NCBI GenBank assembly: GCA_037355855.1
Contig: CM074759.1
Span: forward strand, 4,340,001-4,404,000
DNA: 64,000 nucleotides
Origin: Pseudo-nitzschia pungens
Taxonomy: Eukaryota > Bacillariophyta > Bacillariophyceae > Bacillariales > Bacillariaceae
Direction: 5' to 3'
Shown: positions 1-64,000 of the stretch, piece by piece
Layout: each line of letters begins with the position of its first letter
Numbering within the stretch: position 1 is the stretch's first letter
Position numbers and translations under genes: made by a program
The notes under the pieces: generated by a model
Seen by the model: only the letters and a program-made list of their open reading frames with translations
The model's database searches: none
Told to the model about the DNA's origin: nothing

Positions 1-462
1 GCATTTGCACATCCAAGAGGCGTGTCTGCTGTTGGTCCAACACCCAATTGCCTGCTTTTCAGTTGTTGCTTTGATCTCAACCGGTGCTTCTCCTGCCCCG
101 GCCTTTGCCCTCAACCGCAGCTGGTGTCTCTGCCCTCAGTGCTCCACTTCTGGTACAAGCCTACACATTTTGCAGAGTTCTTCCTCTTCCGCGCGCAGAG
201 TTTTTGGGCTCCAAGTGTGAGACAAATTTTGCTTGTTTTTTAGCAAAAATTTCCAAGTTCCCCGGTTACTTTTGTGGGTGTGCTCCAGTATATTTTTTGG
301 ATCCCCAGGGACCTTTTCCTTGTCCAGACCAAGGTTACCCTTGTTGTTGCTGCTGTACCCTGTTTCCAGAATACACCCATCTGTATATATACATACAGGT
401 TAACACTGACAGCCTACCAGCGCCCGAGCCAACACGCCTATTCAGACGATACTAGCCCCACC

Positions 463-3400
463 ATGCCTCCCCCCCCGCCAGCTTCCAGGCGAAAAAGGCC
501 TCCCTTGGCTGCTACTCCTTCAAACAAACGCGCCTTTATGGGGACTCCTTCCCGCCGACCACCTGCTGGTTCCGTTCTTCAGGCTACTCCCTCTCCCCCT
601 CCCTCTCCCCGTACAGCTAGGGATTCACTCCCTTCTGATGATGATATGTCCTTCACTTCTGCTGTGTCTACCGGTGCACTAGATGATGTTGATATGAGCA
701 CTGAGCAGTCAGGCACTGGGCATTCAGACACAGGGCATTCAGGCAGTGGGCAGTCCGACAGTGGGAAGTCTGACAGTGGGAAGTCCAACAGTGGGAAGTC
801 CAACAGTGGAAAGTCCAACAGTGGGACGTCTACCAGTGGGAAGTCCAACAGTGGAATGTCCAACAGTGAGACGTCTAGGGATGGCCAGCCAGGCTCTGAG
901 CACTCAGACTCTAAGCACCCTCCTTCCAAGGTCTCTCCTTCCAAGTCTAGTCTGAAACAAGCTACTCTTGCATTTCTTTCTGACACACCGTCTGCAGAGC
1001 GACATGCCCTGCGCCAGAAAGCCCTGGCTGCTGCCAACAAAGCTCACTCAGATTCCTTCCTCTGGTGCTTCTACGGTAAGGGGCCTTTTACTGGTCGTGC
1101 TTCCATTCCCACCCCTATCCAAACTCTTCGTAAAACTCCAGCAGGATCCCGGCTATGGACTGGGTGTCCTAGTCCCACTCACTTCTTCAGCAAGAAAGAT
1201 GGGAATGACAAGAAATCCATCCATGATGTCTGTCAGTCTGCCATCCCTCCAGCATATGCTCAAGCTTTTCCCGACAACCCTGAGTGGAGAACTGCTTCTG
1301 TGGAGTCCCTGGTTTCCCTTGCTACTCTCTGCTTTCAAGCCTCTGCAGACTGGACCAAGCAACCTTCCGGCCATGCTCTGAGGAGATGTCTTATTGGTTT
1401 GGCCAAGATGTCACCTGAGTGTTTTGACACCATGTACTGTGAAGGGAACCTTTTGCCCAGCACTGAAGGAAAAGTTTGGTTGGCAGCTAACCAGGTGCTT
1501 GGCTCCCACTGGCATTTCAAGAAGAGACCTCCTACACCTGCGCCAACTGCAGTTGATGATGCTTCCACTTCCAAATCAGTGTCCTTTCTTCCTGGTGGTG
1601 GTGATGCTACTGTCTTGTCCTCTTCTGCTGGGCATTTCCTCCAACGCCGAGGGGTTTGCTCCAGTGATTCTAGAGCTCCAGTGGATGTCACTGCTGGCAC
1701 CAAGTGTTCTCATAGTTCTTATGTCACTCTGTCCCTTCCAAGGTTGATGTCACAACGCCCTGGGGAACTGTATGATGAGCTGCTCAAGTCTCTCAAGGAA
1801 GCTTTGGATCTTCTATGGACTGTTGACAAGCGCCTGGTGTTGTATGTTTTTCCCTCAAGAGCCAGGCTCCACCCCAAGGCCAAGCCTGTTACCAAGTTTT
1901 GGACGACACTTCCTGACAGGAAGACCTTGGAATTGTATGTTGCTCAGCTATGGCTTCGCAGTAGAACTGCTCCTCATCTACGCTTCTTTTTGGGACACAG
2001 TGCTTCCCTGGAGAAACTCTTTTCAGCACAATTGCTCCAGAGGCTCAGAGACCGTGACATGGACCTGAAATATGACCACATACAGGCCCCAGTTATTGAC
2101 ACTCTCCTGAGATCCGTCCCATTGATTGTTGGCTTCTCTCCTTCTGCTTGGCAGGTCATCACTGATGTTGAGATCTTCAAGAAACCTGGTGAATATAGAG
2201 TGGATAAGATGAGGCTTATTCAGCTGATGTCTCCTGAGTTCCAAATCAACAACAAGATGATTGGTAGACGCATTCTTGCCTATGCTGAACGTGCCAATGC
2301 CGTGGCTGTTGATCAACATGGAAGCAGGAAACACCACAAGGCCATCAACACCTGCCTGAACAAGAAGCTCATCTGTGATGTGTTGCGGCAGAAGCGCAGA
2401 TCCGGTGCTGTTGCTATGAATGATGCCAAGGGCTGTTATGATAGAATCTCTCATCCTATTGCAGGTCTCACTCTCCAGAGCTTTGGGGTTCCTGCCCATG
2501 TGTGTGAAGTTCTTCTGTCTACTCTGCAACATGCTAAGCATCACATCAAAACTGGTTTTGGTCGGTCCGGCCCTGTGTATGGTGATGAACCTGTTCCTCT
2601 CAGTGGTTGTGGCCAAGGCAATGGTATTGGTCCAACTCTTTGGGCCTTGGTGTCAACAATTGTCTTCCGAATGATGCAACAGGCTGGGCATGGTGTCCAT
2701 CTTATCACTTCTTTGTCACTGCAACTGGTTTCTCTTGTGGGTTTTGCCTTTGTGGATGACACAGATTTGTTTTGTGCTGGCTCTGATTCCTCAACATCTG
2801 GTGAGGAATTGGCTGTTGATTTTCAGGCAGCTCTTGACCGATGGGCTGGAGGGATTATTGCCACTGGTGGTGCGATTGAACCTGCCAAATCCTTCTGTTA
2901 TTTGATTGATTTCAAATGGAATGGATCCGGTTGGGACTATCGCTCCATTGCTGACATGCCCGGTGACTTCTCTGTTGCTGACAAGAATGGCAATCGAGCT
3001 ACCCTGGATCGTTTTGAAGTTGACCATGCTGACAAGACCCTTGGGGTTTTTATCTCCATGGATGGCAATGAGGAAGCACAGATTGCTCACATGAAGTCCC
3101 AGTCTCAGTCTTTTGGCTCTCAGCTCAAGGCTTCCAAGTGTGAGAAGAGGGCATCCCTCTACACATTCAAGTATTCTTTCATGAAGTCTGTTGAATACCC
3201 CATGCCTGTCACGCAACTTGATGAGGCCACCTGGACGAAGATCATTCACCCAGCACTTGTTCCTGTGCTGAATAAAGCAGGGATGTCACGGACATTTCCT
3301 CGACATGTGTTCTATGGTCCCTCCCTCTATCAAGGCTTTGGATTCATCCATCCCTACCTCCTCCAAGAGTTCAGTCATATTGCCACTCTCTTTCAGGAAT

Positions 3401-5820
3401 CTGTCAGGTCCTCCCAAACTGGTCGGATTCTCAGGCTAACTGCTGAGTCTCTAAGGCTCGAACTTGGCATTCCTCTCCATCTTGGTGTCACCCCATATCA
3501 TCCTTTTGCTTCCTACGTCACTCCTTGCTGGTACAAACATGTGTGGAAGTTTTTCTCTGTTCACCCTGTGAGCTTGTTTGAAGACTTCCCAGATCTTCCC
3601 CTGCTACGTTCCAATGACTGCTATCTCATGCAAGCCTTTGTCAACTCTGGCTTCAGAGGTGCTGACTTGTCCCTCTTGAATCACATGCGCATGTCCCTCA
3701 AGGCTATTTCCCTTGCTGATATTTGTACTCCAGATGGGAAAAGACTCTCTCCCATGGCCTTCCAGCTGACATCCTCCAATCACTTGAGGGATCATCTTGA
3801 CTGGCCTAGATGTCCTCCATCTTGGCCTCCAGCAGCACAGCGCTTATGGACTAAGGCTCTTCAGACCTGTTTTCTTCCCCCCTGTCCACCCCCTGCAGCC
3901 AGGGCACTGGCTCCTTCTTTTCATCTTGGGCATTGGCTCTCTCCCCAGACAGCTTCTCTTTGGCCTTGGTTTTTGTCTCCATCCACCAACAGAATATTCT
4001 TCAAAACTTCTACTGGCTGGATTGTGAGCACCTCCCAGGGCAGGGGCAGATACAGGGTCACTTCTGAACTCATTCCTGACAAACCAGCCTGTGCTGATGT
4101 ACTTGTCTGCCCTGTTATTTGTGGACAAGTTGTACGCGTTGTTGGGTCCTCAGCCTTTGTTTCCGAACCTCCTGACATGGATCCTCTGGTGTACAATCCA
4201 TTTGATTCTCTTCCAGACTCCCCAGTAGATGCCTTTGATGCACTCTGTGAGTCTCCAAGAGTACTTCTCCACAAATATTCCCTACCACAGGATGGCTGTC
4301 AGCACCTTGTTGATGCTATTGAGAGTGGTACTGCCAGTGCTGTATGTGATGGTTCATTTGATCCGGACCTTCTCAGAGGAACTTCTGCTTTCATTCTATC
4401 ACCCAATACCTCCACCAAGAATGCTTCATTGTTTCTCACTGGCTGTAATTTTGTCAGCGGATCCCCTGAGGACCAATCATCCTATAGGAGTGAGCTGGCA
4501 GGCATCCTTGGGGTTCTCACCTGTTGCACTGCTCTGGTGAGTCTTTTTGATATTGCTTCTGGCTCTATCACCATTGCTCTGGATGGTGACACAGCTCTCA
4601 AACAGGCTGAGGGATCATGGCCATTGGTTATTTCCCAGAAGTCTTTTGATTATGTTTATGTCATCAGAAACATGATTTCTGCCCTGCCAATCTCTGTGCA
4701 TTTTCAGTGGGTTCAGGGCCATCAAGCTGGAATCTTTCTTGATTGGTGGGCCCTTCGCAATCATCAGGTTGACAGCATGGCAAAGGCCTTTCTCTCTGTC
4801 CATAGAGCTTCTGCCCATCACTATCCCAGACTTGTGTTTGAGCCTTGGGCATTTTCTCTCAATGGATGCAAGTGTTCAAGGTTTGATCAGAATGCTCTGC
4901 ATGTTGCCATTGCTGGTCCTCCTCTTCTTAAATATTGGCAGACCCACCATGACATCCCCATTCCACAACCTGTTCTGAGTTCCATCCATTGGTGTGCCCA
5001 TCTGTCTGCCTTCAAGCGTCTACCTCCTGGCATGCAAAGGTGGTTTGTCAAGTTTGCTTCTGGATGCATTGGTGTTGGCAACCAACTACTTCACTACCAG
5101 TATCAGGATCACTCCAGGTGTCCCTTGTGTGATGCAGACAACGAGAAGGTTTCTCATGTGCTCTCCTGCAAGGATACTGGGGCTGTCACGCATAGTGTGT
5201 CTGCCTTCACGGGACCACTGCAGAAGAGGCTTGAAGCTGAACAAACTGCTCCATCATTGGCTGTTGCCATTGTGGATCTCCTCACCAGAGTTCGGAAGGG
5301 CCAGAGAATTTATCCATCATCCTACTCACTTGCAATTGCTTCTGCTGTCAGGGCACAGAGGACTATTGGTTGGCACAACTGGCTTCTTGGTAGGTGGTCT
5401 CCTCGCTGGTACCAAATCCAGGCTGACTACTACTCCCACATTGGAAGCAAGCGCTCTCCCAAACGTTGGGCTACAGCTATCATCCATCAGTTCTTTCTTA
5501 CCTCCTGGGATCTTTGGACTTATAGGAATGAACGACTCCATGGTCCTGGGGGTACCCTTGATGCTGAACAACACCAATCTCTTGATGCTTCCATCTCCTC
5601 TGAATTGGCCATTGGTGCAGCTGGTGCACTTCCCCAGTCACACTCCCTGTTACAAACCCCTTTCCACGTCCTACAAGGTTACACCCTGACTGCCAAGCGG
5701 CAGTGGCTTGCAACCATTCACCTTGCCAGGAAGCAGTATGCAGCGCCTGTCCACCCTGAGCAGCCATACCAACAAGAGGCTGCTCTTCTCAGAGCCTGGC
5801 TTACTGGACCTCAGGGTTGA
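463..5820 (+). CDS. Fused LINE ORF1-ORF2 protein: RT, RNase H and zinc finger, no endonuclease
   Basis: An uninterrupted ORF of about 1785 residues from the ATG at 463, which has a good CCACC context; the frame is open further upstream but without a better start. Residues 1 to about 545 match ORF1 of the complete copy (basic proline-rich start, then a Ser/Gly-rich 15-nt minisatellite). From about residue 546 it matches ORF2 from its residue 730 or so onward. RT motifs are visible: DAKGCYD near 653, GCGQGNGIGP after it and FVDD near 763. RNase H residues follow (DGSFD near 1296, SEL near 1343, LDGD near 1373, then a VQGHQ block), and a CX2C-H-X4-C finger near 1553. The whole ORF2 endonuclease and the ORF1 C-terminal third are missing. 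The ORF has no stop, so the fusion is recent or maintained. It could bind template and reverse-transcribe, but target nicking would have to come from elsewhere. Confidence 0.85.
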   Translation: MPPPPPASRRKRPPLAATPSNKRAFMGTPSRRPPAGSVLQATPSPPPSPRTARDSLPSDDDMSFTSAVSTGALDDVDMSTEQSGTGHSDTGHSGSGQSDSGKSDSGKSNSGKSNSGKSNSGTSTSGKSNSGMSNSETSRDGQPGSEHSDSKHPPSKVSPSKSSLKQATLAFLSDTPSAERHALRQKALAAANKAHSDSFLWCFYGKGPFTGRASIPTPIQTLRKTPAGSRLWTGCPSPTHFFSKKDGNDKKSIHDVCQSAIPPAYAQAFPDNPEWRTASVESLVSLATLCFQASADWTKQPSGHALRRCLIGLAKMSPECFDTMYCEGNLLPSTEGKVWLAANQVLGSHWHFKKRPPTPAPTAVDDASTSKSVSFLPGGGDATVLSSSAGHFLQRRGVCSSDSRAPVDVTAGTKCSHSSYVTLSLPRLMSQRPGELYDELLKSLKEALDLLWTVDKRLVLYVFPSRARLHPKAKPVTKFWTTLPDRKTLELYVAQLWLRSRTAPHLRFFLGHSASLEKLFSAQLLQRLRDRDMDLKYDHIQAPVIDTLLRSVPLIVGFSPSAWQVITDVEIFKKPGEYRVDKMRLIQLMSPEFQINNKMIGRRILAYAERANAVAVDQHGSRKHHKAINTCLNKKLICDVLRQKRRSGAVAMNDAKGCYDRISHPIAGLTLQSFGVPAHVCEVLLSTLQHAKHHIKTGFGRSGPVYGDEPVPLSGCGQGNGIGPTLWALVSTIVFRMMQQAGHGVHLITSLSLQLVSLVGFAFVDDTDLFCAGSDSSTSGEELAVDFQAALDRWAGGIIATGGAIEPAKSFCYLIDFKWNGSGWDYRSIADMPGDFSVADKNGNRATLDRFEVDHADKTLGVFISMDGNEEAQIAHMKSQSQSFGSQLKASKCEKRASLYTFKYSFMKSVEYPMPVTQLDEATWTKIIHPALVPVLNKAGMSRTFPRHVFYGPSLYQGFGFIHPYLLQEFSHIATLFQESVRSSQTGRILRLTAESLRLELGIPLHLGVTPYHPFASYVTPCWYKHVWKFFSVHPVSLFEDFPDLPLLRSNDCYLMQAFVNSGFRGADLSLLNHMRMSLKAISLADICTPDGKRLSPMAFQLTSSNHLRDHLDWPRCPPSWPPAAQRLWTKALQTCFLPPCPPPAARALAPSFHLGHWLSPQTASLWPWFLSPSTNRIFFKTSTGWIVSTSQGRGRYRVTSELIPDKPACADVLVCPVICGQVVRVVGSSAFVSEPPDMDPLVYNPFDSLPDSPVDAFDALCESPRVLLHKYSLPQDGCQHLVDAIESGTASAVCDGSFDPDLLRGTSAFILSPNTSTKNASLFLTGCNFVSGSPEDQSSYRSELAGILGVLTCCTALVSLFDIASGSITIALDGDTALKQAEGSWPLVISQKSFDYVYVIRNMISALPISVHFQWVQGHQAGIFLDWWALRNHQVDSMAKAFLSVHRASAHHYPRLVFEPWAFSLNGCKCSRFDQNALHVAIAGPPLLKYWQTHHDIPIPQPVLSSIHWCAHLSAFKRLPPGMQRWFVKFASGCIGVGNQLLHYQYQDHSRCPLCDADNEKVSHVLSCKDTGAVTHSVSAFTGPLQKRLEAEQTAPSLAVAIVDLLTRVRKGQRIYPSSYSLAIASAVRAQRTIGWHNWLLGRWSPRWYQIQADYYSHIGSKRSPKRWATAIIHQFFLTSWDLWTYRNERLHGPGGTLDAEQHQSLDASISSELAIGAAGALPQSHSLLQTPFHVLQGYTLTAKRQWLATIHLARKQYAAPVHPEQPYQQEAALLRAWLTGPQG
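711..890 (+). repeat. 15-bp coding minisatellite in LINE ORF1
   Basis: About ten degenerate copies of a 15-nt unit (core agtgggaagtccaac) encode a Ser/Gly/Asn/Lys-rich repeat. The unit keeps the reading frame. The same tract occurs in the other LINE copy at about 59905-60060 with slightly different units. Confidence 0.85.
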
Positions 5821-6045
5821 TTACACTTTGTACCTTGGTTTTGTCTTCTGTTCCTGCTTCTTCTCCTGTCCCATCCCTTTTGATACTGGATCTTATCCCA
5901 ATATCTTCATTCCCATCTCACTTTCTCTCAAGTCCCTATTTTGTGGGACTTGCTTGTCTTTTTCCCTGCTTGATGTTCAAGGTTTGTTTGAAAATTTGTC
6001 GTTCTGCCACTTGGGGTCCTGACTCTATGATGGAGGCGACGTTAA

Positions 6046-6087
6046 AGTCTGGTTACAGACTGAGTAATTTAGTTTCACCTTTGGTGA
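6046..6087 (+). other. Two 3'-terminal hairpins of the LINE
   Basis: Hairpin 1 (6046-6061) is AGTCTG-GTTA-CAGACT. Hairpin 2 (6075-6087) is TCACC-TTT-GGTGA. An AT-rich tail follows. The same pair stands at the 3' end of the other LINE copy (51252-51293, reverse) and, with a covarying second stem, at the ends of both short elements. LINE RTs are known to recognise 3' RNA structures, so these are candidate RT-binding sites. Confidence 0.75.
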
Positions 6088-6115
6088 TTAAAGTTATTTA
6101 AATACGTATATTATT

Positions 6116-6427
6116 CTTATATTAGCATTCCCAGAATAATAGAACACATATAAAAATTGCGCACCTAATGGAAGAACTACACATGTCTTAACGCACGAGG
6201 CCTATTTTGGAATTTGGAATCTTGTCCAAAGAAACCAAAATTGTCTATTAACCACCAACCCGAACCTCTACGGGTCTCATTTTTGCGCGCCAGCAATCTT
6301 GTGTTCTTTGAAATTTTGTCGACGTTTGCAAATTTGCTATCCTCAACAACAGGCGGGAGTTTGCTCTCCAATAGAAATTTTTTATTTTCTTTTTTCGATC
6401 GAAAACAACAACAACAACAACAACAAC
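6116..6427 (+). other. Leader of the Harbinger-type transposase, no gene seen
   Basis: AT-rich sequence between the LINE tail and the transposase start. It ends in a run of about eight CAA triplets just before the ATG. I could not find a clear terminal inverted repeat or mark the exact element boundary. Confidence 0.4.
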
Positions 6428-7603
6428 ATGTCCCTTGAAGTGCTGTACTACTACTACTACGACAAGCATATAGCTGTGGATTACAATCGACCAAGGCTGT
6501 CGGATGAAGATAAAAGAAACAGGGATCGGAGAACCCCTCGAATCGCAATTAGAAGATATATTTGCTCCCCTTTCACGTTCATGTTCCGATCTGGGGATGA
6601 GCAAGCTCTTCTAAACTGCTGTGGAGTGAACCACCAGGTATTCAGAGAGCTGTTGTCTATGTTTGAGCCCTTCTACAACATGTATACATATGACGACAGA
6701 ACCGGAGAAACGTGAAAGTATAGAGACAACAAGGGAGGAAGGAAGCGAGAGATCGATGCCACTGGATGTCTTGGACTAGTCTTGTTCTGGTTCCGCACTC
6801 GCGGATCTGTTGCAAGGGGATTGGCTATGGCGTTTGGGCTAACTGCAACTCCAATGTACAAATGGCTTAAGTTCAGTCGGAAGATCCTTCTTTGCGCCTT
6901 GCAAACTAATCCTGTTGCTCTTGTAAAATTGCCATCTGAAGAAAAAACTGAGGAGTATATCGATGCTCTTGCTGCGAAGTACCCTGTCTTGGGTACCCAC
7001 AGAGTTTGGGCTGCTTGTGATGGGATTAAACTCCCAATCCAGAAATCTGGAAACTGGACAAAGCAGAACAAGTTCTACAATGGATGGACTAATGGAACGT
7101 ACGTCAACTGTGTCTTTGTTTTTTGTCCGGATGGTAGGATCTGGGCTTGTACGTTGAACACTCCAGGGTGTTGGCATGACAGCACCCAGGCAGACTATGG
7201 GATGTATGATAAGATGGAGGAGATGTACGATTTGTATGGAGCAAAGGTGGTTGTTGACTCTGCCTTTAACTTATCTTCTAAAGACTTCTTGATCAAAAGC
7301 AGCCAGTCAGATCCGGACACTGCAGAAGCAATTGTACTCAACAACGCCGCGACTAGCTGTCGTCAGCTCTCTGAGTGGGGTATGAGACAGATCCAAGGTG
7401 GCTTCCCTCGATTGAAGGACAACATGCTTCTAGAAGAGTCTGGAGAGAGAAAGATTATCCTTAACCTCATGGTTCTTCTATACAATTTCCAAACCAACAA
7501 AGTGCAAATCAATACCATCTTGAACACGTTCATGAGTGAGACAAAAGGGTTCTTCTCTTACGGTCTCATTCCAACTGCTACAGCCGATGGCTTGTTTGCT
7601 TAA
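6428..7603 (+). pseudogene. PIF/Harbinger DDE transposase, one in-frame TGA
   Basis: A PIF/Harbinger-type (DDE_4-like) transposase reading in one frame from ATG 6428 to 7603, broken only by a TGA at 6713-6715. A CGA-to-TGA change would explain it. The N-terminal part has a helical domain (LLNCCGVNHQVFRELL). After the stop come the catalytic blocks: ACDGIKLP (first Asp), NTPGCWHDS, VVDSAFN (second Asp) and the SEWGMRQIQGGF block with the expected Glu. Length and motif order fit the family. It probably formed one transposon with the opposite-strand Myb-like gene at 7794-8792, the usual two-gene arrangement. Read through, it would be about 390 residues. The stop could be a real mutation or a sequencing error. 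Confidence 0.85.
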
Positions 7604-7793
7604 TCGCTTAATCGTAGTATTAAATTAAAAAAAATTGTCTTAAAATTAAAAAAAATTGTACCTAAAAACCCCTAACAGCAGCAACAACAAGCACACTTAT
7701 CCTCCTGACAAATTAATTCTTAATCGTTCGATAGAGGTGCGAAAGCGAAAAAAAAAAATAAAGAAAAATTAAAGTCGACGACAAGTTACTATT
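7604..7793. other. Convergent intergenic region
   Basis: AT-rich spacer between the convergent transposase and Myb-like genes, with a short direct repeat (aaattaaaaaaaattgt twice near 7625-7658) that may serve as poly(A) signals. No gene is seen. Confidence 0.4.
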
Positions 7794-8792
7794 TTAGAAG
7801 TCACTATCACTACTATCGCTGTCTGCAAGCTGACGGCGCCTCTTGCTCTTCTTGCTCCTCTTCCTGGCTCCTCCTGCTTCCATTGCCTGAACAGCACCGG
7901 TGATACAGGCTTGAAGCACGTTCATCAACATCTTCCTATCTTCTTTAGCTTCTTCACAAACCAGTTTCATTGCTTCCCTCTGAGCGTCTGCAGAATTCTT
8001 CATAGCAGCAAAGAATTGATCGTTGTTGCTCTCCTTCTCCTTCTTGTTGTAACTCCTTTTCTTCGAGGCCCGAACAGCAGCAACAGAAGAAGGAGGGGCA
8101 GGGGCAGAAAGAACAGGAGTTTCGACAGAAGAAGCAAGTGTGGTTGCACTTGCACTTGATCCTTTGCTCCTCCTAGAAGAAGAAGAAGATGTAGGCGTGG
8201 GTGTCAACAGAGGAGGATCCTCGTCGTCAGGATCAGTGCTGGTCTGTGTCAACTGGGAAGGTTGACGAAGTGGTGGAGCATCAGCAAAGGTTCCTGCTTC
8301 AATGTCAAAGATTTCATCACCATCTCCAAGTTCTGCCTTCTGACCAATCAAGTACTTGATAGCCTTTGCCTCCCTTACATGCCAGGGACAAGTCGGATCG
8401 CCATTGGGGACTTGTTTTCTGTGGCTTGATGCATACTTCCTTCGAATGGAATCCAAATCTCTTCCTGGATAATTTTCAGAGTGCTTGTCCAAAGCTTCTT
8501 GCCACTCATCTGGTCCAATAGGCAACACTTCCCTCAACACAGCAAAGAGGTTTCTGAGTTCAGCGTCCATGTAGTTGGCCGAACCAGCCCTTCTTCCTCC
8601 AACACCGGCGGGCATGATGATTGTTATGATCGATGGTATTTTATGAAATCCCCCGGAAATGGAAGAAACTGAGGATGCGCTGCTTTCTGTTGTTTCCTCC
8701 ATTCTCTCTCTCCGCAAAATCTGAGTCAGAGTGCTTCGAATCGATAGTGGTAGCCTTATTTGTCGAGGAAACGTGTGGCTAGCAGTGAACAT
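7794..8792 (-). CDS. Myb/SANT-like DNA-binding protein of the Harbinger element
   Basis: An intact ORF of 332 residues encoding a DNA-binding protein of the kind paired with Harbinger transposases, which carries the transposase to the element ends. The conserved part begins with MPAGVGGRRAGSANY and runs through PIGPDEWQ, YPGRDLDSIRRKY, PTCPWHVREAKAIKYLIG and GDGDEIFD, a trihelix/Myb-like fold. The rest is Ser/Thr-rich, then a helical stretch (MKNSADAQREAMKLV), and ends in basic KRSKKSKRRR and acidic serines. Starts at 8792, 8702 and 8615 are possible; the conserved region begins at 8615. It stands tail to tail with the transposase. Its integrity contrasts with the broken transposase, so it could still act for relatives in trans. 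Confidence 0.75.
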   Translation of the reverse strand: MFTASHTFPRQIRLPLSIRSTLTQILRRERMEETTESSASSVSSISGGFHKIPSIITIIMPAGVGGRRAGSANYMDAELRNLFAVLREVLPIGPDEWQEALDKHSENYPGRDLDSIRRKYASSHRKQVPNGDPTCPWHVREAKAIKYLIGQKAELGDGDEIFDIEAGTFADAPPLRQPSQLTQTSTDPDDEDPPLLTPTPTSSSSSRRSKGSSASATTLASSVETPVLSAPAPPSSVAAVRASKKRSYNKKEKESNNDQFFAAMKNSADAQREAMKLVCEEAKEDRKMLMNVLQACITGAVQAMEAGGARKRSKKSKRRRQLADSDSSDSDF

Positions 8793-9057
8793 ACATTGAC
8801 TTGTTGGATGACGCTTGTCCTTGTCCTGTCATGGTCGTGAGAGGAGTTTACGAGTGGTTGTAAAATTAAAAAATCCTGTTAAAACACCAACAGCAGCAAC
8901 AACAGGGGACAATTTGTACTGGATCAAAGTAGTAACTGGTACAAGTGAAAACTTGATCGACAAAAAAGATCGCCAAAAATAGCACATGTTTGATTACACA
9001 TGTAGGCATGCGTTGAGTGATTGAAATTTTCGATTTTTAAATTCCATCTATTTTTAT
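8793..9057. other. Sequence left of the assembly gap, nothing identified
   Basis: A short AT-rich stretch containing a small direct repeat (acatgtttgattacacatgt). It may hold the right end of the Harbinger element, but no terminal repeat can be paired with the left side. Confidence 0.3.
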
Positions 9058-9557
9058 NNNNNNNNNNNNNNNNNNNNNNNNNNNNNNNNNNNNNNNNNNN
9101 NNNNNNNNNNNNNNNNNNNNNNNNNNNNNNNNNNNNNNNNNNNNNNNNNNNNNNNNNNNNNNNNNNNNNNNNNNNNNNNNNNNNNNNNNNNNNNNNNNNN
9201 NNNNNNNNNNNNNNNNNNNNNNNNNNNNNNNNNNNNNNNNNNNNNNNNNNNNNNNNNNNNNNNNNNNNNNNNNNNNNNNNNNNNNNNNNNNNNNNNNNNN
9301 NNNNNNNNNNNNNNNNNNNNNNNNNNNNNNNNNNNNNNNNNNNNNNNNNNNNNNNNNNNNNNNNNNNNNNNNNNNNNNNNNNNNNNNNNNNNNNNNNNNN
9401 NNNNNNNNNNNNNNNNNNNNNNNNNNNNNNNNNNNNNNNNNNNNNNNNNNNNNNNNNNNNNNNNNNNNNNNNNNNNNNNNNNNNNNNNNNNNNNNNNNNN
9501 NNNNNNNNNNNNNNNNNNNNNNNNNNNNNNNNNNNNNNNNNNNNNNNNNNNNNNNNN
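9058..9557. other. Assembly gap of exactly 500 N
   Basis: All 500 positions are N, a conventional placeholder length. The right flank begins inside the integrase of a family A element that should be about 5.7 kb long, so the true gap is probably several kilobases. Confidence 0.95.
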
Positions 9558-9803
9558 AATGACAAGGTATGGATGCAAGAGCCAGACCCGGATAAACTAC
9601 AACCTCGAAAGACCGGACCATTCGATATAGTCCAGGTTAACAGCAATGGCACTGTTAAACTACAAAAAAACGCCGTCAGTAGTGGAAACAGTGAATATTC
9701 GAAAGCTTACGCCTTACAAGGATCCAATCGACCAATCAGAATCTTCGATAATCTATTGGTCGGCTTAGATATAGGATTCGTTCAATCATGGGGCACTATG
9801 TGA
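9558..9803 (+). pseudogene. Family A integrase C-terminus (partial)
   Basis: The frame is open from the gap to a stop at 9801-9803, inside the LTR. It begins NDKVWMQEPDPDKLQPRKTG, which closely follows the C-terminal integrase domain of the intact copy at 38939-42826. After about residue 45 the reading departs from the intact protein (AVSSGNSEYSKAYALQ), consistent with a frameshift near 9670 in a run of A. Everything upstream is lost in the gap. Confidence 0.75.
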
Positions 9804-10124
9804 CGAGCTAGCGTAGCTAGCTCAAGCCACGACTGAATAATTAACCGAATCCCATATGGGAATCGAATATTATATCCTCAGTCATGAATACATTTTGATA
9901 TGTGTTCTAACTATTATGGTCGAGTCCCAGATTAGGATATATGCCTAATCGTGGGAACCGACAATGAACCAACATTTACGGCAGAGCATGCCAAAGTGTG
10001 GCTATGCTCGCGACCTCGAAATTTTATATGTCTCCATTCTCAATTCACGTAACAATATCTCGTAAAGTATCTAAACATTCACAATTATTCATACTACTCC
10101 GAATTTCTACTCTAGACTGTAACA
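9799..10124 (+). repeat. Family A 3' LTR (326 bp)
   Basis: It starts TGTGACG and ends CTGTAACA, the same ends in the same orientation as the intact element's LTR read on its coding strand. A purine tract precedes it immediately. Confidence 0.85.
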
Positions 10125-10461
10125 GTCATAGGGTACTTCCTCATGGTGGTGGTATTCATCCACTTGGAAGGTCCATTTGATGGTCTTGGAGCTTGAAAAC
10201 TCTATCAATCGTAGTCCCACTGAAGCCGCAGACTTCGTTCGGAACTTGCCTCCGTACGTGTTGTAGGTGACAGATCTTTGGTCTCGGTTCATTAGTTGAC
10301 TTCGGTCGACAAATTGCCTTAATACGATGGATTTGGAACAACCAGAGTCTAATAGACCCCGGAGCATCCTCCCCCTTCCCTTGTGGTCCAATACCTCCAC
10401 ACAGACGTCTGCAAAACCGGTTGATTATGTGGGGTCCAGTGTGGATGGTATTAGGAGCCAT
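10125..10461 (-). pseudogene. Family B retropepsin-like protease, truncated
   Basis: The LLDSGCSKSIVL block near 10330-10370 is the catalytic Asp-Ser-Gly of an aspartic protease. Downstream residues run to VPYD, where the inserted family A LTR begins. The protease frame differs from the gag frame and has a stop (TAA) some 85 nt upstream of the active site, so its expression would need a frameshift or an upstream join that I cannot define here. Confidence 0.7.
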
Positions 10462-11895
10462 TCAGTTGTGGGATCCTTTCTTTTTGAAGGTCTTTCTGTA
10501 CTTTCTTCTGTACTCTTTGAGTTCGCATTCAGAGATATTTATCTCGTCGTCGGAAACCTCGTGGTCAGCTTGGGCCATGGCCAGTACATAAGAGTACTCG
10601 TGGTTCGACAGGTTCCTTCCCCAGTGGGGTTTGGAGTACTGTTCAGAGTCTGACTCTTCTTTTGCCACAAAATGCTCCTTAAGCAGGTTGATGGTCTCCC
10701 GGTCAAACTTTCCCTTCTTGGGGGGTCCGCCGGTTAGTTTCCAGCATTTGCTGGCGTGGATCTTGCCACAGGTCTTGCATAGCTGCTTGTTGCTGTTGTC
10801 CATAGGGCGCTTCTTCTTGCCAGGGGACTTGGCGTGTCCTCCCCCAGATGCGGCCTTGGGATTTTTCTTGGCGCCGCCGTTCTTCTTTTCGAGGTCATTG
10901 ATGCGCTTCTGGAGGTCTTCCTCCTTCCGGATGGTGGTTTCCAGATTTTTGAGCTTGTTGATGGTGGTGTTAAAGGAGTGGGTGTAGAGGTCCCATCCAA
11001 TGTGTTCCAGCGTCTCTCGTTGGGAGTGGGTCATGTTGGAATCCAATATTTCCTTCATTTCTGCTGGTGTGAAACTGGTCGGTGTTTCCGCCTGTTCACT
11101 GCCACACTCCCAGAGACATTCTGGGAGGTAGCTCTGTAGTTTGGCCATTCGGTTGGCCCAGGCTCGGATGCCATATTTGAGTTCCACTCGCATCCCTCGC
11201 ATGAATCTACAAAGGAGAATATACGAGCGCTTCCCATTTGTGTCATTGCCGAAGATTTTGAGCTTGAGGACATGCATGCATTCCTCCATGACATCCTTCC
11301 TGTACTCCTCTGATTGGTAGTACTGGGTGAGGGCGTCTGCTACCCTTTTCTTTGGGATTGGAGAACCGAGGTCTTCGACCTCTGGTTCCTTGTCCGGTTT
11401 TGCCTTAGCGGTGTCGGTTTTGTCGGCGCTGGGAGGGTTCTCCTTTGCCTTCTCCGTGGAGGTTCCCGTGGGAGTTTCAGTGGCGTTTTGCCCCATCGAT
11501 AGGAGTATGTTGCTGGCTTGATCGCGCTTTTCAATTTCCTGGATCTTTTTCTGCACAAGTTTGTTATTGTGGATTTTGTGATTCGGTTCGGCGTAGTAGG
11601 TCCGTGCGAGTGTCCGTTGGACAAGGGACAGTGCCTCCCCAGAGAGGATCCTTTGCAGGATGTCCAGTTTCTGGTCTCCTTGGAGTTTGTCATTGCCGGC
11701 AATTTTCTGGTCAAAGTCTCTCTTCCAGATGATGAAGAGTTCTGGTCTTTCAGTACCATTGAGGACTTTCAGGTAGTCGCTGAATGCGACGCCGTCCTTC
11801 TCACTGTCGACACTCATCTTTACGGTGGTGGCGTCTTCCGGCCAGTCTTCCCGGGTGATGTTAAAGGGTTTCAGTTTGGTCCCTTTGGTTGCCAT
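10462..11895 (-). CDS. Family B Gag protein
   Basis: An intact 477-residue ORF starting at an ATG at 11895. It is a capsid-nucleocapsid type protein: a helical N-terminal half, a Pro/Lys/Glu-rich linker at about 150-190, a second helical region (QYYQSEEYRKDVMEEC to the LECLWECGS region), a coiled-coil stretch near 320-345 (NLETTIRKEEDLQKRIND) and one zinc knuckle near 368-382 (CKTCGKIHASKC, CX2CX4HX4C-like). The C-terminus is basic. It would coat element RNA in virus-like particles. The protease follows directly in another frame. The ORF is undamaged although the rest of the element is cut off. Confidence 0.8.
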   Translation of the reverse strand: MATKGTKLKPFNITREDWPEDATTVKMSVDSEKDGVAFSDYLKVLNGTERPELFIIWKRDFDQKIAGNDKLQGDQKLDILQRILSGEALSLVQRTLARTYYAEPNHKIHNNKLVQKKIQEIEKRDQASNILLSMGQNATETPTGTSTEKAKENPPSADKTDTAKAKPDKEPEVEDLGSPIPKKRVADALTQYYQSEEYRKDVMEECMHVLKLKIFGNDTNGKRSYILLCRFMRGMRVELKYGIRAWANRMAKLQSYLPECLWECGSEQAETPTSFTPAEMKEILDSNMTHSQRETLEHIGWDLYTHSFNTTINKLKNLETTIRKEEDLQKRINDLEKKNGGAKKNPKAASGGGHAKSPGKKKRPMDNSNKQLCKTCGKIHASKCWKLTGGPPKKGKFDRETINLLKEHFVAKEESDSEQYSKPHWGRNLSNHEYSYVLAMAQADHEVSDDEINISECELKEYRRKYRKTFKKKGSHN

Positions 11896-12643
11896 GGTGG
11901 GTTAATCAGTTTTCTATTAAATTTAGTTTAGTTACACTATTTCTGTTATCCTGTTGCTTTGTGCTGAACTGAGCAAGAATGATTGCTCCAGTTCTTCCAG
12001 TTTTCAGCTCTGAATTAAGCTGTTCTCGCGATAACTTGTGTTATAACTGATTTTCCCCCTGGTTTGTTCGGTGGTGGGAGTTGTTTCTCTCTTTAGTTCC
12101 CGGGAATCCTGTGGTTCCCCGGAGTTGTTTCTGTTTTTATTTTGTTTGATTCGATTCCTGTGGTTCTCCGGCGTTGCTTCTCTATTAAGCCGTCACCGGG
12201 CTGGTCCCACTTCCCGTTGTCCCGTGGGATTAGTGGTGTTCGGGTATTTATTATATACCTTTCCAGATATCCGTATATCACGGTTTTGGTTGGCATACCC
12301 TTTTTGGTCTGTCTGTCCCCTCAGTGTTGATCCAATTAGTCCACTCGCTGGATTATGTGTCACTTTTTCAGTGCATATTTTCGAATTTTTCGATTATTTC
12401 CTGTTGTCGACCATGGTCCTGTTTAGGTCCTTAGGTGTCTCTGTTGCTGCTGCTGCTCCATCTACTGGAGCTAGTCGCGGTTGGGGTCAGTATTCCTTGG
12501 TGCTGCAGACACTGGATATCCTTCTCCCTGTTTTGCGTCTCTGTGCCTCCATTTTTCCGGCAGTCTTTCGATCTCGTCGGTCCCTTGGCCGATCGATCTC
12601 TTTCTGCTCATGGTCATCAGCACTCAGCTTGATTTTAAAATCA
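11896..12643 (-). other. Family B 5' leader
   Basis: About 750 nt without a convincing ORF between the 5' LTR and gag. Its LTR-proximal end (12630-12643) is the perfect palindrome tgattttaaaatca, standing exactly where a tRNA primer-binding site is expected. No TGG-starting primer site is visible there. Confidence 0.65.
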
Positions 12644-12834
12644 TGCCATACCCCGGGTCTACTACTGATTAGAATAGTAGTGATATGCAAATTGTGAGCT
12701 CTATTGGTTAGTCTATATGCTACAGTTCTAAGAGCTCTCTGGCAATCGGCGATTCTGTCGACTCGCTGATTGTTTTTATCCTTATCCTTAATCCAGTCCC
12801 GAGTGGGCTCGTGACTGTATTCTGGTGCACGGCA
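12644..12834 (-). repeat. Family B 5' LTR (191 bp)
   Basis: On the plus strand it starts tgccataccccgggtctact and ends ggtgcacggca, so it has TG...CA ends on both strands. The same ends and several internal blocks are seen at 50181-50351 (171 bp), the 3' LTR of the second family B copy. Confidence 0.85.
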
Positions 12835-12943
12835 AGTGTGTTTGAGCCTTTTTTTCTGTCAAAATCGACCTTGTAGAACTGATTTTTTGAACTGCTTTCT
12901 GATTTTGGTGACAACGATGACGAGAATCTGACAATCCACGACC

Positions 12944-14042
12944 ATGGTGAATGGCAATCCCCTGAAGAGCAATACAGTCCAGCCTGCTCTCCAAACGCCT
13001 AGATATGCCACTAATACTGACATTCCTATCCCTAGAAATGGAGGGAATGGCTATTCTGAAGACATGAGGAGACACACGGTCGTGAGATACGAGGAAATTG
13101 GAAAAAATATCAACAATATCGAGACTCTTCCACATGTGTCAACTGCCAAAACGCTACAACAGACGAATCAGAGAGTTGGGAAGAAATGTTCGAATGAGGC
13201 ACACTGGTAACAAGATGAAGGAGGGGATCCAAGGATATCCAATGTTTTTGCTTGCCGTATACAGAAAGATCTATCCAAAGGCAACGAGGTATGAGTGTAT
13301 TGCATTCCTCTGGAGATCGTACAGCAGATACTTACCTGTCCCACGGGTGTATTCTCTCAAGGATATTACCGAAGCAGAAAATTTGATTGGAATCAACAGG
13401 AAGAAGGGGTCTACAACAGCGAATCAAGCCTTCACTTTTCAAAATCGGTACAAGCGATTCAGGTACTGGACAATGAATTATCCATACGGAATTGCGGACA
13501 TCCGTAGGGACGATATGATTGATGTGGATGAAGCAGGGATTAAACTGGAGAACACAAACAGGAGAATGGGCAAAGCGTCGATTTGCGGGCAAGTGCGCCA
13601 GAGAGGGAACTATGGGCATGGTGTAAATCATACACTCAAGATGGCAATCAGCAGGGATCCCGAGGGACGCCGCTGGGTTAGATTTGATACAACAGGGACC
13701 GACGCTATCTCTTTTGCTGCGTTTATCGAGAGCATCCTCGAATCCCTGCCACAAGGGATGCCAGGGAATAGGAAGTGCTTTATCATGGATAATTTGCTGG
13801 CTCACCACAATCCACTGACGCTGGGTGCAATTCTAGCAGCGGGGCACCGATTTATGTTCCGTGCCCCTTATTATCCAGTGGATGGACCAATTGAGTATGT
13901 ATTCAATACAATTGAAATGGCATTGAGCTACAAGATGTACAACATCGCCAACCAAGCTGAACTGAGCCAGCAACTGTATGCAATTATTCGCGGAATCCCT
14001 GAGTTTGTAAACTACTTTGCGAACGTCGGATATACGAACTGA
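12944..14042 (+). pseudogene. Tc1/mariner (IS630)-like DDE transposase, frameshifted
   Basis: A good ATG (accATGg, 12944) opens a frame ending at 13210. The main part continues in another frame, open from 13098 to 14042, so a frameshift lies between about 13100 and 13210. The second part has DMIDVDEAG (first Asp), CFIMDNLLAHH (second Asp) and YYPVDGPIE (Glu), with 34 residues between the second Asp and Glu, a DD34E spacing as in Tc1-like enzymes. KKGSTTANQAF precedes the first Asp. The expected N-terminal helix-turn-helix would span the frameshift. Terminal repeats could not be assigned; the foldback element begins just after the stop and may or may not belong to it. Confidence 0.75.
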
Positions 14043-14046
14043 GTGT

Positions 14047-14930
14047 ATTGTCGGGTCTCCACCATTGTCGATTGTCGATTGTCGCGTCTCCACCACCATT
14101 GTCGATGTATATTGTCGCGTCTCTACCATTGTCGATTGTCGATTTGGTTGTATTTCTTAGTGGTAGTTTAGATTTGGTTTTGCAAGTTGCAAAAATAGAA
14201 ATAATGAATTATTATTGCTGAGCTTTGCTGAGTGCTTTTGGTAGTGGTAGTGGATCGATCGATTCGATCGTGTTTTCAATTCCGGACTTTCGTGTACGGG
14301 TATGTTCGATATGCAGACTTGTAGATATACAATAGCTAGAGAGAGGTCTAACACCTCTGAATCCCAGTAGTTCTTCTATTCTTTACGGCGCCGGTTGACT
14401 TCAATCCCAGGAGTTGACGCGTCCGCCGACTTCAATCCCAGGAGTTCTTCTATACTTTGCGGCGCCGGTCAACTTCGATCCCACCATGTGGACGTCCAAG
14501 GTTTTCTATTGTGCCTATGTTACATATCCACCAATGGAGATGGATATAATCGATTCCCACAAGTGTTCGATACTTAGCTGTGGGAGTGACACGGGAGTGA
14601 CGTGGGAGTGACACTGCCGGCGGCACTATTGGGTACAATCAAAAACCTATTTCGAAGCAACTGGTAGAGCAAACTGGAGCAACACTAATTCATTATTTCT
14701 ATTTTTGCAACTCTGCAAAAGCAAAATCTAAACAACCACTAAGAAATACAACCAAAATTGAAATCGACAATGGTGGGGATACTGGAGACACAACAATCTT
14801 CTGGTGGAGACGCAACAATTGACAATCGACAATGGTGGAGACGCCGACGCGACAATCTATTCGTGGTGGAGACGCGACAATCTATTTGTGGTGGAGACGC
14901 GACAATCTATTCGTGGTGGAGACGCCTTCA
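14047..14930. mobile_element. Foldback / long-TIR non-autonomous DNA element
   Basis: The left arm (14047-14211) and right arm (14686-14930) are imperfect inverted copies. The outer parts are tandem repeats around gtcgcgtctccaccac; the right arm has three such units of about 26 bp. The inner parts share a unique stretch from ttggttgtatttcttagtgg to aaatagaaataatgaatta. The centre (14212-14685) is non-coding but has an internal direct repeat (cttcaatcccaggagtt, near 14400 and 14430). It may be a foldback element or MITE related to the neighbouring transposase. The right end abuts the stop codon of the next gene. Confidence 0.7.
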
Positions 14931-16105
14931 GTTCCCTCCCTTGTTTGCCTTCTTCTTCTTCTTGATAGAAGATGGGAATGGATAGGCTTGGTCCAATAGA
15001 CGCTTGAGGTCTTTGGGACCTGCGTCCTTGTTTCTTTTCAAGATCCCTTGAGCAATCTTTCTCACTTTCCTGAAGGGAAGATCGATAATGTGAGCAACGT
15101 CCCTGCCCAAGGCAGAGTCAGGAGACCCTGGCAAATCAACGTTGATGATTGGATTGTAAGCGCACTCAACAACGCTATTAAAGGTTTCATTCACCATGGC
15201 CGTAGCAGGAGTATCATCTGTCTTCTGGCGTTTGAAGGATGTTACAGACACAACCGACAAGTCTTCATCATCAGGCACATCGATTATCTCCTGTTCTTTC
15301 ACGAGCCGGTCCACCTCTGCTTGTGACGCTGCAGATGGCATCTTTACAGTTCCATTCACTGCAGCGTTGACAGAAAGAAAAGTCTTCATGCTTGCGTTTA
15401 TTGGAACTTTATGCTTCTGCAATTTCCTGGGGGGTGGCTTTTTCGTCTCGCTGCTGGATGGATCGAACGGACCAAGGGTCGGCAGCGTTCCTGGTGGATC
15501 GGACTGATTGTTGCAACTGTCGAAGGAGTGGCATTTCTTGGCACTGCTGCTGGAGGCCCCATCTCTAGCCGATTGTTTCTTGCCCTGAATCCTCCATTCT
15601 CTTTGCCAAGGAGACGCGTATCGAAAACAGCGCCGCCAGGGAGGGCAATATTGACGGCAGTCCCGGCAAAATCCCGCAGAGATGACAAGTTGATAGAAGA
15701 ATCCTCCATCAATCTTTGGCTTGCTCCTTGGAAATACAGATTTTCCATACGAATGGCATCACTATCATCAGTTTTTCCATTTCTGGCATGGATAACTGCA
15801 GCTTCAGCAGTGTGCGCTTCCATTGCAGACGTGGCAAAGATTGATCCAATTGCTCTTCCAGCAGCAGCATTGCCAGTGTCGCCAATGTTTTCCTTGTCAG
15901 CAATCTTCTCTGCTCCCTTGTTGGTGGAAATCATGTCTACAGAATTTTTTTTGTACGCAAAACTGCAATTACAAGAACAGACCGGGCACTTGCATTCATT
16001 GTTGCTGTCCAGTTTCGCACCACCATTCGCGTTGCAATCGCGGCAAGATCCATTCCCAGCAGCGTCCAGGCATCTGATCTGATGGCAATGGCACTGGAGG
16101 ACTTC
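14928..16105 (-). pseudogene. Unknown cysteine-rich gene, 3' part (split by LTR element)
   Basis: This is the downstream part of the gene beginning at 28250; the family A element (16106-27517) interrupts it. Just inside the break, before the Met at 15934, it encodes a Cys-rich block: CHCHQIRC, CRDC and CKCPVCSCNC, probably metal-binding. An Ala-rich region follows (EKIADKENIGDTGNAAAG, MEAHTAEAAVIHARNG). The frame shifts near 15500-15550 into one that stays open to 14928 and ends in KKKKKANKGGN; that part contains VKEQEIIDVPDDEDLSVV and LPFRKVRKIAQGILKRNKDA. I do not recognise the family. It may be a domesticated or mobile-element gene rather than a core host gene. Confidence 0.55.
16101..16105. 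repeat. Target-site duplication acttc, left copy
   Basis: Matches 27518-27522 on the other side of the family A element and marks a single insertion into the cysteine-rich gene. Confidence 0.85.
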
Positions 16106-16385
16106 TGTTACACTCGTCTAAGGTAGAAAAATTGGAGTAGTATTAAAATTGTGACTAATCATTAACTCTTAAGCGAGCGTTTCAGCTTTCATGTAAACGT
16201 TTGAATATATACAAGCGCGCCTTGCTACTATTTGAATAACGGCGCACATGCATTGCTGGAGCGTCCGGCGCACAGTTTGAATATTTGTATTCAAACACCG
16301 GTCACTCCTAAAGCCGGGCGGCTTATATGTGGGATTCAGTTAATTATTTAATCGTGGTTCATGCTCGCTACGCTAGCATGTCACA
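16106..16385 (-). repeat. Family A copy 2, 3' LTR (280 bp)
   Basis: Begins tgttacactc and ends gcatgtcaca on the plus strand. It differs from the 27241-27517 LTR mainly by a 3-nt indel near the start and scattered substitutions. Its sequence is well diverged from the LTRs at 38586 and 44012 apart from the ends and the gggattcrgttaattattta block. Confidence 0.85.
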
Positions 16386-18919
16386 TAGTGCCTCATGATT
16401 GGATGAATCCTATATTAGGCTGCCCAATGACATGGTCGTCGACTCCGACTCCGGCTCCGGCTCCTTGTAAGGAGTCAGCTTCCGGATGTTCACTGTTTCG
16501 ACCACTGAGGGAGCTTTCTGCAGTTTCACTGTACCATTGTCGTTGACTTGTACAATCGTAAAAGGGCCTGTTCTTCGGGCTGCAGCTTGTCCGGGTCTGG
16601 CTCTTGCAGCCATACCTTATCATTGCTTCTGAAGGTATGTTCTATCCTCTTGGCATTGTCCCAGAGCAGGGCCTTGTTGATTCCCTGTTGTCTGAGCTGT
16701 TGGAGTGCCAATAGATTGGAGGTTAGTGGCAGATTCTATCATCATGTCCCTGTTGAAGACCAGGGATCCTGGAGAGGCTTGTAAGGAGGTGCTGACTGCG
16801 CATCGAGAGGCATGCATGCATGTTGCTAGGGCATTATCCATGAGCTGAGTGGCTCTGGCGTTGGCTTGTGGAGGGTTAACATGCACTAGCAAAACTCGTA
16901 GGATATCAGCCACTGTGTGATGGACGCGTTCACAGATGGCATTGGCCTGTGGATTCTTCACTGTAGTGGGGACTGATTGGACTCCATACTGTTTGAGAGT
17001 GAGTTGGAATTCTGCCCCTAGGAAACTCACCACCATTGTCGTGGATACATCTGTTTGGTCTAGGATATCTTGAGAGCCAGCAGTTCTTGAATTGATCAGA
17101 GACGTGCTGAGAAGATTTGTCTCTGATCCGGATGATTTCAAGAAGGTTGGTAACTGGATCAATGCAGGTGAGGGCCTTGAAGTTGTAGATCTTGTTTTGG
17201 GCTGTAATCTTCCAGGGGCCTATTAAGATCAACATGGACTTCATCGAAGGGAGATATTGGCGCTTCTTTGGGAGGAAGCTTCCCATATTTAGCTTGCCTG
17301 CTCTTGTATTGGATGCCATCATCAGGGCAAATGTAGGACTTGCATAAGTTGGACAGGTTGTCTGCATAGAAGCGAGCTGCGATAGTCTTATATAATCTGG
17401 TGGATCCACAATGACCCAACAGGAGATGGTACCACTTGATGGTATCATTGTGAGAGAACTTGGTATGTAAATTCTCCAATTATCTGGATTGGATTGGTTG
17501 GCATAGCAAAGGAGGTTATTGCCTTGTAATTCTTGGTAAAAGAATGCTTTGGATTGAATCTTGAACTTGATAGTCGGGTCCTTTTGCTGATGGAGGTATA
17601 TCTTGGTATAGTTAACCGGGCATTCCATGTCTTGGTTGTTTGGTAGGTTGACTAGACACTCATTGTTCAGCAAACAGGAGTATAACTCCTGATCTGCGTC
17701 ATTGCATAAGTGCTGGAATAGATTGGGGAACTCTGCTAAAAAACAGTTCTTCATCTTGCTTGGGGACTTCAAGTTTCAAAAAAAATCGATAAGAGTGCCC
17801 TTACCAAGGGCTTCTTTCTTCCCCACAGTGGGTGGATCCATCCTGGGTAGTCTGGAGAAGGCATCAGCAAGAACATTCTTTTTGCCTTCAACATAGGTGA
17901 GGTCAACACCAAATTCTTCTAGGAATAGTCTCCACCGGAGGACTCGTTGGACTGAGAGGGTTCGGAAGGTAAGGTTCTTGTGGTCGGTGTATACGTTGAT
18001 GACGCCACCGAGTAGCATCTTCCGGTACTCTTTGCAGCAGAGTACTATTGCGAGGAGTTGTTCTTTCTCCATAGTGGTATAATTCTTTTGGGCATCAGAT
18101 AGTTTCTTGGACCAATAAGCAATAGGCTTGCCATCTTGGAGGATAGCAGCGCTGAGCTGTAGGTCTGAGGCATCAGTATACAGTTCAAAGGGCTTGTTGA
18201 GGTCTGGATAGGTGTTTAGCGCATCTGCTGCCACCATTGCTTTCATCTCTTGAAAGGCTTTATCTTGAGCAGGTCCCCAAGTGAAGGCAGAAGGAGCTTT
18301 CCTTTGTTTGCCTTTTATGGCGGCTGCTTGGGGAGTCTTCTTGGGCGTACCAGTTATATCAAAGAGAGGAGATAGGACATGGGATCTTCGGGGCCACATG
18401 TCTCTGTAGTATCCCACTGCTCCAAGGAAGGACTTGACTTGAGTGATAGTTCGGGGCCTATCCATGTGTAGAATGGCTTCAATCTTCTTGCGCCATGGCT
18501 TAACTGCTGTAGGCGTCATCCAGTATCCGAGGAAGTCGGTCTCTTGTACAGCCCAGTCACACTTAAGTGGGTTGCATTTAAGTCCATTTTGGTTGAGCCG
18601 GTGTAGGATCTTGTCTATGGTCTTCATGTGGAGATCAAAGGAGCCATTGGTCCAGATACCAATATCATCAATATAAACAGTGCAGTCAGTGTCTTGTAGG
18701 ATATCTTCCATTAGTTGCTGAGCAACATCTGGAGAGACTTTGACACCCATTGGTAGTCTTTGGTATTCATAGCAACCATATGGCGTTACTATGGTACAGA
18801 GTTTCTTGCTTGCGTCGTCCAGTTCAAAGCAATAGTATTGCATGGAGAGGTCAATCTTGGTGAAGTGGGTATACTTGCCTCGCTTATTCATGATATCTTG
18901 TATCCTTGGTATGGGATAT
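16386..18919 (-). pseudogene. Family A integrase, RNase H and RT C-terminal part, frameshifted
   Basis: Similarity to the intact pol at 38939-42826 runs through the whole segment in several frames. Integrase pieces lie at 16410-17479, with frame changes near 16620, 17160 and 17470 and a run of eight A near 17777-17785. From 17786 to 18919 one frame is open and keeps YIDD (near 18660-18680), the RNase H block YTDASD and TDHKNLTF. The RT is cut at IQDIMN..YPIPRIV by the short LINE-derived element starting at 18920; its N-terminal part continues at 20713. Confidence 0.8.
18901..18919. repeat. 19-bp target-site duplication, left copy
   Basis: tatccttggtatgggatat, repeated at 20694-20712 on the far side of short element 1. 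The length is typical of LINE-type target-primed insertion. Confidence 0.9.
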
Positions 18920-20693
18920 ACAATTTGCGCGAAGCGCATTTTGTCCGACGTTCCGATGTTCCAGTACTAAAAATACGTAGATTTCTACACAACTTTACCA
19001 TGCGATATCTCGCTCCCTTTTACACCCCCAATCACAACCCCAGGACCTACATGTATTAACCAAGACCTGCGCTCTTCGTTTCTGCTATCGGTTCAGTTGC
19101 TGTCTGCTTCTTTTGGTTGATTTGGTTGCCAATTCACCACTCGGCTGATCGATCGAGCAGCAGCAACAGCACCAAAACAAAACCGACACATAATTTTCTA
19201 CAGCAATTCCAGTACAGATTCTACCGTACAGCAAAACCGACAACACCCTACGACAGGTACATGTCTATTGCTTCGATCTGTTTCCCAGCTCCATTCCAAG
19301 GCCCCTAAGTATATCTTATACTTAATGTTCTACACTGTTTCCAAGCTGCTTAAGTGATTCTCACTTAATGTTCTACATTCTTCGAAGTTCCTTGCTGAGT
19401 CCTCTTAAGTCTTTTCAAGTCGAAGTTCACGAACAGCCCCTTCCACTGTAGGAACCTTTTTATAAAAAGAAATTCTGTCCTCTGTTTTCAAGTCCATTGC
19501 CCTGCTGGACCCTAAGTGTTTTTCACTTATGGTCCTACTGTTTCTTGACCCAAGCCCCAAAGCCGCTAAGTACAGCTCGCTTCGGGCTCGACTACCTACA
19601 TATACCTCCCAGATGTACTGTATAAATGTCATCTGTTTCCAAGTCTACTGCCCTGATGGACCCTAAGTGTTTTCGCTTATGGTCCTACTGTTTCCTTACC
19701 CAAGCCCCAAAGCCGCTAAGTACAGCTCGCTTAAGGTTCTCCTACCTACATATACCTCTCAGATGCACACTTCAACTGTCATCTGTTTTCAAGACTACTG
19801 CCCTGCTGGACCATAAGTGTTCTCACTTAAGGTCCTACTATTTCCTGACCCAAGCCCCAAAGCCGCTAAGTACAGCTTGCTTAAGGCTCTCCTACCTACA
19901 TAACCCTCTCAGATGCACACTTCAACTGTCATCTGTTTTCAAGTCTATTGCCCTGCCGGACCATAAGTGATATTTCCTTAGGTCCACCTGTTTTTTGACC
20001 CAAGCCCCAAAGTCGCTAAGTATTCTTTACTTAATGCACCACCACCTACATATACCCCTCCAGTTCACAGTACAGCAGAGACCTGTTTTCAAGCCTACAG
20101 CCCTGATGGTCCATAAGTGTTTTTCACTTAGAGCCCCTGTTTCCAAGCTACTACAGGAGAGCAAGTTCAAGTTCGAACAGAAGGCCAGCTGTTACGAATT
20201 TGAATTTGGTAGTAGGCTCCACCACCTCTACGTGTTTCCTACTACAAGTTCGAACAGAAGGACAGCTGTTACGAATTTGGTAGTAGGCTCCGTACTATAT
20301 GTACCATACAGTGGTAAGGAATGTGTTTGGGGCACTCGCATTACTGATGCTGCAATACAGCATGCAGCGACCAGGGACAGTTTTGCTTGGTGTTTTCCCT
20401 TTCACGTTCTTGTTACCCCGTCTCCTGTACGCTTTGCAACAGCTGTGTCTGTTGTGCTCTGGACTGGTTCATTTTTTTCCTGTTTCTTACCAAGGTTCGT
20501 TTGCAAAATAGCCGTCTTTACAACCTGGGGCCTATTCCCCATGGTTGAGGCGGCGCGTCGTTCTACAACTTGGGGCCTAACCTCTCTTCGATTGAGGCGA
20601 CGATAAAGTCTGGTTACAGACTGAGTAGCTTTTAACCACCTTCGGTGGATTTTCCTACTTAAATAAGTATATTATTATTATTATTATTATTAT
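18920..20693 (+). mobile_element. Short non-autonomous LINE derivative 1 (1774 bp)
   Basis: It is flanked by the 19-bp duplication. It starts acaatttgcgcgaagcgc followed by the block attttgtccgacgttccgat, which is also the 5' end of the full LINE at 51221-62002 (reverse). A region resembling the LINE leader (ggttgatttggttgcc, acataattttctacagcaa) follows, then five hairpin monomers of about 150 bp, an internal duplication (two copies of gttcgaacagaagg...gctgttacgaattt near 20170-20290), and a 3' end with the two LINE hairpins (20607-20622, 20636-20648) and an (ATT)n tail. It contains no RT. It most likely moves with the LINE's machinery. Confidence 0.85.
19490..20140 (+). repeat. Five ~150-bp leader monomers with hairpins
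   Basis: Monomer hairpins start at about 19506, 19658, 19808, 19958 and 20108, spaced 150-152 bp. Each unit has a stem such as ggaccctaagtg / cacttatggtcc with a T-rich loop, then tgacccaagccccaaagcc and gctaagtacagctcgctta. Two shorter hairpins of the same type (around 19310 and 19350) precede them. Confidence 0.85.
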
Positions 20694-22226
20694 TATCCTT
20701 GGTATGGGATATGGTCTTCTCTCAAGGAGTTCATTGAGTTCTCTAAAGTCTGATACCCATCGGACCCTGTTGTCTTTCTTTGGTACTATGAAGGTTGGGA
20801 ATGCCCATTCAGCCGGTCCGGTGCATCTCTTGAGTACTCCATCATTACAAAGATTCTGGAGCTCCCTTTTGAATAGGTCTTCTCTCTTGTATGCAACTGG
20901 ATAAGGCTTCTTGTGGATAGGCTTGGATCCGGGCTTCAGTCTGAGAGAGATCTGCTTGTGAGGGTACTTGCCGAGTTCTCCATTGAAGATGTTTGGATAC
21001 TTGTTTAGTATTGCTTGGAACTGCTGTTGCTCTGCTGAGGACATGTGGGACTGTTGTCGTGCGACTGTAGATGGATCTGTTTCTTGGTAGGCTCTGTCTA
21101 GGATCACTTTGGACTTGTATGGATTGGCAAAGGAGGGATCATCAGCAAAGAGTTCAGCATCTTCGAGTTCTTCCATGAGCATGGTGTAGTTGGTCTCATG
21201 ATATAAGGACGTGTCCTTCATAGGAATGGTCCTATCCATCCATTGTACTGCGCCTTCTTTGAATAGGAGATTGATCTGTGCCAGGTGGAGGAAGTCTCTG
21301 CCTAGTATAAGATCATATCTGCAGTCAGGGGAATGGAAGAGCCTTGCCTCTTGTCGGTCGATAGTGTAGTTGCCAAACTCTTGTAGTTTGATGTTCTTCA
21401 TGATGATGTATTCTGTAGTATCGAAGCTGCCATTGGCTGTAGTAGTTAGGACTTGATGCTTGCTTCGTAGTGGCATTGTGCCAAATGGTAGTCCTCTCTT
21501 GTTGATTAAAGTTCCGGAAGATCCACTATCTAGTAGTGCTAGTAGTGGTCTTGCTTTGAGGGGTATGCCTTGTATGTGCTGTATATTGGTTAGAAGAATA
21601 GGAGCCACGTTGCGCGTATTCGGAATAGGAGCCACGTTGCTCTTATTCGATGCCTGTTCTGCTGTATTTTTGGTTGTATTTCCAGCAGTCGACAGCAGCT
21701 TTAAATAATTTTGCTCCAGCGCACCTCCTTTGGTGTAGTCTCTGGATTTTCCGGGGTTGCAATAGAGATTTTTTGCTGTACCGGTAGACCAATTTCTTGC
21801 CAGGGACAAGGTTGGTCCATTTGTTGCTGCTGTCTTAATCGGATCGATAGTGATCGATGATGCGTCTGTACCCTTGGATCGATTCGGATCCACGTTCGAT
21901 ATATCCTGTAGGATGTTCTGAACAATCGTTTTTGCTGCTGTGGCAGGCTTGTCTGAGCGTTCAACAGGAATACTCCATCCTGTAGGTTCCTTCCCCTCTT
22001 TATCTGGGAGATCTCCTCCATGCGTCATCCCAGACAGCAGGGCTGTACTGGCATCCAGGTCCCGGGGAGCTGGAGGCAAGGTGATTGCTGGTTGTAGTGA
22101 AGCCGGGGGCTTCTGTTTTGGAGGCTTGGAGCCTCCGGAGATTCAGGGGAGCCACACAAGTTCCCCATCGATGCTCCTTTCAGTTCTTCCACCATGATTG
22201 GCATGGTATGCTTCGATTGCTGCGTC
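20694..22226 (-). pseudogene. Family A pol start: protease and RT N-terminus, first of two copies
   Basis: Reads in one frame from the codon after the TGA at 22143-22145 through protease (LLDSGSSGTLIN, DLILGRDFL) into RT (AEWAFPTFIVPKKDN, WVSDFRELNELLERRPYPIPRI), where short element 1 cuts it. It is nearly identical to 24601-26133 (constant offset 3907 nt, only a few substitutions seen, such as Ile/Val and Leu/Pro). Upstream of 22226 the homology to gag stops abruptly. Confidence 0.8.
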
Positions 22227-22698
22227 TTGTAGTGGAAGGTGTCTTTGAATCGGTTGACGGACCAGTTTTCGCAAAGGTCGGTGGCTTTAAGAATAACGCC
22301 GGTTTTGCTCGATTTGATCCTGTGGGTGCGTTGGGAGGATTGGTTGGCGGTGGCAAGAAGCTCCCCAAGTTGTTGGGCTATGGGGAGTGGGCGGGTGGAG
22401 GTAGCGTCATCGGGGTTGGTGGTGGCGGTGTTGTTAGATCGTAAACTATGATCGCGGGGTAATTTGCATGGAAAAATAATACGGAATGGCGTCCAGGATC
22501 CTACGGGGGTGGGATCGGAAATCTCAGGGCTAGTGGTGGTGGTGGTGGTGGTGGTGGTCGGGGTGGGTGCATTGGTGTTTGCTTTGGCGGCGTGCGGAGG
22601 ATTAATCGTGGTGGTGGGCGAAGGTTGAGTTTTTGGGCGTGTGGTGGGGGGGGGTATATGCCGTATTGGCTTGAAAATCTGAAGAGTCAATCGTGGTT
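22227..22698 (-). other. Unidentified 472-bp insert with an open frame
   Basis: This segment lies between the truncated first pol copy and short element 2 and matches nothing else in the window. On the minus strand it is open from 22690, encoding a Thr/Pro-rich stretch with nine Thr, then SPEISDPTPVGSWTPF and CENWSVNRFKDTFHY. Its frame is not the gag frame, and the ORF runs on into a non-coding frame of the element. It could be a piece of another gene or retroelement gag brought in by recombination. I cannot name it. Confidence 0.4.
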
Positions 22699-24600
22699 AC
22701 AATTTGCGCGAAGCGCATTTTGTCCGACGTTCCGATGTTCCAGTACTAAAAATACGTAGATTTCTACACAACTTCACCATGCGATATCTCGCTCCCTTTT
22801 ACACCCCCAATCACAACCCCAGGACCTACATGTATTAACCAAGACCTCCGCTCTTCATTTCTGCTCTCAGTTCAGTTGCTTGCTGCTTCGTTTGGTTGCT
22901 TTGGTTGCCAATTCACCACTCAGCCGATCGATCAGAAGCAGCAGCAAACCGACACATAATTTTCTACAGCAATTCCAGTACAGATTCTACCGTACAGCAA
23001 AACCGACAACAATGTATATGTCTACCGTATTGCTTCGATCTGTTTCCCAGCTCCATTCCAAGGCCCTTAAGTATATCTTATACTTAATGTTCTACACTGT
23101 TTCCAAGCTGCTTAAGTGATTCTCACTTAATGTTCTACATTCTTCGAAGTTCCTTACTAAGTCCGTTAAGTCTTTTCAAGTCGAAGTTCACGAACAGCCC
23201 CTTCCACTGTAGGAATATTTCTACACGAAATTCCAGCTGTCATCTGTTTTCAAGTCCATTGCCCTGCTGGACAATAAGTGTTTTCACTTATGGTCCTACT
23301 GTTTCTTGACCCAAGCCCCAAAGCTGCTAAGTACAGCTCGCTTATGGCTCAACTACCTACATATACCTCCCAGATGTACTGTATAAATGTCATCTGTTTC
23401 CAAGTCTACTGCCCTGATGGACCATAAGTGTTTTCGCTTATGATCCTACTGTTTCCTGACCCAAGCCCCAAAGCCACTAAGTACAGTTTGCTTAAGGCTC
23501 CACCGCCTACATATACCTCCCAGATGTACAGTATAAATATCATCTGTTTTCAAGTCTACTGCCCTGCTGGACCATAAGTGTTTTCGCTTATGGTCCTACT
23601 GTTTCCTTACCCAAGCCCCAAAGCCGCTAAGTACAGTTTGCTTAAGGCTCTCCTACCTACATATACCTCTCAGATGCATTCTTCAACTGTCATCTGTTTT
23701 CAAGACTACTGCCCTGCTGGATCATAAGTGTTTTCGCTTAAGGTCCTACTATTTCCTGACCCAAGCCCCAAAGCCGCTAAGTACAGCTTGCTTAAGGCTC
23801 TCCTACCTACATAACCCTCTCAGATGCACACTTCAACTGTCATCTGTTTTCAAGTCTATTGCCCTGCCGGACCATAAGTGATATTTCCTTAGGTCCACCT
23901 GTTTTTTGACCCAAGCCCCAAAGTCGCTAAGTATTCTTTACTTAATGCACCACCACCTACATATACCCCTCCAGTTCACAGTACAGCAGAGACCTGTTTT
24001 CAAGCCTACAGCCCTGATGGTCCATAAGTGTTTTCACTTAGAGCCCCTGTTTCCAAGCTACTACAGGAGAGCAAGTTCAAGTTCGAACAGAAGGCCAGCT
24101 GTTACGAATTTGAATTTGGTAGTAGGCTCCACCACCTCTACGTGTTTCCTACTACAAGTTCGAACAGAAGGACAGCTGTTACGAATTTGGTAGTAGGCTC
24201 CGTACTATATGTACCATACAGTGGTAAGGAATGTGTTTGGGGCACTCGCATTACTGATGCTGCAATACAGCATGCAGCGACCAGGGACAGTTTTGCTTGG
24301 TGTTTTCCCTTTCACGTTCTTGTTACCCCGTCTCCTGTACGCTTTGCAACAGCTGTGTCTGTTGTGCTCTGGACTGGTTCATTTTTTTCCTGTTTCTTAC
24401 CAAGGTTCGTTTGCAAAATAGCCGTCTTTACAACCTGGGGCCTATTCCCCATGGTTGAGGCGGCGCGTCGTTCTACAACTTGGGGCCTAACCTCTCTTCG
24501 ATTGAGGCGACGATAAAGTCTGGTTACAGACTGAGTAGCTTTTAACCACCTTCGGTGGATTTTCCTACTTAAATAAGTATATTATTATTATTATTATTAT
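22699..24600 (+). mobile_element. Short non-autonomous LINE derivative 2 (1902 bp)
   Basis: Same family as short element 1, with the complete 5' end at 22699 and (ATT)n tail ending at 24600. It has six monomers rather than five and many substitutions in the 5' half, while the 3' 700 bp is almost identical to short element 1. Its right flank is the same RT site as short element 1 (24601-24619), but its left flank is unrelated, so it has no target-site duplication. That points to recombination between two short elements. Confidence 0.8.
23240..24050 (+). repeat. Six ~150-bp leader monomers with hairpins
   Basis: Hairpins start at about 23269, 23419, 23569, 23719, 23869 and 24019, a spacing of 150 bp. 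The third has a 12-bp stem (ggaccataagtg against cgcttatggtcc, one G-T pair in RNA) around a TTTT loop. Confidence 0.85.
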
Positions 24601-26049
24601 TATCCTTGGTATGGGATATGGTCTTCTCTCAAGGAGTTCATTGAGTTCTCTAAAGTCTGATACCCATCGGACCCTGTTGTCTTTCTTTGGTACTATGAAG
24701 GTTGGGAATGCCCATTCAGCCGGTCCGGTGCATCTCTTGAGTACTCCATCATTACAAAGATTCTGGAGCTCCCTTTTGAATAGGTCTTCTCTCTTGTATG
24801 CAACTGGATAAGGCTTCTTGTGGATAGGCTTGGATCCGGGCTTCGGTCTGAGAGAGATCTGCTTGTGAGGGTACTTGCCGAGTTCTCCATTGAAGACGTT
24901 TGGATACTTGTTTAGTATTGCTTGGAACTGCTGTTGCTCTGCTGAGGACATGTGGGACTGTTGTCGTGCGACTGTAGATGGATCTGTTTCTTGGTAGGCT
25001 CTGTCTAGGATCACTTTGGACTTGTATGGATTGGCAAAGGAGGGATCATCAGCAAAGAGTTCAGCATCTTCGAGTTCTTCCATGAGCATGGTGTAGTTGG
25101 TCTCATGATATAAGGACGTGTCCTTCATAGGAATGGTCCTATCCATCCATTGTACTGCGCCTTCTTTGAATAGGAGATTGATCTGTGCCAGGTGGAGGAA
25201 GTCTCTGCCTAGTATAAGATCATATCTGCAGTCAGGGGAATGGAAGAGCCTTGCCTCTTGTCGGTCGATAGTGTAGTTGCCAAACTCTTGTAGTTTGATG
25301 TTCTTCATGATGATGTATTCTGTAGTATCGAAGCTGCCATTGGCTGTAGTAGTTAGGACTTGATGCTTGCTTCGTAGTGGCATTGTGCCAAATGGTAGTC
25401 CTCTCTTGTTGATTAAAGTTCCGGAAGATCCACTATCTAGTAGTGCTAGTAGTGGTCTTGCTTTGAGGGGTATGCCTTGTATGTGCTGTATATTGGTTAG
25501 AAGAATAGGAGCCACGTTGCGCGTATTCGGAATAGGAGCCACGTTGCTCTTATTCGATGCCTGTTCTGCTGTATTTTTGGTTGTATTTCCAGCAGTCGAC
25601 AGCAGCTTTAAATAATTTTGCTCCAGCGCACCTCCTTTGGTGTAGTCTCTGGATTTTCCGGGGTTGCAATAGAGATTTTTTGCTGTACCGGTAGACCAAT
25701 TTCTTGCCAGGGACAAGGTTGGTCCATTTGTTGCTGCTGTCTTAATCGGATCGATAGTGATCGATGATGCGTCTGTACCCTTGGATCGATTCGGATCCAC
25801 GTTCGATATATCCTGTAGGATGTTCTGAACAATCGTTTTTGCTGCTGTGGCAGGCTTGTCTGAGCGTTCAACAGGAATACTCCATCCTGTAGGTTCCTTC
25901 CCCTCTTTATCTGGGAGATCTCCTCCATGCGTCATCCCAGACAGCAGGGCTGTACTGGCATCCAGGTCCCGGGGAGCTGGAGGCAAGGTGATTGCTGGTT
26001 GTAGTGAAGCCGGGGGCTTCTGTTTTGGAGGCTTGGAGCCTCCGGAGAT
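24601..26049 (-). pseudogene. Family A pol start: protease and RT N-terminus, second copy
   Basis: Continuous with the gag at 26053-27120 through the in-frame TGA at 26050-26052. Same content as 20694-22142: Ser/Thr-rich N-terminus, protease with LLDSGSSGTLIN, RT to YPIPRI, then the (ATT)n tail of short element 2. The rest of the RT is not downstream in this copy, so no complete pol can be made. Confidence 0.8.
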
Positions 26050-27120
26050 TCAGGGGAGCCACACAAGTTCCCCATCGATGCTCCTTTCAGTTCTTCCACC
26101 ATGATTGGCATGGTATGCTTCGATTGCTGCGTCGCGCGCTGCATTCATGTGGGCTTGGAAGGTCTCGTTGCTTCCTGCTATCATCAAGGCTCGCGTATTG
26201 GCGTGGAAGGTCTCCGGTTGGTTGTTGGCGGAGCCCGAGCCTTTGTTGTAGTTCTTGGAGAACTGGTTCTTGGGACACTCAGACCAGTCATGATTATGGC
26301 CTGGGATCCTACAGGGATTGGATTTCTTCTTGTTCTGGTTTCCCTTGTGGTTGGAATTATAGCTGCGCCTTCGGGCGTTGCTGTTGTTGTTGTTGTTGTT
26401 GTTGTTGTTCGAGCGCTTCTATTGCTGTTTGGTGTTGTTCTTGTTGCCTTTCTTGTTGGCTTGGCGCTCGTGACAGCTCATGTGATCCACGATGTGTCGG
26501 ACTGTCGTGTCTTCTTGGATTCCACTGTGCATCATGCCATAGCTTTCAATCCATGTAGAGGGGAAGGAATGGAGAAGAATCGTGAGTTTCTCCACTCTGG
26601 AAAGGGGCGCGCTGCTCCCCTCTAGTTTCTGTGTGTATTTCATGAGAATAAGAATGCGATCTGCATGTTCCTTGCATGTAACGGAGGGCGTCTTTCGGCA
26701 GTCATGACTCCGTAGGTAGGTGTGCATGATGTCTCTTGCATCTCTGGCATTACAGTAGAGCTGAGTGAAGTCAATGAAGGCTTGCTCGTATCCTCTGATT
26801 TCTTCTTGAGAGTATTGGTATTCTTCGGGATCCAGTGGGTCCTTGATCATGTCATTCCACTTGCTCTGGGCGTCTGTGGTGAGGCAGCGTCCGAAGTGGG
26901 TTAGGTAGATGTTGATTGGTAGCCGGAGGTAGTTGGCAGCATTCCTGAATGACTCTTTCACAAAGAGCAACTCTTCAAGGCCTCCTGTCTCTGTGAACAG
27001 AGGGACTTTCATGCTGTCCGTTCGGTCCTCATCGACATTGTACAGAGTGAAGAGCTTGGGCTTGGTTCGATTGAAGGAGCTCTTGTAGGTGATGGGAGGG
27101 TCTCTGTAGATGCCGGCCAT
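26050..27120 (-). pseudogene. Family A copy 2 gag, premature TAG
   Basis: Starts at ATG 27120 and closely follows the intact gag at 42827-43879 (TKPKLFTLYNVDEDRTDSMK, KWNDMIKDPLDPEEYQYS). A TAG near 26419-26421 replaces a Gln codon just before an Asn-rich run of CAA/AAC triplets. Downstream the frame continues with the zinc-knuckle block CRIPGHNHDWSEC to the terminal TGA at 26050-26052. The Asn run near 26385-26410 is longer than in the intact copy. Confidence 0.8.
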
Positions 27121-27227
27121 GTTGCTTGTTGGAGATGCAAGGTGCCTCTGTTGTTGAGGATAAGGGTTGTTTATTCGATTGTTTTGTTTCAGTACTGAGT
27201 TCTACTGTTTTCCCACGTTGAAGATAA

Positions 27228-27241
27228 ACAGTAATTACTGT
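27228..27241. other. Palindrome at primer-binding position, family A copy 2
   Basis: acagtaattactgt overlaps the first base of the 5' LTR (27241-27517) and sits where the minus-strand primer site should be. The same palindrome adjoins the 5' LTR of the intact copy (43999-44012). Confidence 0.7.
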
Positions 27242-27517
27242 GTTACACTCTAAGGTAGAAAAATTGGAGTAGTATTAAAATTGTGACTAATCATTAACTC
27301 TTAAGCGAGCGTTTCAGCTTTCATGTAAACGTTTGAATATATACAAGCGCGCCTTGCTACTATTTGAATAACGGCGCACATGCATTGCTGGAGCGTCCGG
27401 CGCACAGTTTGAATATTTGTATTCAAACACCGGTCACTCCTAAAGCCGGGCGGCTTATATGTGGGATTCGGTTAATTATTTAATCGTGGTTCATGCTCGC
27501 TACACTAGCATGTCACA
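27241..27517 (-). repeat. Family A copy 2, 5' LTR (277 bp)
   Basis: Begins tgttacactctaagg and ends agcatgtcaca on the plus strand; pairs with 16106-16385. The target duplication acttc follows at 27518-27522. Confidence 0.85.
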
Positions 27518-28250
27518 ACTTCATGCTTGTATTGTGGCTTTGGCGGAGTTCAATTGCTCCTCTCTCCAACCGCATTAGTATAATGCCCGTTGTTGCTATT
27601 GTATTCCCTCATTTTGGCCTCAAAATCAGCTGCCAACGCTCTATTTCTATTGAATACAGCTGCATTGGTAGCCGGTTCATCGACATAAGAATGAGAGCAG
27701 AACGGGCATGTTCGAAGCGCTTCGTCATCTGGTAGTTTCCCCCCCCTTCCAAGAAGAGCCGGCTCAATTCTTCTGGAGACTGCTTGATAAGGTAATTCTT
27801 GTTGTTCGCTTCGATTTGCTCTCGGACATCACTCATTAGTGCAATGTAAGCATCTCTGAAGAGGTTGACGCGATCACCAATTTCTTTGTTCCCTCCTACC
27901 CTGATGTCGCACGAGTATAGAATTTCTGCAATGTAGAAAACAACCAATGCGACGTCTTCTTTTGATGTCTTCACTCTGTGCAAGAGTGGTAGTTTAGTGA
28001 GTAGTTTGATATCGTCGGCTGCTCTCTTTCTACTCTTCTGTATGAAGAATCCAATTATCAACTCATCACCAATCTTCTTAATCCTTGCCAATTTCTCACT
28101 CTTGGTTCCCAAGAATTTCTTGTTATTCGCAAGCTTTTTCACTGCAATTTGCATGGTTTTTTCATCAAGTTCCGTAGTGTGATTTAGATGGCGCTCGATC
28201 TCTTGTTTTAGAGTCTCGCGGGATGCTGAGGGCTAGATTTGTTGCGCCAT
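27518..28250 (-). pseudogene. Unknown cysteine-rich gene, 5' part
   Basis: The upstream part of the gene continued at 14928-16105. An ATG at 28248-28250 (accATGg) opens a frame with a TAG after five codons, then runs open through PSASRETLKQEIERHLN, KKLANNKKFLGTKSEKLARI and VALVVFYIAEILYSCDIRVG. A run of C/G near 27740 shifts the frame, after which CPFCSHSYVDEPATN (a CX2C pair) and FEAKMREYNSNNGHY are read. A TGA follows shortly before the retrotransposon break, in frame with the 3' part. With one TAG, one TGA and at least two frameshifts it is a pseudogene, unless introns remove some of these. The family is not recognised. Confidence 0.55.
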
Positions 28251-29220
28251 GGTGGGATCGTCGGATTGTCAAAGAAGGTCTCGTCAGCCGGAAAAGAAGG
28301 AGGGGGTATTTTTGCTGTGGAGGTCAATTTTCCGGCAGAAAAAAGGGCTCAAACGCACTCTCGATGCAAGGTTTGCTCTGGACAAGAAAATCGGGTTCAA
28401 TGGGTGTGTTGCAACAGGATTTGGGCAATCACCATGGTCCAGGTCGAAACAAGAAGGTGTTGTCGAAAAGAATGAAAAAATCAGTGCTCTGACAAGGTGT
28501 CAAAACAGAGCACAATAGAGCACGATTGATCCTACACTAAATTACGTAGAAATTTGTACTACAGAGTTTTTCAGAGTTTATGTCGAATCGGACGTAAAAA
28601 AGCTTTTTTTTCTGATTAAAAAGGTGGGGGGATCAGCTGATAGGAATTCCGTAGTAGACCAATACCACTGTTCTAACTAGTGTCTAACTAAGCATAAGGA
28701 CATAGTTGAGGAGAGTTTAACCCAAAATGAACGATTTGAATTGGTTGAAAATTGATCCATAGTCAACCTTGTATGTGCTAGGAGGTCAGTTATTTCGGAA
28801 CGGAGGTACTAGTAGTTGTTTCGGGACTACAACATTGTAAGTGCGATATGTACTCAAAGTATACTAAACTTACGTCGAAGTACTGAGTACGGTTTCTAGT
28901 AACTTTGGTACTGCTATGTCACGTTCTACAGCATATGCAATTCACTCGTACCCGTTTGATCCTCACACTAAATAAATAACACGAAGTAAGATTACCGACG
29001 TTCAAGGTTTTTTATCATTAAAATGTACTTTCGTGATCGGAGGTAAGGTTTACCGGTAAGCCTTTGGGCTTTACCGGTAGATGATGTGCCGATCCGGAAA
29101 TATGTAACGTTTAGATGTAGAGTGTTATGTTTTTTTCGGTTTTTCTTGAAATAAATTCTTTCTTGTTTTCGAGAAACATTTCGTGATGGTGCCAGTAATC
29201 AAACACGAAAGGCACCCATC
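28251..29220. other. Intergenic, nothing identified
   Basis: AT-rich unique sequence upstream of the pseudogene and downstream of the secreted-protein gene. It has scattered ttaccggtaa-type short palindromes (near 29045-29085) but no ORF or repeat I can support. Confidence 0.4.
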
Positions 29221-30441
29221 TTAAATGATCAATGCCAAGAGAACCGAAGCGATCGATAGACCAGCACCAGCGACGGAAGCACTGGCGGTCAGAGTATCGT
29301 ATTCTACTGTGTTGAGCTCGAAGGTGGTGGCGAAAGATGCTTCTTCGATCGATTGAAGTGAACGACCTTCGATTGCATCGAGACGTCTACCAATTGGTGC
29401 AGTCACAGCTGTCCCCGAACAATTGAATGTAGTGTCTGATCCAGAGAAGAATCCTGCCGTGACAATGCTTTCAAGGCACTGAAAATTAGCCGTAACATTC
29501 ACGATCGTTCCTTCCATTAGCGCCTTGGGAATTCCACCAGCCCAAACGCTTGTCAGCGGGTCGAATGTGGTCTGAGTACTGGTGGCAAGCGCGAGTTGAC
29601 GAGTGGTTCCATCGTTGTTGCACGTTACATTCTTGAATGTTGTAACTTTGAAAGAATCAAGATCAGCTTTCGCGCAGAATCGGAACTTTTGTCCCATAAG
29701 TAATTTACCTGGAATACAAGGTGGGGAACCACAAGACTGGTCATCCCATGCTTTGCCCACTATGAGACCAACATTAGTGACATCCTCTCCTTTGAATTCG
29801 GTGGTAGTGTTGACCCGGGTAATATTACTAACAAGGGTGAAATTCGCAGCGCCATCGTTGACTATTTTGGTGAAGTTGTACGACACAAAGATTTCACTGA
29901 TAGTCTCGTTTGCCCCATTAATAGCGACAGGCCCTTCGTAATAAAAGTGGACGCCTGGGCGAGCATCGGGCAAACACATCCAGCAAACAGTGGGAAATCA
30001 ACACACATGAGAGCGGCGTACAAGTAGCGAGATACAAACGCGACGAAACACGACAAAGCTGCCACTTCTCTTCGACACGTCCGCATCACTTGTTCACTTA
30101 CAAAAAGATGGCATGACATCGGTGTTGTTCACCAAACTTGGGTACTCTGAGACGTTGGTAATGCCGAAACTATATACTTTTTGGTTTCCAGACGAAACAA
30201 TAGACAGAGAAGTCACATTTTTCGCAGGTGCGGCGGGGTTGCAATCTGCACCTGCAAGGACTTTAGCCATGGGATTACTACTTCCCTCGGTAATCTCAAC
30301 AGCAGTTTGAAAGGCGAAGGTATTTTTATCATAAGACGTAACTTTGTTCAACCCAGGTAGGGGTACAAGCCCGTAACCTTCTACAAAGGCTCCACCGAAA
30401 AGGTTGAAAAGGGCTAGAGCAGAAAGGAGAAAGGATCTCAT
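29221..30441 (-). CDS. Secreted, probably GPI- or tail-anchored protein of unknown function (one intron)
   Basis: Two exons, 30441-30102 and 29954-29221, joined across a 147-bp intron with GTAAGT donor and CCCAG acceptor; the join keeps the frame (…MPSF then CVHFYYEGP) and gives about 357 residues. An in-frame ATG at 30462 would add seven residues. The start MRSFLLSALALFNLFGGAFVEG is a signal peptide. The middle has many N-glycosylation sequons (NET, NFT, NVT, NNT) and paired cysteines (SCGSPPC, FRFCAKAD, FQCLES, FNCSG). The C-terminus is a hydrophobic tail (SVAGAGLSIASVLLALII) as in GPI-anchored or tail-anchored proteins. No enzyme motif is visible. It is one of two apparently intact host genes here. 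Confidence 0.75.
29955..30101 (-). other. Spliceosomal intron (147 bp)
   Basis: GTAAGT at the 5' end, a pyrimidine-containing 3' end and CCCAG acceptor. Removing it joins two frames that each make sense as coding and places the stop after FCK in the intron. Confidence 0.75.
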
Positions 30442-30462
30442 GGTGATTGGGCGAGATGACAA

Positions 30463-31800
30463 ATGCTGAATTTCTACCGGTAAAAACTTTCTGTTCGATC
30501 GATTGTGAGAGCAATGATTTGGATTTTGAGAGAGTAAGATTCATTACGGTAAGGTTACCGGTAGATGGCAATGGGTGTGTTTAGACGAATAACACATTAT
30601 TTTTTTCATATCGCATTTCGATGGATTGTTAAATCGTAGAATTTGCAAGTGCCAAAAGATCGCTAGAACTCATTATTGTATTGTACTTCTAATAGTCAAT
30701 TCAATACCGTATGTAAGGTACGTGTAAGAACCTTAATTATGTTTTGAAAAAAGTTTTGGATAGAGCCTTAATTAAAACTCTTACTACAAAGTTCTTATCA
30801 GCTGTCCCCGGGTTCTACGTCCCCGACTACTAATTTCTTCTGAAACCCGGAGTAATTATTCCAAGTAGTGCCTTTATATGGAATCTCATTCAATTCAGAA
30901 CATCGAATGAGTCTCAATTTTTGTAAGAGGAATAAACAACAAACATCGTAGATGTCCACGCACACCATCGAATATATTCTATTTAATGCTCCTCCGGAAC
31001 ACAAATCAGATATATCTATGCTCACATTACCAAGAAATGTTCATTCTTTCACAACCGAACCAACACAGTATTACGGATTGCGTAACGTACCAACTACGGT
31101 ATCGCAAGCACCTTGTAATTTACGGCAACCTTAATTATCTGGTCGCACGGATCGAAATGGATTCACTAATTTTACAAATATGGGCAAAAGGCCGTTGGTA
31201 GCATAAACACTGGTATTAAATGTTGTTGATAATAATGACTGTTGAAACCGAGACGACATTGCGCGACTGAATTTACTTACTGCTCGAACACTCTGTGGCA
31301 GGTTCGGAAATTTTTCAGGCCGAGCAATGTGTTTTTTAATTTTTCTAAATAGTTTTATCACTCCTCATAATTAATGTGCACTTTGTTTTCTTCATGAGGC
31401 AAAACCTCTTTCTTCTCAATCAAGAGAAAGAATTTCTTTCTTCTCAAGAGAAGAAAGAACGTCCCCACTTAGAACCATTAAGTTACCCAATTATATCTTG
31501 ACATGTCATCGATTCGTTACCGTACGGTTCTTTTTTTTGGTACGTGTCCGGTAACAAAACTTTTCGCTCAATTGTTAGGCGATCCGTAGTAAGATTACGG
31601 TAAGGTTACGGTAAGAGTAATCTTATCTTACGGTACTGTTCGGTACGAAACTCGTATTTGTACGTACATACGTAGGTACCGGTACGTAACCTTACTGTAG
31701 GGAGAGAAACACCGGTGGCAGTCGGTGGTAATTTTTTTTAATTTTTTTTAAGTGAGTTAACCCACGACGTCGCGTCCGCACCGCCCACCGCTGCCGGTTG
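30463..31800. other. Intergenic, with a perfect hairpin at 31436-31457
   Basis: No gene seen. ctttcttctc-aa-gagaagaaag forms a 10-bp stem and lies next to related ctctttcttctc/agag copies. Further right (31560-31700) the stretch is dense in ggtaaggttacggtaag-like short repeats. Confidence 0.45.
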
Positions 31801-31919
31801 CCACCGTTTGGATGGAGAGAAGGATCGCCGTAAGTTTACTGTAATTTTAAAAGGTTACTGTAAGGTTTACCGTACGGTGATGGTTACCGACGTCGTGCCC
31901 TTCTGGTTAACCTTACCGT

Positions 31920-32050
31920 TGCCTTGCTGTTGCCGTTGTTGTTGCCGTTGCTGTTGCGGTTGCGGTTGCGGTTGCGGTTGCTGTTGCGGTTGCGGTTGCG
32001 GTTGCCGTTTCAGCTGCTGTTGTTGCAGCTTTCTGTTGCAGTTGCTTCTA
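31920..32050 (+). repeat. (TTGCGG)n-type simple repeat
   Basis: Degenerate hexanucleotide repeat of gttgcg/gttgcc units, giving long low-complexity frames on the plus strand that I do not treat as genes. Confidence 0.8.
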
Positions 32051-32209
32051 ACTTACCGTACACCGGTTTCGACACTCGACACTCGACACTCGACACAATT
32101 CGTTCTCGACTGAACACTGCAGCAGCACGCACCGTACTACAAGTCCCCTACGGTACTGTCTATCGACTGTAGTACACAACTGATTCCAAAGCAATCGGCC
32201 AACCAAATA

Positions 32210-32960
32210 ATGAAATGAAACGAAACGAAACGAAACGAACCGACGGAAGGAAGGAAGGGAGAACATTTATTTTTTTGTGAGCTACCGTGTCCAAGCAACC
32301 GGCCCTCCGGTGTTGCGCAATGCGGCACGGTAACCCATTTCGGCGGGAAGAACAAGAACGGCGGAAACGGAGGGAGCATCCAACAACGATCAACGAATCA
32401 ACAATCAACCAATCAACGAATCAACAACGCGCCTGGCATACCCTATCCTGCCCTATCCAACCCCATCGCATCGGTACGAGTACGCGTACAAGGACGAGTA
32501 CAAGGACAAGTACCGATGCGGATGCGAATGATCCACTCCACCGTGTGCTCGCGTCGCGTCGCGTCGCATCCTCGGCGACCTCTCGATGGAAGGTCCGCAA
32601 GGAAGGAAGTTTCAAAGAAACAAAGAAAGGAACGAACAAACGAACGAACGAACCAAGGCACACCCCGCTGCGCAGCGGCAGTGCTCGTTTCTCGGTTCGA
32701 ACACGAACGAGGAGTGGAGTGCGGTACGGTACGGTACGGTACGGTATCGTATGGAACCGCACTTTGCGGTACGGTGCGATACTGCTTTCCCACTCGAAGC
32801 ACGGTGCGTTCGTTCGTTCGTTCGTTCGTTCGTTCGCTTTCTGGCTGGCTGGCTGGCTGCACCGAATCCATCTATCCATCCATCCGGCGGTGCGGTCTTG
32901 TTTCGATTCGATTTGATTCGATTCGATTCGATTCGATTTGATTTGGTTTGATTTGGTTTG
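32210..32960. repeat. Cluster of tetra- and pentanucleotide microsatellites
   Basis: Includes (CGAAA)n near 32217-32240, (GAAG)n near 32250, (AACG)n near 32635-32650, (GGTAC)n near 32722-32745, (CGTT)n near 32806-32836, (CTGG)n near 32840 and (GATTC)n near 32905-32945. Open frames across this part are by-products of the repeats. Confidence 0.75.
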
Positions 32961-33339
32961 GTTTTTTTTTTTTGGATTCCATCCACCGGCGGACGATGCT
33001 TCAACATCACCAACATCAACATGACCTTTGGTCGACGAGCACGAGGCAGCAGAGGCACAGCAGTACAGGAATCGAAGAAGGGCTGTGACGACGACAACGA
33101 TCCTGCTAGGCAGTGGTACTAGAGGCATCGAATGAAATGAATCAATCATCAGCAATCCTGCCACAACAAGAAAGAACTCGTCCTCTTTGTTCCAATCCCA
33201 ACGAACAATGACTGTACGGTAGTACGTAGTAGTACCATGATCGTTGAGGGGGGGAGGGGGAGCAGCAGCAGCAGCAGCAGATGGTGGTGTCAACCTTCCT
33301 GCTGCTGCTGCTGCTGCTGCTGCTTCTATCGATCGACGT

Positions 33340-33735
33340 TGGGGGGACAGCAAGCAGCAGCGCGTCGATAATACAGGGGGGAGACAGCAAGCAGCAGCGC
33401 GTCGATCATACAGGGGGGAGACAGCAAGCAGCAACGCGTCGATCATACAGGGGGGAGACAGCAAGCAGCAACGCGTCGATCATACAGGGGGGAGACAGCA
33501 AGCAGCAGCAAGCAGCAACGCGTCGATAATACAGGGGGGACAGCAAGCAGCAACAAGCAGCAACGTGTCAATAATACAGGGGACAGCAAACAGCAACGCG
33601 TCGATAATACAGGGGACAGCAACGCGTTGATATACGGCGAACGACAACGCGTCAATAATACAGGGGACAGCAGCAGCAACGCGTCGGCAATGCATTGATA
33701 TGCAGCAAGCGTCAATATACAGGGGGGGAGCAGCA
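33340..33735 (+). repeat. Minisatellite, unit ~36 bp, locus 1
   Basis: About ten units built from acagcaagcagcaacgcg, tcgataatacagg and a G run. Unit length varies through loss or gain of agcagca and by the G-run length. The same unit in the same orientation occurs at 49933-50180. Confidence 0.85.
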
Positions 33736-33764
33736 AGCAGCGAATAACGTACAGGGGTTTTGCT

Positions 33765-34255
33765 GGGTTACAAATACATGATGATCCTGGTCTTTCGTGA
33801 ATGCAGAGAAATAACAACACAATGATCCTGGTCTTTCGTGAGTGCCGGTACACAAATACAGCTGCAATTGATCAACGTTCCTGCTGCTGCAGCAACAACA
33901 ACAGTAAACACATAAACACACAACAACAAAACGCCGCGACAACGACAACAACAACAACACCACCAACACCAACAACAACAACAACAACAGCCACAACAAA
34001 TACAAAAGTTACAAACATCCATCATCCTCAACGAAACACTCCCAAATCAACTACAGCTGCAATTGATTGACGTTCCTGCTATTGCTGCTGCTATCAATTG
34101 ACGTTCTCCAAAAGGCTAAATCGTTTTGTCCACAGACAAGGAATCCGCAGGCTGCAAGACCACGACAACAACAGCAGGTCGTGCAAAACAACAACCAAAT
34201 TCTTCAAACACTCTAACGTTGTTCAACGTTTAACTTCCAGAAACAATTAGTAGAT
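33765..34255. other. Low-complexity flank of the minisatellite
   Basis: Holds a direct repeat (atgatcctggtctttcgtga near 33780 and 33821), (CAA/CAC)n tracts near 33895-34000 and two copies of cagctgcaattgat...gacgttcctgct. No gene. Confidence 0.5.
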
Positions 34256-35115
34256 GACGATTTGCATGTTTGTTACAAGTTACATAGTACTAGTAGTGTG
34301 TGTTTTGTCTCTTTTGTTTCGTTGCGGCGTTTCGGCATTTCGGCATTTCGACGTTCGAATCAAAATTTATGTGTTTCTTTTCTTTCGGTCTCCGCTTGCA
34401 AAAAAGTGTTTGTTTTCAATTTTTTTTTAACTGTTAAGAAGTTTGTTTATATCTTAAGCACCTCTGCTACGAAGAACGTGGAAAATACGGTTGAATTTGA
34501 TTGGTTTCAAATTAATCTGAAGCAGTTACCATTGCGTGTCAGAGAAAAGGACCGTTACGGTTTTAAACGCCAAAATATTAAAAGAGATATCTGATATTGT
34601 GGTGATATATAAATTAAATGCAACTATATACCAGTACAAAACACACGTACAATGTAACACATAACATTGGTGCGCTGCGCGCGCGCACCAGCAGCGCTCT
34701 AAGTCAGCAGGTGAGGAGCCAAAAAAATCCACAAAAAAAATACAAGTGGAAATCAAAACAAAAAACACATCATTGACATGGGTTCTCGCCGCAGTCGCAG
34801 ACAATGATGGGTCGATCACATCACATGACAATACTACACTACCCCAACCATTCTCTCTTGAAAGCAATGAAGGTGACTGCAAGGTGCCCATGTACACATT
34901 TTCTACTACAGGTGTATTACACTACACAACAATCAACAAGTAATGGCGGAGGCGACAAAAATTGATCCGAAAAATCGATCGACCGAATCGATTCATCCCC
35001 TGGTGGACAGCAAACAAAGGGACAACAATAAACTTGAAATTGAAAACAGCTGATAGCAGCAACAACAGGGGTACTTCCCCTGTCCAACAGCTGCTGTATC
35101 ACCAACAACAAGTCA
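34256..35115. other. Intergenic, nothing identified
   Basis: AT-rich sequence with a GC-rich palindromic patch (ggtgcgctgcgcgcgcgcacc region near 34670-34690). Its open frames are short and lack recognisable features. Confidence 0.35.
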
Positions 35116-37429
35116 CTAATTTCGAAGCGAGGAAGCTCCTCCATTGCGCTCGTCGCGTCTCATGGCATTAATCAGCTGCGTCATTGACAGGTTCCCATAG
35201 TGGCTTTCGATCCTTCTAATTGCTGTGTTAAGATCGTTCCCTCTTCTTGTTAAGCGCTCAATACATCCCCAGATAATCTTTCTTCTGGAGTACTTGTACT
35301 TCTCGCGACCCCTCTCCCTCCGATTGAACTCTCTTGCAGGCTTCCTTCCTCCAATCCCATTCACATACTCATCCCACATGGCTTGCAGCGTCCGCGGATG
35401 GGGATGCAGAGTTGCAGGCCGGCGAGAAGGAGCAATTCCCTGGGGGGATTGGATCAGCAGGAACTATTGAATTCCTTGCTGTTCTTCGATGCGCTGGAGC
35501 AGCAGCAAGACCCCGGACGGCCGACGTCAGCGTTCGAATCATTCTCTTCAGTTCAGCAACCTCTGTAAGATAATGGTTCCGGATCTCAGCAGTATTGGTC
35601 TGAACAGTGGACAACTTTGCATATATGGCGTTCCTCCACTGCAATCCCCCAAGGGAAGCCCCAAGAGCTATCTCTGCCTCGTCTGCAGGGATCTCGTCTA
35701 AGCTAACAACGCCATTGTTGTTTGTGGGGATCACTTCCACTCTTTGGATCGGGTTCTCCTCCTCTAAGTGTCCATCCAACTCCTCATAAGCAAGAACAAT
35801 CTTCCCCCTAAGGACTGGGGGAACCATTTCTACAGCGTGCGCATCGAAACAAGCCCACATCAAGGGCTTTGAAAGGATGGTGGCAACGCCATTACCAAAT
35901 GCTGATCTAATACCAGGCGCTATTGTCGACGCAAGCCACTCGTCTGTAAGCGCGCTGTCATCTTTCGCCTTGTACAGACAGACACCTTTCTGGCAAAGTC
36001 TGCTTGCTGCATTAACATCAGGCCAGTCAAGCTGAATATCAGTGTACCTGTCCTGCATTGCTTTTGTTCTCCATCGGGCCCGATAGTCTACATCATCTCG
36101 ATGCGCGCCACAGACCCTTGCCAAAGTGGCGCCCATCTTTTTCAGTGAGTGAGTCCCCAGCGCCATATCACCTTCAGGGCAAAAGAAATCACTGTGGACT
36201 GCTCCTGATATCACCTGCTGATAGGTACTCTTAGTTTCATTTGCTTCCTTATCCTGTACATCCTCGGGATCAGCGCCAGTAGTGGTACCATCTGCAAACA
36301 ACCATTGACTGATTGATCCTCCACCTTCAGTGAGCCACACTTCCAGGAAGATTGCAAGGGACAGCAATACACAGAATCGGGTGTCCATCGATCCAAGCAG
36401 GCACTGCTTTGGCGCATGCTTCTCTTCCTTAACGTTCTTGGACCATCTCATTTGTGCTGTTAGGTACTCAGGGTACATCAAGTTCTGTTCCAGGCATTTC
36501 TTTTTGACATGGCAACAGTCATCCCCCCTTGCTATCATATGGAGCTGGAATTTCACCATTGCTTGGTGCCTTAGATGATTAATACTATGCCCTTTCAACA
36601 TATCCAGTATCTGGAAGTACTCTCCCTTGGTGAAGCCACGATCTGCACTTGACTTCTTCCCATTGCCTTTACACTCCTTGTGACCAATAGCCATGATGAG
36701 CCTGTTGATCTTAGTGGATCTTGTGGGGTTCCCTTTCTGTGTTTGCTCGCACCAGCACATCTCTGTCTCAAAGAAATACGAAATAGCCTTCTTCCAGTAA
36801 CATACTGTAGTTGATCTCATTTTCGGGGTGTCGTTTTTATTAGGATTCTCCTTGCCATACACCTTCAAGCACATCCAATGGAAGAGATGGTGTGGTCTTA
36901 CTGTATTCAGTTGTTCTAATGGAATAATCAAATCGCTTTCGTATGGCTCTCCAGTCACGTAATTCATAAACTGAAGCAAGATCTTGTGGTATTTGTAGAC
37001 TTGGGTTGGCGCATGGACATCATTTGGAAGTGCTGGGGGAGGGCCTGCTGGTACTTTGTAGATTGGGCGCCCAGTTGGCCCTCTACCAGCAGGGGGGGGA
37101 GCAGCGCCGCCGGGGGCCGGCACAGCAGCAGGGGGGGGAGCAGCGCCGCCGGGGGCCGGCGCAGCAGCAGGGGCCGGCGCAGCAGCAGCAGCAGCAGCAG
37201 CAGCAGCTCGGCGTTGCCGTTCCTGTTCAGCGATTGCCCGAGCAACATCAGGAGGGTCAGGATTATTAGCAAGGCGCTCTTGATCTTCTGGAGGAAGCAA
37301 GTGCGTCCCCATGTTACCAAAGGCAATTGCGAAATTCCTAGCGTTTTCTGCTGCTTCAGCTTCCCGTTGCCGACGACGACGCTCACGAGCTCGTACAGCT
37401 GCCCGGTTGGTACTCAATTGTCGAGGCAT
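35116..37429 (-). pseudogene. Crypton tyrosine recombinase with GCR1_C-like tail, one frameshift
   Basis: Starts at the ATG at 37429. The N-terminus is basic (RARERRRRQRE), followed by an Ala/Pro/Gly-rich linker at about 75-130. The recombinase core has MIARGDDCCH near 300 (candidate first catalytic Arg), GTHSLKKMGATLARVCG near 428 (HxxK-type box), RARW, and MQDRYTD near 463 with the probable nucleophilic Tyr. A helical stretch (VQTNTAEIRNHYLTEVAEL) precedes the C-terminal domain. Near 35440, at a run of six G next to ggga on the plus strand, the frame shifts by one. In the new frame RTLQAMWDEYVNGIGGRKPA to 35116 reads as a GCR1_C-like DNA-binding domain. Cryptons cut and paste by tyrosine recombination without terminal inverted repeats. 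A single homopolymer change would restore one ORF of about 770 residues, so this could also be a sequencing error. Confidence 0.7.
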
Positions 37430-37889
37430 ACTTGTTGTTTTGTTTGTTTCTTTTTTCTCTCTTCTCTTTTTTCTCTTTTTTTGTTGTTACTGTAATTAAA
37501 TGGACCAATTGCTGTGTATTCAGTGATGAATTTTGTGAGCAAAAGGAAATGGGCAGCACCTCTGTCGGCCGGAGTTGGTTTGGGAGTTAAGAGCCTCTCG
37601 TTTTTGTTGCAAGAGTTGCGCACCCCGTGTTAAAATACGGGAGTAAAATTCCATTGTTTCTACCATATTTCTATATACGGCATTGCAACCAGTACTTTAC
37701 TCTCAGACCACAAAAAATGGTCCGAGCACCTCTAAAATAATATGGTGTCAACTAGTGTATCGAATCCCACGTGGAATCCCGTATGTGGTTGTACTATCAA
37801 TAATATTTGCAACGTAAGTTGCATTTCAGGAACACTGTTCTGATATTATACGAATAATAATCTCTTATTATTATATTTTATTATATTAT
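37430..37889. other. Intergenic, possible diverged LTR fragment
   Basis: Around 37745-37800 tgtcaactagtg and atcgaatcccacgtggaatcccg recall the family A LTR block attcgattcccatatgggattc, and an ATT-rich inverted repeat follows near 37855-37890. This may be an old solo LTR, but I cannot define its ends. Confidence 0.3.
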
Positions 37890-38585
37890 ATGTCAGGTTC
37901 TGGCTGCTGCCATTCAGAGTGACACTGCAAGCGCTACCTGTGATAGGTCCTTTGATCCTGCTCTTTTAAGGGGAACTTCTGCCTTCATCCTGTTTTACCC
38001 AATACCTCCACCAAGACTACTTCTTTATTCCTCACTGGTTGTAACTCTGTCAGTGGTTCCCCTGAGAAGCAGTCTTCTTATCGGAGTGAACTGGCACGCA
38101 TCATTAAGGTTCTTACCTGTTATACTGCTCTAGTGAATCTCTTTGAGATTGTTTCGGGATCTCTCACCATTGCCCTGGATGGTGACACAGCTCTCAAACA
38201 GGCTCAGGGATCTTGGCCTTTGGTTATTTCCCAGAAGTCTTTTGATTACATGCATGTCATCAGAAACATGATTTCTGCCCTGCCAATCTCTGTGCACTTC
38301 CGGTGGGTTCAGGCTCACCAAGCTGGCCTCTTTCTTGACTGGTGGGTCTTTCACAACCATCAGGTTGATGGCATGGCCAAAGCTTTTCTCTCAGTCCACC
38401 ATAGAGCTTCTGCCTATCACTATTCCAGACTTGTTTTTGAGCCCTGGGCATTTTCCCTTAATGGCTGCAAGTGTTCTCAGTTTGACACGGCCGCTTTGCA
38501 TATTGCCATTTCTGGTCTTCCCGTTCTCCATTACTGGCAGACCCACCATGATATTCCCATTCCCCAACCTGTTTTGAGTTCTATC
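37890..38585 (+). pseudogene. Decayed LINE RNase H region (left part)
   Basis: Similar at the nucleotide level to 4290-4990 of LINE copy 1, but clearly diverged and frameshifted. The first RNase H Asp region reads CDRSFDP in one frame and ALDGDTALKQAQG in another. VQAHQAGLFLDWW is still readable. The family A element interrupts it at 38585; it resumes at 44335. Confidence 0.75.
38581..38585. repeat. Target-site duplication ctatc, left copy
   Basis: Repeated at 44335-44339, directly outside the other LTR. Confidence 0.85.
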
Positions 38586-38908
38586 TGTTACGGTCTAGAG
38601 TAGAAATTTCGGAGTAGTATGTAAATTGTGAATGTTTAGATACTTTACGAGATATTGTTAAGCGAATTGAGAATGGAAACATATAAAATTTCGAGGTCGC
38701 GAGCATAGCCACACTTTGGCATGCTCTGCCATAAATGTTGATTCATTGTCGGTTCCCACGATTAGGCATATATCCTAATCTGGGACTCGACCATAATAGT
38801 TCGAATACATACTGAAATGTATTCATGACTGAATATATAATATTCGATTCCCATATGGGATTCGGTTAATTATTCAATCGTGACTGCTAGCTACGCTAGC
38901 CCGTCACA
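38586..38908 (-). repeat. Family A copy 1, 3' LTR (323 bp)
   Basis: Starts tgttacggtctagag and ends agcccgtcaca on the plus strand. On the coding strand it is preceded by the purine tract atcatggggcacta (38909-38922 region). Confidence 0.9.
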
Positions 38909-38938
38909 TAGTGCCCCATGATTAAGCAAATCCCATAC

Positions 38939-41900
38939 TTAAGCTGACCAATGGATTGCCGAACTGTCGACAGCGTCCGTTGGGGCTTCTTTGTAAGGTG
39001 TTAGCTTACGTATGTTAACTGTTTCGATGACCGTTGGCGTCTTCTGAATTTTAACGGTACCATTGTCATGGACTTGGGCAATAGTAAATGGTCCTGTCTT
39101 GCGTGGCTGCAGTTTGTCCGGATCTGGTTCTTGAATCCATACCTTCTCGTTGGGTTGAAAGGTATGTTCCTTGCGTTTGGCATTATCTCTGAGCAGGGCC
39201 TTGTTAATACCTTGCTGTCGAAGCTGTTGTAGGGCTACCAGATTTGATGTCAATGGTAGGTCAACCAGCATGTCCCTGTTATATACTAGGGAACCGGGGG
39301 ATGCCTGTAAAGCGGCGTTGACAGCACACCTGGAGGCATGTATGCAGGTCGAGAGGGCATTGTCCATAAGTTGACTGGCTCTGGTGTTGACTTGAGGGGG
39401 ATTAACATGGACTAGGACTCTGAGAATATCAGCGACTGTATGATGGACGCGCTCGCATATGGCATTTGACTGAGGGTTCTTCACTGTTGTTGGGACCGAT
39501 TGGATTCCATACTGCTTGAGGGTAGTCTGGAACTCAGCCCCTAGGAATTCCCCACCATTGTCATGAACACATCTGATGGGTCTTGGGTATCTGGAGAGCC
39601 AGCAGTTCTTGAACTGGTCTGATACATGCTGGGAGGACTTGTCTCTGATTCGGATGATTTCAAGGAGATTGGTAACCGGATCAATACAGGTTAGGGCTTT
39701 GAAGTTATAGTTCTTGCCCTGAGCTGTGATCTTCCAAGGACCGATGAGATCGATGTGCACTTCATAGAATGGGGACAATGGAGCTTCCTTTGGTGGCAAT
39801 TTGCCATATTGTGAGTTCTGGTTCTTGTATTTAATGCAATGGTCTGGGCATACATAGGACTTGCATAGACTGGTTAGGTTATCAGCATAGAATCGGGCTG
39901 ATATAGTCTGTTGTAATCTGGTGGATCCACAATGACCCAACAGAAGATGATACCATTTGATGGTATCATTAATAAGGGATGCTGGTATATAGATTCTCCA
40001 GCATTCAGGATTGGCTTGATTCGCGTAACAAAGTATCTTGTTGCCTTCTAATTCTTGGTAGAAGAAGGCTTTCGATTGAGTCTTAAACTTGATGGTTGGG
40101 TCCTTCTGTTGATGAAGATAGATGTTGGAGTAGTTCACCGGGCATTCTAAGTCTTGGTTGTTAGGAAGGTTGATAAGACACTCATTGTTCAGCAAACAGG
40201 AGTATAATTCCTGATCTGCGTCATTGCATAAGTGCTGAAATAGGTTCGGGAACTCTGCTAGAAACAGTTCTTCATCTTGCTTGGGGACTTCAAGTTTCAG
40301 AAAATCAATAAGAGTGCCCTTACCAAGGGCTTCTTTCTTCCCCACAGTAGGTGGATCCATCCGGGGGAGCCTGGAGAAGGCATCAGCAAGAACATTCTTC
40401 TTGCCTTCAACATAGGTGAGATTGACACCGAATTCTTCAAGGAATAGTCTCCACCGGAGGACTCGTTGGACTGAAAGTGTGCGGAAGGTAAGATTCTTAT
40501 GGTCAGTGTATACGTTGATAACACCACCGAGTAACATTTTTCGGTACTCTTTGCAGCAAAGTACAATTGCTAGGAGTTCTTTCTCCGTAGTTGTATAATT
40601 CTTTTGGGCATCAGATAGTTTCTTGGACCAATATGCAATGGGCTTGCCATCTTGTATTATGGCAGCGCCTAGTTGTAGGTCTGAGGCATCAGTGTACAGT
40701 TCAAAGGGCTTGTTAAGGTCTGGGTAGGTGTTCAGCGCATCTGCTGCCACCATGGCTTTCATTTCTTGAAAGGCTTTGTCTTGGGCTGGTCCCCAAGTGA
40801 AAGCTGAGGGAGCTTTGCGCTGCTTGCCTTTGATGGCAGCTGCTTGAGGAGTCTTGGGGGTCCCAGTGATATCAAAAAGAGGAGATAGGACATGAGATCT
40901 GCGCGGCCACATATCTCTGTAGTATCCTACTGCTCCAAGGAAGGATTTGACTTGAGTTATAGTGCGAGGTCTATCCATTTGTAAGATGGCTTCAATCTTC
41001 TTTCTCCATGGTTTAACTGCTGTAGGTGTCATCCAGTAGCCAAGGAAGTCAGTCTCTTGTACAGCCCAATCACACTTGAGTGGGTTGCATTTAAGTCCAT
41101 TTTGGTTGAGCCGGTCTAGGATCTTGTCTATTGTTTTCATGTGGAGGTCAAAGGAGCCATTGGTCCAAATACCAATATCATCGATATAGACAGTGCAGTC
41201 AGTGTCTTGTAGGATATCTTCCATTAGTTGCTGGGCAACGTCTGGCGAGACTTTGACACCCATTGGTAGTCTTTGGTACTCATAGCAACCATACGGTGTT
41301 ACTATGGTACAGAGTTTCTTGCTTGCATCATCCAGTTCAAAGCAGTAGTATTGCATGGACAAGTCAATCTTGGTGAAGTGGGTGTACTTGCCTCTTTTGT
41401 TCATGATGTCCTGTATCCTAGGGATTGGATAAGGACGTCTTTCAAGTAGTTCGTTGAGCTCCCTAAAGTCTGATACCCATCTAACTCTGTTGTCCTTCTT
41501 TGGAACAATAAAGGTAGGGAACGCCCATTCGGCCGGTCCAGTGCAACGCTTGAGGACTCCATCATTACAAAGATTCTGGAGTTCCCTTTTGAATAGGTCT
41601 TCTCTTTTGTATGCAACTGGGTAAGGCCTTTTGTGTATGGGCTTGGATCCGGGCTTCAGTCTTAGAGAGATCTGCTTGTGTGGATACTTCCCTAATTCTC
41701 CATTGAAGACGTTAGGGTACTTGCTTAGTATTGCTTGGAACTGCTGCTGCTCTTCGTTAGACATGTGGGATTGTTGCTTGGCAACTGTAGAAGGATCTGT
41801 TTCTTGGTAGGCTCGATCTAAGATCACCTTGGACTTGTATGGATTGGCAAAGGAGAGATCGTCAGCAAAGAGTTCGGCGTCCTCGAGTTCTTCCATGAGC

Positions 41901-42826
41901 ATGGTGTGGTTGTCATGGTATAGGGAGGTGTCCTTCATAGGAATGGTTCTATCCATCCACTGAACTGCTCCTTCTTTGAATAGGAGATTGATCTGTGCTA
42001 GGTGGAGGAAGTCTCTGCCTAGTATCAAATCGTATCTGCAGTTCGGGGAATGGAAGAGCCTTGCTTCGTGTAGATCGATGGTATAGTTGCCAAACTCTTG
42101 TAGCTTGAGGTTCTTCATGATGATATATTCTGTAGTGTCAAAGCTTCCATTTGCTGTCGTGGTTAGTACCTGATGCTTGCTTCTTATTGGCAAGGTGCCA
42201 AATGGTAGGGCTCGTTTGTTGATGAGAGTTCCGGATGATCCACTATCAAGTAGTGTGAGTAGTGGTCTTGATTTCGTTGGTATGCCTTGTATGTACTGTA
42301 CTGTAGTTAAGAGAATAGGAGCCACGTTGCTCTTATTCGATGCTTGTTCTGCTGTATTTCCAGCAGTCGACAGTAGCTTTAAATAATTTTGCTCCAGCGC
42401 ACCTCCTTTGGTGTAGTCTTTGGAGTTTTTGGTATTGCAATAGAGGTTTTTTGCTGTACCTGTGGACCAATTTCTTGCCAGGGACAGGAGTGGTCTATTT
42501 ATTGCTGCTGTCTGATCGATTGAGTGAATCGATGATGCGTCTGTACCCTTGGATCGATTCGTTTGTTGTCGATTCGTATCCATTGTATTGTTCGTTCCGG
42601 AGAATCGAACTGTTTTTGTTGCTGCGTTTGCAGGCTTTGCTAAGCTTTCAACAGGACTCCATCCTGTAGGTTCCTTCCCCTCTTTATCTGGGAGATCTCC
42701 TCCATGCGTCATCCCAGACAGCAGGGCTGTACTGGCATCCAGTTCCTGGGGAGCTGGAGGCAAGGTGATTGCTGGTTTTGGGGAAGCCCGGGGCTTCTTT
42801 TTTGGAGGCTTGGAGCCTCTGGTGAT
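38939..42826 (-). CDS. Family A Pol polyprotein: protease, RT, RNase H, integrase
   Basis: Open from the codon after the gag TGA (42827-42829) to 38939, about 1295 residues. Counting from the TTG at 42763, the protease Asp (LLDSGSSGTLIN) is near 173 and its second block (DLILGRDFL) near 250. RT has WVSDFRELNELL and YIDD near 526; RNase H has YTDASD near 689 and TDHKNLTF. Integrase has an H-H-C-C finger from about 938 (HLLLGHCG to CKSYVCPDHC), then DLIGPW, DNGGEF near 1068 and NAICERVH near 1104 as D, D and E. It ends with a KTGPF-containing C-terminal domain. The enzyme set makes and inserts the element DNA. The frame equals that of gag, so a Gag-Pol fusion by stop readthrough is the simplest route; the first ATG is about 18 codons after the TTG. 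Confidence 0.9.
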   Translation of the reverse strand: MTRGSKPPKKKPRASPKPAITLPPAPQELDASTALLSGMTHGGDLPDKEGKEPTGWSPVESLAKPANAATKTVRFSGTNNTMDTNRQQTNRSKGTDASSIHSIDQTAAINRPLLSLARNWSTGTAKNLYCNTKNSKDYTKGGALEQNYLKLLSTAGNTAEQASNKSNVAPILLTTVQYIQGIPTKSRPLLTLLDSGSSGTLINKRALPFGTLPIRSKHQVLTTTANGSFDTTEYIIMKNLKLQEFGNYTIDLHEARLFHSPNCRYDLILGRDFLHLAQINLLFKEGAVQWMDRTIPMKDTSLYHDNHTMLMEELEDAELFADDLSFANPYKSKVILDRAYQETDPSTVAKQQSHMSNEEQQQFQAILSKYPNVFNGELGKYPHKQISLRLKPGSKPIHKRPYPVAYKREDLFKRELQNLCNDGVLKRCTGPAEWAFPTFIVPKKDNRVRWVSDFRELNELLERRPYPIPRIQDIMNKRGKYTHFTKIDLSMQYYCFELDDASKKLCTIVTPYGCYEYQRLPMGVKVSPDVAQQLMEDILQDTDCTVYIDDIGIWTNGSFDLHMKTIDKILDRLNQNGLKCNPLKCDWAVQETDFLGYWMTPTAVKPWRKKIEAILQMDRPRTITQVKSFLGAVGYYRDMWPRRSHVLSPLFDITGTPKTPQAAAIKGKQRKAPSAFTWGPAQDKAFQEMKAMVAADALNTYPDLNKPFELYTDASDLQLGAAIIQDGKPIAYWSKKLSDAQKNYTTTEKELLAIVLCCKEYRKMLLGGVINVYTDHKNLTFRTLSVQRVLRWRLFLEEFGVNLTYVEGKKNVLADAFSRLPRMDPPTVGKKEALGKGTLIDFLKLEVPKQDEELFLAEFPNLFQHLCNDADQELYSCLLNNECLINLPNNQDLECPVNYSNIYLHQQKDPTIKFKTQSKAFFYQELEGNKILCYANQANPECWRIYIPASLINDTIKWYHLLLGHCGSTRLQQTISARFYADNLTSLCKSYVCPDHCIKYKNQNSQYGKLPPKEAPLSPFYEVHIDLIGPWKITAQGKNYNFKALTCIDPVTNLLEIIRIRDKSSQHVSDQFKNCWLSRYPRPIRCVHDNGGEFLGAEFQTTLKQYGIQSVPTTVKNPQSNAICERVHHTVADILRVLVHVNPPQVNTRASQLMDNALSTCIHASRCAVNAALQASPGSLVYNRDMLVDLPLTSNLVALQQLRQQGINKALLRDNAKRKEHTFQPNEKVWIQEPDPDKLQPRKTGPFTIAQVHDNGTVKIQKTPTVIETVNIRKLTPYKEAPTDAVDSSAIHWSA

Positions 42827-42829
42827 TCA
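42827..42829 (-). other. Conserved in-frame TGA between gag and pol
   Basis: The codon sequence around it is CTC CCA TGA ATC ACC AGA GGC. In the other copies (22143-22145 and 26050-26052) it is CTC CCC TGA ATC TCC GGA GGC. The stop and frame are conserved while neighbours vary, as expected for programmed readthrough. Confidence 0.7.
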
Positions 42830-43879
42830 TGGGAGCCAAATAAGGTCGCCATCGATACTCCTTTCGGTTCGACCACCATGGTTGGCATGGTATTCTTCGA
42901 TTGCGGCGTCACGTGCTGCATTCATGTGGGCTTGGAAGGTCTCGTTGCTTCCTGGTATCATGAGGGCTTGGGTGTGAGTGTGAAAGGACTCAGTTTGAGT
43001 GTTGCTCTTATAGTTCTTGGAGTAACGATTCTTCGGACACTCAGACCAGTCATGATTGTGGCCTGGGATTCGGCACGGGTTCGATTTCTTCTTGTTGTGC
43101 CCTTTGTGGTTCGAATGGGAGTTGCGCTTGCGAGAGTTGCTGTTGTTATTGCTGTTGGAATTGTTTGAGCGCTTTTGGTGTTGTTTGTTGTTGTTCTTGT
43201 TGCTCTTCTTGTTGGCTTGGCGCTCGTGACAGCTCATATGATCCACTATGTGTTGTACTGTGGTGTCTTCTTGAATTCCACTGTGGATGATTCCATAGCT
43301 CTCGATCCACGCAGATGGGAAGGAGTGTAGAAGAATAGTAAGCTTTTCCACTCTGGATAGGGGCGCGCTGCTACCATCCAGTTTCTGGGTGTATTTCATG
43401 AGGATAAGGATCCGGTCGGCGTGCTCTTTGCATGTAACTGCTGGGGTCTTTCTACATTCGGAGCTGCGAAGATAAGTATGCAGCATGATGTCTCTAGCGT
43501 CCCTGGCGTTGCAGTAGAGTTTGGTGAAGTCAAGGAACGCTTGATCGTAGCCTCCAATCTCTTCTTGCGAGTATTGGTACTCCTCTGGGTCCAATGGATC
43601 CTTTATCATGTCATTCCACTTGCTCTGTGCATCAGTGGTGAGGCATCGACTGAAGTGGGTGAGGTAGATGTCGATGGGAAGTCTCAGGAGCTTGGCGGCG
43701 TTTCTGAAGGACTCTTCCACAAAGAGTAGTTCTTTTAGTCCTCCGGTCTCTGTAAACAGGGGGACTTTCATGCTGTCGGTCCGATCCTCGTCGACGTTGT
43801 ACAGAGTGAAGAGTTTGGGCTTGGTTCGGTCGAACGAGCTCTTGTAGGCGATGGGGGGATCTCTGTAGATACCTGCCAT
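42827..43879 (-). CDS. Family A Gag protein
   Basis: 350 residues from the ATG at 43879, the structural protein of the element's particle. The N-terminal half is a helical capsid-like region (LFTETGGLKELLFVEESF, KWNDMIKDPLDPEEYQYS, HADRILILMKYTQKL, VEKLTILLHSFPSAW). After it comes a Lys/Asn/Ser-rich linker at about 225-262 and a Cys-His block near 268 (CRIPGHNHDWSEC, a knuckle of unusual spacing). The end is HHGG-like (YHANHGGRTERSIDGDLIW). It stops at a TGA in frame with pol. A related gag lies at 26053-27120 with one premature stop. Confidence 0.85.
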   Translation of the reverse strand: MAGIYRDPPIAYKSSFDRTKPKLFTLYNVDEDRTDSMKVPLFTETGGLKELLFVEESFRNAAKLLRLPIDIYLTHFSRCLTTDAQSKWNDMIKDPLDPEEYQYSQEEIGGYDQAFLDFTKLYCNARDARDIMLHTYLRSSECRKTPAVTCKEHADRILILMKYTQKLDGSSAPLSRVEKLTILLHSFPSAWIESYGIIHSGIQEDTTVQHIVDHMSCHERQANKKSNKNNNKQHQKRSNNSNSNNNSNSRKRNSHSNHKGHNKKKSNPCRIPGHNHDWSECPKNRYSKNYKSNTQTESFHTHTQALMIPGSNETFQAHMNAARDAAIEEYHANHGGRTERSIDGDLIWLP

Positions 43880-43998
43880 GGTTGCGTCGATCGGTTGCGT
43901 CGATCGGTTTGTTGGAGATAAGAGGTGCCTCTGTTATTGAGGCTCTTAGTGTTTTTGAATTCAGTACTGAGTTCTAGTGTTTCTACTGTAAAGCACAA

Positions 43999-44012
43999 AC
44001 AGTAATTACTGT
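43999..44012. other. Palindrome at primer-binding position, family A copy 1
   Basis: acagtaattactgt overlaps the edge of the 5' LTR. No tRNA-type site beginning TGG is seen in the first 20 nt on the coding strand. Confidence 0.7.
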
Positions 44013-44334
44013 GTTACGGTCTAGAGTAGAAATTTCGGAGTAGTATGTAAATTGTGAATGTTTAGATACTTTACGAGATATTGTTAAGCGAATTGAGAAT
44101 GGAAACATATAAAATTTCGAGGTCGCGAGCATAGCCACACTTTGGCATGCTCTGCCATAAATGTTGATTCATTGTCGGTTCCCACGATTAGGCATATATC
44201 CTAATCTGGGACTCGACCATAATAGTTCGAATACATACTGAAATGTATTCATGACTGAATATATAATATTCGATTCCCATATGGGATTCGGTTAATTATT
44301 CAATCGTGACTGCTAGCTACGCTAGCCCGTCACA
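44012..44334 (-). repeat. Family A copy 1, 5' LTR (323 bp)
   Basis: Reads the same as 38586-38908 throughout as far as I could compare by eye. The ctatc target duplication follows at 44335-44339. Confidence 0.9.
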
Positions 44335-44870
44335 CTATCCATTGGTGTGTCCATTTAGTCTGCTTTCAAGCGTCTCTGTCCAGGCATGCAAAGGTGGTTT
44401 GATAAGTTTGCTTACGGTTGCATTGGTGTTGGCAACCAGCTATTTCACTACCAGCATCAGGATCACTCCAGGTGCCCCTTGTGTGATGCAGACAACAAGA
44501 AGGTTTCTCATGTGCTCTCCTACAAAGACCTTGTGGTTGTCAAGCACAGTGTGACTGCTTTCAAAGGTCCCCTACAGAAGAAGCTTGAGGCTAAGCAGAC
44601 TCATCCATCCTTGGTTGCTGTCATTGTAGATCTTCTCACAAGAGCTCGGAAGGGCCAGAGGATTTATCCATCATCCTATTCCCATGCCATAGCTGCTGCT
44701 GTAAGGGTACAGTGGATAATTGGTTGGCACCACTGGCTTCTTGGAAGGTGGTCCTTTCTCTGGCATCACATCCAAGCTGATTACTACTCCCAAATTAGCA
44801 GCAAGCACTTTCCCAGACATTGGGCTACAGCTATCATCCATCAGTTCTTTCTCACCTGCTAGGATCTCTG
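44335..44870 (+). pseudogene. Decayed LINE ORF2 C-terminus (right part)
   Basis: Continues the fragment from 38585. From 44386 it is open for 158 residues and resembles the LINE's zinc-finger and C-terminal region: CPLCDADNKKVSHVLSYKD, in which the last Cys of the finger is replaced by Tyr, then IGWHHWLLGRWS and IHQFFLTC. A TAG stands where the intact LINE reads SWDLWTYRNERLHG. No LINE 3' tail is found after it. Confidence 0.75.
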
Positions 44871-45330
44871 GACCTTAATGTTCTAGGTTGAGGATTATTT
44901 TACACATCCTTTAGGTTTTAGCTTGAGGTTTTTTTACACAACATACAAAGATAAAGAGTTTCCCCTGATTCCCCTTGGATGTTATTTCCGATTTTTTACT
45001 AATTTCGACTCATCACGCTGGACAATTTGCGTGAAAAAGTATATTTTATATTTTCTACCGCTCCTGGTTTGTATGCTCCTATTGTTACTATGAACGCATG
45101 TACAAGCAAGCATTACATTATTATTAGTGGTAGTAGTAAGAGTAAAACATGATGATGAGGATACTACTCATAATTTTACAATAATCTGTTCCATTCTGAT
45201 GATTGTAACAGAGTTTCCAGATAGCAGAGATCACACAGATTGAGAGACAATTGCGAACACTGTTGGGCCTTTACAGTACTACTAGGACCACTACTCTAGT
45301 ACTACTAGTACTACCTACTATGTCGGGTCT
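44871..45330. other. Intergenic, nothing identified
   Basis: AT-rich sequence after the LINE remnant, with a repeated ...ttttacacaWc...ttaggttt motif near 44895-44945. No ORF of note. Confidence 0.35.
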
Positions 45331-46240
45331 GGCTGCTGTCCACCATGGCTCCTCCTGAGCAGCTGCTCCAAGAACAAGAGCTGCTGCTCCAAGAACAAGA
45401 AGACAAGCTGCTCCACAATAAGGTGTCCCAGCAACAGAGGCGTCATGACCTGATGCTGGTACTACTACTAGTAGTAGTACTACTACTAGTAATAATGCTC
45501 AACTACTACATCCAGCACCACATTCCCCCCAACTGGTGGTACTACTTGTATAGAAGCAAGAATGTGTTGGTGGGACGAGTATCAGCAGCAGCAGAATGGC
45601 ATCCTTGGAGGGAGGAAACCACCGCCACCACCAGCAGCCAAGAGAATTTGTCACATCAAGAGTAGTACTAGTAGTACTACTAGTAGTACTAGCATTACTA
45701 GCACTACTAGTAGTAGTACTACTGGAGAGAGAGGAGGACATTCTCCGGCAAGTTTCGATAGTATCATGCAAGGAGGAGGAGGAGGAGGAGGAGGAGGAAG
45801 CTGATCTAGTAGTGGTAGAACAAGAATGCAGCAGTAGAGCAGCGCCTGCTGGATCGAGGCAACGATCTGCTGCGCACACAAATACTAGTGGTATTAGTAG
45901 TAGTACTACTACTAGTAGTAATAGCATCATGCAATGCGATCAGGCATGTGGTCTATCATGCTGGAGACTTGTCGATGACGCGTCCGATCCTCAATTTGAT
46001 CCACCGTGGGGACAATAAAAATGGTCCACATCATCCACTGTTGCTGCGTTGTTGATCGCTGCATCATGTTTGTTGGATCATTGTAATTCTACTTTTACTA
46101 CTAGTAGTCCTACTACTACTTGTAGTAGGGAAAGTAGTACCCTTATTGTTGTTGTTGTTGTTGTTGTTGTTACCGCCACTACTACTAAGGCATGTGTTAA
46201 AGTTCAAGTTTGTTGTTGCTGCTACTACTAGTACCCTTTT
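45331..46240. repeat. CTA/GTA trinucleotide-rich low-complexity region
   Basis: Many ctactagtagtactac tracts (45455-45490, 45660-45720, 45890-45915, 46085-46110), (GGA)n near 45771-45797 and (TTG)n near 46146-46171. Long frames here arise from the repeats. Confidence 0.7.
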
Positions 46241-46487
46241 TGGCCTGGGGATCTGCTGCAGTACAGACTGGTGGTCGATTCGGTGTGAAGTAAAAGCAGA
46301 TAACATGTAGAAAAAATCGACGTCGGCATAGGTACGGTAGATAGTAGTGGTTGTTGATCGAAAAAGGGTTTGCACTCGCGAGGAATACAATACAAGAATA
46401 CAATGCAATACAATACTATACAATCCAATTTTGTTTCGTCTCGTCTCGTTTCGTCTCGTCTCGTTTCGTCTCATCTCGTTCTGGTAT

Positions 46488-47411
46488 TTACACCCCGCCG
46501 TGCACCATGTCGGCTCGGCACAAGGGGCACTCGTCGTGACCCTGGAGCCATTCGAGAATGCAGGCTTCGTGAAAGCAATGATTGCAATGCACGTTGCTAG
46601 CAGCATTGTCGCCGCCACCACTCTTCAACCGGACCACAACATCCCCCACCGCGTAATCCTCTAGGCAAATGCTGCAGGATGTTTGGTCTTTCATCGCGGC
46701 TCTGGATGCTTTTTTTTCTCGTCTCTTCGCTCGGACCGAGACGTCTGGGTCTTGGAAAAAGACGAGCAGCCGCATTGAGGTCAGCAAGGACCGGATGCTG
46801 CTGTTTCTGCCCTCGCTTGTTGTGCTCCTCGCATCTTTTCTGCTGGTTTCCCGGGTGTTCGTGCCGATTGCGCTCTCGTCGTCGTCGTCATCGTCGCCGT
46901 CGTCGTTCCTTTCTGTCGCTGAGGACAATGACGGCGGATCGAGCGGTTCCAAACCGCGTTTAAGGTTTGGGTCGCTTCCGACGACGCCTTGCTGTTGCTC
47001 TTGTTTGTTCGTCTTGTTCTGCCTGTGGTTTGTTTTGGATGGCTTGCTTTGTGTTTGCATCGTCTTCGTCGTCGTCGTCGACGACGTTTTGGGTCGTTTG
47101 TGTTTGTGTTTGTGTCTGTGTTTCTGCGGCAACGACAACACCTCCTGAAACACAAGGCGGTTTCGAATCAGGTCCGATCGATGATTCTTCCTCCTCTTCC
47201 TCCTTCCGGTTGCGGTACGTGTACCGCTCGAATTATTTGCCTCGATATCATTGTTTCTATTGTTGGCGTTTGCGCTCCTGTCATTCTCATTGTCATTCTC
47301 ATTGTCATTCTCATCGTCATCGTCGTAATCAACCATTCCGATACAAACGCAAATCAAAATGACAATGGCGTTGAGTATCAGGAGGAGTATCGCCCATGCA
47401 GTGTTGGTCAT
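46488..47411 (-). CDS. RING-H2 finger protein with N-terminal membrane segment (putative E3 ubiquitin ligase)
   Basis: An intact 307-residue ORF from the ATG at 47411. Residues about 5-27 are a hydrophobic segment (WAILLLILNAIVILICVCIG), followed by an acidic stretch. The middle is low-complexity and charged: Asn/Asp-rich, then His/Lys repeats (RHKHKHKRP), Gln-rich and Asp-rich runs. The C-terminal 60 residues form a RING-H2 finger: CSICLEDYAVGD, then CNHCFHEACI and CPLC, the C3H2C3 pattern. A membrane anchor plus C-terminal RING-H2 is typical of ATL-like E3 ligases, which mark membrane or secretory targets with ubiquitin. The target is unknown. An intron cannot be excluded in the low-complexity part. 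It lies between repeat-rich tracts with no gene neighbour. Confidence 0.8.
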   Translation of the reverse strand: MTNTAWAILLLILNAIVILICVCIGMVDYDDDDENDNENDNENDRSANANNRNNDIEANNSSGTRTATGRRKRRKNHRSDLIRNRLVFQEVLSLPQKHRHKHKHKRPKTSSTTTTKTMQTQSKPSKTNHRQNKTNKQEQQQGVVGSDPNLKRGLEPLDPPSLSSATERNDDGDDDDDDESAIGTNTRETSRKDARSTTSEGRNSSIRSLLTSMRLLVFFQDPDVSVRAKRREKKASRAAMKDQTSCSICLEDYAVGDVVVRLKSGGGDNAASNVHCNHCFHEACILEWLQGHDECPLCRADMVHGGV

Positions 47412-47641
47412 GACAACGAGAATTTCTCTATTTTTTCAAACGATTTTTGGTTTCGGTTGCTTTCTTTCTGAAAAAAGGATGGATTGATGATAATGATAAT
47501 GATAGTGATAGTGATAGTGATGATGATATTGATCAAGAAATGGCAATGGAAAAACAAAGACGAAGGACTGTATTCGTGTTGTTGGTGGGTTGTGGGTGTC
47601 GCTGCGGTGTTGGTTTGTTGCTTTGTTGCTTTGTTGGTTTG

Positions 47642-47675
<34 letters not shown>

Positions 47676-48984
47676 CGGATCGTGTGTTGTGAGGAAACGA
47701 ACCTTGACTGTAACAGCGGTGTGAGTTGTGAAAGCGTCAAAAAATAATACATTCCGAGAGAACAGGTACAGGTAAGATTACGTACTGATACAAGAAAGTT
47801 AGGTAATTACCGGTACGGTAGTTGTGTGCATCACTCATCGCGGATGATGCAAAGCCTCTTTGTTCCCGGCAAAACCCGAATCGGAAAGTGTCAAAGAAGG
47901 GCATATCTGAATTTTCCCACTTCTTTTTGAAGTTCAACTTGTTGATTGAGAAAAATACTGTACCGGTACGTACGATACCGTAGTGAGCCAAGTAAGCTTC
48001 TCAAGAAGTAATGAAAACGGTCGCTTCGTTTCGTAGACTTTTCCCATGAAGTAAGGTTACGGTATTTCGGCTGAATACGTAAAAACAGAACGAAAATTTT
48101 GTTGGGCAAGACACAGGTCACCGCAACTGCAGGATGCGGGTGGGGACGGGACACGCCTCCACCTCCACGGGCACCACCTGTGAACTTGCGGCGCGCGGTG
48201 ACGAGCACTACGACGTGTGTGAGGAAGGTCCCAATGGTAGGTAGGTAAGTGTCACGAGAGGGCCGACAGCGCGTGCACCATAGATGGGCACAACGGGGTG
48301 CCCGCACGAGGTATGCAGCCGCTACCGGGCACGGAGGTGCGGGACGATGCCTTCCCCATCTGCTCACCTCATTGTCCCTTGGCCAACACCAAGCCGACGA
48401 CAATGCGGAGTGCTGTTCCCTGTGGGAGCGGATCAACAAAACTTCCCACCCGCCCACCCGGCAAGGACTCTCTGTGCACTGTACTGACCCTACATACCCC
48501 TACTACATAGGGGTCCCACCCCGATTAGGGTTCGGGTTAGTGACTAGCTAGCTACCGCACGCCCACGCGCGTACACTACACCACACATTCGCCTAAAGCT
48601 TCGTCAATCCGCCATCACTACAGTGTAGACATACTGTATACCGCGTATGACCTAGCGTAGACAAATGTGAGCACAGAGTACATGCACTCCAAAGTTGACG
48701 TACACCCGAGATGCCGCCGGGGTATCCCATAGGATACTCCGGTGACATCCTGCATTCTGCATCCTGCCTCCCAGTTTACGTTGAAACTCAAATCTCAGCG
48801 AAAATGAAATCCACAATTTGCGGTGATTTGAAACCAAAGAATTATCTTTTTGTGGATATCATCATAATCTGACTAAAAAGGACGAGGATGATGATTCAAA
48901 TAGTACTACTAGGTTGATCTTTGCTACTAGCTAGTAGTAGTACTATTGATGTCAGAAGTCTGCTCCTCTTCCAACCAGTATTAG
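47412..48984. other. Intergenic with (GAT)n, nothing identified
   Basis: (GAT)n near 47488-47530 and 47645-47672. The rest is unique sequence with several ccggtacggta-like short palindromes (47805, 47960). The GC-rich patch at 48110-48560 holds an open minus-strand frame of 188 codons without recognisable features. One ttagggttcgggttag string near 48526 is too short to be telomeric. Confidence 0.4.
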
Positions 48985-49260
48985 TACTAGTAGTACTACT
49001 AGTAGATGATGGTTTCTGCACAAGGGAGCATCAAAGAGCATGGTATTGTGTTGGTCATTGATGGTTGAGTTGCCAAACTCTTGTAGGAGTTTCATACTCC
49101 TATTCTCCAAGATGACACCTGCCCACATGTTGGGTGATAGTTTCTCTTGTTTCATCCCGAGTCCAGAAGTACTAAAATTCACATGAAAATCATTTCTTAT
49201 AACACGGCATACTGAGTGGTAATGGCATCTCTGGTTGGAATGGTTCCACTCAGTCTTAGG
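48985..49260 (-). pseudogene. Very decayed family A protease fragment
   Basis: gagttgccaaactcttgtag near 49068 matches the family A protease region (intact copy near 42080-42100), and the translation LQEFGNSTIND recalls LQEFGNYTID there. Similarity fades on both sides. Confidence 0.5.
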
Positions 49261-49329
49261 GAACCGGACCTCTGGCGCTCCTCTGTCTATGAGGATATTC
49301 TACTAGTACTAGAAGAAAAAGAAAATTGG

Positions 49330-49450
49330 CATCCCCGGTAGAAAAGTGACATCTGGGGTCACTTTGACCCCCAAAAGTATCAGCGAGTGTCAAGTGTCAC
49401 TTTGACCCCGGGTGTCACTTTGACACTCGCGATAGAAGTTTGGCACTAAG
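49330..49450. repeat. Short repeats around gtcactttgac
   Basis: Three copies of gtcactttgac with partly palindromic surroundings (tggggtcactttgaccccca). Function unknown. Confidence 0.5.
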
Positions 49451-49684
49451 TTGGTATAAATTCAAATTATTTTTAAACCCGTGGGGGGACCAGGACCTTC
49501 CGGAACAAAGTTAGTTTTCGACGTGCAGACCGCGTGATTTTCTTATTCCAATTAGTCATTTTGAGGGTATCCCCTTAAATTTATTATCTCCCCAAAGAAA
49601 CTTGCATTTTTTGGGATCGAAAAAAGTGCGGATTTTTATGGTAAAAAAAAACTCGCATTTTTGCTCTAGAAAAAAAACACGTAT

Positions 49685-49800
49685 ATACAGCAAGAAACGC
49701 GAGTTTTCAGCAGAAAAATGCGAGTTTTCAGCAAAAAAATGCGAGTTTTCATTACAAAATGCGAGTTTTCTTTGGAAAATAAGTGTTTTCAACAAAAATT
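49685..49800 (+). repeat. Minisatellite, unit ~20-22 bp (aaatgcgagttttc)
   Basis: About five units of gcgagttttc plus an A-rich spacer, with weaker related copies back to about 49605 (aactcgcattttt, inverted). The resulting frames are not considered genes. Confidence 0.7.
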
Positions 49801-49932
49801 TCAACCAAAAACTCGTCGTTTTGCCTCCATCATTAGGATTACCGTATTAACAAATCGACTCCGTCGTGACTCCTGCGTCGTTGCGCCTCTCTTAGCAAAT
49901 TGACTCCGTCGTTGCGCCTCTATTAACAAATC

Positions 49933-50180
49933 GGCAAGCAGCAACGCGTCGATAATACAGGGGGGACAGCAAGCAGCAACGCGTCGATAATACAGGGGGG
50001 ACAGCAAGCAGCAAGCAGCAGCAATGCGTCGATAATACAGGGGGGGACAGCAAGCAGCAACAAGCAGCAGCACGTCGATAATACAGGGGGGACAGCAAGC
50101 AGCAAGCAGCAAGCAGCAGCAACGCGTCGATAATACAGGGGGGGGGGGGGACAGCAAGCAGCAACAAGCAGCAGCAACGC
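49933..50180 (+). repeat. Minisatellite, unit ~36 bp, locus 2
   Basis: About six units of the same acagcaagcagcaacgcgtcg and ataatacagggggg sequence as 33340-33735. It ends exactly at the LTR of the family B element at 50181, so that element inserted into the array. Confidence 0.85.
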
Positions 50181-50351
50181 TGCCATACCCCGGGTCTACT
50201 AATGAATAAAGTAGTGATATGCAAATTGTGAGAGCTATTGATTAGTCTATTGCTATTGCTTTCCAGCAGTCTCCTGTATTCGGCGATAAGGAGACTCGCT
50301 AATCGTAATCCAATCACGAACGGATTCGTGACTGTATTCCGGTGCACGGCA
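50181..50351 (-). repeat. Family B copy 2, 3' LTR (171 bp)
   Basis: Starts tgccataccccgggtctact and ends ggtgcacggca on the plus strand. On the coding strand the purine tract atgggggagca precedes it directly. Confidence 0.85.
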
Positions 50352-50379
50352 TGCTCCCCCATGGTACTGTTACAATTGG

Positions 50380-51220
50380 TTATTCGTTCGATTCAGTGCT
50401 ATCCCTGCAATAATAGGGGTGTACTCTCCTAATGTTAACCCGGTCGGTTACAAAGGGAGCAGTTTCAATAGTTACAGTTCCATTATCATGGGCCTTGAGT
50501 ACCTTGTAAGGTCCTTGCCGTGGGAAAGATAGTTTCGGGATAATGCCCTTCCTTTCCAGGGTGACATAGTCTCCTTCTTTATAGACATGGGGGATCCTCT
50601 TCTGGTTCTCCCTGATGTTGCTCTTGTGGATGCTTTTCTGCTTCCTCGCTTGGATTGCTTCCCAATCCACTGGGAAGTTCACCGGCATAAACATGTCTCT
50701 GCCAAACACCAATTGTGCCGGGGAGTACCCCAAAGTAGTATGGATGGCGATTCTGATGGCATACGCTGCCTTGGTGGTGAATTCCTCAAAAGGGTCCTTC
50801 TCGTGGAGGTCCCTGTTTTCCAGGTTGAAGGACAACAGACAGTCCTTTAATACCTGATGGATCCTTTCCAACACTGAGTTGGATTGTGGGTTCCACGCCC
50901 CACTGGGCTTTCTTTTCATCCCCATGTTCTCGCAGAGCTCTTGGAACTCTGCTTTGAACTCACTCCCGCCATCAAAGCCAATTTCCTTTGGGCGTGGATA
51001 TCTTGCCAACCAGGTACTGTCTAGCAATCGTTGAGTTTCTGCTGCATTTGGGGAGTCCTTCAGGTGAGCCAGTTCAAACCATCCGGTCACTGGGTCCACC
51101 ATGGTGAGGACATGGATTTGGTAGTCTTTACCATTTTTGTTGTGGACAGTTGCAGGTCCCCAGAGGTCCACATTGACCCTCTGCCATTTGATGACCTCAG
51201 CTGCTTTTTCCGGTAGTAGT
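50380..51220 (-). pseudogene. Family B integrase core and C-terminus (separated by LINE)
   Basis: Open from the LINE junction to the stop at 50380. Contains VDLWGP (first Asp), GFDGGSEF (second Asp), NPQSNSVLERIHQ (Glu) and a C-terminal domain with GDYVTLERKG and GPYKVL, the GPY/F-type module of Ty3-like integrases. It continues the sequence ending KKYGLLPEKA at 62003-62021. Confidence 0.85.
51202..51220. repeat. 19-bp target-site duplication of LINE copy 2, left copy
   Basis: tgctttttccggtagtagt, repeated at 62003-62021. Confidence 0.95.
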
Positions 51221-51518
51221 AATAATAATATACGTATTTAAATAACTTTAATCACCAAAGGTGAAACTAAATTACTCAGTCTGTAACCAGACTTTAATGT
51301 CGCCTCCATCATAGAGTCAGGACCCCAAGTGGCAGAACGACAAATTTTCAAACAAACCTTGAACATCAAGCAGGGGAAAGGACAAACAAGTCCCACAAAA
51401 GAGGGACTTGAGAGAAAGTGAAATGGGAATGAAGATATTGGGATAAGATCCAGTATCAAAAGGGATGGGACAGGATAAGAAGCAGGAACAGAAGACAAAA
51501 CCAAGGTACAAAGTGTAA

Positions 51519-54500
51519 TCAACCCTGAGGTCCAGTAAGCCAGGCTCTGAGAAGAGCAGCCTCTTGTTGGTATGGCTGCACTGGTGGGACAGGCGCTGCA
51601 TACTGCTTCCTTGCAAGGTGGATGGTTGCAAGCCACTGCCGCTTGGCAGTCAGGGTGTAACCTTGTAGGACGTGGAAAGGGGTTTGTAACAGGGAGTGTG
51701 ACTGGGGAAGTGCACCAGCTGCACCAATTGCCAATTCTGAAGTGATGGAAGCATCAAGAGATTGGTGTTGTTCAGCAGCAAGGGTACCCCCAGGACCATG
51801 GAGTCGTTCATTCCTATAAGTCCAAAGATCCCAGGAGGTAAGAAAGAACTGATGGATGACAGCTGTAGCCCAACGTTTGGGAGAGCGCTTGCTTCCAATG
51901 TGGGAGTAGTAGTCAGTCTGAATTTGGTACCAGCGAGGAGACCACCTACCAAGAAGCCAGTTGTGCCAGCCAATAGTCCTCTGTGCCCTGACAGCAGACG
52001 CAATTGCAAGTGAGTAGGATGATGGATAAATGGTCTGGCCCTTCCGAATTCTGGTGAGAAGATCCACAATGGCAACAACCAAGGATGGATCAGTTTGTTC
52101 AACTTCAAGCCTCTTCTGCAGGGGTCCCTTGAAAGCTGACACACTGTGCTGTACTGCCCCAGTGTCCTTGCAGGAGAGCACATGAGAGACCTTCTCGTTG
52201 TCTGCATCACACAATGGGCACCGGGAGTGATCCTGATACTGGTAGTGAAGTAGTTGGTTGCCAACACCAATGCATCCAGAAGCAAATTTGACAAACCACC
52301 GTTGCATGCCAGGAGGTAATCGCTTGAAGGCAGACAGATGGGCACACCAATGGATGGAACTCAAAACAGGTTGTGGAATGGGAATATCATGGTGGTTCTG
52401 CCAATATTTAAGAAGAGGGGGACCAGAAATGGCAACATGCAGAGCATTCTGATCAAACCTTGAACACTTGCATCCATTGAGAGAAAATGCCCAGGGCTCA
52501 AACACAAGTCTGGGATAGTGATGGGCCGAAGCTCTATGAACAGAGAGAAAGGCCTTTGCCATGCTGTCAACCTGATGATTGCGAAGGGCCCACCAATCAA
52601 GAAAGATTCCAGCTTGATGGCCCTGAACCCACTGAAAGTGCACAGAGATTGGCAGGGCAGAAATCATGTTTCTGATGACATAAACATAATCAAAAGACTT
52701 CTGGGAAATAACCAAAGGCCAAGATCCCTGAGCCTGTTTGAGAGCTGTGTCACCATCCAGAGCAATAGTGATAGAGCCAGAAGCAATATCAAAAAGATTC
52801 ACCAGAGCAGTGCAACAGGTGAGAACTCCAATGATACCCGCCAGTTCACTCCTGTAGGATGACTGATCCTCAGGGGATCCACTGACAAAATTACAGCCAG
52901 TGAGGAACAATGAAGCAGTCTTGGTGGAGGTATTGGGTGACAAAATGAATGCAGAAGTTCCTCTGAGAAGGTCCGGATCAAATGACCCATCACAGACAGC
53001 ACTGGCAATACCACTCTGGATAGCATCAACAAGGTGTTGACAGCCAGCCTGTGGTAGAGAATATTTGTGGAGAAGTACCCTTGGAGACTCACAGAGTGCA
53101 TCAAAGGCATCTACTGGGGAGTCTGGAAGAGAATCATATGGATTGTACTCCAGAGGATCCATGTCAGGAGGTTCGGAAACAAAGGCTGAGGACCCAACCA
53201 CTCGAACAACTTGGCCACAGATAACAGGGCAGACAAGCACATCAGCGCAGGCTGGTTTGTCAGAAAGGATTTCAGCAGTGACCCTGTATCTGCCCCTGCC
53301 CTGGGAGGTGCTCACAGTCCAGCCAGTAGAAGTTTTGAAGAATATTCTGTTGGTGGATGGAGACAAAAACCAAGGCCAAAGAGAAGCTGTCTGGGGAGAG
53401 AGCCAAGGCCCAAGATGAAAAGAAGGAGCTAGTGCCCTGGCTGCAGGGGGTGGACAAGGGGGAAGAAAACAGGTCTGAAGTGCCTTAGTCCAAAAGCGCT
53501 TTGCTGCTGGAGGCCAAGATGGAGGACATCTCGGCCAGTCAAGATGATCCCTCAAGTGATTGGAGGATGTCAGCTGGAAAGCCATGGGAGAGAGTCTCTT
53601 CCCATCTGGAGTACAAATGTCAGCAAGGGAGATAGCCTTGAGTGACATGCGCATGTGATTCAAGAGGGACAAGTCAGCACCTCTGAAGCCAGCGTTGACA
53701 AAGGCTTGCATGAGATAGCAGTCATTGGAACGTAGCAGGGGAAGATCTGGGAAGTCTTCAAACAAGCTCACAGGGTGAACAGAGAAAAACTTCCACACAT
53801 GTTTGTACCAGCAAGGAGTGACGTAGGAAGCAAAAGGATGATATGGTGTGACACCAAGATGGAGAGGAATGCCAAGTTCGAGCCGTAGAGACTCAGCAGT
53901 TAGCCTGAGAATCCTACCAGTTTGGGAGGACCTGACAGATTCCTGAAAGAGGGTGGCAATATGACTGAACTCTTGGAGGAGGTAGGGGTGAATGAAACCA
54001 AAGCCTTGATAGAGGGAAGGACCATAGAATACATGTCTGGGAAATGTCCGTGACATCCCTGCTTTATTCAGCACAGGAACAAGAGCTGGGTGAATTATCT
54101 TAGTCCAAGTGGCTTCATCAAGTTGCGTGACAGGCATGGGGTATTCAACAGACTTCATGAAAGAATACTTGAATGTGTAGAGGGATGCCCTCTTCTCACA
54201 CTTGGAAGCCTTGAGCTGAGAGCCAAAAGACTGAGACTGTGACTTCATGTGAGCAATCTGTGCTTCCTCATTGCCATCCATGGAGATAAAAACCCCAAGG
54301 GTCTTGTCAGCATGGTCAACTTCAAAACGATCCAGGGTAGCGCGATTGCCATTCTTATCAGCAACAGAGAAGTCACCGGGCATGTCAGCAATGGAGCGAT
54401 AGTCCCAACCGGATCCATTCCATTTGAAATCAATCAAATAACAGAAGGATTTGGCAGGTTCAATCGCACCACCAGTGGCAATAATCCCACCAGCCCATCG

Positions 54501-57431
54501 GTCAAGAGCTTCCTGAAAGTCAGAAGCTAATTCCTCACCAGATGTGGAGGAATCAGAGCCAGCACAAAACAAATCTGTGTCATCCACAAAGGCAAAACCC
54601 ACAAGAGAAACCAGTTGCAGTGACAAAGAAGTGATAAGATGGACACCATGTCCAGCCTGTTGCATCATTCGGAAGACAATGGTTGACACCAAAGCCCAAA
54701 GAGTTGGACCAATACCATTGCCTTGGCCACAACCACTGAGAGGAACAGGTTCATCACCATACACAGGACCTGACCGACCAAAACCAGTTTTGATGTGGTG
54801 CTTAGCATGTTGCAGAGTAGACAGAAGAACTTCACACACATGTGCAGGAACACCAAAGCTCTGGAGAGTGAGACCTGCAATGGGATGAGAGATTCTATCA
54901 TAACAGCCCTTGGCATCATTCATAGCAACAGCACCGGATCTGCGCTTCTGCCTCAACACATCACAGATGAGCTTCTTGTTCAGGCAGGTGTTGATGGCCT
55001 TGTGGTGTTTCCTGCTTCCATGTTGATCAACCGCCACTGCATTGGCACGTTCAGCATGGGCAAGAATGCGTCTGCCAATCATCTTGTTGTTGATTTGGAA
55101 CTCAGGAGACATCAACTGGATGAGTCTCATCTTATCCACTCTATATTCACCAGGTTTCTTGAATATCTCAACATCCGTGATGACCTGCCAGGCAGAAGGA
55201 GAGAAGCCAACAATCAATGGGACTGATCTCAGTAGAGTGTCAAACTTGTTCAGCTGGGGATCCAGGGCAAAAGCCTTGTGGTGGGCAAAACTCAAACAAG
55301 AAGGTTCACTTGCTGTGCGTTCCCTCTGGTGTTTCCAGGCAGCAGCATTGTCAGCTGGACACACTGAATAGTCAAAGGGAGGCAAACTCAGAATAGAGGC
55401 AGGGACTTTGAGACAAGAAACAAATTCAGACAGGTATTTGTCAGTGGCAGGAGGAGGATTATATGTGCCATCAAGAACTTGAGCAGAAGCATGGGCTGTG
55501 CCGAGGTAGCCAAAATCTTGAATGAAGGAGGGAGTCATGGAGGGAGTGCCAAGACACTGCTGTTGACGCCGGACATTGGATTCAGCCATAGCTGGAACCA
55601 TAGTGGACTGGGACTCCAAGACCTGTTCAGCACCATCAGGGCCAACTGCAATAGCTCGCAAGACAGCTGACTTGTTGACACGTCCCCGAATAGACCTAGC
55701 AGCAAGGCCAAGCTCTCTTTGAAGACGTTCCCTGCGCATCCTGGCACGAATCTGGGAAGCATTCTGGTTGTGAGGTTTGCCTTCAGCAAGAAGTGCATCC
55801 ACCAGGCCTTGATTGAAGGAGTCTCTCCAAGAGGGGGCCAATTTTTTCACTGCCCGGTATTGCCTGTAAGCTTGTTTCAGGTGGAGGACAGCACTGGAAA
55901 GATCACAGTGTTCTCCTTTGTAGAGAGAAAGCTTGCATGCCAGCCTTTTCAAAACAGTATGACTGGTGGACACACCCTGTCTCAGCTTAACAACACGCCG
56001 CCAAAAGTCAATTGTATCACGATAGACTTGCAGCTTCGGGGACCATGGAACCAGACCAGCTCTTGTGTGGCAAAGGTTTTGTTCAACAGAGAGCCTGAGA
56101 GAGGTGGAGGTTTCATGGAGGACTTCATATGTGGTGATGAGAGCAGCGCGCACAGAAATATCCCCAGACTGAAACTGAGCCAGGAGGTGTTCCAGCTTAG
56201 CTTGGAGAGAAAACACTCCAGCCTTGAGAAAGCTGTGCCTGACACGCTTGAAATACCGTTGGCGCAGATGAGGGTGGGAGGACTGGAGTTTGGAATGAGA
56301 GAAGCTCACGGGAGGTGGCAGGTGTTTGCCCATGAGGCTGCAATTACAGACTTCAATCCAAAGCATTCTGTGGTCAGATTCCATACCATAGGCACCACCA
56401 AAGGGACAATACCCAGCCCTGAGAACATCAACATTCTCAGAGACCCAAATGGCATCAATTGGTGTTCTGGTAGTGTTGCGGTTGTGAGTGGCAGGAGGAG
56501 AAGACTGACTATGAAGGGTAAGAATGGCATCTCTGAAACCAAGAGCCTTGAGCTCAAAAGACAAGCCATCAGTCCGAACATCAGCATTTTGATCAATCCC
56601 AAGAATGACCTGGTCACCTGCACCCAGACAGACCTGAAGGGCAGCAGTCAAATCCCTGTGAAAGAGAATACATGGGTTGGGACTGAAAAGATTTTCAGCT
56701 GCTTGAAAGTATCGGTACTGTTGATTCCAGACGGAACCAAGGTCCCTGTCATTTTCAACAGGGCAGTAAGCAGAAAACATAGTGACAGTGTAACCATCCC
56801 TGCCCTGAAACTTGACAAAGGACCATCTCCCAAGACCAGAAGGATCAGCCCCATGGGCAATCTTGTGGGAACTGAACAGTTGATCAATGGAAAACCCTGT
56901 ACCACCAGGCTGAAGCCATGAACAGTCAGAAGCTTCATGCTTGTTGTTGGCAAGGTAGGAAAAACTTGAGGGACTGATATTCTTCATGCGCCGATTGAAA
57001 AGATCACATGGCAGGAGTTTGGATTCATTCAAACAATGTTCAGCAAAAAGAGCCACACTGGCATTGCTCTTGACAAATTGACGGGAGTTGTGCTTGGACA
57101 TGGACATAAAGGCAGCTCTGCGCTGTGGTCCAATGTTTTGGAAAGTGATGATGGTGGAGTTAGAGGATGGAGCTTGAGGGAAGGAGTGACCAAAACTGTC
57201 AGAATCCTTAGCAGCAAGAGAGTCTCCATGAAGAGTTAATTGGACAAACTGAGAGACAGGGGAAGAGGCGGAGGAGGAAAAGGGAGAAACAGTAGAAGCA
57301 TTGATAGGATTTGGAGTGGAAGGCATCCCATCAAACCTCATACCAGAAGAGCTAACCATGATCAGAAGGAAACCCAGTCTGTCGCAGGGATGGAAGAGTT
57401 GCCGGAGCTGATTTGGTGGAAACATTGGCAT
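51519..57431 (-). CDS. LINE ORF2: APE endonuclease, reverse transcriptase, RNase H, zinc finger
   Basis: 1970 residues from the ATG at 57431, 23 nt after the ORF1 stop in another frame, a spacing that suits termination-reinitiation. The endonuclease spans about 95-360: Asn99 (FQNIGPQ), Glu131 (FAEHCLNES), MFSAYCP near 220, Asp280/Asn282 (GIDQN), Asp326 (TPIDAIWVS) and SDH at 352-354. These are the full APE active-site series. After a basic linker, RT follows with DAKGCYD near 843, GCGQGNGIGP and FVDD near 949. RNase H follows (CDGSFD near 1480, SSYRSELAG, ALDGD and VQGHQ), then a CX2C-H-X4-C finger near 1735 (CPLC to HVLSC) and a C-terminal region with SWDLWTYRNERLHG. The protein nicks target DNA and primes reverse transcription from it; RNase H removes the RNA. 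All catalytic residues are present. Confidence 0.92.
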   Translation of the reverse strand: MPMFPPNQLRQLFHPCDRLGFLLIMVSSSGMRFDGMPSTPNPINASTVSPFSSSASSPVSQFVQLTLHGDSLAAKDSDSFGHSFPQAPSSNSTIITFQNIGPQRRAAFMSMSKHNSRQFVKSNASVALFAEHCLNESKLLPCDLFNRRMKNISPSSFSYLANNKHEASDCSWLQPGGTGFSIDQLFSSHKIAHGADPSGLGRWSFVKFQGRDGYTVTMFSAYCPVENDRDLGSVWNQQYRYFQAAENLFSPNPCILFHRDLTAALQVCLGAGDQVILGIDQNADVRTDGLSFELKALGFRDAILTLHSQSSPPATHNRNTTRTPIDAIWVSENVDVLRAGYCPFGGAYGMESDHRMLWIEVCNCSLMGKHLPPPVSFSHSKLQSSHPHLRQRYFKRVRHSFLKAGVFSLQAKLEHLLAQFQSGDISVRAALITTYEVLHETSTSLRLSVEQNLCHTRAGLVPWSPKLQVYRDTIDFWRRVVKLRQGVSTSHTVLKRLACKLSLYKGEHCDLSSAVLHLKQAYRQYRAVKKLAPSWRDSFNQGLVDALLAEGKPHNQNASQIRARMRRERLQRELGLAARSIRGRVNKSAVLRAIAVGPDGAEQVLESQSTMVPAMAESNVRRQQQCLGTPSMTPSFIQDFGYLGTAHASAQVLDGTYNPPPATDKYLSEFVSCLKVPASILSLPPFDYSVCPADNAAAWKHQRERTASEPSCLSFAHHKAFALDPQLNKFDTLLRSVPLIVGFSPSAWQVITDVEIFKKPGEYRVDKMRLIQLMSPEFQINNKMIGRRILAHAERANAVAVDQHGSRKHHKAINTCLNKKLICDVLRQKRRSGAVAMNDAKGCYDRISHPIAGLTLQSFGVPAHVCEVLLSTLQHAKHHIKTGFGRSGPVYGDEPVPLSGCGQGNGIGPTLWALVSTIVFRMMQQAGHGVHLITSLSLQLVSLVGFAFVDDTDLFCAGSDSSTSGEELASDFQEALDRWAGGIIATGGAIEPAKSFCYLIDFKWNGSGWDYRSIADMPGDFSVADKNGNRATLDRFEVDHADKTLGVFISMDGNEEAQIAHMKSQSQSFGSQLKASKCEKRASLYTFKYSFMKSVEYPMPVTQLDEATWTKIIHPALVPVLNKAGMSRTFPRHVFYGPSLYQGFGFIHPYLLQEFSHIATLFQESVRSSQTGRILRLTAESLRLELGIPLHLGVTPYHPFASYVTPCWYKHVWKFFSVHPVSLFEDFPDLPLLRSNDCYLMQAFVNAGFRGADLSLLNHMRMSLKAISLADICTPDGKRLSPMAFQLTSSNHLRDHLDWPRCPPSWPPAAKRFWTKALQTCFLPPCPPPAARALAPSFHLGPWLSPQTASLWPWFLSPSTNRIFFKTSTGWTVSTSQGRGRYRVTAEILSDKPACADVLVCPVICGQVVRVVGSSAFVSEPPDMDPLEYNPYDSLPDSPVDAFDALCESPRVLLHKYSLPQAGCQHLVDAIQSGIASAVCDGSFDPDLLRGTSAFILSPNTSTKTASLFLTGCNFVSGSPEDQSSYRSELAGIIGVLTCCTALVNLFDIASGSITIALDGDTALKQAQGSWPLVISQKSFDYVYVIRNMISALPISVHFQWVQGHQAGIFLDWWALRNHQVDSMAKAFLSVHRASAHHYPRLVFEPWAFSLNGCKCSRFDQNALHVAISGPPLLKYWQNHHDIPIPQPVLSSIHWCAHLSAFKRLPPGMQRWFVKFASGCIGVGNQLLHYQYQDHSRCPLCDADNEKVSHVLSCKDTGAVQHSVSAFKGPLQKRLEVEQTDPSLVVAIVDLLTRIRKGQTIYPSSYSLAIASAVRAQRTIGWHNWLLGRWSPRWYQIQTDYYSHIGSKRSPKRWATAVIHQFFLTSWDLWTYRNERLHGPGGTLAAEQHQSLDASITSELAIGAAGALPQSHSLLQTPFHVLQGYTLTAKRQWLATIHLARKQYAAPVPPVQPYQQEAALLRAWLTGPQG

Positions 57432-57454
57432 GGCTCAAATCACTGACACTAGCA

Positions 57455-60307
57455 TCATGGCTGGAGGAGAATGCAATTGCAGCAACTCCAAGCCTCAATG
57501 CAGAGGCTGCGTCTTCCCCACCACCGGCAGCAGGAACTGCAGTTGAGGAATGGAGAGGCCACAGGGAGGTCACCAGCCATGGCATTCTGGGGAGAGTCAG
57601 GAACTGCAGGGGGAACTTCAGGAGGAATACCAGGAGAGGCATCAGCCTTGGCAACATTGGAAGAATCACCTCCAGTAGGAACACCACCTGCAGGCGCTGA
57701 AGCCTGGACATCAGTGAGATTGGAAGTACCGGTTGCTAAAGTATCCATGGATTGAGAATCATCAAATCCGCCACCACCACTGTCAGCACGGGCTTGGAGG
57801 TTAAAGTGCAGATCCAGATCAAAGGTAAGGTCTGGGGCAAGGTCAACTGACAAGTCATCATCAACAAGTTCCCAATCTCTGGCATCCCCATCACCAAAAA
57901 AGGGAAGAGAGTCATCCTGCATTGGATCTGCAGCAGGTTCAGTTTCCACAACACAATTGGCAGCAGCATCCCAATGGTAGGCTTCCATTTCAGTCAGGCA
58001 CTCAGAAGAGAACCATTGTCGAACACAAGAACCATAATGAGCTTCCAGTATAATAGGCAGGAAAGACAACATGGCCATTGCTTCAGCCTTGGTAGTGATA
58101 TTGTACAAAGCAAGGATCTCGCCTCGGTATGAACTGGTATCGACAGAAAGAAAAAGAGGCCATGACCAATTGTCACGGGTTCTGATACCCAGAAGCACAC
58201 TGCGCAGTGTCTTCAAACCCAGCCCTTGGCCCAGGTCAACTGGAAGATCAAGATCAACTACCCCCAGAACAGGAGCAGTTTCATGGCTCTCAATAAATTT
58301 AGCTTGGCGGTGCTTAGCCTGGCGAACAGTCTTGAGCTTGGAGGGGGGAAGAGGTCTGTCAGAAGGATTGGTAGCTGTCTCAATAAACTTGTAGAATTTA
58401 CCATCAGGGAGAGAGGCAATGTCTGAAGGTTTGCACCGATTGAACTGGGCTTTGAGGAGCTTAACAGTTTGGGCGCGCTTTGTAGCATCACACAAAACAT
58501 GTGCAGCCAGAACAGGATTGGGATCAGGAGTTCTGGAGTTGTCAAGGCTGATATTCTTCCTGATAACAGCAATAGGACATGCCTGAAACCTGGGATGAGT
58601 CTGAAGCAATTCGTTGTAGTGGTCAAGATCAAAACTCTGCATGTAAGATCCAAGGAGAAAGCCACATGTGACAATAACTGGGGCCTGTATGTGGTCATAT
58701 TTCAGGTCCATGTCACGGTCTCTGAGCCTCTGGAGCAATTGTGCTGAAAAGAGTTTCTCCAGGGAAGCACTGTGGCCCACAAAGAAGCGTAGATGAGGAG
58801 CAGTTCTACTGCGAAGCCAGAGCTGAGCAACATACAATTCCAAGGTCTTCCTGTCAGGAAGTGTCGTCCAAAACTTGGTAACAGGCTTGGCCTTGGGGTT
58901 GAGCCTGGCTCTGGAGGGAAAAACATACAACACCAGGCGCTTGTCAACAGTCCATAGAAGATCCAAAGCTTCCTTGAGAGACTTGAGCAGCTCATCATAT
59001 AGTTCCCCAGGGTGTTGTGACATCAACCTTGGAAGGGACAGAGTGACATAAGAACGATGAGAACACTTGGTGCCAGCAGTGACATCCACTGGAGCTCTAG
59101 AATCACTGGAGCAAACCCCTCGGCGTTGGAGGAAATGCCCAGCAGAGGAGGACAAGACAGTAGCATCACCACCACCAGGAAGAAAGGACACTGATTTGGA
59201 AGTGGAAGCATCATCAACTGCAGTTGGCGCAGGTGTAGGAGGTCGCTTCTTGAAATACCAGTGGGAGCCAAGCACCTGATTGGCTGCCAACCAAACTCGT
59301 CCTTCAGTGCTGGGCAAAAGGTTACCTTCACAATACAGGTCATCAAAACACTCAGGAGACATCTTGGCCAAACCAATAAGACATCTCTTCAGAGCATGGC
59401 CTGAAGGTTGCTTGGTCCAGTCTGCAGAGGCTTGAAAGCAGAGAGAAGCAAGGGAAACCAGGGACTCCACAGAAGCAGTTCTCCACTCAGGGTTGTCAGG
59501 AAAAGCTTGAGCATATGCTGGAGGGATGGCAGACTGACAGACATCATGGATGGATTTCTTGTCATTCCCATCTTTCTTGCTGAAGAAGTGAGTGGGGCTA
59601 GGACACCCAGTCCATAGCCGGGATCCTGCTGGAGTTTTACGAAGAGTGTGGATAGGGGTGGGAATGGAAGCACGACCAGTAAAAGGCCCCTTACCGTTGA
59701 AGCACCAGAGGAAGGAATCTGAGTGAGCTTTGTTGGCAGCAGCCAGGGCTTTCGTGCGCAGGGCATGTCGCTCTGCAGACGGTGTGTCAGAAAGAAATGC
59801 AAGAGTAGCTTGTTTCAGACTAGACTTGGAAGGAGAGACCTTGGAAGGAGGGTGCTTAGAGTCTGAGTGCTCAGAGCCTGGCTGGCCATCCCTAGACGTG
59901 GCACTGTTGGACTTTCCACTGTTGGGCTTCCCACTGTTGGACGTCCCACTGTTGGAATTTCCACTGTTGGACTTCCCACTGTTGGACTTCCCACTATCAG
60001 ACGTCCCACTGTCGGACTGCCCACTGCCTGAATGCCCTGTGTCCGAATGCCCAGTGCCTGACTGCTCAGTGCTCATATCAACATCATCTAGTGCACCAGT
60101 AGACACAGCAGAAGTGAAGGACATATCATCATCAGAAGGGAGTGAATCCCTAGATGTACGGGGAGAGGGAGGGGGGGAGGGAGTAGCCTGAAGAATGGAA
60201 CCAGCAGGTAGTCGGCGGGAAGGGGTCCCCGTAAAGGCGCGTTTGTTGGAAGGAGTGTTAGCCAAGGTAGACCTTTTTCGCCTGGAAGCTGGCGGGGGGG
60301 GAGGCAT
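57455..60307 (-). CDS. LINE ORF1 protein
   Basis: About 950 residues from the ATG at 60307; the frame is open upstream to 60505 without a better start. It begins MPPPPPASRRKR, then a basic Ser/Pro-rich part and the 15-nt minisatellite encoding Ser/Gly-rich repeats. The middle (about 230-700) looks globular, with FHWYFKKRPPTP, RSYVTLSLPRLMS, LDLLWTVDKRLVLYVFPSRA and WSWPLFLSVDTSSYRGEIL. The C-terminal 150 residues are acidic (DWELVDDDLSVDLAPDL) then Gly/Pro-rich. No CCHC knuckle or RRM was recognised. By position it should be the RNA-binding partner of ORF2, but that is inference. Copy 1 keeps only its first two thirds. Confidence 0.75.
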   Translation of the reverse strand: MPPPPPASRRKRSTLANTPSNKRAFTGTPSRRLPAGSILQATPSPPPSPRTSRDSLPSDDDMSFTSAVSTGALDDVDMSTEQSGTGHSDTGHSGSGQSDSGTSDSGKSNSGKSNSGNSNSGTSNSGKPNSGKSNSATSRDGQPGSEHSDSKHPPSKVSPSKSSLKQATLAFLSDTPSAERHALRTKALAAANKAHSDSFLWCFNGKGPFTGRASIPTPIHTLRKTPAGSRLWTGCPSPTHFFSKKDGNDKKSIHDVCQSAIPPAYAQAFPDNPEWRTASVESLVSLASLCFQASADWTKQPSGHALKRCLIGLAKMSPECFDDLYCEGNLLPSTEGRVWLAANQVLGSHWYFKKRPPTPAPTAVDDASTSKSVSFLPGGGDATVLSSSAGHFLQRRGVCSSDSRAPVDVTAGTKCSHRSYVTLSLPRLMSQHPGELYDELLKSLKEALDLLWTVDKRLVLYVFPSRARLNPKAKPVTKFWTTLPDRKTLELYVAQLWLRSRTAPHLRFFVGHSASLEKLFSAQLLQRLRDRDMDLKYDHIQAPVIVTCGFLLGSYMQSFDLDHYNELLQTHPRFQACPIAVIRKNISLDNSRTPDPNPVLAAHVLCDATKRAQTVKLLKAQFNRCKPSDIASLPDGKFYKFIETATNPSDRPLPPSKLKTVRQAKHRQAKFIESHETAPVLGVVDLDLPVDLGQGLGLKTLRSVLLGIRTRDNWSWPLFLSVDTSSYRGEILALYNITTKAEAMAMLSFLPIILEAHYGSCVRQWFSSECLTEMEAYHWDAAANCVVETEPAADPMQDDSLPFFGDGDARDWELVDDDLSVDLAPDLTFDLDLHFNLQARADSGGGGFDDSQSMDTLATGTSNLTDVQASAPAGGVPTGGDSSNVAKADASPGIPPEVPPAVPDSPQNAMAGDLPVASPFLNCSSCCRWWGRRSLCIEAWSCCNCILLQP

Positions 60308-62002
60308 GGTGGGGCTAGGATCGTCTGAATAGGCGTGTTGGCTCGGGCGCTGGTAGGCTGTCAGTGTTAACCTGTATGGATATATACAGATGGGTGTAGC
60401 CTGGAAACAGGGTACAGCAGCAACAACAAGGGTAACCGTGGTCTGGACAAGGAAAAGGTCCCTGTGGATCCAAAAAATGTACTGGAGCACACCCACAAAA
60501 GTCACCGGGGAACTCAGAAATTTTTGCTAAAAAACGAGCAAAATGTGTCTCACACTTGGAGCACCAAAACTCTGCGCGCGGAAGAGCTCTGCAAATCGTG
60601 TAGGCTTGTACTCTGCAAATCGTGTAGGCTTGTACGACTGGCTTGGAATTTCGAATCAGATATGATTCGAAATGAAATACAGCAGCCCACTAGCTTGAAA
60701 TTTCGAATCAGATATGATTCGAATTGAAATACAGCAGCCCACCGGGAAGCTAGTAGCTTGAAAACAGGGGCTTTAGTAGGAACACTTAGGGACCGGGGAA
60801 TATCAATGGCAGGGCACACTTAAAAGGCTCAGGAGGGAACTTGAAGTTCAAACTCGCGAGTACTTATAAGTGGAAACAGTATCCAGGAGCAATTGGCTTG
60901 AAAACAGGGACCTTGAGCGAGACACTTAGGGACCAGGGAAGCTGCCTGCTTGGAAACAAGGGGAGTAATTACCGGAAGAAACAGTATCCAGGGGCAATTA
61001 GCTTGAAAACAGGTACCTTGAGCGAGACACTTAGGGACCGGTGAAGCTGCTTGCTTGAAAACAGGGGCTTTAGTAGAAACACCTAGGGACCAGGGGGAGG
61101 CTTGTGTCTTGAAAACAGTGTCGAACTTGAAGTTCAAGTTGGGGTTGCTTAATAGCAAAAAGCACTTAGGGATCAGGGAACCCGCGAACACTTAGGGACC
61201 AGAGAAACTGTAGTCTTGGAAACAAGGGGCGATAGTAGCTGTAGTCTTGGAAACAAGAGTGCACTAAGTAGGAGGTACTTAGGGATCGGTTGGTCTTGGC
61301 TTGAAAACAGATGTAGTAGGGGGAGCCTTAAGCGAAAACACTTAGGGACTGGGGGGCTTGGCTAGGAAACAGGGTAGCTCTTAAGTGATTGACACTAGTA
61401 AGAGCAGGGGGCAATTGGCTTGAAAATAAAGGGGAACTGGAAGATATGCTTGCGCGAACTTGCAGATACTTAGGGATCAGCGAGTAGGAACCTTCTAGAA
61501 GGGGAGTGTATATGTGCTCTATCTTGAAGAATGTAGAACGTTAAATGGGTTCGACCTTGAAGAATGTAGAACGTTAAGTGGATATCACTTAAGAGGCTTG
61601 GAAGACTGTATAGCGTTAAATAATAAGGTAGCTTGAAAACAGATCGAAACAAACCAGGCTCGGAGACAAACTGAGTGTGGAGACTAACCGGAGCAGAGCT
61701 GCTGTAGAATTAGTACTGGGCTTGCTGTAGAAATTATGTGTCCTTTTGCTTGTGTTGCTGCCGAAGCGATCGACCGACCGGCAGAGGAAACAAGCAACCA
61801 AAGCAACCAAAGGGAGCAAGGAGCAGCCAAACAAACAGCAGAATCAGACAGGGGAGGTCTCTGTTGATAGGTGTAGTGCTTGGTTTTGTTGTAGGAGCTT
61901 TAGAAGTGAGTGAGATATCAAAGGGGAAAGTTGTGTAGAAATCTACGTGTTTTAAGTACTGGAACATCGGAACGTCGGACAAAATCGCGCGTCGCAAAAT
62001 TG
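60308..62002 (-). promoter_or_regulatory. LINE copy 2 leader with repeated core motif
   Basis: A long non-coding leader that must hold the internal promoter. The core acttaggga(c/t)c recurs about nine times between 60785 and 61475 at irregular spacing (near 60787, 60927, 61028, 61080, 61158, 61189, 61278, 61339, 61469). Read on the coding strand it equals the ggtccctaagtg core of the short elements' monomers. The LINE 5' end (61940-62002) matches the short elements' first 70 bp. Confidence 0.7.
60648..60725. repeat. Two tandem ~52-bp units with strong hairpins in the LINE leader
   Basis: tcgaatcagatatgattcga occurs twice (60651 and 60703), each a stem of 9-11 bp around GATA. A shorter duplication of gcaaatcgtgtaggcttgta lies just left (60593-60634). 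LINE copy 1 lacks this block in positions 1-150. Confidence 0.75.
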
Positions 62003-62021
62003 TGCTTTTTCCGGTAGTAGT
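62003..62021. repeat. 19-bp target-site duplication of LINE copy 2, right copy
   Basis: Identical to 51202-51220. Confidence 0.95.
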
Positions 62022-64000
62022 CCATACTTCTTCCGGCCACTCTTCTTAAACATCTGACACGTGTGGCAGTGCTTACAAAGGTCCTGGACGTCCTTCCGTA
62101 GGCCTTTCCAGGTGAAGACTGAGCGTATGCTCTGTTCCATTCTCTTTTCCCCCGGGTGCACCAACATGGTGTGGTACCACTCCATCACTCTTTGTTTGAG
62201 TTTGTTCGGGATTAGAATCTTCCCTTCCTTGTGGATTAGGCTGTAACCTTCCACCATTTTGGTGGTCAGTCGATTGTCTTTTCCCAGAGCATTCATGATT
62301 CCCGTGTCCTTTTGCTGGTAGAACTGGATCATGTCCGGGGCAAGTGGGAATGCACTATTGCCCTGGAATTCTTCCGGTGCTTCTCCAAGTGGGAATAGGA
62401 GTTGCCGGAGGTGCTCTTCCTCATCCGCGTAGGTGAGGGGCTTATTTGGTGGTAGCCATTCCACTGTGTCCGCTGGATCATCTGTAATGTCCAGGCGAGA
62501 CAGCGCGTCTGCTGCATCATTTTCTTTGCCCGCAACATGCTTGACTATTGGGTGGAACTCCTCCATAAGGAGTCTCCACCGGACCATTCTTTGGGTCGGC
62601 ATCTGTTGGTACAGTAGGTTCAGGTGATCCGTGTGAATGGTTACATCCTGGCCTCCCAGGATTCCTTCAAATGCTTTTAAGCCTTCTACTATGCCCAGGA
62701 GTTCCTTTTCTCCCACGGTGTAGTTGAGTTGCGCTGAGTTCAGCTTCCGGGTGTAGAATCCAAGTGGTTTCCCATCTTGGCATACAGTTGCTCCCAGTTG
62801 CCGGTCACTGGCGTCTGAGTAGAGATGAAATGGTTTCGTAAAATCCGGGAATGCGAGTTTCGCTTCATCTGCGAGCATCCTCTTCGCCTCCATGAAAGCT
62901 TTCTGCTCTGCTGGTCCCCAGTACCAATTCGTTTTGCCCTTCTTGCCCGCAAGCTTGTTGAGGGGGGCCAGGATGTGGGAGCGGCGCTTCCACATGTCCC
63001 GGTAAAAATTGACCATCCCAAGGAACATCTTGAGTTGCTTGGTGTTCTTGGGGGGTTCCAGGCGCTTCATCGCCTCCAGCTTCTTTGGCTGGGGTTGAAT
63101 GCCCTCTGTTGTTAGTAGAAAACCCAAATACTCCACTTCTTTTTGCATGAAGAAGGATTTTCTAAGGTTGGCTCGAAAGCCAGCGTCATCCAGTCTCTGT
63201 AGGACTGTATCGATTTTGTCGAGGTGATCCTGTTCAGACTCCCCCTCTCGTTGGATGATTAAGATATCATCGATGTAGACCAGGACGTAGTCCAGGTCGC
63301 CCAGTAGGTTCATCATGACAGACTGGAAGATATCCGGTGCGCATGCAATCCCCATAGCCAATCGCTTGTAGGCATACTTCCCCCATGGCAGGATGGTGGA
63401 GCAAATCTTCTGGCTCTCCTTGCAGATGGGAATGGTGTAGTAGCCTTGGGATAAGTCCAGTGCCGTAGCGGACTTGAATTTCTGGAGCCGTTGGATGGTT
63501 TCCCCTATTCGTGGTAGTGGGAATGGTTTCCTTTGGATCGCGGCGTTCATCTTACGGAAGTCCGTAAGGACTCGTATGTCCCCTGTCTTTTTGGGTTGAC
63601 AGAACGTTGGTGATGCCCATGGTGAGTCATCATCATGTGGAAGTTTCTCCAGGACTCCAATGTCACAGAGCCTGTTGATTTCCTTCCGGAGTGCTTGTTC
63701 AAAGGCATGGGGTACTGAATAGTACCTCTGCCTGACCGGTTTAACCCCTGGTTGGAGTTCAATAGATACCGGTTCAATATTCTTGAGCAGTCCCAGACCT
63801 CCTCCAAAGAGTGTGGGGAACTTTTTCAATGTTTTCTTCAGGGCCTCCTTAGACGCGTCTGTGATCTCCAGGTCGTTGACCATGGAGTCTATATCTACTT
63901 TGGAGTAGTCTGCGTCCAGGATCTTGGCTTGCCTTTCTTCCTCCTGTTGGAGGATTGGACTCTGTGTGTTGGCAAAGAATACTGCCTCACATTTGTCCGG
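62022..64000 (-). pseudogene. Family B Pol: RT, RNase H and integrase N-terminus (5' end off window, 3' end cut by LINE)
   Basis: The frame is open from the right edge to the LINE junction. RT: SPWASPTFCQPKKTGD, VLTDFRKMNAA, ALDLSQGYYTIPI and YIDDIL near 63255-63275. RNase H: LYSDASDRQLGATV, EKELLGIVEGLKAF, IHTDHLNLLY and DALSRL. The integrase finger follows (WYHTMLVHPGEKRM, then CKHCHTC), ending at KKYGLLPEKA in the duplicated target. No internal stop is seen. Protease and gag would lie beyond 64000; the matching gag is at 10462-11895. Confidence 0.85.

Follow-up and report, generated by a model that had tools for sequence, protein, structure and literature searches.

Two short elements (E1 and E2) in a 64,000-nucleotide stretch of Pseudo-nitzschia pungens DNA (contig CM074759.1, positions 4,340,001 to 4,404,000; hereafter the window) very probably represent a young family of LINE-derived, non-autonomous elements (SIDEs) that has some 300 members with a complete 5' end and spread by the mechanism proposed below. 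A full-length LINE lies in the same window and, as judged from sequence comparison, is the most likely source of the machinery mobilizing the short family in trans. The original prediction had cast E1 and E2 as a non-autonomous partner family of this LINE, and that reading was supported: both ends are homologous, the ORFs of the partner are missing, and the duplications are LINE-like. It had also delimited both elements correctly:

18920 to 20693, plus strand: E1, a complete short non-autonomous element (SIDE) sited within a gypsy-like element
18901 to 18919, plus strand: 5' copy of the 19-bp target-site duplication of E1
20694 to 20712, plus strand: 3' copy of this 19-bp duplication, its first T being ambiguous with the tail
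18920 to 18944, plus strand: predicted 5'-terminal stem-loop, ACAA-UU-UGCGC-GAA-GCGCA-UU-UUGU (from folding and variants)
18939 to 18968, plus strand: 30-nt 5' core common to E1 and the LINE, TTTTGTCCGACGTTCCGATGTTCCAGTACT
19475 to 20130, plus strand: a 150-bp unit, akin to LINE 5' UTR sequence, repeated 4.4 times in an array
20557 to 20693, plus strand: 3' end also found in the LINE, comprising a pair of short hairpins and an (ATT)n tail
22699 to 24600, plus strand: E2, a second short element, recombinant with E1, with 5.4 units of 150 bp

E1 begins with ACAATTTGCGC at 18920, ends with (ATT)n at 20693, and has the duplicated sequence TATCCTTGGTATGGGATAT at both flanks; as had been claimed, the LINE carries a duplication of the same length. 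The longest ORF listed for E1 is a 203-aa frame with a TTG start, for which no Pfam match was found at E≤1. Judged by its flanks, E2 is a recombinant with E1 and not an independent insertion: on its 3' side E2 runs into the gypsy-like sequence that also follows E1 (1533 bp, 99.87% identical), while the 5' flanks of the two are unrelated. The last 726 aligned bases of E2 are exactly those of E1, and E2 has no target duplication of its own.

The LINE is apparently a recently active element, and it is represented in the window as follows:

51221 to 62003, minus strand: the LINE at full length, flanked by a 19-bp duplication, with ORF1 and ORF2 both open
57455 to 60505, minus strand: LINE ORF1, 1016 aa, with no Pfam match above its cut-off
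51519 to 57431, minus strand: LINE ORF2, 1970 aa, with a reverse transcriptase and a weak endonuclease match
61704 to 62003, minus strand: LINE 5' region, homologous to E1 1–305 (76% by blastn)
51221 to 51341, minus strand: LINE 3' region, with homology to the terminal part of E1 and E2 (78% by blastn)
1 to 6119, plus strand: another member of the same LINE family, which has lost 3.4 kb internally and probably begins upstream of the window

ORF1 starts near LINE position 1507. An autonomous partner is present in the genome: ORF2 is open, at ≥99% identity, in all 24 copies scored (the best 24 of 1076 candidates), and ORF1 of the window LINE is open too.

Both ends of the short elements were found to be those of the LINE. 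At the 5' end the predicted common block was confirmed, its extent of about 70 bp was not: blastn similarity between E1 and the LINE runs for ∼300 nt (76%), and further pieces of LINE 5' UTR lie inside the element. The predicted sharing of the two 3' hairpins and the (ATT)n tail held. The 30-nt core occurs 635 times genome-wide and a 23-nt 3' motif 971 times, compared with 0 occurrences of either reversed pattern. Since the reversed-pattern controls were all 0, chance similarity of the ends to unrelated repeats is ruled out. Exact matches to the core in viral_contigs and genome_contigs numbered 0. On contig 1, the exact core was present at 42 of the 47 sites of the short type and at 31 of the 34 of the LINE type; these sites were listed for adjoining downstream patterns and are thus unbiased by the core. 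Because an exact core match was the criterion for the 20-site sample and the 5' alignment, and an exact match to a 21-nt motif that for the 3' alignment, identity within the core and within the motif follows from the selection. In the region 55–205 nt beyond the core the families are 63–69% identical, and over the whole 5' region identity is ∼74%, and 24 ungapped alignment columns there are fixed differences between them.

Folding was considered at both ends. Pairing in a 3' hairpin is kept through a U-A to C-G change. The predicted stability of the 5' hairpin is unexceptional (z +0.01 to −1.83), and the hairpin fails to form in one of the four variants folded. The difference between the families at this hairpin can also be read as a one-base shift, MAFFT gaps fall there, and one LINE variant is a single base away from a short-family variant. 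No ribozyme family was matched by Rfam at E≤1 in 18800–24800 or 60400–62100. SINEs are non-autonomous elements that take their 3' end from a partner LINE and have heads derived mostly from small RNA genes. The short family is SINE-like in being non-autonomous with a LINE 3' end, but it differs in that its head is LINE 5' UTR. In agreement with the proposed distinction from typical SINEs, Rfam at E≤1 and a tRNA search gave no head resembling tRNA, 5S or 7SL RNA in the region. The Rfam matches PVT1_5 (at two places), sraL and HOTTIP_2 scored far below their gathering scores and were dismissed as small-RNA heads.

The expectation of many copies was met with family-specific end patterns, which identified 306 5' and 347 3' ends of the short family and 241 5' and 580 3' ends of the LINE, with 0 matches to the reversed controls. 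These patterns replaced two-mismatch family patterns (605 and 557 matches) for counting, the latter overlapping each other. On contig 1, 23 of 30 short-type 5' sites reach the 3' motif at 1638–2038 bases, and the corresponding spacing for LINE-type sites is never below 6884 (n=23). The 23 paired copies were assessed mostly by spacing and ends, five of them being read through in the 20-site sample. The other seven short-type 5' ends are nested, interrupted or deleted (fetched in part), and 0 of the seven continue into ORF1. Ordinary 5'-truncated LINE copies were rejected as an explanation, as had been argued for E1 and E2: the short copies have their full 5' end, and what lies inside them is not ORF sequence.

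Inside the short elements, much of the sequence derives from the LINE 5' UTR. Their pieces match the LINE 5' UTR collinearly up to LINE position 1261 and then jump to 10671 in the 3' UTR; among the 10 short-type loci of the 20-site sample, LINE matches of at least 40 nt inside the elements are confined to LINE 8–1261 and 10671–10792. The predicted lack of LINE ORFs was seen at all 10 loci; the ORF2 matches at these loci come from target sequence next to a copy or interrupting it. For the 150-bp unit, comparison with the LINE 5' UTR gave a match at E 2.9e-9, whereas neither 20 shuffled LINEs nor the reversed LINE gave anything at E≤1. The middle of E1 (1205–1640) gives weak LINE matches (E 0.036 and 0.39). 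In nine short copies, which are 88.5–99.5% identical to one another, the longest ATG ORF spans 82–216 aa; it exceeds all 60 shuffles in E1 (190 aa) and L065 (216 aa), but not in the other seven. A deletion intermediate of the short lineage was not found, and the middle matches weakly, but the collinear 5' UTR pieces followed by the 3' UTR speak for a possible origin by internal deletion of the partner LINE.

Target-site duplications, 17–21 bp in length, were seen around 16 of 17 short copies and 10 of 11 LINE copies. Duplications had thus been rightly anticipated for the short family, at a slightly different length (15–20 bp), and E2 is without one. The copies surveyed were selected by the 5' core and so do not gauge truncation; left out were 8 of 18 further short pairs, 2 of 12 LINE pairs and 11 lone 3' ends. 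Of the 26 copies with a duplication, 24 have it directly next to or overlapping the A of ACAATTT, and two copies have 2–3 extra bases. Tail lengths vary, and 15 different duplication sequences were counted among the 16 short copies having one.

These observations suggest the following mechanism. The ancestral deletion would have kept the LINE 5' UTR and the end of the 3' UTR, with loss of the ORFs and amplification of one 150-bp unit into an array of variable length. Transcription would start at ACAATTT under the direction of the core, which lies a little way into the element, and the shared 5' block may act as a promoter. The LINE ORF2 protein, perhaps together with the ORF1 protein, would then act in trans on the 3' hairpins and the (AUU)n tail, and target-primed reverse transcription up to the RNA 5' end would produce the duplication pattern seen. 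From the divergence between the families, the short lineage probably split from the present LINE well ahead of the spread of the present copies. Given the ∼74% identity of the 5' regions, the window LINE need not be the direct ancestor of the short family. Also counting against the scheme are the weak LINE matches in the middle of E1, the ordinary stability of the 5' hairpin and the long ORFs of E1 and L065.

The same divergence, with its 24 columns of fixed differences, could instead mean that the short family relies on a different, related LINE lineage and that the window LINE is a mere cousin. We consider this unlikely: the 99 sites listed with an exact core on contig 1 comprise 54 of exact short type and 41 of exact LINE type, leaving four, the family of the window LINE has ORF2 open in the copies scored, and the short family and the LINE agree in duplication lengths and 3' motif. 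The collinear LINE pieces make this and the other alternatives slightly less likely still. Repeated fresh internal deletion of current LINE copies, without a lineage of short elements, finds precedent in the copy at 1–6119 and in L054, which lacks LINE 1291–1869. It is nevertheless very improbable, since the short copies have common fixed differences from the LINE and an amplified 150-bp unit and are far closer to one another than to the LINE 5' region. Within the 20-site sample, none of the 10 sites of LINE type held a complete short copy with LINE-type 5' sequence. Spread chiefly as DNA, by segmental duplication or ectopic recombination, would account for the 3' flank and terminal 726 bases that E2 has in common with E1, for L094/L095, which lacks a duplication and has LINE flanks from two places, and for L053 and L100, which carry one duplication sequence. 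As a main route, however, it is scarcely credible, because the duplications are so varied and tail length is variable. Mobilization in trans of a short lineage by the window LINE remains the preferred reading. A more specific proposal, which we regard as doubtful, the more so as the evidence for the hairpin is weak, is that the ACAATTT hairpin and the 30-nt core form an undescribed type of 5' module for LINEs that has no relation to the HDV-like ribozymes found in R2 and L1Tc, combining an internal start signal at the DNA level with recognition or protection of the 5' end at the RNA level and so securing copying to the first base. If so, the LINE machinery would require both ends in cis, and the parasite would therefore have had to keep both.

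The short family is a young, abundant case of a known, rarely reported class of genomic parasite. Non-LTR SIDEs are described as rare in PMC6740152 and PMC3414825, and a literature search, with subscription journals mostly outside its scope, had no SIDE in a diatom among the matches listed. Accounts of R2 SIDEs likewise describe non-LTR 5' and 3' ends with the ORFs removed, machinery thought to be that of the partner, and old lineages with recent activity. Those elements have an HDV-like ribozyme and insert into rDNA, whereas here there is no ribozyme match, the examined copies occupy different sites and carry 17–21 bp duplications, 5' ends number around 300, and a good part of the 5' UTR has been retained. 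According to PMC6740152, the lepidopteran SIDE Persaeus is 71.0–98.9% identical to the CR1 LINE Zenon at the 5' end and 60.4–99.2% at the 3' end. Persaeus, too, is an abundant dispersed SIDE and was active simultaneously with its LINE, but according to the same paper its central region has no clear LINE relation, while here LINE 5' UTR makes up much of the interior, with one unit amplified, and both the LINE and the host are different.

With hundreds of young copies beside an apparently recently active LINE, evolution has marked possible cis requirements of that LINE: the 30-nt 5' core, perhaps the 5' hairpin, and the 3' motif with its hairpins. The minimal substrate of a protist LINE thereby becomes directly testable, in a parasite of a selfish element beyond animals and trypanosomes.

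The RIME/ingi and NARTc/L1Tc pairs of trypanosomatids (PMC4748587) resemble the present pair in that a non-autonomous element has a conserved 5' block in common with an autonomous LINE. The Pr77 sequence of those elements is reported there as a promoter and HDV-like ribozyme; here, by contrast, Rfam showed nothing HDV-like at E≤1, and a simple terminal hairpin is the fold predicted for the 5' end. A DPE-like CGTT is found at +30 to +33, a weak lead for comparison with PMC4748587.

The window holds two short elements without LINE ORFs, E1 and E2, that the original prediction assigned to a non-autonomous family partnered with an autonomous LINE. The features concerned are as follows:

1-6119, plus strand: internally deleted copy of the LINE
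18920-20693: short element E1, within a gypsy-like host element, with a 19-bp duplication on both sides
22699-24600: short element E2, organised as E1
51221-62003, minus strand: full-length LINE with ORF1 (1016 aa) and ORF2 (1970 aa; reverse transcriptase (RT) and a weak endonuclease match)

Pfam searches of ORF2 returned the RT (E 7.2e-12) and, in the N-terminal part, the weak endonuclease match (E 0.0013). Downstream of the RT is what we take, from its motifs, to be an RNase H-like stretch, where Pfam found no family even at E≤10. The first 305 nt of E1 align to the LINE at 76% and the last ∼130 nt at 78%, with additional shorter pieces of LINE 5' UTR besides these two ends. Bases 9058-9557 of the window are 500 Ns.

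To follow the two ends genome-wide, the assembly (66.9 Mb, 28 contigs) was searched with the 30-nt 5' core common to both families (18939-18968 in E1), which occurred 635 times with up to 2 mismatches (reversed control 0), and with a 23-nt 3' motif, which occurred 971 times with up to 1 mismatch (control 0). Longer, family-specific patterns, again with up to 2 mismatches and with controls of 0, found 306 5' and 347 3' ends of the short family and 241 5' and 580 3' ends of the LINE. The resulting 5'-to-3' ratios, ∼0.88 and 0.42, come from patterns of varying stringency, and their difference would be expected if a 2-kb template were completed more often than an 11-kb one. By estimate, ∼300 copies of ∼1.95 kb make up ∼0.9% of the assembly. 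The LINE looks to have been active recently, as all 24 of its ORF2 copies scored, the best of 1076 candidates, have an open frame and an identity of 99% or more.

Exact 5' sites listed on contig 1 comprised 54 of short type and 41 of LINE type, and pairing with 3' ends was judged where 3' sites were also listed (30 and 23 sites, respectively). A 3' motif lay 1638-2038 bases from 23 of the 30 short-type sites; none of the 23 LINE-type sites had one nearer than 6884 bases, and 12 had one at 10-13 kb. Parts of each of the seven unpaired short-type loci were examined, and in none did the 5' UTR run on into ORF1. An antisense LINE 3' end breaks into two of them (L109, L110) and the 5' start of a LINE into a third (L112), a fourth lay within LINE ORF2 and stopped at nt 327, followed by LINE from 8355 (L107/L113), and in the remaining three similarity was gone after about 225-494 nt (L106/L114, L108/L115, L111/L116). 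Sampling one in five of the 99 exact core sites listed for contig 1 gave 20 sites, 10 of each type as judged by the first core. Six of the 10 short-type loci had a recognised 3' end inside the 2.4 kb examined, and a further one, L048, had a slightly altered 3' end. In all 10, LINE matches of at least 40 nt inside the element fell only in LINE 8-1261 or 10671-10792 (the latter without a match in L057, L059 and L063), and ORF1 starts near 1507. Matches to ORF2 at these loci are sequence flanking or interrupting the element.

Within short copies, the 5' UTR pieces follow LINE order and are succeeded by 10671-10792. The fullest cases (L047, L055, L062) contain LINE 8-312, 399-458, 640-701, 890-959 and 1218-1261, the last two overlapping within the short copy. 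The 150-bp unit inside short copies matched LINE 586-701 (E 2.9e-9) and four more 5' UTR segments (E 0.025-0.078), whereas neither the reversed LINE nor any of 20 shuffled ones gave a match at E≤1. For the middle of E1 (1205-1640), matches to the LINE 3' UTR (E 0.036) and 5' UTR (E 0.39), compared with a best shuffled match at E 9.4, are only suggestive of a relationship. The longest ATG ORFs of nine short copies (82-216 aa) lie within or just past the array, where a frame can stay open across units because 150 is divisible by three. These ORFs exceeded all 60 shuffles in E1 and L065 and not in the other seven, and we read the short elements as non-coding. Tandem arrays also occur in five LINE copies (L046, L050, L052, L061, L064), where they separate the 5' UTR from ORF1, are variable and stay open over long stretches in several frames.

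Both families share an insertion signature. Target duplications of 17-21 bp were found in 16 of 17 short copies (10 of 18 further pairs, six sampled copies and E1) and 10 of 11 LINE copies (10 of 12 pairs and the window LINE), and the tails consist of (ATT)n or variants. The A of ACAATTT either adjoins the duplication directly or is part of it in 24 of the 26 copies, and the other two have 2-3 extra bases; as the copies were picked by the 5' core, this shows the precision of the start and not how often it is reached. No duplication was found in the LINE copy L068, whose first bases are missing, or in the short copy L094. The latter (L094/L095, G000:C1:4154414-4156646) has LINE ORF2 as 5' flank and LINE 3' UTR as 3' flank and probably arose by ectopic recombination between copies. 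L053 and L100, about 38 kb apart on contig 1, have an identical 19-bp duplication and may represent one insertion in a duplicated or repeated target.

The 5' module is the most interesting point, and its function we only infer. In an alignment of 12 short and 11 LINE copies, the 100% core identity follows by construction from exact-core selection. When sites were instead found by adjoining downstream patterns, whose overlap with the core is limited to its last 8 nt, the exact core was present at 42/47 short-type and 31/34 LINE-type contig-1 sites, so that the usual core is identical in both families. Identity between families was 90% in columns 55-80, 63-69% in columns 81-230 (versus 90-97% within families), 82% in columns 291-335 and on average 25% in the 11 columns upstream of the core. 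A terminal 4+5-bp hairpin is predicted alike in three of four 5' variants folded, with modest z (+0.01 to -1.83); the fourth, a LINE variant one base off a short variant, folded without it. The main LINE 5' variant could be explained by a one-base shift of the GC palindrome. Copies for the 3' alignment were selected by a 21-nt motif. Independently of that selection, the motif was present in all five LINE loci (L041-L045) picked through their ORF2 protein and in 29 of the 30 picked through similarity to E1, which overlap and include some copies more than once. The 3' folds gave z of -2.69 and -2.30, and the second hairpin retains pairing across a U-A to C-G change.

By structural tests the short family fits a SIDE (short internally deleted element of a non-LTR retrotransposon) and neither a SINE nor an HDV-ribozyme-bearing Pr77 element. 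Published papers derive the name from Drosophila R2 and R2/R1 derivatives (PMC3414825), describe non-LTR SIDEs as rare, listing them for fruit flies, Anopheles (Ag-Sponge) and Trypanosoma brucei (RIME) (PMC6740152, on Persaeus/Zenon), and describe the trypanosomatid Pr77 block as promoter plus HDV-like ribozyme (PMC4748587). The predicted family is a sound finding of a kind already known, in a lineage, probably the diatoms, for which our literature search gave no earlier SIDE report among the matches listed. A search with a protein encoded at 29224-29979 of the window gave three relatives, one of which (46% identity) carries the label of the diatom Pseudo-nitzschia pungens, and judging by this one protein the host is likely a diatom.

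Within the window, E2 is most plausibly a recombinant carrying the 3' junction of E1 rather than a second insertion, since the two share their 3' end and 3' flank and the 5' flank of E2 is unmatched. Their last 726 aligned bases are identical, 4-5% of gap-free positions differ over the first 1200 alignment columns, the 3' flanks show 99.87% identity across 1533 bp, and a comparison of the E2 5' flank with a further gypsy-like copy in the window gave no match. The LINE copy at 1-6119 lacks 3.4 kb, from LINE 3344 to 6769, with a 7-nt overlap of the aligned pieces, and the deletion leaves ORF1 and the RT joined in a single frame of 1848 aa. Upstream, at G000:C2:4338163, there is a LINE-type 5' core, and the 5' end of this copy is probably complete beyond the window; a SIDE precursor might resemble such a copy.
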